Assembly (NCBI GenBank): GCA_013214945.1
Contig: JABSRT010000007.1
Location: 124,001-188,000 of the forward strand
DNA: 64,000 nucleotides
DNA from: Gammaproteobacteria bacterium
Lineage (GTDB): Bacteria; Pseudomonadota; Gammaproteobacteria; Enterobacterales; Psychrobiaceae
Direction of reading: 5' to 3'
Of the stretch, positions 1 through 64,000 are shown one piece after another. The translations under genes were made by a program, and so were the position numbers. Within the stretch, counting starts at the first letter, position 1. Each line of letters opens with the position of its first letter. The notes under the pieces were generated by a model. That model ran no database searches. It saw nothing but the letters and a program-made list of their open reading frames with translations, and was not told where the DNA came from.

Positions 1-1
1 T

Positions 2-145
2 ATGACTTTTATTAAACCACAAGATAACTCAAGCAACATGGGAAATGCCAATAAAGGTACTTCAGGAACTAATAAGCAGCGCGGTCAGGCTCAGGGAAAT
101 AGAAGTAAGCAACTTCAGCAAAACCGCCAAACTAGCAATAAATAA
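2..145 (+). CDS. small hydrophilic Gln/Asn-rich protein, 47 aa
   Basis: This short reading frame starts with ATG at position 2 and ends at TAA 143-145. The true start could lie before the window. The product is rich in Asn, Gln, Lys, Gly and Ser, with no membrane segment and no cysteine, so it is probably disordered. It lies 12 bases before the next small frame, and an AAGGGG run in the gap could serve as that gene's ribosome binding site, suggesting a two-gene unit. Similar tiny polar proteins occur in marine gammaproteobacteria, but I know no function. Coding status rests on composition and pairing with the next frame. Confidence 0.5.
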   Translation: MTFIKPQDNSSNMGNANKGTSGTNKQRGQAQGNRSKQLQQNRQTSNK

Positions 146-157
146 AGGGGTACCCTA

Positions 158-289
158 ATGAGTAGAGATTCTAACGATGATCGTAGTGACAGCATGAACC
201 CAAATAATGATGCATATTGGGATAGTCTAGACAATCATGGAGATCAATTAAATCCGAATAATGATGAGTATAGCGGTGATGACGAGTAA
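158..289 (+). CDS. small acidic protein with duplicated NPNND(A/E)Y motif, 43 aa
   Basis: The frame runs from ATG 158 to TAA 287-289, with AAGGGG (145-150) about 7 bases upstream as a ribosome binding site. The product is strongly acidic (Asp/Glu/Asn rich). It contains the same short motif twice, NPNNDAYW near residue 15 and NPNNDEYS near residue 32, which indicates selection on the protein rather than chance. It follows the 47-residue frame closely and is probably co-transcribed. The function is unknown; it has no signal peptide or membrane segment. Confidence 0.55.
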   Translation: MSRDSNDDRSDSMNPNNDAYWDSLDNHGDQLNPNNDEYSGDDE

Positions 290-646
290 CAACATTACAT
301 CTCCCCTGCATTGTTAAGCATCGCGCGTAGCCTCTGATTTATAATTTTAATTAGGGGCTTTATATTTACATAGGAGATACTTAAGTAAACCAAGGCATTA
401 AAACAGCATTATCATAACATTGTTGGTGTGTGTTTTTGTTCGCATTAACACGATAACTAATTGATTTTCAAAAACAAAGATAGGGCACGCATAAAGATCT
501 ACTTAATAAATAAAGAGTTAATTATTAGCTAGATGTTTCCAGTCAAATTACGATTTATATTATTTGGTTTAACAAGCCTCATTTAGTTGAGGCTTATTCA
601 TGTCCTAATTTCGATGTATACAATAATTAGCCTGAATTTTGGAATG
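290..646. other. intergenic region between the small genes and fic
   Basis: Apart from the possible hairpin at 329-359, I see no reading frame, RNA gene or clear repeat here. The fic gene ends at 647 on the minus strand, so this is a convergent 3' region. It is A+T rich. Confidence 0.5.
329..359 (+). terminator. possible terminator after the two small genes
   Basis: AGCCTCT (329-335) can pair with AGGGGCT (353-359), with one G-U pair, around an A+T-rich loop. TTTATATTTAC follows. It lies 40 bases past the second small gene. The U tract is weak. Confidence 0.35.
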
Positions 647-1831
647 TTAGTTTTTATTAATTAAGTAGCGACGGCTGCGCCCTTCGCCAACTGGCATTAA
701 GATTTCTTTTTCAACGAGATCTACAATATCTCTTGCCGCGGTAGCGTCTGTAGTTTTAGCTAATGCTTTATACTTTTTACGAGAAATACCCTCACTAAAA
801 TCCGCAGTTTCTAATAAGCGAACAATCAATTTTTGTTGTCTGACATTGATAAGTGTTTTCTGATGTCTTTGCCAAAAATGAGTCGATTGCATCACTCGTT
901 CAAATTCTTTCTTAGCATCGGTAGCAGCAATTTCTACCATAGATAAAAACCAGACTATCCAAGCGGTTAAATCAAGGTTATTACCTTCATTAATACAACG
1001 CTGATGGCTCTTTACCCCGCAACGCTGATGACTTTTCATCTCGCAACGCTGATGGCTCTCCAGCTGTTGATAATATTCAGTGCGGTGGTTTTCAAGAGCA
1101 GATGACAATGAATATAGGCGTAGGTTTGTATGTTCCGCTTCGGCTAGACAACGTTCAGCAATAATACGAGATAATCGGCCGTTACCATCATCAAAAGGGT
1201 GAACAGTCACAAACCAGAATTTAGCGATAGCAGCTCTGATGAAAGTTGATTCATCTGATGAGGTATTTAGCCAGTTAAAAAACGTATCCATTTCTTGTTC
1301 TACTTCGTTCTTTTCCGCACAGGGCGCTTCAAAGTGGATTTGTTGTTTACCGTATCGCCCTGAAATAATCTGCATTGTGTCATCGCGATAATCACCAATA
1401 GTCATAGGTGTGATTATTGGTGCAACAGGAAAAAGCATGTGATGCCATTGCTTTATAACATCGTGAGTTATTTGCTGATCGGTACTGCGGATCGCCGACA
1501 ATAAAAGCTCAACCATCGCATCACTTTGTTTATGTGCTCTTGTTGCAAGGGAGGTACTCCCAGTGCCGATGCCGAGTTTATTAACGATGCTGGAACGCAC
1601 GGAATCTCGATCATATAACTCGCCTTCTATTTTAGCTGAGGCTAGTGTTTCATCGAGTAAAATGGCCGCTTCCCAGTCTAAGCGTTGTTCATGAGTGAGC
1701 ACTGCACTTAATTGTTTTAACGGCGAAACAGCTTGTATGCACGACTCAAGTTTTTGCATAACGATGGCTTTGTCATAAGTAAAGTTAGGCCAGTCTTTGT
1801 GTTGCCAAATGTATGAAGGAGAGTGGGGCAT
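647..1831 (-). CDS. Fic family protein (adenylyltransferase), 394 aa
   Basis: Fic proteins usually transfer AMP from ATP to hydroxyl groups of target proteins. The catalytic motif HPFDDGNGRLSR is intact at residues 211-222. An N-terminal segment (about 5-45) resembles the DUF4172 domain found in this Fic group. The inhibitory motif S-x-x-x-E-G is present at S65-G70 (SAKIEG), so the enzyme is probably self-inhibited in the way of class II Fic proteins. The C-terminus (about 330-390) looks like a winged helix. Residues 258-281 hold three 8-residue copies containing SHQRC, an unusual in-frame insertion. ATG 1831 is preceded by GAGGAAATT as ribosome binding site. Related Fic proteins can be stand-alone or toxin-like; no partner antitoxin gene is adjacent. 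Confidence 0.9.
   Translation of the reverse strand: MPHSPSYIWQHKDWPNFTYDKAIVMQKLESCIQAVSPLKQLSAVLTHEQRLDWEAAILLDETLASAKIEGELYDRDSVRSSIVNKLGIGTGSTSLATRAHKQSDAMVELLLSAIRSTDQQITHDVIKQWHHMLFPVAPIITPMTIGDYRDDTMQIISGRYGKQQIHFEAPCAEKNEVEQEMDTFFNWLNTSSDESTFIRAAIAKFWFVTVHPFDDGNGRLSRIIAERCLAEAEHTNLRLYSLSSALENHRTEYYQQLESHQRCEMKSHQRCGVKSHQRCINEGNNLDLTAWIVWFLSMVEIAATDAKKEFERVMQSTHFWQRHQKTLINVRQQKLIVRLLETADFSEGISRKKYKALAKTTDATAARDIVDLVEKEILMPVGEGRSRRYLINKN
996..1067 (-). repeat. in-frame 24-bp tandem repeat, three copies, inside fic
   Basis: Copies begin at 996, 1020 and 1044 on the plus strand, each opening with CAACGCTGATG. The period of 24 keeps the reading frame and encodes SHQRC plus three variable residues, three times. 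The copies differ slightly from one another. Confidence 0.85.
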
Positions 1832-1841
1832 AATTTCCTCT

Positions 1842-1906
1842 TGAGTCGTTTAGGTGAGCTAATCGTATCAAATTATGAGTCGATTAGGCGTGTTAATCAA
1901 CTCATT
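1842..1906. promoter_or_regulatory. operator-like repeats upstream of fic
   Basis: TGAGTCGTTTAGG (1842-1854) and TGAGTCGATTAGG (1876-1888) are direct copies 34 bases apart. A third, inverted copy reads TGAGTTGATTAAC on the minus strand (about 1893-1905). The second and third copies together form an 11-bp inverted repeat with one mismatch. The first copy lies about 10 bases before the fic start, so a bound repressor would block transcription or initiation. The binding protein is unknown; the winged-helix-like C-terminus of Fic itself is a possibility. Confidence 0.5.
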
Positions 1907-2065
1907 TATACATTTTATGCCTGAAATCAGTTGCCGTCAGGCGTGGCGGTTCAAGTGCTATACCCCAGCCTATTATTGTTTCTTAAGCAAAATAACAGCC
2001 AATCTTAAGCGTTTCTTTAGTGTCGACGAGTAGGCTAGACAAAAATTAATTAGCCGAGTTAATCA

Positions 2066-3688
2066 ATGTTTAGCCTTATAAGAAATAAAAGCCCGCTCTT
2101 TGAAATTAGCAGTAATCAATTGATTATTTATCTCTCATTACTGTTTACCGTGTTATTTAATTTCCCCTTTCTAAATGGTGTCAGGGCGGCGGTATTTGAG
2201 GTCAATGATTACTCAATCGGGTTCTTGTTATCGGTGCCTGTTTTATTGTTTAGTCTTATTGCGATATTTTTTTCTTTGCTCGCTATTCCGCTGTTATTTC
2301 GCCCTATAGCAATGATAATCACAGTGCTATCGACGTTTGTTTTTTATGGCACCAGTGTTTACGGCGTGGTATTTGACTATGGCATGATTCAAAACACCTT
2401 TGAAACAGATGTATCGGAGGCTATGTCATATATCAATGTGTCTGCAGTAACAATAATCACGCTTATTGTTGTGCCTGTTACCTACCTTATTTACCAAGTA
2501 AAAATCACCTATAAACCCTTGCCTAAAGAGCTGCTCAGTCGATTAGTACTGGTTGTATGTTTATTTGCGACAGCTGCCGTGATTGCTAAGGTGTATTACG
2601 CTGACTATGCCGCGACGGGACGAAATAATCGCTATCTAAAAAAAGAGATTATCCCATTTCAGTTTGTTAGCAGCGGTTTTAAGTTTTTTTACGATGAGTT
2701 TTTAGCCCCAGAAAAACAATTTAAATTGTTAGATACCACACCGTCATTGATTAATACGGGTAACAAACCCAAAGTTACTATTGTGGTGGTCGGGGAAACC
2801 GCGCGGGCAAAGAATTTTGAGTATAACGGTTACGACAGAGCGACTAATGAATATACCCGAGTCTATTCTCCAAGCTATTTTTCAAATGTAGCGTCATGCG
2901 GTACTGCGACGGCGGTTTCTGTGCCATGCATGTTTTCGCAACAAACTAGAAGCAACTTCTCTAGATCTGACACGGATAACCAGCAAAACTTACTTGATAT
3001 TGCCCAACTTGCTGGCGCTGATGTTCTGTGGATTGATAACAATAGTGGCTGTAAAGATGTTTGTAACCGTGTGCCTTCGATTCAAATCGATCCACAGCAA
3101 GACTCGCCACTGTGTGATGGCACTTATTGTTATGACGAAATATTGGTGCAGCAGTTAAAGAAAAAGCTAGCAAACATTCATGCTCAATCGACCTTAATTG
3201 TGTTGCACATGATTGGGTCGCACGGCCCTACGTATTTTAAGCGCTATCCTACTGAGGCGAAAAAGTTTGTTCCAGATTGCCCACAAAGCGATATCCAAAA
3301 TTGCAGTCAGCAAGCGCTAATCAATACTTATGACAATACCATTTTGTATAGCGACTTGGTTAATGCACAAATTATTGCTGCGTTGCAGTCTTACTCATCA
3401 TCTTACGATCTGTCTTTTATCTATGTCTCTGATCATGGTGAATCATTGGGTGAGAGCGGTGCTTACCTTCATGGTTTCCCTTATGCCTTAGCGCCAGCTG
3501 AGCAAACGCATGTGCCAATGTATTTTTGGTCGTCGCACCATCAGCGTGAATTCAAGGATTGTCTAGCGCCATTGAGCAATCGCTCGTTATCACATGACAA
3601 CGTATTTCATAGCCTGATCAATTTAACCGGCCTTAACACTAAGGCGTTCGATGCGCAGTTGAATCTTTTTAATTCGTGCCAAACCTAA
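2066..3688 (+). CDS. eptA: phosphoethanolamine--lipid A transferase, 540 aa
   Basis: This inner-membrane enzyme adds phosphoethanolamine from phosphatidylethanolamine to lipid A, lowering surface charge and polymyxin binding. The N-terminal half has five likely membrane helices (about 18-37, 53-78, 82-104, 124-144, 158-177), matching the EptA/MCR layout. The periplasmic sulfatase-fold domain has the metal ligand in VVGETARAKN (E244) and the nucleophile in CGTATAVSVPCMF (T280). A further metal site is SDHGESLGE near residue 454. The several cysteines of the domain, expected to form disulfides, are present. The length is typical. It is followed 11 bases later by dgkA, which recycles the diacylglycerol by-product, and then by a two-component system that may control it. 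It is closer to chromosomal eptA than to a mobile mcr gene, since no mobile element is nearby. Confidence 0.93.
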   Translation: MFSLIRNKSPLFEISSNQLIIYLSLLFTVLFNFPFLNGVRAAVFEVNDYSIGFLLSVPVLLFSLIAIFFSLLAIPLLFRPIAMIITVLSTFVFYGTSVYGVVFDYGMIQNTFETDVSEAMSYINVSAVTIITLIVVPVTYLIYQVKITYKPLPKELLSRLVLVVCLFATAAVIAKVYYADYAATGRNNRYLKKEIIPFQFVSSGFKFFYDEFLAPEKQFKLLDTTPSLINTGNKPKVTIVVVGETARAKNFEYNGYDRATNEYTRVYSPSYFSNVASCGTATAVSVPCMFSQQTRSNFSRSDTDNQQNLLDIAQLAGADVLWIDNNSGCKDVCNRVPSIQIDPQQDSPLCDGTYCYDEILVQQLKKKLANIHAQSTLIVLHMIGSHGPTYFKRYPTEAKKFVPDCPQSDIQNCSQQALINTYDNTILYSDLVNAQIIAALQSYSSSYDLSFIYVSDHGESLGESGAYLHGFPYALAPAEQTHVPMYFWSSHHQREFKDCLAPLSNRSLSHDNVFHSLINLTGLNTKAFDAQLNLFNSCQT

Positions 3689-3699
3689 GGTAAACCCAA

Positions 3700-4068
3700 A
3701 TGACAACAAATTTAAAGCAACGAACTGGCTTGAAACGCGTGCTTTTCACGGTCGTTCATTCTGGAAATGGCTTCAAGTGGCTGTTAAAAAATGAAGCAGC
3801 ATTTCAACAGGAGGTTGCGTTATTTGTGCCGTTAAGTGGCGTGGCACTGATGTTAGACATCTCGCTTGCAAACCAACTAATTCTAATCTGCTCGCTGTTA
3901 TTTGTATTATTTGCAGAGCTGGTTAATACCGCCATTGAAGTGGTGGTTGACCGCATAGGCAGCGAATTTAATACCTTGTCTGGTGTGGCTAAAGATATTG
4001 GATCGGCCGCGGTCTTTATATCGATGCTGATGGCTGCACTTATTTGGTGTGCAGTATTGTGGGGATAA
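3700..4068 (+). CDS. dgkA: diacylglycerol kinase, 122 aa
   Basis: DgkA phosphorylates diacylglycerol to phosphatidate in the inner membrane. The protein has the family length, an amphipathic N-terminus with NEAAFQQE, and three membrane helices (about 39-52, 58-78, 96-120). The active-site stretch includes AELVNTAIEVVVDRIG and LSGVAKDIGSAAV, with the catalytic glutamate and metal ligands in place. It starts 11 bases after eptA, so the two are surely co-transcribed. EptA releases diacylglycerol each time it modifies lipid A, and DgkA returns it to phospholipid synthesis. Confidence 0.95.
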   Translation: MTTNLKQRTGLKRVLFTVVHSGNGFKWLLKNEAAFQQEVALFVPLSGVALMLDISLANQLILICSLLFVLFAELVNTAIEVVVDRIGSEFNTLSGVAKDIGSAAVFISMLMAALIWCAVLWG

Positions 4069-4253
4069 TCAAAGGACAGATATTTTTCGCTAAAATACTC
4101 AAGCGTAAAGGAACCAACTAGCACCAATAGCACTCGAACCTGCCTTAGTTGAAAAGGTCATTGCCCATGTGTTATTTGGGCTAGCCTATAGTGATAGCTG
4201 TATCGTCGTCTTGGCTGTTCAGCGCTTGTTGTAATAAATTTTAGGAAATTATA

Positions 4254-4928
4254 GTGAAACTTTTGATTGTTGAAGACTCTGAACCACTAAGGCGCAGTTT
4301 GTGTGTTGGGTTTGAAAATAGTGGATATACGGTTGAACAATCGGGTGATGGTGCGCAAGCATTAAGCTTAATCGCGAATAATGAATTCGATTTGGTGGTG
4401 TTAGATATTATGCTGCCTAGCGTCGATGGCTTGGCGATACTTAAAAGTATGCGTGCGAGCAACTCTTCGTCACGCGTTATTATTTTGTCGGCAAAAGCTC
4501 GCCCTGATGAAAAAGTAAATGGTTTGATGCTCGGTGCCGATGATTATCTTTCGAAACCATTTTTATTCGACGAATTGCTTGCTCGGGTGCAAACCGTATT
4601 ACGGCGTGGGGCGTTGTTAAATAGTACCGACAGCAAAATAGTCATTGATGATTTCGAGCTAGATACTGCAATGAAATGTCTTAACTATTACGATAACGTC
4701 ATAGAACTTACGCGAAAAGAGTATCAGATAATTAATTGTCTGTTTTCAGCCAAAGGAAAAATAGTAACGATCAATAAGATCAGTGAAATGATTGTTGGTG
4801 ATTTTGACATGCTGTCAAAGAGCACAATCGAAGTACATATTTCAGCGATAAAAAAGAAAGTTCGCAAGGTTGGTGGTGAATTACCGATTAGAAATAAGCG
4901 CGGATTCGGTTATATTGCAGGTGGTTAA
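4254..4928 (+). CDS. OmpR-family response regulator, 224 aa
   Basis: The receiver domain (1-115) has the acidic pair E7/D8, phosphoacceptor D51 in VVLDIMLP, and a lysine in LSKPF. The C-terminal winged helix (about 125-222) ends with the usual RGFGY. The start is GTG at 4254, with TTTAGGAAATT upstream as ribosome binding site. The sensor kinase gene begins 3 bases after the stop. The location directly after eptA-dgkA suggests a PmrA/CarR-type role in lipid A modification. That role is inferred from context, because the recognition helix cannot be assigned by eye. Confidence 0.88.
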   Translation: MKLLIVEDSEPLRRSLCVGFENSGYTVEQSGDGAQALSLIANNEFDLVVLDIMLPSVDGLAILKSMRASNSSSRVIILSAKARPDEKVNGLMLGADDYLSKPFLFDELLARVQTVLRRGALLNSTDSKIVIDDFELDTAMKCLNYYDNVIELTRKEYQIINCLFSAKGKIVTINKISEMIVGDFDMLSKSTIEVHISAIKKKVRKVGGELPIRNKRGFGYIAGG

Positions 4929-4931
4929 TTT

Positions 4932-6353
4932 ATGCGTTCAATAAGACAGCAGTTAATAAAAACCATCTCTATTATATTATCAGTGGTGCTGTTCGTGATT
5001 TTTCTGGTCGTCGATATTAGTTTAGACAGCTGGGTTGAAGAGCAGTTTAATCACTCGTTAGAGCAGAAAGCTAACTATTTGAAAAACCTAGTCGATGAAG
5101 ATGATGGGGTGATTGAATTTGACTTTTCTGCTCAATTTATGCCGGAATTTTCCGCGCAGTTGAACCAAGAATATTTTCAGCTTTGGAGCAATGACAGCAC
5201 GGTTGAAAAATCAGATTCTTTTAAACACTTACCGGATGTTAATTTACCCAGACTCGATCTTATGATCAACACCTCTACTATTGTCGATACCGTGTTGCCT
5301 AACGGTCGAGATGGTCGAGTAATCATTACTCATTTCTTGCCACAAGCTGGTGATAGTGGCGAAATGCAGATGCAAACGGCGACATACCTTTCCGTTGCTA
5401 TGCCGACAAAAGATCTAAGCCAGCTCACTATTATTGTCGATATCTCATTAATATTGAGCTTTATGTTAGCAATTTTTGCGGTGAGATATTTTGTCAGTAA
5501 AATAGTGACGAAAGGTTTAAGGCCATTGCTTGAGTTAAATGAGCAGATCAAAAATTTAGATATTACCAAAGCAAATGCGCTACTTGAAGTGGGTGAAAGT
5601 AGAGTTGAAGAAATAGAGCCAATCCGCAGAGAGCTCAATAGCTTTATTAAAAACAACAAAAGATTAATCGAAAATGAGCAGAGACTGACGTCTGACATTG
5701 CTCATGAAATTAAAACACCAATTTCTGAAATTATTAGCTTAACTGAAATGTCGATCAAGTACCCAGATGAGGTGCGGATCAATAAAACCTATAAACAGGA
5801 TGTGCTTGCTTCGTCAACTCGGCTAAATAATATCGTGCATAAGATGCTGCTATTACATCAGGCTGCAAGCCAAGAGCTGGCAATAAATGAGGAACCGGTT
5901 GAGATTATTAACGCGATTGAAAATACTTGCTCCTCGTTAAGCTTTAAATACCCAGCTCAAGTAGCGCAGATAATTATCACTAATCCAGATAATTTAACCA
6001 CGATGTTTGTCGATAAGTTTTGTTTCGAGACGGTATTAAATAACTTGTTAGATAATGCATTTTTTTATGCTGCCGATCACTCTCCAGTGCGGGTTGAGCT
6101 CAGTCAGTTAAGTGCATTTCGGTTGCAGATAGCCGTGACAAATCAATGTGACAAAGGCATGAGTCAACTCGAACTTACCAGTTTGTTTGAACCTTTTTAT
6201 CAGTTAGAAAAATCCCGAACTCACTCGGGACGTCATGGCCTAGGGCTTTCTATTATTAAAAAATTATCTGACTTAGCTAACTACAATATATCGATCGAAT
6301 ATAATAACAACGTAGTCAGCTTTTCTTTTGATGTTCAACTGCTTAATGACTGA
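4932..6353 (+). CDS. sensor histidine kinase, 473 aa
   Basis: This is a membrane sensor with helices at about 9-29 and 166-188 that bracket a periplasmic domain of about 135 residues. The periplasmic part carries acidic stretches (DEDDG near 55). A HAMP-like linker follows, then the H-box LTSDIAHEIKTP with H258. The ATP-binding domain has NNLLDNA (N box) and GRHGLGLSIIKKL (G2 box). It partners the response regulator immediately upstream. By analogy with PmrB or CarS it may sense cationic peptides or divalent metals, but the signal is not shown by the sequence. Confidence 0.88.
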   Translation: MRSIRQQLIKTISIILSVVLFVIFLVVDISLDSWVEEQFNHSLEQKANYLKNLVDEDDGVIEFDFSAQFMPEFSAQLNQEYFQLWSNDSTVEKSDSFKHLPDVNLPRLDLMINTSTIVDTVLPNGRDGRVIITHFLPQAGDSGEMQMQTATYLSVAMPTKDLSQLTIIVDISLILSFMLAIFAVRYFVSKIVTKGLRPLLELNEQIKNLDITKANALLEVGESRVEEIEPIRRELNSFIKNNKRLIENEQRLTSDIAHEIKTPISEIISLTEMSIKYPDEVRINKTYKQDVLASSTRLNNIVHKMLLLHQAASQELAINEEPVEIINAIENTCSSLSFKYPAQVAQIIITNPDNLTTMFVDKFCFETVLNNLLDNAFFYAADHSPVRVELSQLSAFRLQIAVTNQCDKGMSQLELTSLFEPFYQLEKSRTHSGRHGLGLSIIKKLSDLANYNISIEYNNNVVSFSFDVQLLND

Positions 6354-6429
6354 TTCCTTAATGGCTAGCGCCTTAACTGGTTAATGACTACCCCCTTAAC
6401 AGTTGAGCGAGTTCGAGATAATTTATTCA
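6354..6429. terminator. convergent intergenic hairpin
   Basis: AACTGGTTAA (about 6374-6383) pairs with TTAACAGTT (about 6396-6404), with one bulged base. The short region also repeats CCTTAA four times. It lies between the convergent kinase and TPR genes and may terminate both, though no strong U tract is seen. Confidence 0.4.
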
Positions 6430-7155
6430 TTAATTAAGTTGTGATGTTTCGAGCGCCGCTCCTTGCTTTACTTTTTGCTTGGCCAATGCAAATTTGCTCA
6501 AGCGAACGATCACTAGGCTACGTAACTTGCCATATGTTATGTCGGCAGTGGATAGCTTGAGAAATTGCTTATAGGCGACTATCGCTTTGTCAATTTCGCC
6601 GATGGCCTCATTGGCATAGGCAAAATTAATCATCACAGCGGGATTATTCCCTTGTATTTTGTCAGCAACCTGCAGCATATAAATAGCAGCTTGTGGATTG
6701 TCTAACTCCTGTTCGACAATCGCACGTTGTACCCAAATCGCTACCTCATCTCCTTGCCGCGCTATTGCTTCATCGAGGTATAAAGCGGCATTGGCTAAAT
6801 CTTGATTTAATAGCAGCGCAGTGCCGGCCCAAAACCACGGGCGCCAGTCTTGCGACGATTGAGACGTTAATGGGCTTAATACCCTAATGGCTTGATCAGA
6901 GCGGCCCGTTTTTGTTAGTAATCGCCCGTAGGCTAATCGGACGTCGGCATGGTCAGCATCAAGCTTATAGAGCTCGGCCAGTTTAGTGCTGGCGCGGGCT
7001 AAATTACCGGTCTTTTCCAGTTTTAGCGTTGTTGCCAGCATTAACTCGATGCTCGGTTGTGTCGCTGTGGCGGCAGTGCCCACTGGCTGCGCTAAGGCCG
7101 CAGGCGACAACATCAACACAAGTATCATCATAAGGTAGGTAAACAATGTTTTCAT
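6430..7155 (-). CDS. TPR protein of the pilus-like operon (MshN-like position), 241 aa
   Basis: A signal peptide (MKTLFTYLMMILVLMLSPAALA) is followed by about five tetratricopeptide helices between residues 30 and 220, for example KLAELYKLDADHADVRLAYG. It is the last gene of the nine-gene operon and overlaps the secretin gene by 4 bases. Periplasmic TPR proteins such as MshN or PilF/PilW assist secretin assembly or pilus biogenesis, and such a role is likely here. Sequence alone does not show which. No lipobox is present, so it is not an obvious PilF-type lipoprotein. Confidence 0.75.
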   Translation of the reverse strand: MKTLFTYLMMILVLMLSPAALAQPVGTAATATQPSIELMLATTLKLEKTGNLARASTKLAELYKLDADHADVRLAYGRLLTKTGRSDQAIRVLSPLTSQSSQDWRPWFWAGTALLLNQDLANAALYLDEAIARQGDEVAIWVQRAIVEQELDNPQAAIYMLQVADKIQGNNPAVMINFAYANEAIGEIDKAIVAYKQFLKLSTADITYGKLRSLVIVRLSKFALAKQKVKQGAALETSQLN

Positions 7156-8726
7156 TGGCGGTTATCCTGTGGCTGAGGTTTATTAATTGCGGAAAAACTA
7201 TCGTCGATCACCGTGGGCGTAATGAAAATAATCAGTTCTTTTTTTACGGTATTTTCATAATTACCTTCAAACAATTGTCCAACCCCAAAGACGTCTTTAA
7301 TGCCTGGCACACCGCGGTTTGTTTTAGATTGTTGGGTTTGGATTAGACCACCGATAATAATAGTTTCTCCGTTAAGCGCTCTGATTAAAGAAGAGGTTTG
7401 TCTTATGTCGAGATTAGGCGCGGATGACAGCACATTACCTGTCGAGTCTTTGACCTCGCTAACACTTGAAACGCGGGTGATAACGGGCGAAACGTCCATA
7501 ATCACCCAGCCATCCTTTGATATTTGAGGGGTGATCGACAGCACAATGCCTTCAGTAACGACTTGGGGCACGTCGGTGGTGCTGGTGGTTGAGCCGGCCG
7601 TAGTAGTATCGGTGCTTTGCTCTCGCCTGAAAAAGGTCCGATCGGTACCTACCTTGATCAGTGCTGATTGGTTATTGAGGGTACGGATGTGGGGTTGAGA
7701 CACAATTTTAACTTCCCCTTGTTCTTTTAGTGCATTGATTGTTGCCGATAATTGGTTAGCTCCGTTGGCCCCAAAATCAAAAATACCCAGTGACAGGGTT
7801 GGGTTTAAGGCTGCGCCAACACCCGTTGGTGCCGTGATAATATTACTGAGACTGAAATCGGTTTGAATGCTACTTTTATTGGAGCTCGCTAGCCGAGACC
7901 AATCGACACCGAGGCTATAATCGTCATTGAGTGTTACCTCGAGAATTTTTACCTGAATATCGACCTGTCGGCGAATAGAGTTGTTAATATCGTCAATGTA
8001 TTGGGCCATTTCCTTAACTCTGGGGTGACGGTCCGAGATCTGAATGGTGCCGGCAATGTTATTAATCACCAATCGTCCTTCAGCAGACACGAGCGTTTTT
8101 AACTGCTTTTCTAGCTCGGCCCAAAATTCAATCCGGTTTTCCTGTTTAATGCTAATGTTTCCGGCTTGGGCACCAGATCCCTCTCCGCCTCCTGAAGAGC
8201 TACCCGAGCTGACACTTGCTTCACTTGAGGAGGTTCCTACCCGGTTTAGACGAATATAATTGACGTTAAATATCCGAGTTTGCCACGAGCGTACGCGAAT
8301 TAAATCTTGTTCAATTTGCCAGTAATAACCCATTGAGCTAAGTAACGCGGTCATTGCGTGGTCAAAAGGTAATTGGTGAAAGTCGACATTAACAACACTG
8401 CTAACATCTTGGTCGGTTAAAATATTAAGCTGATAAGTTTTGGCAAATAATCGAATAGCTTGTTGAATTGGCATATCTTTGGCAACGAAGCTATATAGTT
8501 TTTCTTTGGTTTGTACCGGCAGCGCATTGGCCACCTCAGGGAAAACTATGCGCTCGGACACGGGAATTTTCTGCAGCTGTTCCAATGAAATAGGCTGAAC
8601 TTTTTTTGCGTGATAACGCGGAAACTCGGTATTTATTTCCGTTTTTTGCAGACTTGAGCAGCCAAAAAGTAACATTGAATAACCTAGGCTCTGCAAAATA
8701 AGGAAAATCCGGTTTTTATTCATCAT
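7152..8726 (-). CDS. secretin (MshL/PilQ/GspD family), 524 aa
   Basis: This is the outer-membrane channel of the pilus/secretion-like machine. The N-terminus has a lipobox-like LLFGC (C about residue 23), suggesting a lipid-anchored secretin. An STN-type domain (about 75-140) contains DMPIQQAIRLFA. An N-domain follows, interrupted by a Ser/Gly-rich stretch (about 172-190). The secretin core (about 260-510) includes VSQPHIRTLNNQSA and LIRALNGETIIIGGLI and ends with LIIFITPTVI. At 524 residues it is close to MshL in size. It is tightly coupled to the PilP-like gene upstream and the TPR gene downstream. Confidence 0.88.
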   Translation of the reverse strand: MMNKNRIFLILQSLGYSMLLFGCSSLQKTEINTEFPRYHAKKVQPISLEQLQKIPVSERIVFPEVANALPVQTKEKLYSFVAKDMPIQQAIRLFAKTYQLNILTDQDVSSVVNVDFHQLPFDHAMTALLSSMGYYWQIEQDLIRVRSWQTRIFNVNYIRLNRVGTSSSEASVSSGSSSGGGEGSGAQAGNISIKQENRIEFWAELEKQLKTLVSAEGRLVINNIAGTIQISDRHPRVKEMAQYIDDINNSIRRQVDIQVKILEVTLNDDYSLGVDWSRLASSNKSSIQTDFSLSNIITAPTGVGAALNPTLSLGIFDFGANGANQLSATINALKEQGEVKIVSQPHIRTLNNQSALIKVGTDRTFFRREQSTDTTTAGSTTSTTDVPQVVTEGIVLSITPQISKDGWVIMDVSPVITRVSSVSEVKDSTGNVLSSAPNLDIRQTSSLIRALNGETIIIGGLIQTQQSKTNRGVPGIKDVFGVGQLFEGNYENTVKKELIIFITPTVIDDSFSAINKPQPQDNRQ

Positions 8727-9308
8727 TTACTCCAAAGAAAGAATGATAGTTTTGGTGGACGTGAGTTGATGGAGACTGACGGTTGTAGAATCAATGGCTA
8801 GTACTTTATAGTCATTAATCAATTGACCTACGCTGGTGATCTGACCATTTAAAATCGCAAACTTAGTGGTATTAGCCACGACAAAACCAGTCAGTTGAGG
8901 GATTGCGTCGGCGCTAGGTTGTGATGTTAATGCTGAACTTGCTTGAATCTTTTTATTGGTCGGCATGGTTACAACAATCGTTGTTGATTGGCTAGTCGTT
9001 GCTGGCTTACTTATGGCGTTAAATTCTGAAAATGGATCACGCATCGGAGCATTGTTCCAAACCAGTTGGTTAATTGCGACTTCGCCACCGGAGTTGGGCC
9101 GAGATGGGGACTGTAGAGCAGGGGAGTGCTCAGCAGGAAACCGCTCAGCAGTATAGGCCGTTGCAGCGGGCTCTGCTGCAATTATTGTGCTGTCGCTCGA
9201 GACGGCTATTTCATCGCCAAAATAAGGTGATAGCTGGTGTAGTACATAATAAAGTGCCAGCATCACCAAGCCTAAAATAAACCACTTATTATTGATTAAA
9301 CGGGACAT
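8727..9308 (-). CDS. PilP/GspC/MshK-like periplasmic protein, 193 aa
   Basis: One N-terminal membrane helix (about 11-27) is followed by a long low-complexity periplasmic linker. A short C-terminal beta domain (about 140-193) contains LTGFVVANTTKFAILNGQ and VGQLINDYKVLAID. This pattern matches PilP, GspC homology regions and MshK, which bridge the inner platform to the secretin. The gene lies directly before the secretin and overlaps the PilO-like gene by 20 bases. The assignment rests on layout and the C-terminal motif, because sequence conservation in this family is low. Confidence 0.7.
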   Translation of the reverse strand: MSRLINNKWFILGLVMLALYYVLHQLSPYFGDEIAVSSDSTIIAAEPAATAYTAERFPAEHSPALQSPSRPNSGGEVAINQLVWNNAPMRDPFSEFNAISKPATTSQSTTIVVTMPTNKKIQASSALTSQPSADAIPQLTGFVVANTTKFAILNGQITSVGQLINDYKVLAIDSTTVSLHQLTSTKTIILSLE

Positions 9309-10035
9309 CCATGCCCTCCTCTTGGTGCGATTTAGTGGTCGGCTCTATGGCATTTAAAATATAGGTTGAATCTTTGACCCACAAGTTAATATCTAGGGTA
9401 AAGAAAGTAACACCGTTACCATTGCTTTTAACCTTGGTGGCTAGTATTTCTAGATGGTGATGGCCTTGAATCATATTTTGGGTAAAATCGAGCATTTTAG
9501 TATACGGCGACTCATTTTTAGCTTGCTCAACGCTCAGTTGAATCTCGATTGGAAAGGAGAAGGTGTTATTGAGGCTTAATTTAGCGGCATCACCGATTAA
9601 ATAAGTCATTTTAATCTTTAATGATTGAGCATAATCGCTTTGTTCAATCAACCACTGCGCTAACTGCTCAAAATTTTCAAAGATTTTAGCTTCCGCGATC
9701 GAAATATCTTGTTCAATTTTATTAAACTCGTCTTCTGACCATTTTCTATACTGAGATTTCACCTCAGACTCTAACTGAATTTTTTGAGATAACAGGTTCA
9801 AGTTGGTATGAATAACAGGCAGCCTAATCTCTAAGCTCCAATAAAGAAAAAAAATCTGAACCACGAATATGACGATATAAAGTATTCGCCCGACCGGAGT
9901 TTCGAAAACAACTTTTCCAGCGTTATCCATCAGCGCACGAAAATAGATAGCGCCATCGGTTATTTTTAGCTGACGACGTTTAGAGGGAAGGGTAACTTCC
10001 TCTGGTGTTAATGGTACGTCCAACGGCATGTTCAT
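9289..10035 (-). CDS. PilO/GspM/MshJ-like inner-membrane protein, 248 aa
   Basis: A cytoplasmic N-terminus of about 45 residues is followed by one membrane helix (about 48-68) and a periplasmic coiled coil (about 75-120). A ferredoxin-like domain follows (about 130-225). This is the layout of PilO/GspM/MshJ, which pairs with the PilN/GspL-like protein in the assembly platform. The gene overlaps its upstream neighbour by 4 bases. The residues shared with PilO are few, so the call depends mainly on topology and gene order. Confidence 0.7.
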   Translation of the reverse strand: MNMPLDVPLTPEEVTLPSKRRQLKITDGAIYFRALMDNAGKVVFETPVGRILYIVIFVVQIFFLYWSLEIRLPVIHTNLNLLSQKIQLESEVKSQYRKWSEDEFNKIEQDISIAEAKIFENFEQLAQWLIEQSDYAQSLKIKMTYLIGDAAKLSLNNTFSFPIEIQLSVEQAKNESPYTKMLDFTQNMIQGHHHLEILATKVKSNGNGVTFFTLDINLWVKDSTYILNAIEPTTKSHQEEGMDVPFNQ

Positions 10036-11423
10036 TTCATTGTTCCGGTTATTTCAAAAGCAAGAGGCTGCGTGCTTAGGGCTGCACCTGCTTGTAATTG
10101 CTGGTACCAGGTCGATTTCCAACTTTTGGTAATGGTGATATTCCAAGGGGGACTTTTCATCAAACTTTCAAGGTGTTGTAAGTCAGAAGTTAGATGATTT
10201 AAACTTAATTTACTTTGCCCTTTAAGTTGGATTTCCCACTTAGCATCGACACTTAACACGCTGAGATTGGTCACTGTAAGTCCCGCGGGCATAATATCGC
10301 CAAGATGATTAACAAAAAAAATGGGTAATAAATAATGGGCATGAGACTGCAAAGTATTGAGTTTTTCTTGTTCGCGCATTCGCCTTGCTAATAAGCCTTC
10401 TATTTTGTTGCGCTCTCTTGTTAGCATGGCGATGTTTGCCGTGACAGCTTTTGAATCTATGGTTTGTTTGGTTAACATATATTCGACCCCCGAAATAATC
10501 GTACCAGTGGCTACCGAAGTCACTAACATTACCCACAATGCAACACGGTAAAAAAGTGTGCGATCAATTTTCTTTTGCGCCATCAAGGGAATAAAGTTGG
10601 CGGAACGTTGTCCTTTGAGCTTTGATACTTCACAGGCCCAATAGAATGGATCTAAACCATTGGGGTCAAAATGTAACTCTTCTTCTATTTGAGCACCAAT
10701 TTGCTCAGTAATTTGTTCAGCACCTTCGCCAATTAGCCACGTAGCAGCCACCGATTTTCTTAATTTCTGTCGGGTATAATGGATCGTTCTGTTGATGTCG
10801 GTAATAAGTCGTTGTTGGTTTGATTCATTGCCGTTGTAGGGCAGTTCCCTGACAAACAGCACCTCGCCATTGCCGCAAGTAACAACAATTTCAGTTCTTT
10901 GTTTAAACAGTGCGGTGAGCACTAATATATCGTCGTCTTTGGCCCGATATGACTCGGTGATAGACGAAACAACTTCGGTCAGTGGCACCAGTTGGCGCGG
11001 GGTTAAATAAAATTTCTGACATAATCGTACAATAGCGTCAACCACATGCTGAGGCATAATATGGAGCAAGATGCCTTCTTCATGGTCGTTGTGCCTCGCT
11101 TCGTGATAACACCAAGCGGCTTTGTCTTCAAAGGGTTTATTTTGCAGAACTTTACGAGCTAATGACTTTTCTAGGTCGGTCTTGGACATATTTGGCACGG
11201 TAAAAAACTCGTGCGTGTGCAGATCATGCTCGTAAGTAATGGTCACCTCGCCACCTCGAGACAAATCCATATGTTCACTTGCCCCTAGCAGTGCTCGATT
11301 AAGATCTTCTAGGTTGTGCACTGGAAATGGCGCGGTCCATCTTTCTAGCGTAAAGCCGCGCCGTACTCTGGCGAGACGAAATTCACCATAAATCCAAGAA
11401 ATTGAAAACTTTGTCACAGCCAT
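10032..11423 (-). CDS. PilM-PilN/GspL-like assembly platform protein, 463 aa
   Basis: The N-terminal 290 residues look like an actin-like PilM/GspL cytoplasmic domain, with TKFSISWIYGEFRLARV at the start. One membrane helix (about 296-318), a coiled coil (about 325-360) and a periplasmic PilN-like domain follow. It thus combines PilM and PilN roles as GspL does. I chose ATG 11423 rather than an upstream in-frame start at 11465 because it overlaps the stop of the preceding pilin gene as TAATG, a sign of translational coupling. MshI is the closest MSHA equivalent by position. Confidence 0.75.
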   Translation of the reverse strand: MAVTKFSISWIYGEFRLARVRRGFTLERWTAPFPVHNLEDLNRALLGASEHMDLSRGGEVTITYEHDLHTHEFFTVPNMSKTDLEKSLARKVLQNKPFEDKAAWCYHEARHNDHEEGILLHIMPQHVVDAIVRLCQKFYLTPRQLVPLTEVVSSITESYRAKDDDILVLTALFKQRTEIVVTCGNGEVLFVRELPYNGNESNQQRLITDINRTIHYTRQKLRKSVAATWLIGEGAEQITEQIGAQIEEELHFDPNGLDPFYWACEVSKLKGQRSANFIPLMAQKKIDRTLFYRVALWVMLVTSVATGTIISGVEYMLTKQTIDSKAVTANIAMLTRERNKIEGLLARRMREQEKLNTLQSHAHYLLPIFFVNHLGDIMPAGLTVTNLSVLSVDAKWEIQLKGQSKLSLNHLTSDLQHLESLMKSPPWNITITKSWKSTWYQQLQAGAALSTQPLAFEITGTMK

Positions 11424-12226
11424 TACTCTGTCCAGCCCCCGTCCGTTTTGTACCGAGCAGACCAATCAGACTTAACGATATGAACGAGCTCTTTGCCTGT
11501 TGTCGAAAATAATGAAATTTTGGTGTTATCGATAACATAACGGGTAAGGCTGGTTTCTACGCCATCAGTGGCCGCTAAAATTGGATATGTTGTGCCCGCT
11601 TCCAATTGAAAATATGGCTGACTGATATGTTGATTACTGAGTAATATACGATGAAATTTATTGGTGAAATTTAAGCGCTGAATTTTTAAATCTGAGCTTT
11701 CAACGAGGGTAGCGGTACTTGTTTGATCCCAAATAGCATTAAATACTGACGCCGTATTAGCCACTGCTGCAACGTTGTTACTAAGGTCAGAAATGAGTAT
11801 TGCCCGGGGAGAGTTGGGGCGGTTTTGTAAACCGTAATTTTGGCTATGCCCCTGAAATACAGCATCAGTGGTGGTAAAAAAACGTGGGTCAAAAATCAAT
11901 CGGCGGCGATAATTTAGGGCATTAAACTCAATGTCTGTCGCCGAAAAATCACTGCTAGTTTGCACTGCCGCTACCCACGAACTGGTCACTGCTGTTGGCA
12001 TCGATTTTTTTATCACAACCGACAGTACGATACTTTGGCCGATGCTAGACAAGTTTTTAACTTCGACATCGGCCCGGGCACGTTTAATGGCATCAAAAAT
12101 GTTGGGGACAAGGGCGCCAGCAAGCATCGCTATAATGGCCATCACGGCGATTAACTCGAGCAAGGTAAAACCGCGGCTCTTATGGCAAGGGCGTTGCTGG
12201 GTGTTATTTACAGCGTTATCTGTCAT
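11423..12226 (-). CDS. type IV pilin / pseudopilin-like protein, 267 aa
   Basis: The class III signal is clear: a basic leader ending in KSRG, then FTLLELIAVMAIIAMLAGALVP with the conserved Glu at mature position 5. The remaining 220 residues are larger than a typical minor pseudopilin and lack obvious paired cysteines. It overlaps the GspF-like gene by 4 bases and the PilM/N-like gene by 3. It may be a minor pilin or tip subunit. Processing would need a prepilin peptidase encoded elsewhere, since none is in the window. Confidence 0.85.
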   Translation of the reverse strand: MTDNAVNNTQQRPCHKSRGFTLLELIAVMAIIAMLAGALVPNIFDAIKRARADVEVKNLSSIGQSIVLSVVIKKSMPTAVTSSWVAAVQTSSDFSATDIEFNALNYRRRLIFDPRFFTTTDAVFQGHSQNYGLQNRPNSPRAILISDLSNNVAAVANTASVFNAIWDQTSTATLVESSDLKIQRLNFTNKFHRILLSNQHISQPYFQLEAGTTYPILAATDGVETSLTRYVIDNTKISLFSTTGKELVHIVKSDWSARYKTDGGWTE

Positions 12227-13458
12227 CGCGCTCCCCCGATGCCAGACATCAGGCTAAACATGGGTAAAAAAACCGCGCCGCCAATCAAGCCAACAATAAT
12301 TATCATGATGACCATAACCATTGGTTCTAATACTGAAAACACCCGTTTTATTTGACGTGGAATTTCTTTATCAAATCGAATAGATACGTATTTTAATGAA
12401 TTATCCAACCGACCTGTTTCTTCGCCAACGACGATCATTCGTAAGACAATCGGTGAAATAATTTGGTGCTTGCGCAGTCCCTCGGTCATTTGTTTGCCTT
12501 CATTAACTGATATTTCTGCTTCCTTAACCGCCAGTGCCATTAAACGGTTGCCGACCAAGCCGTGACACAGTTTTAATGCCTCGAGTATCGGTACACCGGC
12601 TTTAAGTAGTAAGCCTAAATTGTGGCAAAAACGCGACTGCACAATAAGGCGGTTGAGCTTGCCAAAGACCGGCAGATTCAAAATTAATTTATCGGTAAAT
12701 AGGCCAAAGCCAGGGATATGTGCTGGGCCTTTTTTGAATAATAAAACGATAACAACGGGGCAGAGCAAAATTAACCACCAATATTCTGTGGTAAATTCAC
12801 CGATCTTAACCACCACTCGAGTGAGCAAAGGTAATTCCAAATTCAAACTTTCAAATATCATGCTAAATCGTGGCACGACAAACGAAAACATTAAGAAAAT
12901 TAATCCTAATACTGCAGAAGCTATCATTATCGGATAAATGCTGGCTTGTTTAATGTCGGCCATAATTTCTTCTTGCCACTCGAGGTGATCACAGATGTCT
13001 TCGCACGACGTGGTCAAGTTGCCGCTGTACTCACCTGCTTTAATTAAGTGGGTTATTTGGCTAGAAAAAACCTTGGGGTGTTTAGTCATGGTTTGGTCAA
13101 GCGTGTTGCCGGCTTCGATGTTAACTTGTAAATCACGCAGTACTTGAGAGAAATTCTCATCTGGAGTTTCTTGGGCAATCGCCATAATTGCAGTCGCAAC
13201 GGGTATGCCCGCTGCAAGCATGGAATGTAGGCCATTGAAAAAATCTATTAGCTCTTTACGAGGTACTTTTTTATCGCTAAATTTGTTCTTTTTTGCTTTA
13301 TTTAGCGCGTTCTTTTCACCCGTATTTTCGCTAGATTCTATAAGCCAATAGCCAATATCATTAACCCGAATTTCTAATGCCTGCTCAGAGTCAGCTGACA
13401 TGATCCCGTTAACCTGATGACCTTTAGCATCTATTGCCCGGTAATTAAAATCAGCCAT
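12223..13458 (-). CDS. GspF/PilC/MshG-type inner-membrane platform protein, 411 aa
   Basis: The protein has two copies of the T2SSF domain. The first (about 72-195) contains FFNGLHSMLAAGIPVATA; the second (about 278-400) contains FCHNLGLLLKAGVPILEAL. Three membrane helices lie near 173-195, 224-244 and 378-402. The length matches the family. It overlaps the upstream ATPase gene by 8 bases and the following pilin gene by 4, within the same operon. It is the platform on which the ATPase drives pilin assembly. Confidence 0.92.
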   Translation of the reverse strand: MADFNYRAIDAKGHQVNGIMSADSEQALEIRVNDIGYWLIESSENTGEKNALNKAKKNKFSDKKVPRKELIDFFNGLHSMLAAGIPVATAIMAIAQETPDENFSQVLRDLQVNIEAGNTLDQTMTKHPKVFSSQITHLIKAGEYSGNLTTSCEDICDHLEWQEEIMADIKQASIYPIMIASAVLGLIFLMFSFVVPRFSMIFESLNLELPLLTRVVVKIGEFTTEYWWLILLCPVVIVLLFKKGPAHIPGFGLFTDKLILNLPVFGKLNRLIVQSRFCHNLGLLLKAGVPILEALKLCHGLVGNRLMALAVKEAEISVNEGKQMTEGLRKHQIISPIVLRMIVVGEETGRLDNSLKYVSIRFDKEIPRQIKRVFSVLEPMVMVIMIIIVGLIGGAVFLPMFSLMSGIGGAR

Positions 13459-15130
13459 TACTTACCAGCCGAATGACTTCATCAACCGTGGTTAAGCCTT
13501 GTGCAGCTTTAGCTAAGCCATCTTCAAGCATCGAGGTCATGCCATTTTCTCGGGCAATTTGCTCGATTTCATAAACCGACGCATTTTCGATTATTGGGTT
13601 GTGCATCGATTCATTAATCGACATAACCTCGTAAATAGCTAGGCGTCCTTTATACCCTGAATCACCACAGTGCTGGCAACCAACAGCTTGATACAATATT
13701 GCTGACTGTGGCAGTAAATGAGCAATATTATAATCTTGGATAGTATTGGCTATATTATCGCTTGGCTTTTTACAGTGAATGCAAAGTTTCCTGACTAACC
13801 GCTGCCCGATGGCAGCGTTGAGTGCTGGCGGTAATAAATAGCGTTCTATGCCCATATCAATAAGACGAGGTATCACGCCTGCCGCAGTATTGGTGTGCAA
13901 GGTTGCTAACACCAAATGACCTGTTAGCGCTGCCCGTATTGCTAGCTCTGCGGTTTCTAAATCACGAATTTCACCAATCAAAATCACATCAGGATCTTGG
14001 CGCAACAAGGCTTTTAACCCCGTGGCAAAGTCCATACCCATCTCCGAATTAATCTGGGTTTGACGGATTTCTGGTAATGAATATTCGATCGGATCTTCTA
14101 AGGTAAATACGCTACGGGTTTCGGTATCAATCAGGCTAAGCGCAGTGTAAAGGGTGCTTGTTTTACCGCTGCCAGTTGGTCCAGTAATTAGCACCATGCC
14201 ATATGACTGATGCATCAAGTGGGTGAATAGGGTTTTGTCTTTATCGGAAAAACCGAGCCAGTCGAGCGATAACTTTACGTTACCGGCATCAAGAATACGC
14301 ATCACAATGCTTTCACCATGACTAGTGGGTAAGGTTGATACTCTTAAGTCAATTGCTTTGCTGCCGTATTTAAAATGAATGCGGCCATCTTGAGGTATCC
14401 GCTTCTCGGAGATATTTAAGTTAGCTATTAATTTTATACGTGACGTTAACGCTGGTATCAAGGTGGCTGGCACTAAAAATTCAGTATGCAATACCCCATC
14501 AATTCTAAACCTTATTCGCGCAACATTTTCTCCCGGCTCAAGGTGGATATCAGCCGCACCTTTTTTTATGCCGTAGGCAATAACTTGATTCGCAAGGCGC
14601 ACCATTGGCGATTCATTCTCTGCGCCTTCATCGTTAGCGCTAATGCCGTGTGCCATTAAAATATCAATGGTTTTACTAATTGATTGGTCTTGGGAATAAT
14701 GTTGTTCTACCGCTGCTAATACCGTGCTTTGTGACGCCGAAACGACTTTAACCGTGAAGCCAGTTATTCGCTCGATAGCGTCTATAGCAACAACATTAAA
14801 AGCATCGGCAAAAGCGACTGTTAATACCCCATCAGTAAACTCAAGCGGGATTAACTTATGCTTTATCGCTTCTTTGTGGGGGATTAGGCTCAAGACATCG
14901 GGATCAATTGATATATTGATCAGGTCGACAACTTCCGTTTTACTCTGATGCGCTAACGTATCTGTTAGCGCGTCTGCACTAATAAATCCTAACTCAATCA
15001 GCACTTCGCCCAGCATTAAGCCTTGTCTTTTTTGTTCGCGACGGGCTAAATTTAGCTGTATTTCTGATACTAATCCTTCATCCAAGACTAGTTGGCCAAG
15101 CGATTTTCTACCTTGAGTTTGTGTATCCAA
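13451..15130 (-). CDS. GspE/PilB/MshE-type assembly ATPase, 559 aa
   Basis: This is a hexameric ATPase powering pilin extraction. The core has Walker A GPTGSGKTSTLY, an Asp box, a Walker B-like DPDVILIGEIRD, and a His box. A zinc site of two CxxC pairs is also visible (CIHC and CQHC). The N-terminus has two consecutive motifs of the MshEN type: LGQLVLDEG (11-19) with Q33, and LGEVLIELG (40-48) with Q62. In MshE this double motif binds c-di-GMP. The first copy has Val in place of the usual Leu and Ser in place of Arg, so binding is plausible but not certain. It is the second gene of the operon. Confidence 0.93.
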   Translation of the reverse strand: MDTQTQGRKSLGQLVLDEGLVSEIQLNLARREQKRQGLMLGEVLIELGFISADALTDTLAHQSKTEVVDLINISIDPDVLSLIPHKEAIKHKLIPLEFTDGVLTVAFADAFNVVAIDAIERITGFTVKVVSASQSTVLAAVEQHYSQDQSISKTIDILMAHGISANDEGAENESPMVRLANQVIAYGIKKGAADIHLEPGENVARIRFRIDGVLHTEFLVPATLIPALTSRIKLIANLNISEKRIPQDGRIHFKYGSKAIDLRVSTLPTSHGESIVMRILDAGNVKLSLDWLGFSDKDKTLFTHLMHQSYGMVLITGPTGSGKTSTLYTALSLIDTETRSVFTLEDPIEYSLPEIRQTQINSEMGMDFATGLKALLRQDPDVILIGEIRDLETAELAIRAALTGHLVLATLHTNTAAGVIPRLIDMGIERYLLPPALNAAIGQRLVRKLCIHCKKPSDNIANTIQDYNIAHLLPQSAILYQAVGCQHCGDSGYKGRLAIYEVMSINESMHNPIIENASVYEIEQIARENGMTSMLEDGLAKAAQGLTTVDEVIRLVSNG

Positions 15131-15240
15131 TATCTACTCCATCCATGGGAATTATCGCAGCGAAATCGGTGGTCTTTAGTTTAACTATTAATAGCTCTGC
15201 TAGCTCATTGGGTTAATCTATATAAGTTAATCGAAAGGTT

Positions 15241-15262
15241 GCAGTCATCATTGGATGACCGC
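15241..15262 (-). terminator. hairpin between pilin and ATPase genes
   Basis: GCAGTCATC (15241-15249) pairs with GATGACCGC (15254-15262), with one G-U-type mismatch. It lies just after the pilin stop in the 157-base gap before the ATPase gene. It may attenuate or process the message so that the first gene, a pilin, is made in excess. No strong U tract follows. Confidence 0.45.
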
Positions 15263-15287
15263 GAGCCGTATTAATATTCAGCTAATA

Positions 15288-15908
15288 TTAGACCGTGGTG
15301 ATGCAGTACAACAAGATAGTTGCATGATCGCTGCCAGAGCCATAGCGTTTAATTTTTCCAGCAGCTTGCCAACGGTCGTCGCCGGTTGTTATGCCACCGT
15401 CACCATCAATAATGTTGCTTATTTTTTCTGCGACTTTATCGCTGATATAGTCAGCTCGATAAACTAAAAAAGTACCATCTCTAGTGCCATCGCCATCAAT
15501 ATCGCAAGTGTAGTTGACATCAGCAGTCGCAATAACATCTTGGTTAGCACCTTTGACAATTTGGTGGGTTAACTCGCGATCGAGATAAGGACCATTCCAA
15601 CCCGGTATTGCTAGCCCAGTACCATTGGCATCGTTGACCATTAAATTATGATATGCAGAATTGGTACTTGTTGGAACATGTCTTGGCCATTTCCCGGTAT
15701 CTTTATAATACCGAGCGACGGCGAGTTTTAATTCGTGAATTTCTTGAACGTAAGCCGAGACCTTGGCATCTTCGATTGCTTCAAAAATTGGTGGGGCTGC
15801 GGCCGACGCTAATATGGCAATAACCGCCATTACCCCGATCATTTCCATTAGGGTAAAACCTAACTGTTTAGATTTTATAGCGTTAGCTTTGTTTGAATTG
15901 TGCTTCAT
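15288..15908 (-). CDS. major pilin / GspG-like protein, 206 aa
   Basis: A leader ending KQLG is followed by FTLMEMIGVMAVIAILASAAAP, a canonical prepilin cleavage and N-terminal helix with Glu5. The C-terminal domain contains KLAVARYYKDTGKWPRH and GPYLDRE, as in GspG/major pseudopilins, and a DIDGDGTRDG stretch that could bind calcium. I chose the ATG at 15908 over an upstream ATG at 15920 because GGAG lies at the right distance before it. It is the first gene of the operon and is separated from the next by a 157-base gap with a hairpin. Confidence 0.88.
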   Translation of the reverse strand: MKHNSNKANAIKSKQLGFTLMEMIGVMAVIAILASAAAPPIFEAIEDAKVSAYVQEIHELKLAVARYYKDTGKWPRHVPTSTNSAYHNLMVNDANGTGLAIPGWNGPYLDRELTHQIVKGANQDVIATADVNYTCDIDGDGTRDGTFLVYRADYISDKVAEKISNIIDGDGGITTGDDRWQAAGKIKRYGSGSDHATILLYCITTV

Positions 15909-16088
15909 GTGACACTCCATTGTTTTAAAAATCCTTTAATACAACTCTATGTTTTTATTTCAACAAAGTGAAGTAATTTAGCGTTGGAAAGAGCACAAAA
16001 AGTGATACTTTCAGCTGATTACTTATTTCGGATATAAAGATCGATTGGTCTAATCAACGCGCTGAGTGGGGCGAGAAAAACAAAAAGA

Positions 16089-16108
16089 AACCCGCTCGAT
16101 GGCGGGTT
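16089..16108 (-). terminator. rho-independent terminator of the nidogen/PEP-CTERM gene
   Basis: AACCCGC (16089-16095) pairs perfectly with GCGGGTT (16102-16108) around TCGATG. On the minus strand a TTTCTTTTTGTTTTT tract follows. It sits 26 bases past the stop of the gene ending at 16134. Confidence 0.85.
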
Positions 16109-16133
16109 TTATCAATGCTATGCCATTAACCAA

Positions 16134-16968
16134 TTACTGCTGCTTGCGCTGGGTTAAACGAAGGCCAAATAATCCCATTGCCATTAAAAATATTGTGGCA
16201 GGCACGGGCACCGATGTCGTTGGTAGTGGAATTACCGGCGCTAACTGTCGATCAAACCATAAATATTGGTTTTCTAGCACAGAATTTAAACCTGCTGTGA
16301 GCGAACTGGCCAGTTCGACACTGTTGCCTGCGCCATCACCAAAGCCAATGGCAGACACTTCATTGGTGTCAGTTGCGTCCCAGCCCATGGTTTGATAAAA
16401 GAAACCTATACTTCCTTCAGTTGCATCTACGGCGTAGTTGTCACCACGTAGTACCAACTGAAAGCTGTTGGTTGGATCGGAATGAGAGTCATACCAACCG
16501 ACATTATTCCAAGTAACAACTAATTGCTTATCGGTTAAGTTGTAATAAACCACGTCGGAAGCGCGGGTGTCGACATCGCCGAAAAAAGGCGAAATGATCG
16601 GTGCATTAGCACCGGTCGGTCCGGTTGGAACGAAAGCGGAGATACCACTTTCGAAGCTAATGTTACCGTTATTATTGATGAAGAGGCTCGAATAAGTTTC
16701 GCCAAAAAACGTCACATCAAAGCCTAAATCCAAACTCATGAAACCGTCATCATTGCGGCCGTCGGCTTGGCCAACATTCGCTGAGCTGCCACCCCCGGTG
16801 GTAACGATATTAGCACCCAAATCGTTGGTATAGTAACCATCGGTTGTATAAACGTCTGGCCGAACTATTTAAGACCGAATCGGGGATGACCGAAGCGTGA
16901 AAAACGCCGCTAACCAGCAATAAACAGCTTGCCGACATGGTGACTACTGATCTACATGTTGTTTTTAT
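16134..16968 (-). pseudogene. nidogen-domain, PEP-CTERM-type secreted protein, apparently broken
   Basis: The clear frame (16134-about 16870) contains a NIDO-type domain, with LGFDVTFFGETYSSLFINNN, SPFFGDVDTR and VTWNNVGWYD. It ends in a PEP-CTERM-like tail: VPVPATIFLMAMGLFG then basic residues. Upstream in this frame is a TAA near 16870 with no ATG between. A second frame (ATG 16938) encodes a hydrophobic signal peptide, SASCLLLVSGVFHAS, then VIPDSVLNSS, which would join naturally to RPDVYTTDGYYTNDLGAN after a one-base shift near 16865-16875. The signal frame also reads back to ATA-AAA-ACA-ACA at 16968, where a normal ATG would be expected. The frame break and missing start suggest a pseudogene, unless there is a sequencing error. 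No exosortase gene is in the window. Confidence 0.6.
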
Positions 16969-17511
16969 TTGAGGGTTTTTATATCTGTGTAAATTATTTC
17001 GACACTTTAAAGTGGTGCTATTAAGCTTTACAGCCCACTTCAGGGGAACACATTGTAATCCCCTTACTAAAATCTGCAGTCTGGAATAAGCGCGTTAATC
17101 ATCAAATTTAGTTATTAAACTAAGAGGTAAAAAATAAGGGGTATTGAATAGACGTAACGGCTGATGTCCTTACCTATTTAAACCGATTCTTGATTGTGCG
17201 TCTAAGGTGAGGGATCGGCCTTAGTAATATATTCTGGTTAAGAGCGGGCAATGAAATATCCACATTGTTATTTGTACATTCTATAAAGCTTAATCGTGAA
17301 TAAATAAGAGAGATTGTCACTGGTATTATATGTAGCGAGGCATTTATCATTATAATAGTAATAAAGTATTAGAAATAAAGTATTGCTAATAGATAAATGC
17401 TCAAATACAATTCGATTTTATTCGTACTATTCCCCAAGATTCAATGGGATGCTCGGCAGGATGCTTCAGCACATTTTTATTGCATCAATAATATTAAATT
17501 AAGAAGCCTGC
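16969..17511. other. long intergenic region before the chemosensory operon
   Basis: No intact gene is visible. The region holds a short relic of a Fic-family gene (about 17055-17086, minus strand) and a direct repeat AATAAAGTATT (about 17360 and 17374). A 9-bp inverted repeat is also present: GCATTTATC (17340-17348) with GATAAATGC (17392-17400). The promoter of the chemosensory operon is expected here. Confidence 0.5.
17055..17086 (-). pseudogene. short relic of a Fic-family C-terminus
   Basis: Plus-strand positions about 17055-17086 match fic positions about 791-821 at about 26 of 31 bases, including ACTAAAAT, GCAGT and AATAAGCG. On the minus strand this reads RLFQTADFSKGIT, against RLLETADFSEGIS in the intact Fic protein. 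No open frame extends on either side, so this is a leftover fragment. Confidence 0.6.
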
Positions 17512-17799
17512 ATGAGTGAAATTACAATTAAACTGCCCGTAGAATTAGATATTTCAGCCGTCGCTGATTATCACTCCCAAATATTGCTGCCGCTGATAGA
17601 CGGTGCTAGTCAACAGTCGGTACTAATCGACGCAAGTGATTTAACCCACATCGATAGCGCCGGTATTCAATTGTTGCTCGCCATAGTGCAGCACGCATCA
17701 CAGCAATACACCACACTCTCTTGGTATTCAATCCCCGATGTGCTTACTCAATGTGCAGCACAATTAGGGTTGACTGACGCATTACTTTTTAAGAAATAA
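17512..17799 (+). CDS. STAS-domain protein at head of che operon, 95 aa
   Basis: This is a single STAS domain of the anti-sigma antagonist fold. The phosphorylatable serine region is LTHIDSAGIQLL with S49. It begins the chemosensory operon, 20 bases before cheY. Stand-alone STAS proteins occur at the head of some chemosensory clusters, where their partner is unclear. A second STAS gene at 27051 sits beside a serine kinase/phosphatase, so this one could be a second client or a scaffold. That link is inference. Confidence 0.85.
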   Translation: MSEITIKLPVELDISAVADYHSQILLPLIDGASQQSVLIDASDLTHIDSAGIQLLLAIVQHASQQYTTLSWYSIPDVLTQCAAQLGLTDALLFKK

Positions 17800-17819
17800 T
17801 TGAATTATAGGGCACTCAA

Positions 17820-18182
17820 ATGGCAAAGATCCTAGTGGTTGACGACTCGGTATCAATTCGAAACATGGTTTCATTTACTCTGAAACAACAACAGCATGAA
17901 ATTATTGAAGCTACCGACGGTATAGATGGTTTAGCAAAAGCTAAAACGGGCAAATTTGATTTGGTCATTACCGATATCAATATGCCAAAAATGGACGGCA
18001 TTGCATTGTGTCAAGCCTTGCGACAAATGCCAGCATTCAAATTCACACCAATATTAATGCTAACAACAGAAAGCTCGACCGATATGAAAATGAAAGGCAA
18101 AGGGGCTGGCGCGACAGGCTGGTTAGTGAAGCCGTTTAATCCAGAAAAGTTATTAGCTACGATTAAACGCGTCATAAGGTAG
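17820..18182 (+). CDS. cheY: CheY-like response regulator, 120 aa
   Basis: This is a stand-alone receiver with acidic pair D8/D9, phosphoacceptor D52 in VITDINMPKMDG, Thr in LTTESS, and Lys in WLVKPFNP. It lies 5 bases before cheA. CheA would phosphorylate it; the output target (a flagellar motor or another machine) is not shown. Its sequence is more like the CheY of non-flagellar or accessory chemosensory clusters than the motor-binding CheY, but I would not press this. Confidence 0.9.
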   Translation: MAKILVVDDSVSIRNMVSFTLKQQQHEIIEATDGIDGLAKAKTGKFDLVITDINMPKMDGIALCQALRQMPAFKFTPILMLTTESSTDMKMKGKGAGATGWLVKPFNPEKLLATIKRVIR

Positions 18183-18187
18183 ATTGA

Positions 18188-20293
18188 ATGAGTATCGACC
18201 TGTCGCAATTTATCCCGACCTTTTTAGAAGAAAGTTTTGAGGGATTAGCGTTAATGGAATCGGGCCTGCTTAATTTAGAAGCGGGTGATAATGAAACTAT
18301 TGACGCAATATTTCGAGCCGCACATTCCATTAAAGGCGGAGCTGGTACCTTCGGCTTTAACCGAGTAACAGATTTCACTCATCAAGTTGAAACATTGCTC
18401 GATCAGATGCGCGATGGCAGCAGGTCGTTAGCTCAAACTGATGTCAATATCCTATTACAGTCAGTCGATTGTATTAAGTTATTAATTGAATGTGCCCGTG
18501 ATGGAATCGAGTGTGATGATCTAGTAATAACACAGGTTGAAAGTGCGTTAACTGTTACGCTAGAGGGCTCATCTGAACTTTGTTATTACAATGATGAGCC
18601 AGAGTTATCTGAGCCGACTATAAGCGATAATAGTGGAAGCGAGAGTCGTGGCTGGAAAATTGCTTTTAAACCGCAGCATCAAATGTTGCAAACGGGCAAC
18701 GAACCTAAGCATTTATTTAGTGCGCTGGAAGAGCTAGGTGCCTTATCTGTTGTTGCAAATAGTAGCGACGTACCACCGTTAGCCGAATTAGCCCCTGAAG
18801 AGTGTTTCTTACATTGGCAGCTTGAGTTAGTGACTAGCTGTGATAAAAGTGAAGTTATTGAAATATTTGAGTGGGTTGAAGACGATTGTGAACTAGAGAT
18901 TTCGCCGTTAAGTCACCAAGAAACTCCGTTTGAAGCGGCTGAAAAACCTTTATCTTCGACGCCGGTTGTCAGTTCAACCCCAACTTCAGACAAAGAAGCT
19001 CGTTCAGCCACACCTAATCCTATTGTCAAAGATAGCTCAACGACAAAATCAACTGCCGAAGGCGGTTCTATTCGCGTGGCGATTGATAAAGTTGATGCGC
19101 TAATTAATAGAATTGGTGAGTTGGTGATAACTCAGGCAATGCTGAAACAAATTGGCAGCCAGTTATCCGACGATGACGAAGTCAGTGATAAGTTGCGTGA
19201 GGGCCTAGTACAACTTGAAAGCCACACCCGCGAGTTGCAAGAAGATGTTATGCGAATTCGGATGTTGCCAATTAGCTTTGTGTTTAACCGTTTTCCTCGC
19301 ATGGTTCATGATATCAGTGCTCAGCTCGGTAAAAAAATCGAGTTAAAACTTTCTGGTGAGCAAACCGAGCTAGATAAAACGGTGATGGAAAAAATAGGCG
19401 ATCCGTTAACTCATCTGGTCCGTAACTCACTCGATCATGGTCTTGAATTCCCTGAAGAACGGTTGGCGGCGGGTAAGGACGAAACTGGAGTTGTCCAGCT
19501 AAGTGCTTACCATCAAGGTGGTTATATCGTAATAGATATAAGCGATGATGGTCGTGGCTTAGATACAGATAAAATCTATGCCAAAGCGCTGGAAAAAGGA
19601 CTCATTACCCCTGAACAAAACCTAAGTACCCAAGAGATAAATCAGCTTATTTTCGCGCCTGGCTTCTCAACCGCTGAAGCGGTCAGTGATTTATCTGGGC
19701 GCGGGGTTGGCATGGATGTGGTGCGCCGTAATATTGAATCGCTAGGTGGCCACGTCTCTTTAACCTCTGCCGCGGGGCAGGGATCGTCATTTAGCGTTAG
19801 TTTGCCACTAACGCTCGCAATTTTAGATGGCCAACTGATTAAGGTCGCGACTGAAACCTATGTTGTGCCGTTAATTTCGATTGTTGAGTCGGTCCAGTTG
19901 TCAGCCGCAGCACTTAATGCGATTGCCGGTAAGCAATCATTGTATCTGTTTCGCGACGAATATATTCCGCTATACAACATGCGACAGTTGTTTGCTCTTC
20001 CGGGTTCTAAGAGAGAGCACGATGAAGAAATGGCGATTATTGTTGAAAGTGGCGGCAGTAAGTTTGCATTGGTCGTCGATGAGCTCTTGAGCCAGCAGCA
20101 GGTGGTCTTAAAAAGTCTTGAAGCTAACTATATGGCTGTTGAGGGGGTCTCCGGCGCCACTATTCTTGGTGACGGCGAAGTTGCATTAATTATTGATATT
20201 AAAGGGCTAGCATCTTTATATCGTCATCATGCTCAATTAGCCAATCGCGCGGCGCAACAGCGCTGTGCGGCAACAATAGAGGAGACGGCATAA
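18188..20293 (+). CDS. cheA: chemotaxis histidine kinase CheA, 701 aa
   Basis: The domains occur in the usual order. P1 carries IFRAAHSIKGGAGTFGF with H46. A P2-like domain (about 155-250) and a linker rich in Ser/Thr/Pro (about 255-295) follow. P3 dimerisation is at about 300-365. P4 has HLVRNSLDHGLE, DDGRGLD and GRGVGMDVVRRN. P5 (about 560-690) has the CheW-like fold. All catalytic motifs look intact. It receives signals from the two MCPs in the operon via CheW and phosphorylates CheY and CheB. Confidence 0.95.
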   Translation: MSIDLSQFIPTFLEESFEGLALMESGLLNLEAGDNETIDAIFRAAHSIKGGAGTFGFNRVTDFTHQVETLLDQMRDGSRSLAQTDVNILLQSVDCIKLLIECARDGIECDDLVITQVESALTVTLEGSSELCYYNDEPELSEPTISDNSGSESRGWKIAFKPQHQMLQTGNEPKHLFSALEELGALSVVANSSDVPPLAELAPEECFLHWQLELVTSCDKSEVIEIFEWVEDDCELEISPLSHQETPFEAAEKPLSSTPVVSSTPTSDKEARSATPNPIVKDSSTTKSTAEGGSIRVAIDKVDALINRIGELVITQAMLKQIGSQLSDDDEVSDKLREGLVQLESHTRELQEDVMRIRMLPISFVFNRFPRMVHDISAQLGKKIELKLSGEQTELDKTVMEKIGDPLTHLVRNSLDHGLEFPEERLAAGKDETGVVQLSAYHQGGYIVIDISDDGRGLDTDKIYAKALEKGLITPEQNLSTQEINQLIFAPGFSTAEAVSDLSGRGVGMDVVRRNIESLGGHVSLTSAAGQGSSFSVSLPLTLAILDGQLIKVATETYVVPLISIVESVQLSAAALNAIAGKQSLYLFRDEYIPLYNMRQLFALPGSKREHDEEMAIIVESGGSKFALVVDELLSQQQVVLKSLEANYMAVEGVSGATILGDGEVALIIDIKGLASLYRHHAQLANRAAQQRCAATIEETA

Positions 20294-20295
20294 GC

Positions 20296-20784
20296 ATGCA
20301 ACCCATGGCAACCGCTATCACCGGATCAGAAGATAATTTGCAACAGTATTTGTCGTTCATGCTCGCAGGCGAAGAGTACGCGTCCAATATTTTAAAGGTT
20401 CAGGAAATTCGAGACTGGACCTCATCGACATTAATTCCCAATAGCCCAGATTACCTTGAAGGGGTACTGAACTTACGGGGCGATATAATTCCAATTATCA
20501 ACTTGAGAACTCGATTTTTCTTGCCGCCGAGCGAACAGACAGAGCAGCGGATTGTCATTGTTTTAAACATTGAATCAATGGGCAAGAGACGTGCTATGGG
20601 CTTGTTAGTAGACGCGGTAGCTGAAACTTATGATGTTGATCTCAATAAAGTAAGACCTGCGCCGGCGAGCTGCTGCGTAATCGAAGATGACTTTATTAGC
20701 GGTTTAATCACCGTTGATGAAAAAATGATAATTTTACTAGATGTTGACCAATTACTAAATTCGGGGCTGTTAGGATTAACCTAA
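20296..20784 (+). CDS. cheW: coupling protein CheW, 162 aa
   Basis: This is a single CheW domain, with LSFMLAGEEYASNILKVQEI at the start, GVLNLRGDIIPIINLRTRF in the middle, and DEKMIILLDVDQLL at the end. It follows cheA by 2 bases. It links MCPs to CheA. A second CheW gene (29159-29668) is on the opposite strand at the end of the cluster. Confidence 0.94.
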   Translation: MQPMATAITGSEDNLQQYLSFMLAGEEYASNILKVQEIRDWTSSTLIPNSPDYLEGVLNLRGDIIPIINLRTRFFLPPSEQTEQRIVIVLNIESMGKRRAMGLLVDAVAETYDVDLNKVRPAPASCCVIEDDFISGLITVDEKMIILLDVDQLLNSGLLGLT

Positions 20785-20842
20785 GCCACATTAACACTTA
20801 TTACCAAGTAGTTTGACCTAGAGCCTAGGTTAAGGAGAAAAA

Positions 20843-23146
20843 ATGAGAACTAACATGCCGATCACCGATCGCCGGATCAAAGCAAAACCGGGTCAGGATT
20901 TAGTGACAAAAACTGATTTACAAGGACGAATTACCTATGTAAATCAGGGCTTCATTGATATTAGTGGCTACAGTGAACAGGAACTAATTGGTGAAAACCA
21001 CAATGTGGTACGCCATCCTGATATGCCTCAGGCTGCATTTGCCGACTTATGGGCGACGCTAAAGCTAGGGCGCCCTTGGGTTAAACTGGTGAAAAACCGT
21101 TGTAAGAATGGCGATTATTACTGGGTTAAAGCTAATGTAACCCCGCTAACCAAAGACGGCCGTGTGACCGAATACATGTCAGTTCGCTCTGAGCCTACCG
21201 ATCAAGAAGTGGCTGAAGCTGAATATTTATATGCGCAGCTTAATCGTGGTGAGGCAAGTTTACCTACACCATCAGCCATTAAATCAATGTCGTTACAAGC
21301 AGAGCTTACCAAGTGGATAATGCTGGCAACTGTGTTGATGGCAGCTATTACCGCGGGTCTATTATTAAGCCCTGTGGCTACCGAATTAGCACTAATTGGT
21401 CCCGTGATCGGTTTTATTGTTTTAGCCTTTGGTGCCAAAAAGATATTGAATAACAAGGTTATTAAACCAATAAATCGAGCAATTAGCGATCTTGGGTTAA
21501 TCACTCAAGGCAATTATTATGCGCCGATCGCGGTTGAAGACGCGGGTGAGCTTGGTGATTTATCGCGGATGGTTAAATCAGTACAGATCTCAATGGGCTT
21601 TGAAGTTAATAATGCCAATGAAACAGCGCAAAATGCTGAACGAATTAAGGTTGCACTCGATCGTGTAACCTCTAGCGTGATGATGGCGGATAATAACGCG
21701 AACATTATTTACTGTAACGATGCTGTAATGACCATGCTTAACATAGCCGAAGAGGATATCCGTCAGGACTTACCCGATTTTAATGCCAATACTTTAATTG
21801 GTACGTCGATTGATGGTTTCCATAAAGATCCTTCGCATCAACGCCGAATGTTAGAAGGTTTAAAATCGACCTTTAAAGGTAAGATTAAAGTGGGGCCACG
21901 CCACTTTACATTGATTGCATCGCCAGTTATCGATACCAATGGTAACCGTTTGGGCAGTGTTGTTGAATGGGCTGATATTACCCAGCAGTTAGCTGCTGAA
22001 AATGAAGTTGAAACCATGATCGCAGATGCATCACGAGGTGTGTTAAGTACCCGCCTCGATGCCAAGAAATACGATGGTTTTATCGGTAGCCTTGCTCATG
22101 GTATGAATGAGATGCTTGACGCCATCGTTGAGCCCGTTAGTCAGATTAAACGTGTGGTAGCCTCATTGGCTGAAGGTGATTTAAGCGCCCGTATGGAAGG
22201 GGATTTTGCCGGTGAATTCGCCGAATTAGATGATTCATTGCAAGAAGCAATGGCTAAACTTGAACAAATTGTTGATGAAATTCGCACAGGTACTGGCCAT
22301 ATCGCTTCGGGTGCTTCAGAAATATCTAAAGGTAATAGCACCTTAAGTAATCGTACAGAATCACAGGCTGCTAGCCTTGAAGAAACAGCTGCCAGCATGG
22401 AAGAAATGACTGCTACTGTCCGTCAAAACTCAGGCAACGCTGATAAGGCAAATGAATTGGCTGAAAATGCCAAGCGCTTAGCTGAACAGGGCGGAGATAT
22501 TTCTGCCAAGGTTTCACTCTCAATGAGTGAAATTAGCAACTCAAGCAGCCAGATAGCCGATATTATCGGCGTTATCGATGAAATTGCGTTCCAAACTAAT
22601 TTATTGGCACTTAATGCGGCGGTTGAAGCTGCCCGTGCTGGTGAACAGGGGCGAGGTTTTGCGGTAGTAGCAGCTGAAGTTCGTAATTTGGCCCAGCGTA
22701 GTGCTGGCGCAGCCAAAGAAATTAAAGGGCTAATCAGTAGCAGTGCCGCAAAGGTTGAAGAAGGTAGCCGTTATGTTGAGCAATCAGGCAAAGCGCTGAC
22801 AGAGATTATTACGGCAATTCATGATGTTTCTTCAACGGTGAGTGAAATTGCATTGGCCAGTAAAGAACAAGCCACGGGTATCGACCAAGTGAATGTTGCG
22901 GTATCAGAAATGGATGAAGGCACTCAGCAAAATGCAGCGCTAGTACAAGAGGTTGCAGCAGCATCTGAAAGTATGGAAGAACAAGCGGTGCAATTGCGTC
23001 AGTTAGTTGGCTTCTTTACGATTAACATTGCTGAGAAGACAGCAGTCAAGATTGCGGCTAGAGCACCAGTGCCACCTGTCAGAACCAAAAGGCCAACACC
23101 GAGATATCAACCAACTCAGGCTGATATGGAATGGGAAGAGTTTTAA
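20843..23146 (+). CDS. PAS-containing methyl-accepting chemotaxis protein, 767 aa
   Basis: An Aer-like N-terminal PAS domain (about 15-115) contains [21 protein letters not shown] and VRHPDMP. Two close membrane helices (about 155-200) and HAMP follow. A second PAS (about 270-385) and another HAMP-like stretch come next. The signalling domain (about 490-735) has the hairpin tip [21 protein letters not shown]. There is no periplasmic ligand domain, so it senses an internal signal such as redox state. The C-terminus is a flexible Pro/Arg-rich linker ending MEWEEF. The last five residues EWEEF fit the pattern x-aromatic-x-x-aromatic of CheR/CheB docking peptides (NWETF in Tar). Confidence 0.94.
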
Positions 23147-23220
23147 TCAACCAAGTGTAGTTTAGGCAGAGGAGCACCAGCAAGCTTTGATGGTTGCTTC
23201 ACTGCACTGAGGAGTAATGG

Positions 23221-24087
23221 TTGACAATGAAACTTGTAACCGACACATCTGCTCGCCCAAAAAAGGCCGAACGAGAGTTTGCGCTGAGCAGTCATAATTT
23301 TGATCGGATCCGAAATCGGATTTATGCCCATGCCGGAATTTCACTGGCTGATCATAAGGTCGATTTGGTTTATAACCGGCTGGTACGTCGAATTCGTGCG
23401 CTACAGTTAAGTGGTTTTCCTCAATACCTTGATTATATCGAGCAATCCGAAGGTGAACTGTCGCATTTCATTAATGCCATGACCACTAACCTGACGTCGT
23501 TTTACCGTGAAGCTCATCATTTTGAGTACATAAGTACTACCTACTTAGCGCAGCTAGAGCAGGCGGGGCAACGCAAATTACGCGTTTGGTCTGCGGCTTG
23601 CTCTGTTGGCGAAGAACCTTACAGCATTGCGATATCTTTGCTCGAATCCGGTATTGATTTATCAGACTGGCAGGTGGAAATAATTGCCACAGACATTGAT
23701 ACCAATGTTTTGACAACGGCCAAGGCCGCAGTCTATCCGTTGCAACGGATTAAAGGTTTATCGCTGGCACGTAAGAGGCTGGGCTTTCTAAGGGGCACAG
23801 GTGTTAATGCCGATCAAGTTATGATTAAACCGCAGTTACGTAATTGGCTTACCTTTAGCCACTGTAATCTAATGGAACAATGGCCGGTTACTGAACAAGT
23901 CGATATTATATTTTGCCGTAATGTAATGATTTATTTCGATAAAGATACGCAGAATAAATTGTTGGCACGAATGGAATTATTGTTGAAACCTGGAGGCCTG
24001 CTTTGTATCGGACATTCCGAGTCACCGGCTAGGCCAATGGATAATTTTAAATTACTTGGGCGAACCATGTATCAAAAATTAACCTAG
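23221..24087 (+). CDS. cheR: chemotaxis methyltransferase CheR, 288 aa
   Basis: CheR methylates glutamates of MCPs using S-adenosylmethionine. The N-terminal helical domain (about 15-85) is followed by the methyltransferase domain. That domain has LRVWSAACSVGEEPYSIAI, IIATDIDTNVL, and VDIIFCRNVMIYFD. The start could be TTG at 23221, 6 bases after AGGAG, or ATG at 23227, 12 bases after it; both are in the same frame. It lies between an MCP with a docking pentapeptide and cheD. Confidence 0.94.
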   Translation: MTMKLVTDTSARPKKAEREFALSSHNFDRIRNRIYAHAGISLADHKVDLVYNRLVRRIRALQLSGFPQYLDYIEQSEGELSHFINAMTTNLTSFYREAHHFEYISTTYLAQLEQAGQRKLRVWSAACSVGEEPYSIAISLLESGIDLSDWQVEIIATDIDTNVLTTAKAAVYPLQRIKGLSLARKRLGFLRGTGVNADQVMIKPQLRNWLTFSHCNLMEQWPVTEQVDIIFCRNVMIYFDKDTQNKLLARMELLLKPGGLLCIGHSESPARPMDNFKLLGRTMYQKLT

Positions 24088-24168
24088 CGGGTAGTTAAGA
24101 TAACAATTAGATCGCGAATTTATTTAGTTATTGATGGCGCGAGTACAACAAGGAGCAGTAAGCCTAAG

Positions 24169-24762
24169 ATGGAAAAGTTTTCTGAGTTTAAACATATCAG
24201 GCAATTTTGGATGCCAAAACACCAAAGTTACGGCGTTAAAATTAAGGCGGGAGAATATTACGTAACCGTTCAGGATGAAATGATTGCCACCGTATTAGGC
24301 TCTTGCATCGCGGTGTGTATTCGTGACCCTAAAGCGGGTGTCGGCGGGATTAATCATTTTATTTTGCCAGATACGAATAACGATATTCTATCGGCGTCAA
24401 ACCGTTATGGTGTTTTTGCGATGGAACAGCTGATTAATGGCATTATTAAACGTGGTGGCAAGCGTGAAAACTTTGAAATAAAGCTTGCTGGTGGCGGTAA
24501 TATTATGGGTGGCTCCCACTTGATTGGCCAACGAAATATCAAGTTTATAAAAGACTTTTTAGCGACTGAAGGCTATCGGATCACCAGTGAGGATCTTGGT
24601 GGAAATAGACCCAGAAGAATGTTGTATAACATTACCCGGGGAAAGCTTTTGGTGCAAAAACTTAATAGCCAGCACCATCAGGAGCTTGAGTTTGAAAATA
24701 TGGTAAAAAATACGCCACTTCCCGCTCAGGATTACGGTGATGTTGAATTGTTTGCTGATTAA
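24169..24762 (+). CDS. cheD: chemoreceptor glutamine deamidase CheD, 197 aa
   Basis: CheD deamidates MCP glutamines and can bind CheC. The catalytic Cys and His are in TVLGSCIAVCIRDP (C46) and GGINHFILPD (H63). The Gly-rich stretch FEIKLAGGGNIMGG, typical of the family, follows. AAGGAG lies about 12 bases before the ATG. A CheC-like gene is present at 31873-32496 on the opposite strand, so a CheC-CheD pair may operate in this system. Confidence 0.93.
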   Translation: MEKFSEFKHIRQFWMPKHQSYGVKIKAGEYYVTVQDEMIATVLGSCIAVCIRDPKAGVGGINHFILPDTNNDILSASNRYGVFAMEQLINGIIKRGGKRENFEIKLAGGGNIMGGSHLIGQRNIKFIKDFLATEGYRITSEDLGGNRPRRMLYNITRGKLLVQKLNSQHHQELEFENMVKNTPLPAQDYGDVELFAD

Positions 24763-24773
24763 GAGATAAATAA

Positions 24774-25844
24774 ATGAGCCCAATCAAAGTACTTATTGTC
24801 GATGACTCAAAGTTAATGAGGCAAATTTTGACCGAGTTTTTGTCGCATGAACCTAACATTACGGTGGTGGGTGCTGCGAGAGATCCCTTTGAAGCACGCG
24901 ACATGATTAAACAGCTTAATCCTGATGTTTTAACTTTAGATGTTGAAATGCCAAAAATGGACGGCATTACATTTTTGCGTAACTTAATGCGATTGCGACC
25001 AATGCCAGTAGTGATGTTGTCAACGCTAACTTCGCAAGGTGCTGACGTCACGTTGCAAGCGCTGGAACTGGGCGCTGTAGATTTTATTGCTAAGCCAAAA
25101 TCGCAAGAGTTGCTCAATAATCAGAGTGATTTTAAGCAGGAACTAATAGCTAAAATTACCTGCGCTGCGGCGGTTGATCCTAAAAAGTTGCGATCAGCAT
25201 TCGAGTCCAATGATAATTTATTAAAATTTAATACAGACGTTTCCAACTGCATTATTGCTATTGGTGCCTCAACGGGGGGAACTGAAGCCTTGCGCTTTGT
25301 GTTAAGGACAATGCCAACCAACAGTCCCGCCATCGTTATAACTCAGCATCTGCCAGCTAGTTTTAACCTTAGGTTTGCTCAACGCCTTAACAGCCATTGT
25401 CGTATGACGGTAACTCTGGCACAGACTGGGCAAAAATTAGAACGAGGCCATATTTATATTGCGCCTGGCGACCGGCACCTTAAGTTTACTCAGCGCGGTG
25501 ACGACTGCTTTTGTCAGCTTGATGACTCACCGCCCGTTAATCGTCATAAACCGGCAGTTGACGTGATGTTTAGTTCGCTAGCTCAACTGGAGCGGGTCAA
25601 GGTTTTTGGCGCGCTGCTTACCGGAATGGGTAGTGACGGTGCAGCGGGAATGTTAGCGCTTAAACAAAAGGGCCATTTTACGTTAATTCAGGATCTGGCA
25701 TCGAGTGTGATTTGGGGAATGCCCGGCAGCGCATTCAAGCTCAACGCTCATTGTGAGCAAAGCCCGCTAGACGATGTGGCTAACAGGTTAATTACGACAA
25801 TTTCTCAAGCTATAAAAGTTAACAATAGGAAACAAAATGTCTAA
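24774..25844 (+). CDS. cheB: chemotaxis methylesterase CheB, 356 aa
   Basis: The receiver domain (1-115) has D10/D11, phosphoacceptor D56 in [12 protein letters not shown] and Lys in IAKPKS. The methylesterase domain (about 158-350) has the catalytic serine in [12 protein letters not shown], histidine in ITQHLPASF, and aspartate in [13 protein letters not shown]. It demethylates and deamidates receptors when phosphorylated by CheA. It overlaps the next gene, a short MCP, by 8 bases. Confidence 0.95.
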
Positions 25845-27027
25845 GTTTCATCCGCCAGTAGTCTGGCTTGGTATTATGGCTGTAATGTCATTGATGTTAT
25901 GTCAAGTGTTTGATGTTACATCAGTTTGGCAATATGCTATCGAGTTTACTTTACTGGGTGTTTTTACCTTTCAATTAATTAATCATCAACGTACCCGGAT
26001 GATGGGTGCATCTACGGCTGTTGGCGTAGAGAGTCAATATGAGGTTGAATTTAACCGCACATTATCAGAAATTTATAGCGAACTTGAGCAAACGATTAGT
26101 TGTGAACATCAGGTAATTCATACCGAAGTTGATCGTGCGACTCATTTGGTGCGTGATGCTGTTCATGGCATGAGTGATTCATTTCATAGCATGAAGGCGC
26201 TAACAGATAAGCAACATAAGTTATTAAATGATTTGCTCGCGTCCCAGCAGAACTCTGAATCACCAGAAAGCATTCAAAGTTATATTGCTGATTCTTCTTT
26301 GTTGTTAGAGCAATTTGTTGGTGTTGTCATCAATACCTCAAAACAAAGCCTAAAAGTGTTAAGTCATATTGATGACATGGTGGTTCAGGTTGATGAGATA
26401 TTTAAGCTGCTTGAGAGCGTTGAGGGGTTGGCAACCCGAACCAATCTGTTGGCATTAAACGCCAGCATTGAAGCGGCGCGAGCCGGTGAAGTTGGTCGTG
26501 GTTTTGCGGTCGTTGCCGATGAGGTTCGTTCGTTATCAATAAGCTCCTCAGAGCTCAATAGTCAAATTCGTGGTCTAATTGATGGCGCCAAAGGCACCAT
26601 TAATACCCTGCGCTCATCAGTCGAAGCAATGGCTTCTGCCGATTTATCTCAGACGCTTGATTCGAAAGCCAAAATAACTGAAATATCAAAAAGTGTTACT
26701 GGGCTGAACAGTAATATGCAGCACACACTTACTGTTTTGGCGCAAATGAGTGATGAAATGGATGGTGCAGTCGTTGATGCAGTACGTTCATTGCAATTTG
26801 AAGATATTACGACCCAAGCGTTGCAATCACTTAATAGTAACATCGAACAGTTTGCTCTGGTGGGTGATGAGCTTAAACGACTAGCGCGTAGCAACCAACC
26901 AGTTCAATCTCAACTACAGACAATTCGCTTAGTTTGCGAGCAAGCTAGATTGGAAACATCACAACAAAAAAGTAACCGCACCGTATCTCAGGATGATATG
27001 GCTGAGGGTGAAATCGAGTTATTTTAA
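25837..27027 (+). CDS. short membrane-anchored methyl-accepting protein, 396 aa
   Basis: Two close hydrophobic helices at the N-terminus (about 9-25 and 30-48) leave almost no periplasmic loop. A helical region with no recognisable sensor domain follows. The MCP signalling hairpin is at about 185-250, with [18 protein letters not shown] and [13 protein letters not shown]. The MCP coiled coil is short compared with standard receptors. Its start lies within cheB. Similar short receptors are used as signal relays for cytoplasmic or membrane cues. The C-terminus ends in EIELF and lacks the second aromatic of a CheR tether. Confidence 0.85.
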
Positions 27028-27050
27028 ATTGATATTAGAAGGAAGTTATT

Positions 27051-27359
27051 TTGGCAATTACTAGTTCAAATTCAACAGTAAACAGAGATGTTGTCATTAC
27101 AGTGACAGATCGTTTTGATTTTTCACAATACAAAGTTTTTCGTGATTGTTACCGTTCTGAGAATACCGTGGGCAGAGTATTTAGGGTTAATTTAAAGAGG
27201 GCGACCTATATGGATTCGTCGGCGCTGGGCATGTTGTTATTAATGAAAGAACATGCCGATCAGATTAAAGGCAAGGTTATTATCGAAGAGCCTAATGACG
27301 CGATCAATAAAGTGTTTGAAATAGCCCAGTTTCATCAGTTAATGGAAGTTAAGAGCTAG
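27051..27359 (+). CDS. STAS anti-sigma factor antagonist (HsbA/CrsA-like), 102 aa
   Basis: This is a STAS domain with the phosphoserine site ATYMDSSALGMLLL (S56/S57). The start is TTG at 27051 with GAAGGAAG as ribosome binding site. The next gene encodes a protein with both a PP2C phosphatase and a serine kinase-like ATPase. This pairing matches the HsbA-HsbR switch of Pseudomonas and CrsA-CrsR of Shewanella, in which the antagonist's phosphorylation state decides its binding partner. The target here (an anti-sigma factor or a diguanylate cyclase) is not in the window. Confidence 0.9.
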   Translation: MAITSSNSTVNRDVVITVTDRFDFSQYKVFRDCYRSENTVGRVFRVNLKRATYMDSSALGMLLLMKEHADQIKGKVIIEEPNDAINKVFEIAQFHQLMEVKS

Positions 27360-27366
27360 TATTGAA

Positions 27367-29094
27367 ATGAAAAAGTTGCTTAAAACAGTTTTAATTATTT
27401 GCAGTAACGGTAATGATGGCAGCGGATTAGCTCAGACTTTATTTACTGGACAAAACTTAACTATTACGGTGAGTGAGAGCGGCGAGCAAGGCATTGTCGA
27501 GTTTTATCGCCAGCCGCCGGAGTTAATTGTTATTTACCCGGTATCGACTGATGTGGCGGCTTTTGATCTATGTAGTCAGCTTAAGGCGCTAACAACTCAA
27601 ACGTCGGTGCCCATAATGTTAGCGGCTGATGAGCTTGATGAGCAATGTATCACCCGTTATATCGATGCCGGTGTTGATGATATTGTTTATAAATGGATCC
27701 CATCTAGCGCTTTTCGTTTAAAACTATACTCACTGTTTCGCCGCAGCGAGATTTATCAGCAGCTTTATCAATTAACCGCACAAAAGCAGCATGACGAAGA
27801 ATTAGCCGAACAATTATTTAGCCGGGTGGTTGAAAAGGGCAATATTGCTGAACGGCAAATAAAAATATTTAAACGATCGGCCGATACTTTTAGTGGTGAT
27901 GTACAAATTACGGCAGCGTGCCCCAATGGCGATATTAATATTCTGTTGGGTGACTTTACGGGGCATGGTTTAAGTTCAGCTATTGGTGCCATTCCGTTAG
28001 CTGAAACGTTTAGAGCGATGACAGCTAAAGGTTATGACCAGCTTGCAATAATAAGACAAATCAACCGTAAGATGCATAGTATCTTGCCCACCCAGATGTT
28101 TCTTGCACTGTCGATGGTGACACTCTCGGTCTCTGAGCGTGTCGCCTATGTGTGGAACTCTGGCATGGAAGATGTGTTAATTTTCGATAATGGCTCGGGA
28201 AAATTAGTTAAGCGCATTGGCTCATTTCATCCGCCGTTGGGTATTTCGTCTAATTTATTTAATGAATCAACTCCGCGCGTTATTCCTCTGGGTGAGCAGG
28301 ATCGGATCATTATGTACAGCGATGGCCTGGTTGAAGCGAGAAACCCGGCGGGAGAAATGTTTGGCGAGCAGCATTTTGTTGAAGCTGTTACTTTAGGCCT
28401 GCATCACAATACCGTTCAGCAAAATATTATTAGTGCGTTGGAATTCTTTTGCGAAGATACTGAGCAAGATGACGATATCTCATTAGTTGATATTAGCTGT
28501 GATATGGCGGCTTATCCGATAGTTAATGACAAATTGCTGGCAGAAGCGTCGACAGTGTCGCAGACAATGACACCACGCACGGATTGGCAGTGGAACTGGG
28601 ATATCGCACTTGCGGGCGATAAGCTGATTAATGTTAACCCTGTGCCAATAATTATGAATCAAATTCAGGAGATGGAAGGCACAGGCGAGCACTGGCATAA
28701 TCTTTATACGGTGCTGACTGAGCTTTATGTTAATGCGTTAGACCATGGGATTTTGGGCTTAGATTCGGCAATCAAGAGCTCGCCGCAGGGATTTGCGCAA
28801 TACTTTGAAGAGAAAGAGCAGCGTTTAAGTGAGACTTTCGAGGGCTACATAAAATTTAAACTTAAACACTATGGCAATAGTGAAGGTGGAGCCTTAGACA
28901 TAACAATTACTGACTCTGGTTCAGGGTTCGAGTTTACACCTTGGATTGAGCAGCAAGATGATATGCTCAGTGATACGCTGGTGAGAAATTCGTTTAGTGG
29001 GCGTGGTATTAAGCTAGTGCGGGCGTTATGTCAGGAGCTAAGCTATCACGAGGGGGGCAGAACAGCCAAAGCGTTATATGTATGGCACAAGTAA
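27367..29094 (+). CDS. pseudo-receiver / PP2C phosphatase / serine kinase switch protein (HsbR/CrsR-like), 575 aa
   Basis: There are three domains. Residues 5-130 have a receiver fold, but the phosphoacceptor Asp is replaced by Tyr57 in LIVIYPVSTDV, and the N-terminal acidic pair is missing (ICSNGND). The PP2C/SpoIIE domain (about 150-390) keeps its metal ligands in FSGDV, GDFTGHGLSSAIG, YSDGLVEA and QDDDISLVD. The C-terminal GHKL ATPase (about 430-575) has ELYVNALDHG, DSGSGFEF and GRGIKLV. It would set the phosphorylation state of the STAS protein before it. The degenerate receiver means input by phosphotransfer is unlikely, unlike HsbR or CrsR. Confidence 0.88.
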   Translation: MKKLLKTVLIICSNGNDGSGLAQTLFTGQNLTITVSESGEQGIVEFYRQPPELIVIYPVSTDVAAFDLCSQLKALTTQTSVPIMLAADELDEQCITRYIDAGVDDIVYKWIPSSAFRLKLYSLFRRSEIYQQLYQLTAQKQHDEELAEQLFSRVVEKGNIAERQIKIFKRSADTFSGDVQITAACPNGDINILLGDFTGHGLSSAIGAIPLAETFRAMTAKGYDQLAIIRQINRKMHSILPTQMFLALSMVTLSVSERVAYVWNSGMEDVLIFDNGSGKLVKRIGSFHPPLGISSNLFNESTPRVIPLGEQDRIIMYSDGLVEARNPAGEMFGEQHFVEAVTLGLHHNTVQQNIISALEFFCEDTEQDDDISLVDISCDMAAYPIVNDKLLAEASTVSQTMTPRTDWQWNWDIALAGDKLINVNPVPIIMNQIQEMEGTGEHWHNLYTVLTELYVNALDHGILGLDSAIKSSPQGFAQYFEEKEQRLSETFEGYIKFKLKHYGNSEGGALDITITDSGSGFEFTPWIEQQDDMLSDTLVRNSFSGRGIKLVRALCQELSYHEGGRTAKALYVWHK

Positions 29095-29115
29095 ACTTGG
29101 GTTCACATGCTTAAG

Positions 29116-29151
29116 CAACCATTACGTCATCAGATGATAGCGTAATGGTTG
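29116..29151. terminator. bidirectional hairpin between convergent signalling operons
   Basis: CAACCATTACG (29116-29126) and CGTAATGGTTG (29141-29151) are perfect inverted copies. They lie between the stops of the PP2C-kinase gene and the second cheW. U tracts are weak on both sides. Confidence 0.55.
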
Positions 29152-29158
29152 GGCATGG

Positions 29159-29668
29159 CTAAGCAGCAACTTGGTCTAGCTGCTGCGGACTAAGCAGAGT
29201 ATCAACATTGAGTAATAAAATTAATTTCTCGTCAATTTCAACCAGTCCTTGTAAATACTGAGTGTTTAAGCTCTCGCTACAATCTGGTGTTGAACGTATA
29301 TCGGCTTGATTAATCATATGAGTATCGGATACCGCATCCACCACGATGCCCAGTACCAGCGCTTTACCATTATTATTAATGTTTAATACGATAACGACAG
29401 TGGTTGGTCCGTATTCAACACTAGCTAATGAAAAACGCTCTCTGAGATCAAGGATAGGCACAATAGTGCCACGTAGATTAATGACGCCTTTAATAAAAGG
29501 AGGGGTATCAGGTAGCTGAGTTGTTTCTGTCCAGCCTCTTATTTCATGCACTTGCAGTATATCGACGCCATATTCTACGCCATTGAGGATGAAGGTTAAA
29601 AACTGACGCATGCCATCTTGCATCCAATCAATGTTATGGTTTGTTTGCTGTGAATTAACTGGCTGCAT
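29159..29668 (-). CDS. cheW: second CheW coupling protein, 169 aa
   Basis: This is a CheW fold with LTFILNGVEYGVDILQVHEIRG, GVINLRGTIVPILDLRERF and DEKLILLLNVDTLL. It is the last gene of a four-gene minus-strand unit (CheY, CheC-like, GGDEF-EAL, CheW). It is similar in length to the first CheW but not identical in sequence. The presence of two suggests alternate coupling to the same CheA. Confidence 0.93.
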   Translation of the reverse strand: MQPVNSQQTNHNIDWMQDGMRQFLTFILNGVEYGVDILQVHEIRGWTETTQLPDTPPFIKGVINLRGTIVPILDLRERFSLASVEYGPTTVVIVLNINNNGKALVLGIVVDAVSDTHMINQADIRSTPDCSESLNTQYLQGLVEIDEKLILLLNVDTLLSPQQLDQVAA

Positions 29669-29745
29669 AATAAGTTCTCTAAATTAAAAAAGTAAAACGA
29701 GGAGGTATCTCAGTAATGCGATACGCTCTTGAGTCTGGATTGAGA

Positions 29746-31854
29746 TCAATCAATTAGTTCAATTTCTTTGTTTTGTGATGAAATTGGAATTAATATCTCA
29801 TCAATCGGGACCGGTTTGCTAAATGCATAACCTTGGGCGTAATCAACGCCAATTTTTTTTAGGTGATGAGCAATTTCGTCATTCTCAACAAATTCTGCAA
29901 TGGTTTCAATGCCCATCACATGACCTATATCGTTGATTGATCTCACCATGGCTTCATCGATAGGATCGGTTAAAATGTCTTTAACGAACATGCCATCAAT
30001 TTTTAAGACATCGACCGCTAGATTTTTTAAATAACCAAAAGATGATAAACCGCTACCGAAATCATCAAGCGCGAATTTACAACCATGTTGGCGCAGTGAT
30101 TCAATAAACATCTTAGCCGCACTTAAATTAGTAATCGCTGCGGTTTCAGTTATTTCAAAGTAGATTTGTTGTGCCGGAATTTTATTGAGCTTTAATTGGC
30201 TAATTATATAGTTAAGCAATGGTGTATTACCGAGAGACTGACCCGATAAATTAATTGAAATATGGTCTACGTGACTTAGTTGATCAGAATGTCTGCTAAT
30301 CCAGTTAAAGGTGTTTTTGATAACCCAATGATCAATGCGAGTTGCTAGGTGGTAACGCTCAGCAGTGGGCAAAAATTTTGCCGGTGATATTAACTCGCGC
30401 TGGTGGTTAACGAGTCGTAGTAATACCTCAAAACTTGAATTGCACTTTTTATTAAGCGGTACTATTTCTTGGGCGAATAAAGCAAAACGATTTTGATCAA
30501 GCGCTTCACCTATTTCGTTAGCCCAATAAGTATCATCTTGGCGACGCAATAAGGTTTCATCATTGTGACGATATACCTGTACTCTGTTACGGCCAGCATC
30601 TTTAGCGGCATAACAGGCAGTATCAGCTTCATTGAGTACATCAATATAATTGGCACTATTAATGTCAATGTGAGTGATGCCGATACTGACACCAACTGAG
30701 AACACATGGTCTTGCCAGCAAAAGCGGAAATTATTAATTAAATTAATTAATTCATACGCTTTGTTTTGCGCCTGTTGTTCATCTACTTCTTCCAGTAAAA
30801 TGACAAACTCATCACCGCCTAAGCGGGCTAAGGTATTAGCTTGGCTAAAATGTTGCTGCAACAGGCAACTAACTTGGCGCAATAACTCATCACCGGCGAT
30901 ATGGCCACAGGTATCATTGATCACTTTAAATTGATCTAAATCGAGGAAAAATAACGTGTAGTTGTTAAGTTTTAGATGTGCTGCGCTAATAGCAAATTTG
31001 AGCCGTACCTCAAATTCTCGTCGATTAATTAGACCCGTTAACATGTCATGACTAGCTTGATAGCTCATTTGTGCCGTAATTTTCCGTACTTCGGTTATAT
31101 CTTCTTGAATAATAACTAGATGAGTTACTTCGCCAGTGGTGCTAAAAATGGGAGAAATACACTCTTTAGCCCAATAAGATTGACCATCCTTGCGGCGATA
31201 ATTAACTTCGCCTTGCCACTCATTACCGCTAAGTAAAGAAAGCCTGCGTTGCTGTTCTTGTTGGCGATTGTTTTCATCAGCACATAGCGACGATAATGAC
31301 TGCCCGATGGACTCTTGCGGCTGATAGCCCGTAAGAATAGTAAATTTTGGATTAACATATTCAATCGTTAGATTGGTATCGGCAATGACCACTGACGTAG
31401 GGCTGTGCTCAACGGCTAATGATAACTTCTTTAGTTTTTGGCTATTTTGCTGTAATAACGACTCTCGGGCATAGGCTTCTGACATGTCTTGAATGTGGAT
31501 TAAACAATGCCTTACTTTCTCAGCAGTACGGATAGGTAAAATAGTGATTTGTTGTTCGACATATTTATCGCTGCTACCACAGTCTTGATAGAACGGCAGT
31601 GGGTTTATATGTAATGTATTGGACAATACAGAGGCCATGCCTCGTTGCAACGCTTGCTTTATTAGCGGAATTAAAGGGCTGTCCGAGGGGAGCCCTAACG
31701 TACTAATTAGAGGCTGGCCCAGTACATCTTTACTGCTTAGGCGTGACACCTTGCTAACCCAGCGATTCCAATGTTGAATTTTTACGTCGTGGTCAACAAC
31801 AATGATGCCGGTATTAATACGATTGATTAGGTCTTTTAATAACTCGAAATCCAT
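29746..31854 (-). CDS. PAS-GGDEF-EAL c-di-GMP enzyme, 702 aa
   Basis: Two PAS domains are visible (about 5-120 and 140-265, with SVVIADTNLTIEYVNPKFTI). A diguanylate cyclase domain (about 270-430) has the intact LARLGGDEFVILLEE. An EAL domain (about 440-690) has the signature variant EVLLRL in place of EALLR, plus NLSGQSLG, ALDDFGSGLSSFGYL and IETIAEFVEN. The phosphodiesterase residues that can be seen are present, so both activities remain possible. It is co-oriented with cheC and cheY genes, placing c-di-GMP turnover under the chemosensory cluster. Confidence 0.92.
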   Translation of the reverse strand: MDFELLKDLINRINTGIIVVDHDVKIQHWNRWVSKVSRLSSKDVLGQPLISTLGLPSDSPLIPLIKQALQRGMASVLSNTLHINPLPFYQDCGSSDKYVEQQITILPIRTAEKVRHCLIHIQDMSEAYARESLLQQNSQKLKKLSLAVEHSPTSVVIADTNLTIEYVNPKFTILTGYQPQESIGQSLSSLCADENNRQQEQQRRLSLLSGNEWQGEVNYRRKDGQSYWAKECISPIFSTTGEVTHLVIIQEDITEVRKITAQMSYQASHDMLTGLINRREFEVRLKFAISAAHLKLNNYTLFFLDLDQFKVINDTCGHIAGDELLRQVSCLLQQHFSQANTLARLGGDEFVILLEEVDEQQAQNKAYELINLINNFRFCWQDHVFSVGVSIGITHIDINSANYIDVLNEADTACYAAKDAGRNRVQVYRHNDETLLRRQDDTYWANEIGEALDQNRFALFAQEIVPLNKKCNSSFEVLLRLVNHQRELISPAKFLPTAERYHLATRIDHWVIKNTFNWISRHSDQLSHVDHISINLSGQSLGNTPLLNYIISQLKLNKIPAQQIYFEITETAAITNLSAAKMFIESLRQHGCKFALDDFGSGLSSFGYLKNLAVDVLKIDGMFVKDILTDPIDEAMVRSINDIGHVMGIETIAEFVENDEIAHHLKKIGVDYAQGYAFSKPVPIDEILIPISSQNKEIELID

Positions 31855-31872
31855 GAGGGCGCTCTGTAGTTG

Positions 31873-32496
31873 TTAGGTATAAGCTTGCAGATAATCATCT
31901 AGCTCGGCCAGCAATATATCCATTGATGCCGCTGTCATCACAAAAGAGACTTGGCCACTAATCAATTTATTAGGCAGCGAAAATGACATGGCTAGCAATA
32001 GCACTAGCGCGTCTGGGCCTAAACCTAGGCGTTCGATATTCATGATGTAATCAATTTCACCGGAACGAAGCAGGGGAATGCCACTTTCTAGTTCACAATC
32101 TAACATGTCGCTAATACAGCCAAAACATGCGTTAAGAATGATATTGGAGACTTCTTTGAGTGCTTCATGCTCGAGTTCACTAAGCATTTCTAATGAAATT
32201 TCGCTACCTAATATTCGCCTGACTAATTCAAGGCTGCTTTGCTCACCAAAAAATAAAAATGCATTACCAGAAAAGTCCCCTTCAAATTCTTGCTCCACGG
32301 CATCTAATTTATGCTCGGCCGCATTTGACAACAACTTTTTTGCTTGCTCAATGCTCATGCAATCGAGGTAAGGAACGGATAATACTATTTCATCTTTTAA
32401 CATTTCGCTTAAGGCTGCGGCGGCGTGCCCCATACCAATATTAAATAATTCACCTAATGCATCACGCTGCATTTCTGACAATAGAGAGGCTGACAA
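31873..32496 (-). CDS. cheC: CheC-like CheY phosphatase, 207 aa
   Basis: Two phosphatase motifs of the CheC family are present. One is D12-x3-E16-x2-N19 (in RDALGELFNIGMG); the other is E110-x3-E114-x2-N117 (in EALKEVSNIILNACFG). It lies 5 bases after the CheY gene and could dephosphorylate it. CheC usually works with CheD, which is encoded on the other strand at 24169-24762. Confidence 0.88.
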   Translation of the reverse strand: MSASLLSEMQRDALGELFNIGMGHAAAALSEMLKDEIVLSVPYLDCMSIEQAKKLLSNAAEHKLDAVEQEFEGDFSGNAFLFFGEQSSLELVRRILGSEISLEMLSELEHEALKEVSNIILNACFGCISDMLDCELESGIPLLRSGEIDYIMNIERLGLGPDALVLLLAMSFSLPNKLISGQVSFVMTAASMDILLAELDDYLQAYT

Positions 32497-32501
32497 ATAA
32501 A

Positions 32502-32879
32502 TTAGTCCTGTAGGCTTGATAACTTTTGAACAAAATCTAGTACTTTTTGTTCGTTGATTGGCTTATTTATAAACTCAACCCCTTGTTCTTGAGCACGTAA
32601 TTTAAGGCTTTGCTGAATATTGGCAGAAAATATACCAATCAGTGCATTGGGTTGCAGTTCTTTTAGCTGGGGGTAGGCATCTAGTCCGGTTATTCCCGGC
32701 ATGTTGTGATCTAGAGTAATAAGTTCGAAATCCTGCTGCTGCGCCAGTTCGATTCCTTGGCGTGCATCTGCTGCTTCTACTATGTTCCAATGAGCATAGT
32801 GGGTTGATATTATTTTACACAGGATCATTCGACTGAGCTTACTATCGTCGATAACCAAACAATTTACTACAGAACTCAT
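32502..32879 (-). CDS. CheY-like response regulator, 125 aa
   Basis: This is a single receiver domain with D11/D12, phosphoacceptor D57 in ELITLDHNMPGITG, Ser in IFSANI and Lys in INKPINE. It is the first gene of the minus-strand signalling unit. Together with the CheY at 17820 it gives the cluster two stand-alone receivers, one of which may act as a phosphate sink. Confidence 0.9.
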   Translation of the reverse strand: MSSVVNCLVIDDSKLSRMILCKIISTHYAHWNIVEAADARQGIELAQQQDFELITLDHNMPGITGLDAYPQLKELQPNALIGIFSANIQQSLKLRAQEQGVEFINKPINEQKVLDFVQKLSSLQD

Positions 32880-33171
32880 TGTCTACTTCCTTTTATTTAT
32901 AACGATTGTGACAAGGCACTGAGGTTACAAATATCTAATAACAAAATACTAAGTATATAATTTAGTATCGAATTATAGAGTAAAACCATTAATAATTATA
33001 ATACTATTGAGCAATATAATAGATGTAGCACTTAAGGATCTGTATCTGTCAGGAAATGGCTGGTTCATGGGGTTAAAATCACAGAACTTGCAGGATATTT
33101 TCATGTGATAAATTAATCCTGAAGATTAAATTTCAGCTATAAAAGTTGATGACATAGCAATCTGTAGCTTG

Positions 33172-34482
33172 TTACTCATTTTGTATAAGAGTCCTAAAAT
33201 TACTAAACAGCACGGTCGCGATTATTAAACATAGCGTTATTAAAAACAGCGACAGCCATTTCCCCCAGCGCATATTGTGGCTGGCCGCAGACCAAAACTT
33301 GGCTTGAGGTTTGGGGTCGGCTTTGTTTACTCTCGCGATTCGCATGCCATACAGATAAGTGCCGCTCACGGCTAAAGTACTTAAAATAACCCCAAAAACA
33401 AAATAGATAATCTTTGATGGTAAGCCAGCAAATGTGCCGAAATGCAAGGGATCTGCGGCTTCAGAAATTCGCGCATGTAACGACAAATCCACACCACGAT
33501 TAAGCGCGAGTTGCTCACCAGATCTCGGGTCGAAACTAATCATATTAGCCCGAGCTCGCACTAATATCGCACTGGCTTGACCTTGGAATAAAACGCCGTC
33601 GCCGGCGTGTTGGGGAAAGAATACCTTGGTTATTTCAAGCGCAGGAAACTCAAGGCGGGTGGTCGCGAGCATTTGATTAAACACAGCGACCGAGGGCATC
33701 ACGCTTGCAACCTTTTTTTGCTCGGTTGTTTGCTGCGCGGTTGTATTTAAATTGGTATCTAAACTGGTATCTAAATTGGTCTCTAAAGCAGTATTTAAGC
33801 TCTGATCTAAAGTTGTGCCGCGTTCGGGATAAGTCGCCCGCAAGCCTAATACTTCAACTAAATACCAGATGCCTGTCACGGCAATGATCAACACAAACCA
33901 CAGGCTCCATACACCGGCTAAGCGATGAACATCGCCCCAGAAAAATTTTCGGTGTGAACGCCGTGGCATTCTGAATAATCCACGCCACCATTTGCGGTAA
34001 ATGACTAAGCTAGTGATTAATGACAGCATCATCCCCATGGCGACCGAGCTGACAATGGGAATGCCGATTATCGTTGGCAACATTAAATGGCGATGGGCCA
34101 TTCTAAAAAATCGTTGCCAGTTGTACCAGCGACCCTCTCCTAAATATTGACCACTGCTAGGGTGGAAAAAATTACGATGATAGCTGCTCTCATTTTGTAG
34201 ATAAACCAGTTCAACACTAAACCAAGGGTCGAGTGGGGCTTTGATGTGCAGTAATTTTTTGTTGGGCTGTTGTTGTTTAACTTTTTGATAAATAGCAGCC
34301 CAATTGGTTGATTTAACACTGCTAGTGTCCGTTCGCATAGCGGGATTAGTGAGCCAGTCTATTTCATGAGAAAACACCGCCAAGGTGCCGGTAATTAAAA
34401 CAAAACAAATAAAGATCGAGAATTTAAACCCAACCCAGCTATGGACTTTGAACCATTTTGCTCGATTCACACCGTGACTCAC
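33172..34482 (-). CDS. PepSY-associated membrane protein (PiuB-like), 436 aa
   Basis: There are four membrane helices (about 15-37, 140-165, 190-212, 355-380), with a fifth near 410-430. The first periplasmic part follows the conserved motif KVHSWVGFKF. It belongs to the iron-regulated PepSY_TM group often encoded beside siderophore receptors, which may help reduce or release iron in the periplasm. Residues about 220-245 contain a Thr/Leu/Asn/Asp repeat (SLNTALETNLDTSLDTNLN) encoded by a tandem nucleotide repeat. The gene follows a receptor gene and its terminator. Confidence 0.85.
   Translation of the reverse strand: MSHGVNRAKWFKVHSWVGFKFSIFICFVLITGTLAVFSHEIDWLTNPAMRTDTSSVKSTNWAAIYQKVKQQQPNKKLLHIKAPLDPWFSVELVYLQNESSYHRNFFHPSSGQYLGEGRWYNWQRFFRMAHRHLMLPTIIGIPIVSSVAMGMMLSLITSLVIYRKWWRGLFRMPRRSHRKFFWGDVHRLAGVWSLWFVLIIAVTGIWYLVEVLGLRATYPERGTTLDQSLNTALETNLDTSLDTNLNTTAQQTTEQKKVASVMPSVAVFNQMLATTRLEFPALEITKVFFPQHAGDGVLFQGQASAILVRARANMISFDPRSGEQLALNRGVDLSLHARISEAADPLHFGTFAGLPSKIIYFVFGVILSTLAVSGTYLYGMRIARVNKADPKPQAKFWSAASHNMRWGKWLSLFLITLCLIIATVLFSNFRTLIQNE
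33750..33816 (-). repeat. short tandem repeat inside the PepSY gene
   Basis: On the plus strand, 12-base units such as TTGGTATCTAAA recur four or more times, slightly changed, between about 33750 and 33816. They encode N-L-D-T-like tetrads. The unit length is a multiple of three, so copy changes keep the frame. Confidence 0.7.
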
Positions 34483-34513
34483 TTCTTACAAATAAAACTA
34501 AAATCAAAACAAA

Positions 34514-34538
34514 AAAAAGCCCTAGATTAGGGCTTTTT
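34514..34538 (-). terminator. terminator after TonB-dependent receptor
   Basis: AAAAAGCCCT (34514-34523) pairs perfectly with AGGGCTTTTT (34529-34538). It lies 19 bases after the receptor stop and carries T tracts on both strands. Confidence 0.88.
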
Positions 34539-34556
34539 ATAAAACGCGCTTAAAGG

Positions 34557-36764
34557 TTATTCAAAATGATAGGTCACAGATACGCCCACTTGACGTGGGG
34601 CACCGCCACGAACAGAAACGCTATCGCCGTTACCTGGAGTGTTCATTTGCAAGTAGAATTTGTCGGTTAAGTTAGTGACATAGGCATCTATATTGTAATT
34701 TTCGCCTTGGTAGCCGGCTTTTAAATTAACCAAGGTGCGTGAGTTAAGTTTAATAGTATTACTAAAGTCACTATACATGCCGTCTTGGTAATTAACCGTA
34801 CCGCTAACATAAAGTGCGTCAGTTAAGTAAATACGCGCGCCAATTGCTGCGGTTAAGTCTGGCGAATATACAAAATCGTTACCACTTAGGTCACCTTCGG
34901 TCGGGCTAACGAACCGGGTAAACTCAGTGTGGGCATAACCGATGCTGGCAAAAATACTAACGTCGTCAGACACCGTATAGTGCGTTTCGGCTTCAAGGCC
35001 ATAAATCTCAGACTCGCCAGCGTTAACGGTAATGCAGTCATAGGTGGTTTCACATTCAGATACTTGCTGATCTTTCCAGTCGCCGTAATATGCGTTGGCG
35101 TTAAAAATAAGGTCACCTTGTAACCACACTGAGCGGTAGGCCAGTTCGAAGTTATCTAAATATTCAGGATCATACTGGTATTGTTCGCCAGTCAGCGATA
35201 GTCCTGCACCACCGGCACGGTAGCCTTGTTTGTAAAACGCACTAATCGACGAGTCATCGTTGATTGCGTAAGAAATGCCGGCTTGTGGTAAAAACGCATC
35301 ATATTTTACTTGGTGTTCAGGGAAGTTGGTGGCGCTAAGTAAACTCATTAAATAAGCATTTGTTCCTGCAACACCCGCTTGAACTGCAGCGGGCACGGTG
35401 GCAGGATCTGGCAATTCGCTGCCAGTCACTAGACTGGTCGCAGAATTGGATAAAGAATCTTGAGTTTCGTTATCATAACGGAAACCTGCAGATACCGTCA
35501 CTCGCTCTGTCAGTTTGTAATCCCATTCAGTAAATAACGCATAATTTGTCGTTTGCTGCTCAAACGGGGTGTGGCGATCAATTTCTAATATCGCGGGATA
35601 GAAAGGAGCTAACAGCGGGTTAGGAAGTAGGTCGGTTAGTTCAATATTGCTTAAGCTACGCGTATCGTTAACTAACTCCACTTCGGTATAGTACAGCCCG
35701 ACCACACCTTGTAGTTTGCTTGAGTTGTAACTTAGGCGTAATTCCTGTGCCCAGTTTTTATCTTGGGCATTACGGCCACGGTAAGCATTGCCACCTTCTG
35801 GGCCTTCGTCGTCATCGTCAATACGAGAGTAGTCACCATCAATAAACGAAGTTACCGCGCTTAAATTAAATTGATCGTTTAGCTGATAATTTAGCTCAAG
35901 CGAACCCGTGGTTGCGTCATACTCTTCGTTGGCTGCGATATTGGCAGAACTGATAAAGCTGTCGATGGGTTGTAAATCTTCACGGTAAATGTCTTGACCG
36001 CGCACGGTTTTTGCATGACCTAATGCTACGTTAGCACTGAATTTTTCGTTAAATTCGACATAATATTGGGCGCGAAGATTGGTATTTTCGCGGGCATCAA
36101 ACTCGTCATCATTTAAGGTAACATTGTTAATGTAACCGTCGGTGGTAGAACGTTGAGCAGATAGGCGTAACGCTGAATTTTCGGTTACCGCAATATTGGC
36201 CATCAACGAGCCAGCCTGCGATCCCAAATTACCCTTTTCAAGCTTTACGCTAGCCAGGTTCTGATCCAGTTGTGGTCGGTTAGTTTTCACCACCATTGCG
36301 CCGATCAGCGCATTACGGCCAACGTTAGTCGATTGCGGGCCACGTAGAATTTCCACCTGATCAACATCCCATAAATCCTTAGGATTAAAGCGGGTTGAAT
36401 AACCGGTATAGGCGACATTATCAATATATAAAGTGCCTAATGCGCCGCTGCCGCCCCCCGTTGATGCCGAGCTTTGAGTAATACCACGTAAACCAAAAGA
36501 CTCGCCGCCAGCAAAAGAAAAGGCGTTGGGGGTAATGTCGAGCAAGTCGCTAAAGCTAACTACTGGCATTAACGCAATATCATCGGCCGTGATAATAGAA
36601 ACACTTTCTTTGGTGTCTTGCAGAGAACGCGCAATTTTTTGACCACTAACGGTAATAGTTTCCAGCGTTGACTCATCAGCTGGCAATGCCCCAGCAAAGG
36701 ATAGTTGGCTGGTTGTTGCCATTAATGTTGCTAACGCAACCTTAGATAACGAAAAATGTTTCAT
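34557..36764 (-). CDS. TonB-dependent receptor, 735 aa
   Basis: A signal peptide (about 1-24) is followed by a TonB box (ETITV, about 34-38). The plug domain (about 45-165) contains DQVEILRGPQSTNVGRNALIGAMVV. The 22-strand barrel follows, ending in YHFE with the terminal aromatic. The substrate cannot be read from sequence; a siderophore or other large chelate is likely from the context. A Fur-like site lies upstream (36831-36855), and a PepSY protein gene follows. Confidence 0.92.
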   Translation of the reverse strand: MKHFSLSKVALATLMATTSQLSFAGALPADESTLETITVSGQKIARSLQDTKESVSIITADDIALMPVVSFSDLLDITPNAFSFAGGESFGLRGITQSSASTGGGSGALGTLYIDNVAYTGYSTRFNPKDLWDVDQVEILRGPQSTNVGRNALIGAMVVKTNRPQLDQNLASVKLEKGNLGSQAGSLMANIAVTENSALRLSAQRSTTDGYINNVTLNDDEFDARENTNLRAQYYVEFNEKFSANVALGHAKTVRGQDIYREDLQPIDSFISSANIAANEEYDATTGSLELNYQLNDQFNLSAVTSFIDGDYSRIDDDDEGPEGGNAYRGRNAQDKNWAQELRLSYNSSKLQGVVGLYYTEVELVNDTRSLSNIELTDLLPNPLLAPFYPAILEIDRHTPFEQQTTNYALFTEWDYKLTERVTVSAGFRYDNETQDSLSNSATSLVTGSELPDPATVPAAVQAGVAGTNAYLMSLLSATNFPEHQVKYDAFLPQAGISYAINDDSSISAFYKQGYRAGGAGLSLTGEQYQYDPEYLDNFELAYRSVWLQGDLIFNANAYYGDWKDQQVSECETTYDCITVNAGESEIYGLEAETHYTVSDDVSIFASIGYAHTEFTRFVSPTEGDLSGNDFVYSPDLTAAIGARIYLTDALYVSGTVNYQDGMYSDFSNTIKLNSRTLVNLKAGYQGENYNIDAYVTNLTDKFYLQMNTPGNGDSVSVRGGAPRQVGVSVTYHFE

Positions 36765-36830
36765 GATGCTACTGCCTCGGATTTCTGGGTGGTGATGAAA
36801 TTTGGCAGGATTGTAACACCCGTTTTAATT

Positions 36831-36855
36831 GTAAACAATAATGATTTGTATTTAC
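36831..36855 (-). promoter_or_regulatory. possible Fur box for TonB-dependent receptor
   Basis: GTAAACAATAATGATTTGTATTTAC is partly palindromic and matches 12 of 19 positions of the Fur consensus by eye. It lies about 70 bases before the receptor start. Confidence 0.5.
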
Positions 36856-37031
36856 TTGGAATAATATTGAACTAATTGAAATTAACTTAACTTACTGTAT
36901 ATCAATGAATTATGTGGTGTGGTTTTAATTATATGATTTATGTTGGGTATTAGTAGTGGGCTGTGCCTAATGAAAATCAGTGACTTAGCCGGTATGTGTT
37001 GAATAGTTATCGTGTCGTTTAATGGTAATAT

Positions 37032-37077
37032 TTAAGCTTTTATAGTTAGTGGTTAACGGCTAGCTATAAAAGCTTAA
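37032..37077. terminator. long hairpin after piuC-like gene
   Basis: TTAAGCTTTTATAG (37032-37045) and CTATAAAAGCTTAA (37064-37077) are exact inverted copies. Further pairing toward the loop gives a stem of about 18 pairs. It lies 70 bases past the end of the minus-strand dioxygenase gene. No long U tract follows, so it may terminate or stabilise the message. Confidence 0.5.
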
Positions 37078-37145
37078 CCGTTTGGAACAATGCATTAGTG
37101 CGCTTTAGCTTTGAGTTATGCCGTAGCCGATAATTTAGCGCCAGC

Positions 37146-37826
37146 TTAACACTGGCTCCATGAGCGCACTAAGTTGTGATAAATACCCGTTAAGCGTTTT
37201 ACTTCAAAGTCATCACTGCCGCGATCCATGGTTAATACTTGAATTGACTGGTCTAGTTCAAAAAGTTGCTCACGTTGCCCGCTGTCATTGACTAAGCTTT
37301 GAATCCAAAAAAAGGCGCAAACTCGCTTACCTTGGGTAACTGCTCGTACTTGATGCAAACTGGTTGACGGGTACAAAATTAAATCACCAGCACTTAATTT
37401 TACTTCTTGAGCGCCATATTGAGTTTCGATGGCCAACTCACCGCCTTGGTAATCTTCTGGCTCATCAAAAAATAGCGTTGCAGACACATCTGTACGTAAG
37501 CTTTGGCCATCGGCGAGCGACATAATCGCATTGTCGACATGCAAACCATAATGACCACCATTTTGGTAGCGATTAAATTTTGGCGGAAATATTTTGTTGG
37601 GCAAGGCCGCTGAAATAAACGTTGGATGAGTGCTCAAGCGGTGTAGCAGTGTTTGGCTTAAGTGCTTGGTTAATTCTGCATTATCGTCCAGCTGCTGATT
37701 GGCTTTAACATGAACGGCCTGGCCGCCAGCGGTTAATTTGCCATCTAACCAAGGAGCATGGTCAAGGTGCTCTCGAAACTGTTTCACTTCGTCTTTGCTT
37801 AATACTTGCGGAATGGTAAGTAACAT
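37146..37826 (-). CDS. piuC: PKHD-type Fe(II)/2-oxoglutarate dioxygenase (PiuC/YbiX-like), 226 aa
   Basis: The iron ligands H96 and D98 (YGLHVDNAIM) and H158 (STSLHQVRAV), plus the 2-oxoglutarate-binding R168, are in place. NRYQNGGHYG and GGELAIE are typical of YbiX/PiuC. In other bacteria this gene accompanies iron-regulated TonB receptors, and its substrate is unknown. Here it is last in the exbB-exbD-tonB-receptor-oxidase run. Length and motifs match the family. Confidence 0.9.
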   Translation of the reverse strand: MLLTIPQVLSKDEVKQFREHLDHAPWLDGKLTAGGQAVHVKANQQLDDNAELTKHLSQTLLHRLSTHPTFISAALPNKIFPPKFNRYQNGGHYGLHVDNAIMSLADGQSLRTDVSATLFFDEPEDYQGGELAIETQYGAQEVKLSAGDLILYPSTSLHQVRAVTQGKRVCAFFWIQSLVNDSGQREQLFELDQSIQVLTMDRGSDDFEVKRLTGIYHNLVRSWSQC

Positions 37827-37853
37827 AATTATTTCCTGAAATCGCGTCTTTGA

Positions 37854-38969
37854 CTATGGGTTATAAAGGCAGTCGGGGGTGATATCAGCTAACGTTGCAC
37901 AGCCCATAAGTGCCATGGTTAGCTCAAACTCTTCAACAAACAGCCGTAAAATGTGTGCTACGCCGAGTGCGCCCGCAACACCTAAACCGTGCAATTGTGG
38001 TCGGCCAATCAGTACCGCGTCAGCGCCTAAGGCAATGGCTTTAAAAATGTCCGAGCCACGGCGAATACCACTGTCTAATAACAGGGTGAAATCGGGGCCA
38101 ACCTGTTGGCGAATCAGCGGCAGCATTTCAATGGTGGCCGGTAATCCGTCAAGCGTACGTCCGCCATGATTGGACACCACAATGCCTGCTAAGCCCATGG
38201 CAGCTGCTTTTTTAGCATCGTTAGGATTGATAATACCTTTGAGAAAAATAGGTAATTTAGTTTGAGTTTGTAACCAAGCGATATCTTGCCACGTTGGCGC
38301 ATCGCCCATTATGCCATTAAGAATAATGCTTTGATCTGGGTTTAATGTTTGCGGCGGCAGTTGAGTGTGCTGGCTTAAATTAACCGCTTCAACACCTGCT
38401 GGCATAGTAAAATTCGCGCGTTGTGCACGGTTGCGCAGGCCATTTACTGGTGCGTCAATGGTCACGACTAAGCTGGTATAACCCGCTTGTTCGGCGCGTT
38501 TAACTAATGAGAGAGTATTTTCTTTAGCGTCTTGAAAATATAACTGGAACCACTTGTTGGTGGTTAGTTTATCGGCCATTTGCTCAAGTGTGGTTGAAGC
38601 AAGTGTGCTGCTAATAAAGCCAGTATTAATGACGTTAGCCGCTTCAATAGTGGCTAATTCGCCCTGCGGATGAACCAATTTTTGGTAAGCAACAGGGGCT
38701 AATAATATCGGGTACTTAAAAGATTGCCCGGCTAAATCGCACTGGCTTGAGGCATGCTCAAAGTTAGCCAATACTTTTGGAATGAGTTTAATTTGGTCAA
38801 AGGCATCGCGGTTGTTATTGAGCGTGATGTCATCGGCAACTCCGCCTTCGATATATTCATAAATATCGTGTCGGACAAAATGATGAAATATCCGTTGATA
38901 GTCACCCGGTGAAACAATATCGCGTGGGATCTGCTGCAATGGCGGGCTAATTTTTGCTGAATTTGGCAT
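37854..38969 (-). CDS. FMN-dependent alpha-hydroxyacid oxidase/dehydrogenase, 371 aa
   Basis: The TIM-barrel flavoprotein shows the catalytic motif SNHGGRTLDGLPAT with H268 and R271, an FMN-binding KGI near 244, and the C-terminal LLLDSGIRRGSDIFKAIALGADAV. It resembles lactate/glycolate/mandelate oxidases; the exact substrate is not evident. It lies between a Fiu-like receptor gene and a PiuC-like dioxygenase gene, so a role in processing a hydroxycarboxylate siderophore is possible but inferred. Confidence 0.88.
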   Translation of the reverse strand: MPNSAKISPPLQQIPRDIVSPGDYQRIFHHFVRHDIYEYIEGGVADDITLNNNRDAFDQIKLIPKVLANFEHASSQCDLAGQSFKYPILLAPVAYQKLVHPQGELATIEAANVINTGFISSTLASTTLEQMADKLTTNKWFQLYFQDAKENTLSLVKRAEQAGYTSLVVTIDAPVNGLRNRAQRANFTMPAGVEAVNLSQHTQLPPQTLNPDQSIILNGIMGDAPTWQDIAWLQTQTKLPIFLKGIINPNDAKKAAAMGLAGIVVSNHGGRTLDGLPATIEMLPLIRQQVGPDFTLLLDSGIRRGSDIFKAIALGADAVLIGRPQLHGLGVAGALGVAHILRLFVEEFELTMALMGCATLADITPDCLYNP

Positions 38970-39062
38970 CGTTGACTAATTTAATAAAAATAATAAGTTA
39001 GGTGAATGTATATTATAAACCCAAGCAAGTACGGTTAGCACCTGCCTGAGTTTAGTTGTTGA

Positions 39063-39115
39063 TCACTTTACAATTTTCATAAAGCCTTATTGCTAAGGCC
39101 TTGTCTATAAAGTGA
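39063..39115. terminator. two-part hairpin after fiu-like receptor gene
   Basis: An inner stem AAAGCCTTA (39081-39089) / TAAGGCCTT (39094-39102) is enclosed by an outer pair TCACTTTA / TAAAGTGA. It lies 18 bases past the receptor stop on the minus strand. It may cause partial termination within the operon, since the next gene begins about 95 bases further on. Confidence 0.5.
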
Positions 39116-39132
39116 CGCTTTTAGCAATTTAC

Positions 39133-41457
39133 TTAGAACTCGTATGAAAGCGTTAACTTAGTGTTACGTGCTGCGCCAATGTAAGCAAAGGTAGCACCAC
39201 GATATGCCGTTAAGTAGTAGTCTTTGTCTGCAAGGTTAGCGACGTTTAGGCGAAGTTTTAGCTGTTCATTAATTTCATAATTAGCAAATAAATCGAACAC
39301 TGTATAGCTAGGTACACTTAGCTCCTCGTTGGCAGCGCTGTCAGGTTGGCCAACAAAAATTTCACTTGAATAGGTTGCAACTGCACCCGCAGAAAACTGA
39401 GGTGTGAACTGATAACGTACTTGCGCATATGCACTTTCGTCAGCGAAGTTAGCTAATGCTTTACCAAGAGAATCATCATTAACCGAATCTAAAATCTCTG
39501 AATCCATTAATGATGCACCAAGTTGAATGCTTAGGTCATGAGTAATGTTACCAACTAATGATACTTCAAGCCCTTTAACACGGTTTTTACCTGTATTTAA
39601 AGTACCTTCAGACGTGTAGTCAGCACCTTCCATTACGTCACTTTTGGTGATTTGGAAAATAGCCGCTGTTGCCAATAGTTTTTCATCAAACAGGTTCCAT
39701 TTGGTACCAATTTCGATGTTCTCTACTTTTTCAGGCTTGCTTTGGGCAATCGTTGTTGTGTCGCCACAAATGCCGCCGTAACCACAGTTACCGCCAACAT
39801 CAGACTCGCCGCCGTTAATGTTAGCAGCGGTGCTGTATGTTGCATAAATATTGCCAGCGTCACTTAGCTGATAAACAAAACCGACGTGACCATTCCATAG
39901 AGTATCGTCATATGAATAGTTATTGTCCGTCACAATGCTAGTTGCTCTATCTCGACTGGCAACGGTATTATCGTAATCAAAGTGATCCATACGCACACCA
40001 ACAAAAGCTGACAATTTATCAGTTAACTGTACCGTGTCCATTGCTGACAAAGAGATAGTCTCAACATTGTAGTCTGAGTCTTGGTCACCTTTGGTGATCT
40101 CACGTCCTAATAAATTATTAATGTCGTCAACCAGATCACCGTTAGCATCAAGTCCACAATAGCTTGCACTAACACCACCACGGCCTCCGACAATACAGTT
40201 GGTTGTGCCGGTATTGGTGTAGTTGTAAGCACCATTAGTTACATTCATGTCTGAATATTCAGCGCTGAAAATAAACTGATGTTCCATATCAGCCAGATCA
40301 GCGGTTAAATAAGCATTTAATTGATTAACAAAGTAATCAACCTCTTGCCAACCCTGGTGGGTGCTAAAGGCTGTTGTGGCAGCGCCTGGTGCATCTGGAT
40401 CACTAGCATCTCTGGTACTCGCCTTAATTCCAGTAACGACGTAACCGTTTTCGGTGGTGCCGTAACGCATGCTATTTTGGAACGACAGTTGGTCATTGAC
40501 CTTGTAGTTAGCACGAACCGTGTAAGTTGAAACGGTCGAGTCTAAGAAATCTTCATCTTGGGCGTAGGCAGGGATATCTTTAACTACTTGGTTAGTATCA
40601 CGGATGATGTAGCTGCCTAAATCAGGCTTGTCATGGGCGTTTAAGTAGTAATAATCGGCTACGATTGCTAGTTTTTCTGTCGCATGGAAGTTACCCGATA
40701 ACGCAAAACCGGTGCGTTTTTTATCTGCTGGCGCGCGATCAGGAACATCTGCACCGACCAATAAAATGTTGGCACGTACTGCGGCGTCTTCACTAATCGC
40801 AACATTGCTGTCTAAAGCAAAACGCTTGTAGTCGTTAGTGCCAACACCCGCTTGCAGCTTGTTAAAGTCATAATCAGTGCTTGCTTGCTTCGTTATGCTA
40901 TTAACGGCGCCACCACTTGAACCACGGCCAGCAAAAGTAGAGCTTGGGCCTTTAGTTATTTCAACTTGCTCAACCGCAAAGCTTTCGCGCGTGGTCATGC
41001 CTGGATCGCGAATACTATCGACAAACACATCACTGCGCGCTTCGTGGCCACGGATAACATAACGGTCACCAAAAGCGTTACCGTTTTCACCTGTTCCCAA
41101 GCTAATGCCTGGTTGTGCAGCAAGAATGTCGCGTAAGTCTTCTTTACCTGACTCTTGAATTTGAGTTTGGGTTAACACCGTAATCGTTTGTGGTGTTTTT
41201 GCTAGCTCAGCCACGTGACGTCTGTCACCAGAGATTTTAGCTTTGTATGGCGCACCTTCTTCGGCATAAGGGTTAGTATCACTAGCGCGTTCTGTAACTT
41301 GCATCGTATCAAGTACAATTGGCTCGTCAATATCTTGAGCGTGTACTACATTGCCTACCAATAGTGCCGCAGCACTTAATAGTAAAGCGCTCTTACTGGC
41401 AGAAATAATTGGCTGGCGCAGACTAAGCGCTGGTTTAGCTTTAATACTGTTGTTCAT
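39133..41457 (-). CDS. TonB-dependent siderophore receptor, Fiu-like, 774 aa
   Basis: A long signal peptide (about 1-40, ending VVHAQ) is followed by a TonB-box-like LDTMQVTE. The plug (about 78-195) contains KTPQTITVLTQTQIQESG and FGDRYVIRGHEARSDVFVDSIRD. The barrel ends LTLSYEF. Plug motifs resemble the catecholate receptor Fiu. It is directly downstream of tonB and upstream of the oxidase and PiuC-like genes; fiu and piuC/ybiX are also neighbours in E. coli and Pseudomonas. Catecholate specificity is inferred. Confidence 0.9.
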   Translation of the reverse strand: MNNSIKAKPALSLRQPIISASKSALLLSAAALLVGNVVHAQDIDEPIVLDTMQVTERASDTNPYAEEGAPYKAKISGDRRHVAELAKTPQTITVLTQTQIQESGKEDLRDILAAQPGISLGTGENGNAFGDRYVIRGHEARSDVFVDSIRDPGMTTRESFAVEQVEITKGPSSTFAGRGSSGGAVNSITKQASTDYDFNKLQAGVGTNDYKRFALDSNVAISEDAAVRANILLVGADVPDRAPADKKRTGFALSGNFHATEKLAIVADYYYLNAHDKPDLGSYIIRDTNQVVKDIPAYAQDEDFLDSTVSTYTVRANYKVNDQLSFQNSMRYGTTENGYVVTGIKASTRDASDPDAPGAATTAFSTHQGWQEVDYFVNQLNAYLTADLADMEHQFIFSAEYSDMNVTNGAYNYTNTGTTNCIVGGRGGVSASYCGLDANGDLVDDINNLLGREITKGDQDSDYNVETISLSAMDTVQLTDKLSAFVGVRMDHFDYDNTVASRDRATSIVTDNNYSYDDTLWNGHVGFVYQLSDAGNIYATYSTAANINGGESDVGGNCGYGGICGDTTTIAQSKPEKVENIEIGTKWNLFDEKLLATAAIFQITKSDVMEGADYTSEGTLNTGKNRVKGLEVSLVGNITHDLSIQLGASLMDSEILDSVNDDSLGKALANFADESAYAQVRYQFTPQFSAGAVATYSSEIFVGQPDSAANEELSVPSYTVFDLFANYEINEQLKLRLNVANLADKDYYLTAYRGATFAYIGAARNTKLTLSYEF

Positions 41458-41472
41458 GTTTATCCTACTTAA

Positions 41473-41500
41473 TTATTGGTAATTAGTTATTGGTAATTAG
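41473..41500 (-). repeat. 14-bp tandem duplication at end of tonB
   Basis: TTATTGGTAATTAG occurs at 41473-41486 and again at 41487-41500, exact and adjacent. The tonB stop lies inside the duplication, so the change probably only affected the last few residues or the gap before the receptor gene. Confidence 0.85.
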
Positions 41501-42391
41501 AGAAAAATTAATGGGTATAACTAGAGTCAAACGTGCTCTTTTAAGTTTTTCAGGAGGCTGTGGTAAAGGTTGTGCCAGCTTAAGCATGTCTAATGCCGAC
41601 TGATCTAACAGCTGATGCCCTGAGGTTTTCTTTATGCTCTGCGCTAAAACATTTCCGGTTGGATCGATAGTAAATTGCAGTTGAACAACGCCCTGTTGTT
41701 TTTGTTTTTTTGCTGCAATTGGGTATTGTTTGTATTTGTTGAGCCAGGCGAGTAAATGGGAAAAATAATCTTTATTACTGCCTTTAAAACCACCCGTTGA
41801 TTGCTCCATTGCAATGCCGGTGCCTCGGACGCTCGCTTTGGTTGCTACTTGTTCTTTTGCCGCAACTTGCTTGGTCTCTTGCTCTGTTGGTTGAGTTGGC
41901 TGGCTGACTTTTTTAGGCGGCTGCTGTTTAATCTCTTGTGGCGTCGGCTTAACAACTTTTTGCTGCGCGACCTTTTTGGTGACGACGTAATCAGCTTTTT
42001 TAGTTGTCGGTACTAACTTTTTAGTGGTGAGTTGTTTAACTGCGACTGTTTTTTTCTCAATTATTTTCTTGGTGATTACTTGCTTGACTACCACTGGTTT
42101 AACAGGTTTTGGTTGTTCTTTTTTAACTGCTTTTACGGGCGCTGGTTGGACCGATTCCGGCTTTTTTTGCGGCGTGGTGGCCAAGGCATCTTTGGCTAAC
42201 AACTGCTTAGCCATGTCAGCATAAGAACCGATTTGGCCTAAGCCGACGTCAATACCATTGGTACCTTCGCCAGTTGTACCATCGGTGGGTTGGTGATTCG
42301 CAAAAGCGAAATAACTCACAGCGACCAGCAAATGAAACATAATTGACAGTACGGCCAGCAGCAGACACTTTAACCAAGGGCTAGGGTTCAT
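41483..42391 (-). CDS. tonB: TonB energy transducer, 302 aa
   Basis: An N-terminal membrane anchor (about 8-30) is followed by a long Lys/Pro/Val/Gln-rich periplasmic spacer (about 70-190). The C-terminal TonB domain (about 210-300) has KYKQYPIAAKKQKQQG, GVVQLQFTID and SALDMLKLAQPLP. It adjoins two exbD genes and exbB, which together energise the outer-membrane receptors. The spacer is longer than in E. coli TonB. Confidence 0.92.
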   Translation of the reverse strand: MNPSPWLKCLLLAVLSIMFHLLVAVSYFAFANHQPTDGTTGEGTNGIDVGLGQIGSYADMAKQLLAKDALATTPQKKPESVQPAPVKAVKKEQPKPVKPVVVKQVITKKIIEKKTVAVKQLTTKKLVPTTKKADYVVTKKVAQQKVVKPTPQEIKQQPPKKVSQPTQPTEQETKQVAAKEQVATKASVRGTGIAMEQSTGGFKGSNKDYFSHLLAWLNKYKQYPIAAKKQKQQGVVQLQFTIDPTGNVLAQSIKKTSGHQLLDQSALDMLKLAQPLPQPPEKLKRARLTLVIPINFSLITNN

Positions 42392-42799
42392 TTAATTGGT
42401 CCTAGTCTGTTGAGTAATAAGATTAATAGTGGCGATTTGATGCTGCCTAATAACATTTAATACGGTATCTAGGTAGCCAGCGGTCACCTGTTGGTCGACA
42501 TGTAAATTAATACTATTAGGAACATCTTTAGCGATCGCTTGGCCAAATTGCTCTACTGACATCTTTGTTTCATTCCAATAAATATCGTTGCTCAGGGTCA
42601 AGGTGATTTGGACCGGTTGCGCAGTAATAGGGTGGTCAATCTGAGCCGCCACGGGGTGATTAAGCTCAACCGGAATAGAAGGTTGAATTGAGCCAGCCAC
42701 CATAAAAAATATTAATAATAAAAAAACAATATTGATCAACGGAATAAGCGCATCATCAGATTGCTTTTTACGTGGTGCTTTTACGCTTAAAAGGCTCAT
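42392..42799 (-). CDS. exbD: ExbD/TolR-family protein, 135 aa
   Basis: A single membrane helix (about 22-40) carries the functional aspartate just before it (SDDALIPLINIVF). The periplasmic domain follows, with VDQQVTAGYLDTVLNVIRQ. It lies between tonB and a second exbD. Tandem exbD genes are known in several proteobacterial TonB operons. Confidence 0.88.
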   Translation of the reverse strand: MSLLSVKAPRKKQSDDALIPLINIVFLLLIFFMVAGSIQPSIPVELNHPVAAQIDHPITAQPVQITLTLSNDIYWNETKMSVEQFGQAIAKDVPNSINLHVDQQVTAGYLDTVLNVIRQHQIATINLITQQTRTN

Positions 42800-42802
42800 C
42801 GG

Positions 42803-43276
42803 TTAATCTTCGCTCTTATCGTGCAATACATTACCCAAGGTAACTTGCGTTATGTTGGCCGCTTTTAGTTGGGTTAGGGTGGTCATAATTGTTTGCACAT
42901 CAATTTGTGGCTGTGGAATTAATACCGTGGCCAAGCTTGGGTCGAGCACCGCAATTAAGTCGGCTAACGCGTTAAATTCTTGCGCGTGTTTATCATCGGT
43001 TAAAGCCGTTGTTAACAGTGAAAATGTCTTATTTTCTCTGATGATAACTAACTGGGTTTTTTCTTCGCTGACCAGTGAGTCGCTACCAGCATTAGCCGTT
43101 TGTAATTCAAGCTTATGCCACTTTATAAACGTCGAGGTCAGCATGAAAAACATTAATAAAATGAATACCACATCAATCAATGCCGTTAAGCTAATGGCTT
43201 TTTTTGCGCGCTTTTTTGTTGATAACGACGCTGCCAATGACGGGGTCGCCGATGATAAATTTAAGCTGTTGCTCAT
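42803..43276 (-). CDS. exbD: ExbD/TolR-family protein, second copy, 157 aa
   Basis: The membrane helix (about 30-48) begins with SLTALIDVVFILLMFFML, where the conserved Asp lies inside the helix as in ExbD. The periplasmic region is longer than in the other copy and includes IDVQTIMTTLTQLKAANI. It overlaps exbB by 4 bases. The two ExbD proteins differ enough to suggest a heteromeric complex rather than a recent duplication. Confidence 0.88.
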   Translation of the reverse strand: MSNSLNLSSATPSLAASLSTKKRAKKAISLTALIDVVFILLMFFMLTSTFIKWHKLELQTANAGSDSLVSEEKTQLVIIRENKTFSLLTTALTDDKHAQEFNALADLIAVLDPSLATVLIPQPQIDVQTIMTTLTQLKAANITQVTLGNVLHDKSED

Positions 43277-43998
43277 GAGGCGTTTTGCAATGTGCTGGTG
43301 GCCGGGCTAGTAGTGATTTGCTTGTTCGTAGCGCTAGCTTTGTCATTGGCTTTGATGGTGGCTTGCAAGGTAAATAGCCAGCTAAGATCGTCTTGGATTT
43401 GCTCCGTTTCAACTTCAACTCGACGCTCTAACCAGCTATGCGCTATTGATACTGGGATCGCAACGGCCATGCCGACAGCGGTGGTTAATAACGCCTGCCA
43501 AATACCACCCGACAATATCGCTGGGTTGACTTGCGAACCTGCGGCTTCCATGGCTTTAAATGCTTCGATCATGCCGAGCACTGTGCCTAATAATCCAAGT
43601 AATGGTGCAATCATTGCGATCACTTCTAATACCCGTAAAAAGCTGTGAAGCTGGCTAATTTCCAATTGTGCTAATCGTACTGACTCTGCTTTAGCGCTTT
43701 GGTCATCGAAATCAGCGTTATCAAATAACTGTAATGTTTTGGCAATGATTTTTGAGCGCGGATTCGCTTGGCCATTGACTAATACTAAGGCTTGGCTGCG
43801 GTGATTATTCGCCAGCAGTTTTCTGGCCTGAACCGCACTGGTATTAGATAGTTTTAATACTGCCCAAAATTGCCATGTTTTAAAGAAAAAAACCGCAACA
43901 GCGACGATAGAGCAAAGTGCTAATGCCCAAATGACGGCACCGCCTTCGATTAAAAAATTAAAAAACATAAACATTGGATCTAATAAAGAACTGGCCAT
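43273..43998 (-). CDS. exbB: ExbB (MotA/TolQ/ExbB proton channel), 241 aa
   Basis: Three membrane helices (about 15-37, 130-152, 170-192) are visible, with the conserved VIAMIAPLLGLLGTVLGMIEAF and LTTAVGMAVAIP. It heads the exbB-exbD-exbD-tonB operon, preceded by a strong Fur-like site (44138-44156). It powers TonB by using the proton gradient. Confidence 0.92.
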   Translation of the reverse strand: MASSLLDPMFMFFNFLIEGGAVIWALALCSIVAVAVFFFKTWQFWAVLKLSNTSAVQARKLLANNHRSQALVLVNGQANPRSKIIAKTLQLFDNADFDDQSAKAESVRLAQLEISQLHSFLRVLEVIAMIAPLLGLLGTVLGMIEAFKAMEAAGSQVNPAILSGGIWQALLTTAVGMAVAIPVSIAHSWLERRVEVETEQIQDDLSWLFTLQATIKANDKASATNKQITTSPATSTLQNAS

Positions 43999-44430
43999 TT
44001 TAATACCTCTTAAGCTAATTAATTTGCATTGTTATTGCTGATAAAGCGCTCTGGTCTGCTCCAGAGAATTTAGACTTCATTTGGATCATCACTAAATAAA
44101 TAAAAACGCAAAGCTAAATATGATCGTTAATCGCAAGTCGAATGATTATCATTTGACTCTTGTGTTATAATAATACCGCCTAAAAATTAAGTTTTAGAAA
44201 GAATCTCGCTAAAATATGTTTTGATTGATGTGAACTTAGCGCAAAGTCTAATTTAAAAGTAAGTTTATTATGTTATAAATCAGCCGTTTTCTAAGTCGAT
44301 TGAGAATTGGTATCTCGGCTTAGCCTGCTAAAAACCCGCACATAATAAGAGCTTAATATAGGAATGAATAGTGAGTTTTTACTTACATCACTATGAAGTG
44401 GAACTTAATAATTGATGAATAAATAATCAG
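43999..44430. other. divergent intergenic region between exbB and lysR
   Basis: Apart from the Fur box, no gene or RNA is visible. A+T-rich stretches near 44160-44220 and 44340-44420 probably hold the two promoters. Confidence 0.5.
44138..44156 (-). promoter_or_regulatory. Fur box upstream of exbB
   Basis: The core AATGATTATCATT (44141-44153) is a perfect inverted repeat and equals the central 13 bases of the Fur consensus. It lies about 140 bases before exbB. This supports iron repression of exbB-exbD-exbD-tonB. Confidence 0.75.
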
Positions 44431-45336
44431 ATGGATAGTAATTTTATAAAACGGCTTAAACTAATGGCCATTTTTTGTCATGTAATTGACAGTGGTTCAA
44501 TGCGCCAAGCGGCAAAAAATTTAAATATGACACCGTCAGCTGTCAGTCAGTTCATAACTCAGTTAGAAACAGAATTAGGGATCACGTTAATTTACCGCTC
44601 AACCCGCAAGATAAGTTTGTCGGAGGCGGGTTTAAATTATTACAAGCAAGGGCAGCAAATGTTATTGGCCGCAGAGCGAGCCGATAATGTGATTAGTGAA
44701 CAAAAAGATAGCCTCGACGGTGAATTACGGATATCTGTACCTGTTGGCATGGCGACTAATCCGCTAGCCGAAGCGCTGGCCGATTTATTAAAAAGTCAGC
44801 CAAAACTTAATTTAAGCATTATTGCCAGTGACGAATATGTCGACCCAATTGCCGAGCGAATTGATATTGCGATTAATGTTGGTCAGCCTGCCGATTCAGG
44901 GTTTATTTATCATTATTTAGGCGATCCCGCGCGACATTTTTACGCCAGTCCTGAGTATTTACGGCTACATGGGCGCCCGGTAGTGCCTGCTGATCTAGAG
45001 CAGCATACTTGGTTAGGGTTAAGAAATAACTGCGCATTAAATCAAACCGTTTTGACTAAAGCTGGCAGTGATAGTATTAACTATACGCCTAAACTTAGAA
45101 TGCAGTTTAACGATCTTAACTCGATGATTGCGCATGTTAAAGAAGGGCTTGGCATTGCAGTATTGCCGCAGTTAGAAATTAAACGACTCATTGGCACCGG
45201 TGAGCTGGTGTCGGTATTAGATGATTGGTCAATGCCGGGGTTTCATCTGTATGCGCTGACCATGGATAAAAAACTGTCATTAAAAGTTAAAGTAGCGCTT
45301 GATACGCTTAAAGACTATTTTAATAAGCAAGTTTAA
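44431..45336 (+). CDS. LysR-family transcriptional regulator, 301 aa
   Basis: The N-terminal helix-turn-helix (about 8-66) has SMRQAAKNLNMTPSAVSQFITQLE. The ligand-binding domain (about 90-298) includes LRISVPVGMATNPLA and GLGIAVLPQLEIKRLI, as in the CrgA/DmlR group. It lies divergently from exbB. A role in iron uptake is not shown, and its ligand is unknown. Confidence 0.9.
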   Translation: MDSNFIKRLKLMAIFCHVIDSGSMRQAAKNLNMTPSAVSQFITQLETELGITLIYRSTRKISLSEAGLNYYKQGQQMLLAAERADNVISEQKDSLDGELRISVPVGMATNPLAEALADLLKSQPKLNLSIIASDEYVDPIAERIDIAINVGQPADSGFIYHYLGDPARHFYASPEYLRLHGRPVVPADLEQHTWLGLRNNCALNQTVLTKAGSDSINYTPKLRMQFNDLNSMIAHVKEGLGIAVLPQLEIKRLIGTGELVSVLDDWSMPGFHLYALTMDKKLSLKVKVALDTLKDYFNKQV

Positions 45337-45370
45337 TTAGCAAGTTTAATATGTAAAATAGTGCCGCGTA

Positions 45371-45405
45371 AGTGCCAGATGTAACACGGGGTTTCATCTG
45401 GCGCT
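45371..45405. terminator. bidirectional terminator between lysR and PepSY operon
   Basis: AGTGCCAGATG (45371-45381) pairs with CATCTGGCGCT (45395-45405), with one G-U. It sits between convergent stops. Confidence 0.55.
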
Positions 45406-45410
45406 GGTCG

Positions 45411-45881
45411 TTATTTGGCGAGTAAATTGTCAGGTAAATTCCAGCTGGTAATTAGCTGTTCACCTTGCCAGTTTTCAATGGTTAGCCATACCTTATGGGT
45501 TGCTTGTAAAGCTTCAGGAGCAATGGCGTGAACATGTTGGCCGTGTTGGCTGCCATGTAAAATACCGTCAGTGCCCGCTTGTAAAGTAGCAAGTGGCAGC
45601 GCTGCTGCGCCGATGTTTAAATAAGCTTGGCGGATTTGCGCGATATCACCTTGTTTGAATATAAGCATGAAATCTTTTACGTAACTTTCATCATGCATAT
45701 AAGGTTGTTTTAAATCAAAAGGCATTGGGCTAATTTCGTAAGCGCCTATTTGCTTAGCTGGCCAAAGCGCAGGAAATTCAGGTGCTAATGACTGATAGAA
45801 AAACCAACAAGGTAAAATCAACACCAGCGCATTCAATTTGTATTTGTGGCGATGCCACAGTGAGTTATTAAGACGTGCCAT
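45411..45881 (-). CDS. membrane-anchored protein of unknown function, 156 aa
   Basis: I do not recognise a family. One N-terminal membrane helix (about 15-31) is followed by a periplasmic part with a histidine-rich segment, GILHGSQHGQHVHAI (about 106-120), that could bind metal. The gene overlaps the PepSY gene by one base (TAATG) and belongs to its operon, downstream of a siderophore receptor. A periplasmic helper in iron handling is a reasonable guess but only from context. Confidence 0.75.
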   Translation of the reverse strand: MARLNNSLWHRHKYKLNALVLILPCWFFYQSLAPEFPALWPAKQIGAYEISPMPFDLKQPYMHDESYVKDFMLIFKQGDIAQIRQAYLNIGAAALPLATLQAGTDGILHGSQHGQHVHAIAPEALQATHKVWLTIENWQGEQLITSWNLPDNLLAK

Positions 45882-47086
45882 TAGTGACCCCCTGATTGTA
45901 AAATGTCAGCTGGCTGCAAAGAGTCAACGGGTTGCGATGTCGTGGCGACGGGTTGTTCGCGTCGACCCGCTTTAACCGTGCGACTGCCCCAGATTAAAAA
46001 GCCAGTAATTGACATGCCGCTTAATAAAATGCCAAAAACAAACCAAATAAACTTGGTAAATAATCCACCAATAGTCCCGTAGTGTAATGGGTCGGCAATG
46101 TGCATTAACGTTTGTAGTAGGGTCATGTTATGCGGTGCTATGTCGCTTTCAATCACGCCTGTCCAGGGGTTTATCGTCAATTTATATGCGGTGCTGTCGT
46201 AAAAGATAAAATCACCCGTGCCAGACAGGTGGTAGTTATCGCGGTTATGCTCAGGCAGCATGACGTAACTGGTTTTAAAGTCAGGGTAGCGCTGTTTGGC
46301 AATAGCGATAGCGTCTTGCAATGATACTGGATTAGCAGGAATGCTAGCGTTGTTGGTCGTCACTTCCTTCATCGGGACTTGGCTGACGGGGATTAAAGGC
46401 GCATGCGGCTCAATATCCACTTGGTTATGCCAAAAGATAGCTTGAGTTAAATACCACAATCCTGAGATGCTCATCAGTACCAAAAACCACATTGACCACA
46501 CACCGGCGAGTCGGTGTAAATCGGCTAATAATGTCTTTTTTCCTTGGTGAAATCGTAGCTTAGGTTGGGTAAAAGCGCGCCAGAAATTTTTATAAATCAT
46601 CAGTCCTGTTATTAACGCGCCGAGCATGACAAATGCCATTGCGCAGACTAAATAATAACCGACACTGTAACTGTTTTGCCACGGAAATAATAACCAGCCA
46701 TGCAACGAGCGCATAAAACCAATAAAGGTAATGTCTTGGTTTATCTGTTGTATGTCACCGCTGTATTGATTGACGTACGCAATAGCGTAAGGTTTGTCGC
46801 TATCGGTAAAAACAATCGGCGTCACTAAATACGATTCCCGTTTCATGACCGAACTAATTTTTGCCGTCGGGTAAGCTTGTTGGACTATCTCAACTAACTC
46901 GTTAACAGGCTTTGCTGGTAGCTGCTGCGGGTTAGTCGCTCGTGCTGCTTGATTGGTTAACCACGTTAATTCATGACTGACCACTGAGATTGTACCGGTT
47001 AAACACACGACACAAAATATTAGCCAAATTGGCAGTGAACACCAGCCATGCAGGTTAAACCAAAATTTATTACTAAGTTTTGCCAT
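45881..47086 (-). CDS. PepSY-associated membrane protein (PiuB-like), 401 aa
   Basis: Four or five membrane helices are present (about 13-37, 145-170, 198-220, 345-370). The first follows KFWFNLHGWCSLPIW. PepSY-type stretches (about 60-120 and 255-290) lie in the periplasm. I chose the ATG at 47086, preceded by TGGAGA, because an upstream in-frame start at 47143 would lie in the terminator of the receptor gene. A second paralogue is at 33172-34482, and both follow a TonB receptor. Confidence 0.87.
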   Translation of the reverse strand: MAKLSNKFWFNLHGWCSLPIWLIFCVVCLTGTISVVSHELTWLTNQAARATNPQQLPAKPVNELVEIVQQAYPTAKISSVMKRESYLVTPIVFTDSDKPYAIAYVNQYSGDIQQINQDITFIGFMRSLHGWLLFPWQNSYSVGYYLVCAMAFVMLGALITGLMIYKNFWRAFTQPKLRFHQGKKTLLADLHRLAGVWSMWFLVLMSISGLWYLTQAIFWHNQVDIEPHAPLIPVSQVPMKEVTTNNASIPANPVSLQDAIAIAKQRYPDFKTSYVMLPEHNRDNYHLSGTGDFIFYDSTAYKLTINPWTGVIESDIAPHNMTLLQTLMHIADPLHYGTIGGLFTKFIWFVFGILLSGMSITGFLIWGSRTVKAGRREQPVATTSQPVDSLQPADILQSGGH

Positions 47087-47128
47087 TTGTTCTCCAGAGG
47101 AACTTTGTGATAACACGTATAAGTAGAA

Positions 47129-47160
47129 AACCCACGCTAACAATTTCGTTAGCGTGGGTT
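47129..47160 (-). terminator. strong terminator after siderophore receptor
   Basis: AACCCACGCTAAC (47129-47141) and GTTAGCGTGGGTT (47148-47160) are perfect inverted copies around AATTTC. It lies 73 bases after the receptor stop and before the PepSY start. Confidence 0.85.
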
Positions 47161-47232
47161 TGGATTATCCCCGGTAAATTAAGCACCAGAGGATAGCTAT
47201 TTTTAATCGCTGATTAGGCGATACTTGGTCGA

Positions 47233-49353
47233 TTAAAGCTGATAAGTTAGGCCCAAAGTAACATTACGCGGGGCGCCATATCTGTATTGATCAAAGAAAC
47301 CTACTTGGCTGTAGTATTTTTTGTCGAACAGGTTTTCTACATTCAACTGAACCTGTAATTTGTCATTAAAATCATAACGTGCCATCAAGTTTACTAAGCT
47401 GTAGCTTTGCTGGCTTAATGTTTCTGCAGCGCTAGTAATTGGGTTGGCAACATTTTGATATTTCTCACTTTGCCAATTAAGTCCGCCGCCAATCATTAAA
47501 CCTTGCAGCTGATCTGAAAATTGGTAGGTTGAGAAAATTTTAAGTTGTTTACGTGGATGATCTGAGCTTATGACATTACCAGCAGCATCTTCGGCATTAA
47601 ATTGCGAATAACCAACACTAATATTCCAGTCGGTGCTAGGCTGGCCAACGATTTCGACTTCAAAACCTTTACTCGTCGTACCTTGCGCTGCAAAAGAAGC
47701 CTCAATAATGGTGCCTGGCACGAAATGTCCGCTGTCAGTTTGCGCTAAGTTGTCTTGATCAATGCTAAAGATAGCGACCGAGGTATGCAGCATATCGTTG
47801 AGAAATGTGCTTTTTAGGCCAATTTCTTTGCTTTTACCTGTTAGCGGATCAAGGAAATCGCCATTACGATCAATCGCAGTTTGTGGCTTGAAAATTTCGG
47901 TATAACTGGCATAAAGTCGGTGATCGGCTGTCAGATCATAAAGCGCGCCAATATAAGGTACTAGTACCCCGTTATCACCAAAATCTACTGCTGCTCCGTA
48001 GCTGGTACCCTGACGTTGCCAGTTTGACAAGCGAGCACCGGTAATTAATTTTAAATTATCGCTTAAACTTAAGCGAGTCGCCGCGTAAAGCCCTTTTTGC
48101 TCGGTTTCAAGATCGGCCGCTACGGTACTTTCGGTTGCCCATTGCGGCTCTGCATATGAGCCATCCCATTGATTAAAATCACCGGTTGCTGCTGAACTTA
48201 TCACCGCAAAGGTATTGGTAGTGGCTTGCTGCTTGCTCATTAGCGCGCCAACCACGAATTCATGCTCATGATTTAATAAAACAAAATCGCCTTTTAAACG
48301 AACATCAATGCTGTTTTGTGTGCTGCTACCGTTACTGTTATAAGCCCAAGCGTTTAGTCCTGTACCGTTGGCAGAATCGGGGGTGCCATAAAGGTAAAGT
48401 AACTTAGATTCTTGATTGTGCTCAATGTGATTGAAGTTGGTAATTAGCTGCCAGCCATTATTGAAAAAATGCTCAAGGTTGGCAAAATAATTGTTACTGG
48501 TGGTGTCCCATTGGGTCCAGTCTGCTGCGGTGGTAGTAGAGCTATCCCAGTTGGTACGACTGCCATCGCTATACCAGGGCGCTAAATTGCCCCACGTTGG
48601 TGAGGTTGGGGTGTTTTTCTGCTGGCTAGCACCGACGCGAAGCAAGGTGTCAGGACTTAGATCTGCTTCGACAACACCGTAAAATACTTGAGTTTGCTCT
48701 TGGTAAAGCTCAAGGAACGAGTCCGCTTGTTGATATTTAGCGACAACTCGTGCGCGGATTGTGCCGGCTTCATTTAATCCAGACGCTAAGTCAGCCGTTA
48801 GTTGACGTTTATTCCAGCTGCCAATACTGCTGTTAAGGTAGCCTTCAAACTCAGCGCTGTCTGCATGTTTGCGTACTAAGTTGATTGACGCAGAAGGGTC
48901 GCCAGCACCAGTGAGTAAACCAGTAGCACCACGGACAAATTCAATGCGATCGTAAATGGAAACATCGGTAATCGTTTCGCCAGAATCACCGGCTAAACTC
49001 CAAGCCAGTGGCACACCATCTACTTGATAGTTTTCAATGTCAAAACCACGCGCTTGAAACGTGTTACGGACGTTATCGACTTCTTTAACTGAGATACCTA
49101 CCGCACTAACTGCAACATCGGCTAGGCTATCGAAGGCTTGATCTTTAATTCTTTGGGCGGTCATTACACTAACAGACTGCGGCGTTTCTCTTAAGCTAAG
49201 CCCTAATCCGGTTGCGGTATCAATGTTCTCACCGACTGTGTATACACCCGTGACTGTAATTTTTTCAGTTTGTTCGGTGGCCAATGCCAAGCTTGGATTT
49301 AAAGCAAAATTAACTGCAACAACCAGTGGCAGTAATTTAAAACGCAGCTTCAT
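47233..49353 (-). CDS. TonB-dependent siderophore receptor (FhuE/FpvA-like plug), 706 aa
   Basis: A signal peptide (about 1-25) and a TonB box (EKITVTG, about 30-36) are followed by the plug (about 50-165). The plug has LRETPQSVSVMTAQRIKDQ and DRIEFVRGATGLLTGAGDPSASINLVRK, typical of receptors for hydroxamate or mixed siderophores such as FhuE and FpvA. The barrel ends LGLTYQL. The upstream Fur-like site (49402-49420) supports iron regulation. A PepSY protein gene and a His-rich protein gene follow after a terminator. Confidence 0.92.
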   Translation of the reverse strand: MKLRFKLLPLVVAVNFALNPSLALATEQTEKITVTGVYTVGENIDTATGLGLSLRETPQSVSVMTAQRIKDQAFDSLADVAVSAVGISVKEVDNVRNTFQARGFDIENYQVDGVPLAWSLAGDSGETITDVSIYDRIEFVRGATGLLTGAGDPSASINLVRKHADSAEFEGYLNSSIGSWNKRQLTADLASGLNEAGTIRARVVAKYQQADSFLELYQEQTQVFYGVVEADLSPDTLLRVGASQQKNTPTSPTWGNLAPWYSDGSRTNWDSSTTTAADWTQWDTTSNNYFANLEHFFNNGWQLITNFNHIEHNQESKLLYLYGTPDSANGTGLNAWAYNSNGSSTQNSIDVRLKGDFVLLNHEHEFVVGALMSKQQATTNTFAVISSAATGDFNQWDGSYAEPQWATESTVAADLETEQKGLYAATRLSLSDNLKLITGARLSNWQRQGTSYGAAVDFGDNGVLVPYIGALYDLTADHRLYASYTEIFKPQTAIDRNGDFLDPLTGKSKEIGLKSTFLNDMLHTSVAIFSIDQDNLAQTDSGHFVPGTIIEASFAAQGTTSKGFEVEIVGQPSTDWNISVGYSQFNAEDAAGNVISSDHPRKQLKIFSTYQFSDQLQGLMIGGGLNWQSEKYQNVANPITSAAETLSQQSYSLVNLMARYDFNDKLQVQLNVENLFDKKYYSQVGFFDQYRYGAPRNVTLGLTYQL

Positions 49354-49401
49354 ATAATGGTCCCATTTATTATTAATAGAAAAAAGAAGCGCAATGCTAA
49401 T

Positions 49402-49420
49402 GTAAATGATAATCGCTATC
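49402..49420 (-). promoter_or_regulatory. Fur box upstream of siderophore receptor
   Basis: GTAAATGATAATCGCTATC matches 15 of 19 positions of the Fur consensus by eye. It lies about 50 bases before the receptor start. Confidence 0.72.
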
Positions 49421-49778
49421 TATAACTGTTTTTGACGGTTACTGATACTATTTTGTCATTTAATTTTTGTTACTTATTTAACTAGTTGAAATGTAAGCAC
49501 TATAACAGGCTGTTCTATGTAAATGGTAATGATTGTTAATATCGATATTATTAAGGGTGTGCTGAGACGATTTGTCTTAATAATTAGGCAGGGGACAAAA
49601 AATGGCTAAAAGATCGCTGATCCGGCTATTTTTTGTCAGTAACAGAGGTTTAGCGTTACGAGCTAATTACAGAGCGAATTCAATGAGGAACCAATTGTGG
49701 CGGTGAAACAATGGCACCTGTATTTCTGGATTATTTTATCAATGTTGCGCTGGTAACGGCGTAACTTGAATTTTTAAC

Positions 49779-49810
49779 TATCAGCGCACTAAACCGATAA
49801 TGCGCTGATA
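49779..49810 (-). terminator. terminator after the 904-aa receptor
   Basis: TATCAGCGCA (49779-49788) pairs perfectly with TGCGCTGATA (49801-49810). It lies 11 bases after the stop on the minus strand. A GTTAAAAATTC stretch follows, so the U tract is weak. Confidence 0.6.
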
Positions 49811-49820
49811 TGCTATTACC

Positions 49821-52535
49821 TTAATTAAAGTGATATTTCGCGGCCAACCAGAATTGTCGCCCTACTTCAATGCCGGTACCTCCGGTCGAAACTGTATAGG
49901 TACGGGTATTAAACACATTGCTGATGTCTGCGCGTAAATTTAGCTTGTGCAGATGGCTTAGCTTAAGATCCCAATTAAGCCCAAGGTTGACAAGTACCCG
50001 TGGTGAGTACGACTCTTTTTTGTATTCCGTTAATGCATAGGTATTATTAGTACATTCGTTACAGATGTTACTTAGTTCAGAAGACTCTGCATAGTCACCC
50101 GTTGTTACTGCTTTGTCATAGGCGCTGGTGTAAGTTGCACTAATGCTTGAGTTTAAGCGATCAGTCCAGCGGCTATTTATACCAAATTTCACGCTAATCG
50201 GGTTGCCAAAAGTACTATTAATATTATTAAGTTCAGCCTGGGTAATAGTGGTGCCTTCATAAACTACTAATTGATCAATTGACGCATCGTCTATGGAGTT
50301 ATCATAGTCATCAAAATTAGATTTGCTGCTGCTGTAACTGGTATTGGCCCATAAAGAATGGTTGGCGATCTGGCCGCTCCATGCCAGCGATATGCGGCGG
50401 CTAGTACCCTTAGCGGTGTTGTCTTGCTCTATGTAGCTATACCCGTCGCTACCTAGATAATACTCGCCAGATCTCGCTAATTGATCTTGTTGCCAGCGCG
50501 CGACCATTTTTAACGAAATTTGGCCAAACTGCGCCAGTGACTGTTTCCAGCCGAGTACTAATTCATCGTTATATGGCGTTTTAAGGTTTTGGTAGCGATA
50601 GCGGAAATCACTATCGGAACTTGAACGTTGCCAGCCCTGTAAGTAACTGCCACTGATATCGCGATATTGAATGTAATAAGGTATTTGCGCTTCTCTGGTT
50701 TTGTAGGTTAATAAACCAGCATCATAATAACGGCTGGCCCCAAAGATGAGTAAACTCGAATTATCAGAAAATACGTCATAGCCAAAACTGGTGCGCGGCG
50801 CAATATTAACGTTGTCAAAAACGTCATCATAATCAATACGCATACCTAAATTAAGGCTTAAGTCGCCCCATTCAATGGTGTCGGTAACAAACCCATGCAA
50901 CTTAATTAAATCAACACTGATATCTTCAGCACTATAAACAACGCGCGATTGAAAATATTGTGGGGCGACGGCTATATTATTTGAATACGCAATAATATCG
51001 TTACCATCGGTCGGATCGATTGCATGGCCAAGCTCTTGTTCGAGTTGAGCTAATGGTTTGTAATAACTAATTTCAACACAATCGAGCTGATAACCACTGC
51101 AATTTAATGGCTCGCTGGTTGGGGCAACTGGGTATATAAAGGCTGAATTATATTTATAACTGTCCTGAGCACGTTGGCGATCTAATTGTTCGTGTTCAAT
51201 ACCAAAGCCAAGTTTAATGTCATGGTATAGCTCACCGGTGCTTAATGAATTTAAAGTGAAAGTATTTTTCCAGCTGGTGGTTTGCTGTTGTTTTTCAAGT
51301 GAACCATAACCACCTTCTAATGAGTAAGGGTTGTCCTCTGAATTGCTGGAAGCTAGCTGGCCCCAATCTTTGCCGGTGGCTTGGCGCCAAATATAATAAT
51401 GATCAGGTGCTTCACGGCTATTGTCACTGCTATTAAATTGTAACTTGCTGTTGGCATCGCCAAAATCGAATTGGTGATTGAGGTTAAGTGTGGTACCGAA
51501 ACCACCACCATTAATGGTGAGGTTGCTGTTTAAGGTGTCTTTTAAGCCTTCTTCCTTTTGGTAAGGGGCATAAATAACACTAAAATCGATGCTATCAATC
51601 AAGGTATCGCGCTGTGAGTATTTTAGTAATACATTACTGCTGCTGCGTTCCTTAGTGGTATTTTGCTGTAGGGATATTCCACTGACGGTACTGGTTAAAT
51701 AATTGCCACTTATTACGATGCCATGGTGTTGATTAAACTGATGGCTTGCCATCACATTATACGATTGCTTGTTGAATACCGGGACTATAGGTGTATCACT
51801 GATCGAATCTTCTGATTCAATAATGTGATATTGGCCCCAGCTGCTTTGAGTGCCGCGATAACCTAGGCTAAATGAATTTTGTTCAGTATCAAACGCGTTA
51901 ATTGATGAGACACTGACAACTCCCCCCGAAAAGTCACCATACTCTGCAGGAATGTTATTGTCATACACATCAATTGATTGAACAATTTCACTGTTGATAC
52001 TGTAAGTTTGTGGCGAGCCTTGCACATCGTTAATTGAGCTGATTGCACGATTGTACGCATTGGGATCTTGGCGGCTGTTGTAATTCATGCCATCGAGGAA
52101 AAATCCGGTCTGCCATGGCTGACCGCCAGAAATAGACAGCTGTTTGGCGCGTACGTCGGTTAACGCTTCTATCGAATAGGCGTCATCGAGCATTTCTACC
52201 CCAGGTAATAAAGCAACTAAATCATTAATATCGCCCGTTGTGCGGGGGCTTTGCTCAATAAATTTTTTGTCTAAATGAAAACGTCCGCTCATGCCAGAGG
52301 CTTCTAAACCAACATAACGGGTACCGATCACGGTCCGTTGCTCGGTGTGTAATTGTTTTACACACTCGGCCAGCGTTGCTTGGTCAGCTTGTGGATGTTT
52401 CTCATTACACTGTTGTTGTAACACTGTGTTTGCATCGCTTGTCGCTTTTTGCGTGTTAGCTTGCTGCGATAGAGGGGCATTTTGAGCCTGAGAGGCAAAT
52501 GATATTACCAGTAAGCTGAAAAGATAACTGCGCAT
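49821..52535 (-). CDS. large TonB-dependent receptor of unknown substrate, 904 aa
   Basis: I chose ATG 52535, preceded by GGGAG and followed by a signal peptide (MRSYLFSLLVISFASQAQ), over an upstream GTG at 52562. A pre-plug region of about 60 residues has two cysteines and many Gln. The plug follows, with TGDINDLVALLPGVEMLDDAYSIEAL (split by variable residues), SGGQPWQTGFFLDGMNYN, and NNIPAEYGDFSGGVVSV. The barrel ends WLAAKYHFN. The plug differs from those of siderophore receptors, lacking the usual RG-DQVE-V-RGP stretch, and resembles receptors of larger or carbohydrate/peptide substrates. No clear TonB box was identified. It is divergent from a large surface lipoprotein gene. Confidence 0.85.
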   Translation of the reverse strand: MRSYLFSLLVISFASQAQNAPLSQQANTQKATSDANTVLQQQCNEKHPQADQATLAECVKQLHTEQRTVIGTRYVGLEASGMSGRFHLDKKFIEQSPRTTGDINDLVALLPGVEMLDDAYSIEALTDVRAKQLSISGGQPWQTGFFLDGMNYNSRQDPNAYNRAISSINDVQGSPQTYSINSEIVQSIDVYDNNIPAEYGDFSGGVVSVSSINAFDTEQNSFSLGYRGTQSSWGQYHIIESEDSISDTPIVPVFNKQSYNVMASHQFNQHHGIVISGNYLTSTVSGISLQQNTTKERSSSNVLLKYSQRDTLIDSIDFSVIYAPYQKEEGLKDTLNSNLTINGGGFGTTLNLNHQFDFGDANSKLQFNSSDNSREAPDHYYIWRQATGKDWGQLASSNSEDNPYSLEGGYGSLEKQQQTTSWKNTFTLNSLSTGELYHDIKLGFGIEHEQLDRQRAQDSYKYNSAFIYPVAPTSEPLNCSGYQLDCVEISYYKPLAQLEQELGHAIDPTDGNDIIAYSNNIAVAPQYFQSRVVYSAEDISVDLIKLHGFVTDTIEWGDLSLNLGMRIDYDDVFDNVNIAPRTSFGYDVFSDNSSLLIFGASRYYDAGLLTYKTREAQIPYYIQYRDISGSYLQGWQRSSSDSDFRYRYQNLKTPYNDELVLGWKQSLAQFGQISLKMVARWQQDQLARSGEYYLGSDGYSYIEQDNTAKGTSRRISLAWSGQIANHSLWANTSYSSSKSNFDDYDNSIDDASIDQLVVYEGTTITQAELNNINSTFGNPISVKFGINSRWTDRLNSSISATYTSAYDKAVTTGDYAESSELSNICNECTNNTYALTEYKKESYSPRVLVNLGLNWDLKLSHLHKLNLRADISNVFNTRTYTVSTGGTGIEVGRQFWLAAKYHFN

Positions 52536-53096
52536 TTTAGAGCACTCCCTTGAGCGAGTCACAAGTGCAGTGCATTGAGACGTTTAAAATCGAGCAAGAG
52601 AGTTTACTCTTGGTAAAGCGGCGCATAGTTACCTCGTAATATTGGATAGTTAAAACGGGCGTATAATAAACGTAAACGCAATCGAGATCAATTATCGTTT
52701 GCATTATCAGTTACTGTTTTTTGTCGGGTTATTTTTCGTCATAGCTGTTTGAAATTGATAAGATCTATCAAGATGATAAAGACGGTGGCTAGCCCCATTA
52801 ATACTGTAATTTTGGATGAGTCGTTATCGACATCGCAGAAAAACAATCCAATATTAATTGTATGATGCTAGCCAATGAGGATTGCAGAGCTTATTAATCG
52901 CGGTCTTAACAACGTTATTAATGACTCATTTAGCCAGCTAAGTTCACAGGTTTTTCATGCTAATTAAACTCAGTAACCTAATATAATAAAAATTGAGTAA
53001 TTACTTTAATGCAATTGAGAATGCTAATAGATCTCATTAATATTATGGTGTAATATGCGCGTGTTTTAATCATATTAATTTAATGAGGTAGTAGTT
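52536..53096. other. divergent promoter region between receptor and lipoprotein genes
   Basis: Two weak Fur-like sites were noted. One is near 52680-52712 on the receptor side (GATAATGCAAACGATAATT on the minus strand, about 12-13 of 19). The other is at 53017-53035 on the lipoprotein side (GAGAATGCTAATAGATCTC, about 13 of 19). I see no gene in this stretch. Confidence 0.45.
53017..53035 (+). promoter_or_regulatory. possible Fur-like site upstream of lipoprotein gene
   Basis: GAGAATGCTAATAGATCTC lies about 60 bases before the start at 53097 and matches about 13 of 19 Fur consensus positions by eye. Iron control of this gene is therefore possible. Confidence 0.35.
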
Positions 53097-55898
53097 ATGC
53101 GTCGATTTACCAAGAGCAAACTCAGTTGCTCGATGTTTTTAATTTCTATGCTATCCGCTTGTGGTGGCTCTGAAAGTTCCAACTTAGCGCCAAATGTTAG
53201 CTCGGCTAATCTGGCGCCGATATTAACTGAAGACAGTGTTTTTCAGGGGGTAATCACGGCTACGGACGATAACAATAGCTCATTAAACTTTACCGTTGGT
53301 TCGGCTGCGTCACACGGTATTTTTGCGTTAAATAGCGATGGCAGTTATACCTATACACCAACGGCTAACTTTGTTGGTACTGATACCGTAACCGTTAATG
53401 TGTCTGACGGTGAAATGACGACAGCAACGACACTGACTTTCACTTCGACTAATGTCAACGATGCGCCAGTTTTACTTAGTCATAATGTTTCAATTGATCT
53501 TCAAGGGGTAACTCAGGGGAATCTGGTTGTTGAAGATGCTGATGGCGATGATTTAACGTTTGCGATTGTTACAGATGTCGATACCTTAAATGGTGCCTTA
53601 ACGCTAGACTCTGCGACTGGTACTTTTACTTATACCGCCCAAGGTGAGCTTGACACTGAGTTTAGAATTTCATATACCGACGGTATTATTGATGAGCCGA
53701 TTGTTGCAGTAATATCAATTCAGCCTAGTTATGTGACGAATCAAAATAAGTCAGACTATTACTATAGTTCGGAAAAGTCTCACTTAGTTAAAGCGCAAGC
53801 GGTATCAGCTGAGTTAACCGGTGATAATGCGGTTAACGAATTAACCTCGCAACTCGCTAATGGATATATGCTTGCGAGTGATCAGATTAAAGCTAATGCG
53901 TTATTAGACTCGATAGCCGAATTAGTGTCTCAAGCTAAAGCATATCGTTTATCTGCTGATACGTTACAAGAAAAGGGTGATTTTGCCGGTGCTCAAGCTT
54001 TACGAGTTAAAGCGGAAATAGCGTATAATTATTATTTAGGGCAAAAAGGCATCGCTAATATCAGCAGCAGTGATGCTTCTTTTATGTATGCATTGTTTAA
54101 CGATTATATTGATGGCGGCAGCAGCAGTAGCAGCGAAAAAGCGATAGCTTATGGGGCGACGATTGCCACTTTTTCTGCTGAGGTTAACACCGACGTTTCC
54201 TCTAGACCCTATGGTTATTTTGTTAGTGCTTTGGCTAGTAGTGCTCAAGATCGTTTCAATCGTTATATTAGCGATCGTACAAGCAGTAATTATGATATTG
54301 CTCTGCAGGCGATTTCTGACTATGCAAGCTTAGCTGAAGGCATGGGCTATTTAGTCAAGTCTAGTGGCACCTACTATAGTACAGCCGTTTATAACACAGC
54401 AAAGGCGGCAGGTTTGTTCAACCGTTTGGGCGCGCAGGAATTGGCAAAAGAGTATACCGCCAAGGCGTTATCTTATTACCAAGCAGTAAATTACGATAGT
54501 GATTTTACATACCCAGTTAAAGAATACGCAGCAACCACGCTAACTAAATACCCAACAGGACTTACCGCAATCAGCGGTTTATTTGCCGCATTGTACCCAA
54601 ATGAGCCAAATCTACCGTTGGCGTTAGTGCTTGCCGAGGAAGGGGCGGCAGACAAAGATTACACTAAAGCGGTTGAACTTCAATTGGCTTACACTGCTTA
54701 TAATGCGGTTTTAAATGGCACTGATATAGCGACAGCAATTGTGCCACTTAAAGAACATTTCATTGAAGAAGAAGGCGACTACCGTAGCTACTACCAAGCG
54801 TTAGTTGAATATGATGTAAACAATCCACGTTTAGGCACGCTATTAGCAGAGAAAGGAGAAACAAATAAAGCGCTTGAGGTGTATCAGACCGCCTCAACGT
54901 TATTAACCAGTGAAGCTTATGTCGGCTCTCAAACCATGAGTATGTATGTGACAGGTTATAAGGGTTGTACACGCCTCACTCAGCTAACGATAGCAGCTGG
55001 TGGCGATAGCCTAAATCAAGCCGCAGAGTGCCAAAAAATTGTTGATCAGTATTTTAAGTTGGCGACAGGGAAATTCACACAAGATACGTTATTCGCGGCT
55101 AAGTACGAAGTAATGCGCGCACATTGGGACATCGAAAGTCTTGCTGCAATCGATGCTGTAGCTGTGACGTTAAATAGTGAACTCGAGAGCTTAGAAAGCG
55201 ACAGTGCGACGCTAGAAGAGCAATTTGGACTGGCTGAGCGTTATTTGAAACTTGCCGGTTATTTAGCGACTTACCAGCGTTATGATGATGCTAAAGCTGC
55301 TTACACTACGGCAATGGTTAAATTGCAAAGTTTGAGCGAAAACGATCAAACCGACGCCGCTTTACTTAAAGATATTTTGGGTCTGGTTGAAAATGACATT
55401 GCGTCTTATGATCCTGCTAAAACAGGTGCCTTCGAGCGCAAAGCTTATTTAGTTGCGCTACGCCATGGAGCTGGACAATTTAATGAATATGAGAACCAGC
55501 TTAGCGAAACACTTGCAGCGTTAGCTAACTTAACGGCGGTGAACAATAGCAAGGTTGCACTGCTATCGGTTAATGAGCAGCAAGGTGTTATTGAAGATCA
55601 GCTATTGATTAATCTGCACGCTGGTCTTAATGATAGCGCTGATGCATTAATTAACAGTGTGGTTAACGAAGCGGTAGAGCAGCAGGAGCTATTATTGCTT
55701 AAGGGCGGATTCTTAGCACAGCAAAATGCATTTCCAGCGAGTAATATCGCCAGTGTCGATACTGATAGCGATGGCATGCCAGACTTCTTTACGTTAGAAG
55801 CAACAGCAGCACAAATTGTTGCTAGTGGCCTGACGATGGACAACGACAACGATAACGATAATGTTCCGAATGCCGCAGATATTACGCCGATTGGTTAA
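53097..55898 (+). CDS. large surface lipoprotein with cadherin-like and helical repeat regions, 933 aa
   Basis: The N-terminus has a lipobox (MLSACGG, lipidated C about 22). A beta-sandwich pair of the cadherin/VCBS type (about 40-205) has GSYTYTPTANFVGTDTVTVNVSDG and TGTFTYTAQGELDTEFRISYTDG. A long all-helical region of TPR-like character (about 215-880) follows, for example SYYQAVNYDS and EYTAKALSYYQ. The C-terminus (about 880-933) has two Asp-rich calcium-binding stretches, DTDSDGMPDFFTLE and DNDNDNDNVPNAADITPIG, like thrombospondin type 3 repeats. AGGT before the ATG is a good ribosome binding site. Its divergence from the 904-residue receptor suggests a SusD-like partner role, which is inference. 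I do not know a named family for the whole protein. Confidence 0.85.
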   Translation: MRRFTKSKLSCSMFLISMLSACGGSESSNLAPNVSSANLAPILTEDSVFQGVITATDDNNSSLNFTVGSAASHGIFALNSDGSYTYTPTANFVGTDTVTVNVSDGEMTTATTLTFTSTNVNDAPVLLSHNVSIDLQGVTQGNLVVEDADGDDLTFAIVTDVDTLNGALTLDSATGTFTYTAQGELDTEFRISYTDGIIDEPIVAVISIQPSYVTNQNKSDYYYSSEKSHLVKAQAVSAELTGDNAVNELTSQLANGYMLASDQIKANALLDSIAELVSQAKAYRLSADTLQEKGDFAGAQALRVKAEIAYNYYLGQKGIANISSSDASFMYALFNDYIDGGSSSSSEKAIAYGATIATFSAEVNTDVSSRPYGYFVSALASSAQDRFNRYISDRTSSNYDIALQAISDYASLAEGMGYLVKSSGTYYSTAVYNTAKAAGLFNRLGAQELAKEYTAKALSYYQAVNYDSDFTYPVKEYAATTLTKYPTGLTAISGLFAALYPNEPNLPLALVLAEEGAADKDYTKAVELQLAYTAYNAVLNGTDIATAIVPLKEHFIEEEGDYRSYYQALVEYDVNNPRLGTLLAEKGETNKALEVYQTASTLLTSEAYVGSQTMSMYVTGYKGCTRLTQLTIAAGGDSLNQAAECQKIVDQYFKLATGKFTQDTLFAAKYEVMRAHWDIESLAAIDAVAVTLNSELESLESDSATLEEQFGLAERYLKLAGYLATYQRYDDAKAAYTTAMVKLQSLSENDQTDAALLKDILGLVENDIASYDPAKTGAFERKAYLVALRHGAGQFNEYENQLSETLAALANLTAVNNSKVALLSVNEQQGVIEDQLLINLHAGLNDSADALINSVVNEAVEQQELLLLKGGFLAQQNAFPASNIASVDTDSDGMPDFFTLEATAAQIVASGLTMDNDNDNDNVPNAADITPIG

Positions 55899-55959
55899 TA
55901 AGTACTAATTAAGTAAAAACACAAGAAAGGGTGGAGACACCCACAGTAAGTGTTGAAAG

Positions 55960-56004
55960 GGCAGTGCAAGAGTGGGGAGACCTGATTTTGCACTGCCTTT
56001 TTTT
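55960..56004 (+). terminator. rho-independent terminator after lipoprotein gene
   Basis: GGCAGTGCAA (55960-55969) pairs perfectly with TTGCACTGCC (55988-55997). Seven T residues follow directly. Confidence 0.92.
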
Positions 56005-56130
56005 GTCATGAGACGATAAATTGAACCGTTTGTGCGAGGTATTTAAGCAAGAAAGTTGTTCTCATCCGACTTTATTTTTTGATGTTAGTCTGTATACTCT
56101 GGTAACTTTTCATAAAAATCATAAGATTGC

Positions 56131-57567
56131 ATGGCAGTTATATTAAATAGGAAGTTTAATTTCGGTCTACTTATCTTGGGAGTATTGATTTTACTGTCGG
56201 GGTGTCAATCGACAAGCAAACCAACCTCAACTGCCGATTTTCCGGCACAACTACTGTCGTTTCCGCGTGATAGCAAGATACTGGGTGACGATATTGTCGA
56301 TGTTCAGTTAGCGTTGGCCGATCGTAACCTTTACCTGTCAAATAACGACCGGATTAAGATGTTGGCTACAGAGCAATGTAGCATAGATATTTCTGCTCAT
56401 CGTGGTGACTTTCGCGAGCCAGAAAATAGCGCGCGAGCGATTACCAGCGCGTTAAAAGATAACTTTAATAGTGTCGAAATTGACGTGATGTTATTGCGAG
56501 ATGGTACTTGGGTTAATCATCATGATAAACAATCTGGTCGTGCGACGGTTTATTATTCTGGCCAACGCCATAAAATAGAAAAGATGAGTCTGCGTAATTT
56601 TGGTGGCTTAAAGCTTCGCGCTAAAAACAGCAATGAGTTGCTGGATGAGCGCCCGATTACCGCTTATGAATCGTTTAAAGCCTTTGCTGATTATCGCAAT
56701 AATCAGCAACAACTCAATGTTGAGGTTAAATCTGACGCGACTGGGCATCAGTTGAATAAACTCGACCAAATGTTACGTTTAACAGTTGGGCAAGGCGGGT
56801 TTTATTATTCGTCGTTAAATCGCGAGGTGTTACGTAAATTACGAGGCATTAATGCCAAGGTTTATATTGGCTTTATTGCCGGCGCACACCCAACGAGTGT
56901 CAGCAAGCTTCGCGCCGCACTGAAAAAAGGGGTGAAGGACGACAGCTTATATCGTCGGTATATGAAAGAAATTGAGACGGTAGGCAATTACTCGATCAAA
57001 AGGTACCGCGCCAAATATAAAAGCTATAGCTCCGCCGCTGCGATTAAAAGCCTGCATCGTGATTTTGGCGCCAACTCAGGACTTCACCTTGATATTCGCC
57101 AGTACGTAAGAAAACCAAAAATAAAACAGTATGCTCAGCGCTTAGGCATGAAGGTATACACCTATGCAATCAACGGTTCTGACTATCACCAAGGCCGGTT
57201 AGTTGCTTTAGGGAAAAATCGGTTACCCGACGGGGTGATTGTTGACGCAACACCGTATCGGTTGTGCCAAAAATTATTCAAACCATCAATCGCGGCTCAG
57301 CGCCATCATGCGTTAAGCCCAAGTGGCGCCTATATTATGAGCCTGCCAAACGATGCCGACTTTGACCGACTCGAAGAAATGCTCGGTTACCGCCAAGAAA
57401 ATTATTATATTGCGCTTTCAAGTCGCCTCGCCCCGATTAAAAAATTGCCGAGTAAATCAAGTGTAACTAAGCGGCTTACAGTGGCTTTTCCAACGATTAA
57501 AGATCAAACAATAAAGTCTAATACCAGTAAAGCAATTGTGATTAAATTATCAGGCTATCAACAATGA
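56131..57567 (+). CDS. GDPD-like lipoprotein (glycerophosphodiester phosphodiesterase fold), 478 aa
   Basis: The lipobox LLSGC gives a lipidated Cys at residue 25. The catalytic pattern of glycerophosphodiester phosphodiesterases is visible: AHRGDFREPENS (H90, R91, E98), VEIDVMLLRDGTWVNHHD (E117, D119, H131), and VEVKSD. A long region with Lys/Arg-rich helices (about 260-330) precedes the last barrel strands (VYTYAIN, DGVIVDATPYR). The length exceeds typical GlpQ (about 360). It is coupled to the next gene by a 4-base overlap (ATGA). Substrate and membrane side are not certain. Confidence 0.88.
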   Translation: MAVILNRKFNFGLLILGVLILLSGCQSTSKPTSTADFPAQLLSFPRDSKILGDDIVDVQLALADRNLYLSNNDRIKMLATEQCSIDISAHRGDFREPENSARAITSALKDNFNSVEIDVMLLRDGTWVNHHDKQSGRATVYYSGQRHKIEKMSLRNFGGLKLRAKNSNELLDERPITAYESFKAFADYRNNQQQLNVEVKSDATGHQLNKLDQMLRLTVGQGGFYYSSLNREVLRKLRGINAKVYIGFIAGAHPTSVSKLRAALKKGVKDDSLYRRYMKEIETVGNYSIKRYRAKYKSYSSAAAIKSLHRDFGANSGLHLDIRQYVRKPKIKQYAQRLGMKVYTYAINGSDYHQGRLVALGKNRLPDGVIVDATPYRLCQKLFKPSIAAQRHHALSPSGAYIMSLPNDADFDRLEEMLGYRQENYYIALSSRLAPIKKLPSKSSVTKRLTVAFPTIKDQTIKSNTSKAIVIKLSGYQQ

Positions 57568-60035
57568 CCGATGAGCAGTTAAGTCCATTTTCAAAGCAGC
57601 TTTTAAACCAAGCGCCAACGCAAAACAAAATGCGCCAAGCCGAGCAAGTGCTAAAAACAAGCCAAGCTAAGCAAATTAAGCAGCAACAATCTCAAGCGTC
57701 TCAAGCAACCCAGGCAGCGCAAATTGCTAAGGTGGGCAAGCCGCTGTGGTGGCTGGTATTTATGTTCGTTTGCTCGGTATTGTATTTATTTCCTGAAGCG
57801 GTTTTTAACGCGGCGCTAACCGATGTTGCGGGTGGTAAAAGTTCGACCGACGATGAACTGCGCGCCATTGAGTTATTTGGCCGGGCAATTAGTGGCATTG
57901 GCGTTACCTTGTTGTTGGCCGACTTATTACTTAAAGGCAGGTTGTTAACCAGTGGCGTTAAAGCAATCGGCAGTTTGCTGTTGATTGGGGTAATTGTGTG
58001 GCCGACGGTTTTTTTTGGTCAAAAATGGTTAGTTGATCATTATATCGTTGATGCCTCTACGGGGGCAGAGCGGCAACGGGCTTATTTGTCGCAAGTTATT
58101 CGCCGGGCATTAATTGAAAAGTCGGTCGAGATAGAGGGCATTCATTACCAGCCAGATCAGCCGCACTCAGGGGTTGAAAAAACCTTTTTATCGGTCTTTG
58201 GTGGCTTGGTGTATGCCGACGATCAAGTTATTGCGACGTTAGAGCAGCAAAAGCGCCAAATTATGGAGCGGTTTGTACGTGATCACGCAATGTCTAGCTT
58301 TGATCAGCATTACGCGCAATACGATCAGTTTCGTCAAACCCTTAAGGGCCATTATACGACCTACGCGACTAAGTCTAATCAATATAACGATGCGATTGGT
58401 GGTTCGTCGCGCCGCTCTGATCAATATTGGCTCGACACTCAAAATGAGATTAAGCAAGGCTGGGCTAAATACCAAAAAGGGCTAACGGCCTATGAAGCAC
58501 GGGTTGAAGCGCGGGCGCAAAAAATAGCTCCCAAGGTGTTTGATTATTTTAAACGGCGTCAAAAATGTGCAACTTATAGCAGTAACAGCAGTAAAAATCG
58601 TTGTTATCAACGACTGCAAAAGGGCTATGACAAAGAAATTAAGAAATATGGCATTGGATATATTCCGGCTAATGATTGGTTAAAGCGTGAAGAAATTAGC
58701 ACCGCCAGCAACATCGGCAGCTCATTGCTAACGGGTGTCTTAACCGGTGGCTTATCGACAATTTTACAAGCGGCCAATGCCGCGATGGGTGGTGACGGTG
58801 GTTTTAAAGATCACCGAATGATTTTCACTAATGACGTTAACCATTATAAAGCGATTCTCATGGTTAAAATGGCGGGCAGTTTTGTCAAAAGTTCAGGCGG
58901 TTATCCGCTGGGCATTAGCTCTATTCATAAGTTTCGCCATCATAAAGTCACGGCTAAAAAAGTAAGAAAAAGCTTAAACGCTAAGGGACTTAAATTACCA
59001 AGCAGCTGGACGTTGGCCCAACGAGCCACGTTTAACCGCGCGGTATTAAATAAAGTGACGGCTCAGGCTAAGGCTAAATGGCGTAGTGGCATGCAAGCGC
59101 GTGGCAGTAAAATTGGGCCAAATTTATCTTGGCGTAAATTTCAATTACACCCAGAAATTCAAGCGCGCCTAGCAAACCAAATGGCCGAGCTATATGTTAA
59201 GCCAATGCTGGCTGATTGGAACAACCGCCAGTTTAAGCAACGGGTTATTGACGTAAATATTAAGCGTAAAACCAATGAATATCTTAAGGTGATGAACGCG
59301 CAAATAGTTGAATTTGAAGACGGCGGTTCGTTCGAGTCGACAGGCAAGGCGGCGTTGCGCGGCATTATTATTCCGCCGATTTCGATGTCGATATCCTTAA
59401 TGCTGGTACTGCTTACACTATTAAAACTGCCGATAAAAGCGGTTGAGCTGGTTAAGGCTAAACGAGCGACTCAAGAGGTTACGCCAGTTAAAACCAAAGG
59501 CTATATTAGCGTCTTAGTTTCAGGTGCTTTAATCGCAGCTATTGTTGCTTTGCCTTTGCTTGTTGGTGGCAACAAATTTACCCAGTCTGGATCTGCGGTT
59601 AATTACTTCTTGGTGCAAATGGATAAAAATGACTCGGCGTTAGTGTCTTTCTCGCTTAAGTGGTTATTAACGACGCAGCCATTAGTGCAACCGACCGGAC
59701 TTGCGATTGATAATCTTTTGGGAATAACGACCGTGTTTAACGCCATTAGCGAGCCGCTAAATCAGTTTGACCAGCGTTTTTTTGCTGAACATGAAACGAG
59801 TGAGTTAGCAGCGAAATCTCTCGGTAAGTCGTCTAATAATACGTTGCCATTAACCATTACCACCAATGTTAAGGGCGCTAAGGTATTTATTATGAATATC
59901 AAACCCAAATATAGCCCAGGCATGATGCTGCCCAAAGGCGCCTATGATATTAAGGTTGTAAAATCGGGTTATCAATCAGTTAGAAAGTGGATTTATTTAA
60001 AAGAACGCCAAAGCAGTTTCGCGATTAATTTGTAA
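57564..60035 (+). CDS. large membrane protein with C-terminal PEGA domain, 823 aa
   Basis: I do not recognise the whole protein. A Gln-rich coiled-coil-like N-terminus (about 15-50) precedes membrane helices at about 57-80, 103-122 and 130-152. A long soluble basic part (about 160-600) follows, with two cysteines (RRQKCATYSSNS and NRCYQRLQKGYD) and many Lys/Arg. Two more helices (about 603-630 and 650-670) come next. The C-terminal 65 residues are a PEGA domain (TTNVKGAKVFIMNIK, LPKGAYDIKVVKSGYQSVRKWIYL). PEGA domains are found in surface or secreted regulators. It starts inside the GDPD gene and is followed by the zinc-motif membrane protein, forming a three-gene unit. Confidence 0.85.
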   Translation: MTDEQLSPFSKQLLNQAPTQNKMRQAEQVLKTSQAKQIKQQQSQASQATQAAQIAKVGKPLWWLVFMFVCSVLYLFPEAVFNAALTDVAGGKSSTDDELRAIELFGRAISGIGVTLLLADLLLKGRLLTSGVKAIGSLLLIGVIVWPTVFFGQKWLVDHYIVDASTGAERQRAYLSQVIRRALIEKSVEIEGIHYQPDQPHSGVEKTFLSVFGGLVYADDQVIATLEQQKRQIMERFVRDHAMSSFDQHYAQYDQFRQTLKGHYTTYATKSNQYNDAIGGSSRRSDQYWLDTQNEIKQGWAKYQKGLTAYEARVEARAQKIAPKVFDYFKRRQKCATYSSNSSKNRCYQRLQKGYDKEIKKYGIGYIPANDWLKREEISTASNIGSSLLTGVLTGGLSTILQAANAAMGGDGGFKDHRMIFTNDVNHYKAILMVKMAGSFVKSSGGYPLGISSIHKFRHHKVTAKKVRKSLNAKGLKLPSSWTLAQRATFNRAVLNKVTAQAKAKWRSGMQARGSKIGPNLSWRKFQLHPEIQARLANQMAELYVKPMLADWNNRQFKQRVIDVNIKRKTNEYLKVMNAQIVEFEDGGSFESTGKAALRGIIIPPISMSISLMLVLLTLLKLPIKAVELVKAKRATQEVTPVKTKGYISVLVSGALIAAIVALPLLVGGNKFTQSGSAVNYFLVQMDKNDSALVSFSLKWLLTTQPLVQPTGLAIDNLLGITTVFNAISEPLNQFDQRFFAEHETSELAAKSLGKSSNNTLPLTITTNVKGAKVFIMNIKPKYSPGMMLPKGAYDIKVVKSGYQSVRKWIYLKERQSSFAINL

Positions 60036-60090
60036 ATGATTTTTGTGTCATTGAACAGCAATAATATTAGCAGTGGATAGGGAATTAAAA

Positions 60091-61980
60091 TTGACTACAT
60101 TAGATAAGTTTCAAGCTTTTGTGCGAAAACAAGGCGAGGAAATTACCGGGTTAGCAGTACCAGTGGTATTAAGCGAGCAAGATCAAAAAAACTCGCCACT
60201 AAAATATACCTTTGGTTGGTCAATTGAAATTGGCGTATCAGGCCATGATCACGGGGCTTATTGTCCGTCTGGTGCTGGTGTTATTAATTGTGGCAACATG
60301 CAAGGCGCCAAAGAACAAGCGCACAGCGATGCTAAAAACTATATCAGTGGTCAGCACTCTTTGTTTAACGATCGGTTGCTCGGCAATTTATCGTCTAATG
60401 TCGCGACAAATTTTACGATGGGTAATACAGATTTGGCCAGTGCGCCTCATCGTTATACCGGATCTGATCCTTGCTATAGCTGCCATGGTCGCGGTGAAAA
60501 AACATGTGGTGGTTGTAATGGCCATGGCAAAACCCGTTGCAGTTATTGCAGCGGATCGGGGCGGGTTGATACGCAGCATTACGATAGCCAAGCGCAGCGG
60601 ACTATTTACTCCACCAAGGGCTGCCCAACTTGTTATGGCAGTGGTTCAAACACCTGTAGTAGCTGTCATGGTAGTGGCGATGTCCGTTGTAATGTCTGTA
60701 GTGGTGGTGGGTACCTTTATTATAGTTTTACTATTGATGGCGAAGCCAAGCGACGTACCCGTTGGAGTTTTGAAAATAACGATCGCCATGACTGGGCTGA
60801 AAGCTTTATAAATAAGCGCGGCTTGCATATTATTTCGAGCCTAACAAATATCGAAGAAGTTGATGTTCAGGGTGGTTTTGACGGCTGTACCTTTGTTTAT
60901 GCAATGGCTGCTACGCTGTCGACATTACAGTTCAAAGCAACGGTCGACAGCGGTGATACTCGATTATGCTTTGCTGGCAGCAATCATCTGGTGCACGACG
61001 CAGGCGGGGTGTATGACCCAGCCGTTTGGAGTATTGGCCAGCAATTAGGTGGCGGCAATCAACAAACAGACAAAGCAGTATTGGGAGTGCCCGTAATAAA
61101 AAGCATTCTTGAAAGCCATGAAACCGATGAAAAAGTGGATTTGGTGGAACAAAACTGGGTGTCAAAAGACATCGCTAAGGCAGTGGTTGATAATTACTTG
61201 GTGCTGGTGCAGCAATTAAAACAGGCGAGCACCCAAGGCATGTTGGGGCACATGATTAAAGGGCTGTGTAAAAATGGTTACTTACTTATCGGCGTTATGC
61301 TGTTGGCCGCATTGTTAATGCCTAGTTTTGCTGATGGCGTTGGCAGGCGTTTTAATCTAGGTATTTACCCGTCATTGGTCGATGATTTTTTTACGGGCTA
61401 TTATGGTTTATTTGGATTGCCGCATTGGGCCAATTATGGCTTTGCATTAGCCTATGTTGCACTGATTTCTTGGGCTGTTAATAAATTATATTGGAAACGA
61501 ATTGGTAAACTAAAAAATTATTCAATAACACTATTTATCGCGTTAACCATTCCTTATGTGCTTATTTTAGCGCTAACAACCCTGCCTCAAATGTTTAATA
61601 CCCGTTACGATGTCGGTCAGCTAATAGCTGGTGGCACTGTGTTTACTGGCTTTTATCTGCTGTGTTGGTGTTTGGCTCGGCCGATAAAGTGGTATTTAAA
61701 ACTGACCGCTGCAATGGTGTTTTCAGCATTATTATTGGGAGCCGAAAAGCTCAATGCCAGCTTTGAACTAATTAAGTTAACGCAAGGCAGTCTGCTTAAT
61801 CAGTTTAAATTTATCATGGAGCCTGCTTTAAGTTATGTCGGCTCAAATGTTATTGAGCTGAGCATAATCACGATAGCGCTAACGATTGTAGTCGTACGCA
61901 GAAGATTATGGCTGAACACTAAATCGGTGGTTGTAGACTATGACAGCCCAGTGTTGCTAAAGTCGATGAAAATGGATTAA
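60091..61980 (+). CDS. membrane protein with six CxxCxGxG zinc motifs (DnaJ-like, no J domain), 629 aa
   Basis: An N-terminal domain of about 120 residues precedes six CxxC sites at residues 128, 139, 150, 178, 189 and 200. These form two sets of three spaced exactly 11 apart, like the DnaJ cysteine-rich zinc domain, but no J domain is present. A further region (about 215-370) is followed by about five membrane helices in the C-terminal 240 residues. I chose TTG at 60091, with AGGGA 7 bases before it, over the upstream in-frame GTG at 60073, which lacks a ribosome binding site. It lies 55 bases after the PEGA protein gene. The function is unknown; zinc-dependent binding of unfolded or partner proteins is possible. 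Confidence 0.85.
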   Translation: MTTLDKFQAFVRKQGEEITGLAVPVVLSEQDQKNSPLKYTFGWSIEIGVSGHDHGAYCPSGAGVINCGNMQGAKEQAHSDAKNYISGQHSLFNDRLLGNLSSNVATNFTMGNTDLASAPHRYTGSDPCYSCHGRGEKTCGGCNGHGKTRCSYCSGSGRVDTQHYDSQAQRTIYSTKGCPTCYGSGSNTCSSCHGSGDVRCNVCSGGGYLYYSFTIDGEAKRRTRWSFENNDRHDWAESFINKRGLHIISSLTNIEEVDVQGGFDGCTFVYAMAATLSTLQFKATVDSGDTRLCFAGSNHLVHDAGGVYDPAVWSIGQQLGGGNQQTDKAVLGVPVIKSILESHETDEKVDLVEQNWVSKDIAKAVVDNYLVLVQQLKQASTQGMLGHMIKGLCKNGYLLIGVMLLAALLMPSFADGVGRRFNLGIYPSLVDDFFTGYYGLFGLPHWANYGFALAYVALISWAVNKLYWKRIGKLKNYSITLFIALTIPYVLILALTTLPQMFNTRYDVGQLIAGGTVFTGFYLLCWCLARPIKWYLKLTAAMVFSALLLGAEKLNASFELIKLTQGSLLNQFKFIMEPALSYVGSNVIELSIITIALTIVVVRRRLWLNTKSVVVDYDSPVLLKSMKMD

Positions 61981-62022
61981 CAGCGCTATTCGGTCGCTTT
62001 GCTCTGTAGGTTGTTAAAACTA

Positions 62023-62055
62023 TTGCATGTTCAATTACCCTAATTGAACATGCAA
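62023..62055. terminator. bidirectional terminator between zinc-motif gene and AraC gene
   Basis: TTGCATGTTCAATTA (62023-62037) and TAATTGAACATGCAA (62041-62055) are exact inverted copies around a 3-base loop (CCC). It lies between convergent stops. Confidence 0.8.
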
Positions 62056-62088
62056 GTGCACCACTAGCGATAACTTATACGCGACAAC

Positions 62089-63102
62089 TTATACGCGAAG
62101 ACTCGCCCGGTATTGCAGCGGTGATAAGTTTGTGTGTTTCTTAAAGGCGCGGGCGAATGCACTAGGAGAGTTGTAACCTAGCTGATAGGTTATTTCAGTA
62201 ATTGAACAGCCGCTCATTTCTAGTTGTTGCTTAGCCAATAATAAACGGACTGAACTTAGCAATTGCACAAAAGATTGATTTTCAGAGTGTAACTTTCGTT
62301 GCAGCGTGCGTTTACTCAAGTGCAGCTTAAAAGCGACATTTTCTTCATTAGCGCAGCCGGTTGGTAATAGCTCGGTAATTATCTTGGTCACCTTGGCACT
62401 GATTTCACCATTTTTCATGGCACTGAGGTATTTATTGACCGCCATTTCGTTTATCTGTGCTAACTCAGGATCGTGACTTGGCAATTGCTCATTGAGCAAT
62501 GATTTTGAAAACGAAATCCCATTAATCTCTTGGTTGTCGTGGATCGGGCACTGGAAAAAATCTTGGTAAGCTTTTTTGTTACCTGTGATCGCAAAGCTAA
62601 AATAAACACCGGTTGCCGGAATGTTTTTTGCCGCTGCGATGCGAAACATCTGCAGAAAAAAACCAATGCCGAGCTGAATACCACACGGGTGGCCCTTAAC
62701 TCGCTGGGCTGGCGCTAGTTTTGAATGATATTGAATTAATAGTTGATCGCCTTGTTCAATCAGCTTGATTTGCATCGCTGAATTAATTAGCTGGCTTTGC
62801 TCGACAAAACGGCGCAGACCTTGTTCTAGGTTGGCACTGGCCATCCATGCGAGCCCAATACCCTTTAAGTAAGTCGGCTGAAATAGCGAAGCGGCCACTA
62901 AGCCCAACTCGTTATTTTGGGTGGCGTCGACAGCCAGCTGCCATAAATGAAACACTTGGGTCATCGGTACCTGATGTTCCTTGCTTGAAGGAGCATTAAT
63001 ATCTATGCCTGCTTGCTTAAAAAGAGGAGCGGCTTCAATGTCGTAAACCGACAGAGCTTGCGATATTAGCTGAAGGACAGTTGAAATTGTTGTTTGGCTC
63101 AT
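62089..63102 (-). CDS. AraC-family transcriptional regulator, 337 aa
   Basis: An N-terminal arabinose-binding-like domain of the OruR/QuiR type (about 10-200) is followed by the C-terminal double helix-turn-helix (about 240-335). The latter has KLHLSKRTLQRKLHSENQSF and EITYQLGYNSPSAFARAFKKHT. The last codons overlap a 15-base tandem duplication (AACTTATACGCGA twice near 62075-62100). It is divergent from the DUF3313-like lipoprotein gene. Targets are unknown. Confidence 0.9.
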   Translation of the reverse strand: MSQTTISTVLQLISQALSVYDIEAAPLFKQAGIDINAPSSKEHQVPMTQVFHLWQLAVDATQNNELGLVAASLFQPTYLKGIGLAWMASANLEQGLRRFVEQSQLINSAMQIKLIEQGDQLLIQYHSKLAPAQRVKGHPCGIQLGIGFFLQMFRIAAAKNIPATGVYFSFAITGNKKAYQDFFQCPIHDNQEINGISFSKSLLNEQLPSHDPELAQINEMAVNKYLSAMKNGEISAKVTKIITELLPTGCANEENVAFKLHLSKRTLQRKLHSENQSFVQLLSSVRLLLAKQQLEMSGCSITEITYQLGYNSPSAFARAFKKHTNLSPLQYRASLRV

Positions 63103-63323
63103 TATTAACTTTACGTGGCAGCAATGTATAACTTGATCCTACCCTATTGCTGACACCAAATGGACATTTTTTGGCGCGCGATGTCGCGTAAGTGATATCG
63201 GAGATAATTAAAATAGCAGACAAAATTATTAAGGAATTATGTTAGTGATTAAGTAATAATTAATGTTAATTTTATAGCAGTAGCTGTATCTAATATTTGA
63301 AGTTTTCAAGGGTTTTATAAAAA

Positions 63324-64000
63324 ATGAAAAATAAAATGAAAGTTGTTGTTAGTAACAAAAGTGGCTTGTTGCTGATGTTATGTCTGTTTTTAGCCGGTTG
63401 CAGTAATACGATACCTCAAGTGAAGTCGGGCTTTCTTGGTGATTACTCACAATTGCAGCCTTCGACTCAATATGACAATACCAGCATCTATCAGGCGCCA
63501 GGATTTGACCGGTCAAGCTTGGCTGCTGTTACAGAGATAAAACTAGAACCGTTTGAGGTATGGATTAAGCAAAGTCAAATAACCAGCATCAATCGTGAGC
63601 AGTTACTTGAGTTGCATTCATACTTTCATCGTGAACTGACCCAAGCACTAGCGGCAGATTATAAAATAGTGACGGTTGCCAGTGCTAATACATTAACTAT
63701 CCGTGGCGCTTTTTCAGGAGTTAAACTAACCAAACCAGGTTGGTCAGTATTAGATGTCACGCCATTTCGAATCGTGATTAATTCTGGTAATGCCGCATAT
63801 TTAATGGCTACTGACCAAAAAGATTTATTATCAGAGGTTTCGATTGAGGCTGAGTTTTTATTGGGTACTAACCCTAATCGCGTGTTTGCGATGACCGCGA
63901 GCAAAGAATTAGATGTAACTGTTAGCCAGCAAAGTGCTGGCAATGTCGACGCTGTGACTCAAGTACTCGATATTTGGGTAGAACAGTTTGCAGCGGCTTT
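63324..64000 (+). CDS. DUF3313-like lipoprotein, truncated by window end
   Basis: The frame starts with ATG 63324 and is open to the last base. The signal peptide ends in a lipobox (FLAGC, lipidated C about residue 26). The mature part begins SNTIPQVKSGFLGDYSQLQP, typical of DUF3313 lipoproteins. About 225 residues are visible, including GAFSGVKLTKPGWSVLDVTPF and EVSIEAEFLLG. The function of the family is unknown. It is divergent from the AraC-type gene, which could control it. The 3' end is outside the window. Confidence 0.85.
   Translation, partial: MKNKMKVVVSNKSGLLLMLCLFLAGCSNTIPQVKSGFLGDYSQLQPSTQYDNTSIYQAPGFDRSSLAAVTEIKLEPFEVWIKQSQITSINREQLLELHSYFHRELTQALAADYKIVTVASANTLTIRGAFSGVKLTKPGWSVLDVTPFRIVINSGNAAYLMATDQKDLLSEVSIEAEFLLGTNPNRVFAMTASKELDVTVSQQSAGNVDAVTQVLDIWVEQFAAA

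Follow-up and report, generated by a model that had tools for sequence, protein, structure and literature searches.

The conserved core of the locus is a pair of genes, A and B, encoding a GDPD-like lipoprotein and a predicted inner-membrane protein; beside this pair at least three kinds of neighbour alternate according to clade, gene C being one of them. As a tentative explanation, and the one we prefer, A and B may constitute an envelope phosphodiesterase module in which B docks the periplasmic A and couples it to an inner module that can be exchanged, by a mechanism that we infer. The features of the locus in the window, the whole 64,000-nucleotide stretch analysed, are as follows.

55960-56004, + strand: intrinsic terminator between a 933-aa upstream gene and the A-B-C unit
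56131-57567, + strand: gene A, 478 aa, GDPD lipoprotein (from the ORF list and Pfam)
56398-57246, + strand: GDPD domain of gene A, residues 90-372 (PF03009, E 7e-11)
57564-60035, + strand: gene B, 823 aa, predicted inner-membrane protein with five predicted helices and a PEGA tail
59850-60011, + strand: PEGA domain of gene B, residues 763-816 (sub-cutoff Pfam score; transthyretin-like fold in the model)
60091-61980, + strand: gene C, 629 aa from a TTG start, zinc-motif membrane protein
60472-60711, + strand: six CXXCXGXG repeats of gene C, a DnaJ-type zinc motif
62023-62055, no strand given: 15-bp hairpin 3' of gene C, non-canonical as a terminator on the + strand

The three genes are adjacent + strand ORFs, and no additional + strand gene was found between them. 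The longest frame of C begins at GTG 60073 (635 aa), and most aligned C homologues start at the position of TTG 60091. The consecutive arrangement proposed in the initial annotation, with a 4-base overlap of A and B and a 55-base gap before C, was borne out by the ORF coordinates and these homologue starts. The strong terminator proposed upstream was likewise confirmed as a long stem (-31.1 kcal/mol, z -6.45) followed by UUUUUUU, a run of seven U. A second terminator had been proposed downstream; a hairpin does exist there (15 pairs, z -6.64), yet the + strand has no U-run, and it is therefore not a canonical terminator for A-B-C. An Rfam search of positions 53000-63500 yielded no match. None of Pfam, NCBIfam or PADLOC names a system of the A-B-C type, in keeping with the earlier view that the combination matches no recognised system, and no description of such an operon was recognised in the literature searched, which comprised few subscription papers or preprints.

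The domain of A scored 43.1 bits against PF03009, above the cutoff of 23.6, and a lipobox is present, so that its initial description as a GDPD-like lipoprotein stands. A lipobox was found in all 40 A proteins, none of which has Asp at +2. The HRG, ExD, HD and ExK motifs of GDPD proteins have catalytic or metal-binding roles. All four were retained in 42 of 42 aligned rows, as was each of residues H90, R91, G92, E116, D118, H131, D132, E198 and K200 (the rows include the A of the window entered twice, and a GDPD fusion from Azospirillum). With its catalytic motifs intact, A is predicted to be an active GDPD. Scores of A against NCBIfam equivalog models were far under their cutoffs. Like bacterial GDPD/GlpQ phosphodiesterases, A has the GDPD domain and the catalytic motifs, but it differs from them in its lipoprotein nature, in additional regions at both termini and in being encoded upstream of B.

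B is predicted to lie in the inner membrane with its N-terminus inside, followed by three helices, a periplasmic helical domain of about 440 residues, two further helices and a periplasmic PEGA tail. The loop between helices 4 and 5 is basic, and C335 and C347 of the large loop are invariant across 26 rows, which would fit a periplasmic disulfide; both features argue for the periplasmic placement of the large domain. The large loop is itself basic, however (70 K+R, 39 D+E), so a cytoplasmic placement fits equally and this counts against the proposed topology. As to the PEGA assignment made previously, the tail reached 20.3 bits against PF08308, just below the cutoff of 20.8, but its model is transthyretin-like (5aq0, Z 7.3, rmsd 2.1, 63 residues). 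Outside the tail no significant Pfam or NCBIfam match was obtained. VIA-align rows for the helical part of B resembled generic long helices and no fold was accepted for it, while two matches of the B profile to solved-structure sequences (E 0.64 and 0.81) were considered chance.

Gene C encodes about six membrane helices and six CXXC motifs, every one a full CXXCXGXG. The DnaJ central zinc domain usually has four such repeats. C shares the repeats with this domain (PF00684, 19.4 bits; cutoff 32.7) but has six, fused to membrane helices, and the only Pfam domain of DnaJ type found at E <= 1 was the zinc domain, with no J domain, as the initial annotation had described. Foldseek searches with the models of B and of C (635-aa form) returned nothing at E <= 0.001, and the best structural alignment for C had Z 5.4 over 76 residues; from structure prediction of the two proteins singly, the PEGA tail was the only clear fold. 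A distant homology between C and the third protein of the Pseudoalteromonas loci was unsupported (hhalign probability 0.4%).

Of 39 named loci, drawn from Shewanella, Colwellia, a Psychrobiaceae MAG, Pseudoalteromonas and Vibrio, 36 have A upstream of B; about 850 bases separate the two genes at L026, and both are frame-broken at L039. The neighbour of the pair is C in 22 of the 39, an unrelated zinc-ribbon membrane protein in eight (with a second phosphodiesterase in seven of those), and an EccC-like ATPase with small, weakly WXG100-like proteins in six. The three genes do occur together in other genera, as their proposal as a unit implied, but C is exchangeable within that unit. Neighbour type tracks the B tree: over 54 rows the label changes six times, compared with 27.8 times when shuffled. 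S. marinintestina is one carrier of the operon in Shewanella, and V. rhodolitus one of the Vibrio operon. Three A-B loci (L047, L078, L153) have none of the three neighbour types, which suggests that the pair may not require a partner. In a 971-aa protein of Azospirillum, a GDPD domain (E 4.5e-15) is fused to a B-like part and follows the last helix of B, on the side predicted to be periplasmic.

Relatives of B also occur without A or C, several of them on plasmids or next to integrases, which shows that B is able to act without a GDPD. Among 15 divergent loci lacking A, a lipoprotein gene lies directly 5' of B in seven, an upstream gene is secreted-looking by eye in two, five have no upstream gene with a lipobox or secreted appearance, and one, L082, gave a false lipobox match inside a 306-aa membrane-protein frame, which was discarded. 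A gene annotated as ectonucleotide pyrophosphatase/phosphodiesterase comes next in two plasmid records, and a homologue is present in seven of the 39 loci. C was found beside a small PEGA protein, away from A or B, in four genomes. The occurrence of homologues singly or in unrelated neighbourhoods, which had been held to speak against a system, is thus true of C and of divergent B, but untrue of A with full-length B. Relatives of B and plasmid neighbours were searched against NCBIfam: no conjugation family scored above chance level for the three B relatives, and a TrbC-like protein is encoded two genes away from B at L014.

The reading of A-B as an envelope phosphodiesterase module is drawn from the order of A and B in 36 of 39 loci and the Azospirillum fusion; from the retention of GDPD motifs and lipobox in A and the lipoprotein genes 5' of divergent B; and from the nearby second phosphodiesterase, the tracking of the B tree by neighbour type and the co-occurrence with an ATPase in Vibrio. 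Lipoprotein A would dock onto B from the outer-membrane side and cleave an envelope phosphodiester, most likely one derived from phospholipid (for example a lysophospholipid or glycerophosphodiester). B would connect this periplasmic activity, with signal or transport passing in a direction that we can only infer, to the inner module. The latter may be C in the window, its zinc domain predicted to face the cytoplasm; the zinc-ribbon membrane protein and second phosphodiesterase in Pseudoalteromonas; and the EccC-like ATPase with small helical proteins in Vibrio and Idiomarina. Against this reading stand the partner-free A-B loci, the B relatives without A, the lack of a Foldseek match for B or C, the divergent Vibrio B relatives without ATPase, and, among the 15 divergent loci, the five without a lipobox-bearing or secreted-looking upstream gene, the two judged by eye and the one false match.

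The ATPase link is an operon link. In a Vibrio genus sample (n = 196), all seven genomes with full-length B have an adjoining EccC-like ATPase, and B is present in seven of the eight genomes with such an ATPase, a raw count that ignores ancestry; elsewhere in Vibrio (e.g. genomes G572, G609, G645), divergent relatives of B come without it. The operon in the seven genomes runs coiled coil, ATPase, small proteins, coiled coil, WxD-motif protein, A, B, with gaps mostly below 25 bases; the exceptions are 122 bases (L115) and 193 bases (L048 and L053, where the first small gene is uncalled). Idiomarina has a different arrangement, with another lipoprotein and B. Among solved structures the ATPase is nearer to EccC (4nh0, 1.3e-26) than to the DNA translocase FtsK (1e-9), and in the A-B-linked ATPase of Vibrio and Idiomarina a single Walker A motif lies in the middle part of all seven sequences. 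A rather unlikely alternative is a type VII-like export machine of diderms for which A-B would form the envelope conduit. The EccC-like ATPase and the hairpin proteins resembling WXG100 would lie inside, B would span inner membrane and periplasm, and A, as an outer-membrane lipoprotein, would remodel the envelope locally; the window form would then be derived, its motor lost. One small-protein family matches Pfam WXG100 over most of its length in six of nine members, but all six fall under the cutoff of 27.3 bits (best 7.6e-5, 23.3 bits, Deinococcus; Idiomarina 0.0013), and solved WXG100 structures (0.007, 0.025) were indistinct from spectrin-like helices. The three named Vibrio members of this family that were scanned gave no match to it. 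The WxD-motif family (c46) was rejected as WXG100: it resembled generic helices among solved structures and WXG100 was not matched by the single member scanned, so that its motif alone favours such an identity.

The distribution of the ATPase also weighs against an export machine. A full-length EccC-like ATPase is encoded in Vibrio and Idiomarina sister genomes, but all that the genome of the window offers is an 887-aa frame with a 31% match across some 96 residues (E 3.7e-5), and the A-B-C locus is therefore not a type VII system. The ATPase was absent from 22 of 29 searched genomes carrying B relatives. The ATPase set also occurs without full-length B in G602 (whole genome) and Deinococcus (within the 20.6 kb examined). 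For WXG100, the window genome gave no match at E <= 0.001, in a search to which most of the diverged sister-locus forms would be invisible as well. In 369 genomes sampled class-wide, the ATPase had no full-length match and two single-domain matches, while B relatives were present in six; of 118 genomes in the family sampled around Idiomarina, two carry full-length B and one the full-length ATPase. Resemblance to the type VII systems of Firmicutes and mycobacteria (EccC/EssC, EsxA) is confined to the Vibrio and Idiomarina sister loci, through the ATPase and weakly the small proteins, and five linked Vibrio proteins scanned against Pfam included no T7SS membrane component. Proteobacterial "mobile versions of T7SS", with solo WXG domains and a YueA-like ATPase whose three FtsK domains include a single active one, the middle, have been described (Biol Direct 2012, PMC3482391). 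The A-B-linked loci of Vibrio and Idiomarina resemble these in the single middle Walker A motif and the sub-threshold WXG100 small proteins, but the passages concerned mention neither a B-type protein nor a GDPD-lipoprotein link, and such an ATPase is missing from the window genome.

It is also unlikely that the locus is a defence or conflict module, in which a membrane sensor would free an envelope-damaging phosphodiesterase upon phage or plasmid attack. Such a role would suit the patchy spread of B, the core of which was found in five of 98 relatives (own genome counted; one copy truncated where its contig ends). It would suit, too, the B relatives on plasmids and next to integrases, the matches of the Vibrio ATPase to PADLOC SspH (1.5e-28) and mad8 (9.1e-20) over the FtsK domain, and a related ATPase set in Caballeronia that adjoins kinase, PP2C, vWA and CARF genes. 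Against it, PADLOC gave only PglZ at 3.9e-4 for A and nothing at E <= 0.01 for B or C, a divergent B (L079) matched nothing in phage records, a scan with the B profile upheld not one of 140 pattern matches in viral contigs, and in Shewanella the unit occupies a recurrent chromosomal site. Housekeeping-like turnover of envelope lipids, with A (and the second phosphodiesterase in Pseudoalteromonas) recycling glycerophosphodiesters while B and C act as scaffold and stress regulator, we consider improbable: two phosphodiesterase families within one gene run and the intact GDPD motifs favour it, but the distribution is too patchy for housekeeping and the link to the EccC-like ATPase is left unexplained. 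That the genes are chance neighbours of unrelated function is disfavoured and very improbable, for although relatives of C and of B are each found elsewhere without the others, A-B and A-B-C are kept across several genera and A-B occurs as a fusion.

Although B has no significant match in Pfam or NCBIfam beyond PEGA, it is found repeatedly among marine Gammaproteobacteria, in many cases beside a lipoprotein gene, and three different inner modules accompany it. Should A-B be a lipid-processing complex, two phosphodiesterase families would be tied to a new membrane scaffold. More speculatively, and with little confidence, A-B might be a hitherto undescribed envelope-spanning platform of diderms, common to different inner machines, including the type VII-like EccC motor of Vibrio and Idiomarina, its dedicated phosphodiesterase lipoprotein opening or modifying the outer envelope for passage. 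Were this so, the outer half that the proteobacterial T7SS-like loci noted in 2012 are missing would be accounted for. As the envelope part of a machine, A-B would be a concrete candidate for the means by which Gram-negative T7SS-like ATPase sets might cross two membranes, and the Vibrio operon provides a defined place in which that idea may be tested.

The genes A, B and C and their linkage are firm. An ORF check showed three consecutive + strand genes, as stated in the initial annotation, with an overlap of 4 bases between A and B and a gap of 55 bases between B and C:

56131-57567, + strand: gene A, GDPD-domain lipoprotein of 478 aa (PF03009, E 7e-11)
57564-60035, + strand: gene B, membrane protein of 823 aa with a PEGA tail
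from 60091, + strand: gene C, zinc-motif membrane protein of 629 aa

The TTG at 60091 is the most likely start of C, giving this length and gap, because most aligned homologues begin there. No further + strand ORF of at least 50 aa was found between A, B and C. Terminators had been proposed on both sides of the unit. That 5' of A is strong and has a U-run, but the hairpin 3' of C, while real, lacks a U-run on the + strand and the right-hand border is therefore less certain than originally held. Directly upstream of the unit, with the terminator between, 53097-55898 encodes a 933-aa protein with cadherin-like/VCBS repeats and, by eye, a lipobox. The minus strand genes at 45881-52562 encode a PepSY-TM protein and TonB-dependent receptor and are probably ordinary uptake genes; locus L058 contains a pair matching the first two of them within a few kb of B.

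Scanning of named genomes with a profile of B yielded 39 loci. In 36 of them A precedes B, including L026, where the two are about 850 bases apart, and L039, where both are frame-broken. C lies 3' of B in 22, with a DUF1439 lipoprotein gene between B and C in Colwellia L042 and the Psychrobiaceae MAG L039. In eight loci the third gene encodes a zinc-ribbon membrane protein for which no kinship to C could be detected; a second phosphodiesterase (named from the annotation of plasmid copies) comes next in seven of the eight. Six loci have an FtsK/SpoIIIE-type ATPase and small helical proteins as neighbours. The last three loci comprise A-B alone (L047), B with another lipoprotein (L058), and L059, where the contig ends inside B and no A occurs within 2.9 kb upstream. 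The proposal of a conserved three-gene unit thus holds for the 22 loci that keep all three genes, but C is the neighbour of one clade and A-B is wider; these counts identify the three genes as one clade's form of a wider A-B family. A tree built from 54 B proteins placed all 23 that are C-linked in one fully supported group, and the neighbour labels taken together needed 6 changes against a shuffled mean of 27.8. The branches among divergent rows are very long, so only the main groups of this tree are trusted. Shewanella loci with A-B-C include L023, L024, L036 and L038. The unit lies downstream of the 6S RNA gene, by 0.2-6 kb, in four of five loci scanned, and in 14 of 20 Shewanella A-B-C loci it precedes a gene family whose member in L023 is 5-formyltetrahydrofolate cyclo-ligase.

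The GDPD catalytic and metal motifs of A comprise residues H90, R91, G92, E116, D118, H131, D132, E198 and K200, and every one of them occurs in all 42 rows of an alignment that counts the window twice, contains several near-copies and an Azospirillum fusion, and omits the broken L039 copy. A lipobox was found in all 40 A proteins scanned, with Asp directly after the cysteine in none. Lipoproteins without Asp at this position are sent to the outer membrane under the Lol rule, which points to an outer membrane location for A. The fusion is a 971-aa protein in which a GDPD domain (E 4.5e-15) is attached to a B-like part. Where divergent B occurs without A, a lipoprotein gene lies directly upstream in 7 of 15 loci (L014, L017, L057, L058, L079, L154 and L155) and none in L018, L019, L020, L021 and L081; the upstream genes in L080 and L083 are secreted-looking by eye, and a lipobox scan match in L082 was false. 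Several divergent B genes are on plasmids or near phage-type integrases. Loci L079 and L083, from genomes of two different families, each have divergent B in the vicinity of an Arm-type phage integrase and an excisionase-like gene that is similar in both, surroundings that suggest an integrative element carrying B.

B has five hydrophobic segments. From the charge (K+R vs D+E) of its N-terminus (8 vs 3) and of the loop between helices 4 and 5 (6 vs 2), the N-terminus is predicted to be inside, with a periplasmic large loop and PEGA tail. Cysteines C335 and C347 of the large loop, invariant in 26 rows, would suit a periplasmic disulfide; the loop itself is basic (70 vs 39), which speaks against this placement. 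An AlphaFold2 model (mean pLDDT 78.6, pTM 0.54) is nearly all helical; the exception is the tail, with a transthyretin-like fold (Z 7.3, rmsd 2.1, 63 residues). The invariant residues E78, N82, E103, R107, Q153 and S611 map to the ends of membrane helices predicted to face the periplasm, or close to them. Passages of a 2020 eLife paper treat PEGA as peptidoglycan-associating (PMC7159879).

In the model of C, a beta-rich domain at the N-terminus holds the six CXXCXGXG repeats, and about six helices come after it (mean pLDDT 74.5, with the zinc repeats below 50). Among 98 relatives of the window genome, itself counted, six carry full-length C, adjoined in every case by a PEGA protein: B in two (with a DUF1439 gene between in genome G003) and a membrane-anchored PEGA protein of 111-125 aa in four, where C has a 143-160-aa membrane protein after it. 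This constant company suggests that C acts via PEGA-bearing partners. Two more of the 98 match only the N-terminal half of C, with no PEGA gene adjoining by eye, and the 11 other matches to C have DnaJ-like lengths. A recurring trio in L074-L077 consists of a small membrane-anchored PEGA protein, a C homologue and a 143-160-aa membrane protein, with neither A nor B adjoining.

In the ATPase-linked loci of Vibrio, a coiled-coil protein whose C-terminal part includes a hydrophobic stretch comes first and the ATPase, of about 960 aa, second; two small proteins follow (the first was not called in L048 and L053), then another coiled-coil protein, a WxD-motif protein, A and B. Most gaps are below 25 bases. 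Among solved structures the ATPase is closest to EccC (4nh0, 1.3e-26), with DNA-translocase FtsK weaker (1e-9), and a single Walker A motif lies in its middle part in all seven sequences. One small-protein family bears a Y-x-G motif and is probably kin to WXG100: six of nine members matched Pfam WXG100, all below the Pfam cutoff (Deinococcus 7.6e-5, Idiomarina 0.0013, Pseudidiomarina 0.0074, two Vibrio-genus genomes 0.016 and 0.017, genome G602 0.041), those of V. sinensis, V. rhodolitus and V. plantisponsor did not, and WXG100 structures (0.007 and 0.025) scored no better than spectrin-like helices.

The genus that includes Vibrio sp. LaRot3 was sampled with 196 genomes: seven contain full-length B and eight the full-length ATPase. 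All seven B genomes carry the ATPase in the same operon (Fisher p 4e-12, ignoring ancestry). The ATPase set of G602 comes without A-B. Matches in 11 other genomes are confined to divergent B relatives or PEGA, and none of these genomes has the ATPase. The operon of small hairpin-like proteins and EccC-like ATPase (L048:2869-12379, L114, L115 and other Vibrio loci) is rare among the genomes sampled, at 8 of 196. Idiomarina has B and another lipoprotein linked to this ATPase set as well, arranged differently; Pseudidiomarina carries B and the set at separate places. In Pseudidiomarina sediminum (L096) the set, away from B, adjoins an AraC-type regulator and several proteins of secreted appearance (judged by eye), which are possible substrates. 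Of 118 genomes sampled from the family around Idiomarina, two have full-length B and one the ATPase; the other B genome has A-B alone. A Caballeronia plasmid locus (L072) shows another association of the same motor type, an FtsK/WXG100-annotated set with vWA, PP2C, kinase and CARF-domain genes.

An attractive reading of the Vibrio loci is that A-B forms the envelope conduit of a type VII-like secretion (T7SS) machine. A table footnote of a 2012 polymorphic-toxin survey describes some proteobacteria with solo WXG domains and a YueA-like ATPase, of whose three domains the middle alone is active, as 'mobile versions of T7SS' (PMC3482391), and the Vibrio set fits that description. Full-length ATPase was found in 7 of 29 searched genomes with B relatives (25 of the 39 loci and four others), namely five Vibrio and two Idiomarinaceae. 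Searches of the window genome found neither full-length ATPase nor a recognisable WXG100 protein; without the motor, the export reading cannot apply directly to the window. The passages of PMC3482391 and PMC7159879 do not describe A-B, and no paper recognised as describing an A-B operon emerged from the literature search. No named system containing B was found, and the ATPase-linked loci could turn out to be a variant of a T7SS-like system.

An envelope complex built on B is the best-supported reading, its function not being firm; it may transport, sense or degrade. B would anchor the phosphodiesterase lipoprotein A in the periplasm and couple it to an exchangeable inner module, and the substrate may be a phospholipid-derived diester, because two phosphodiesterase families occur together.
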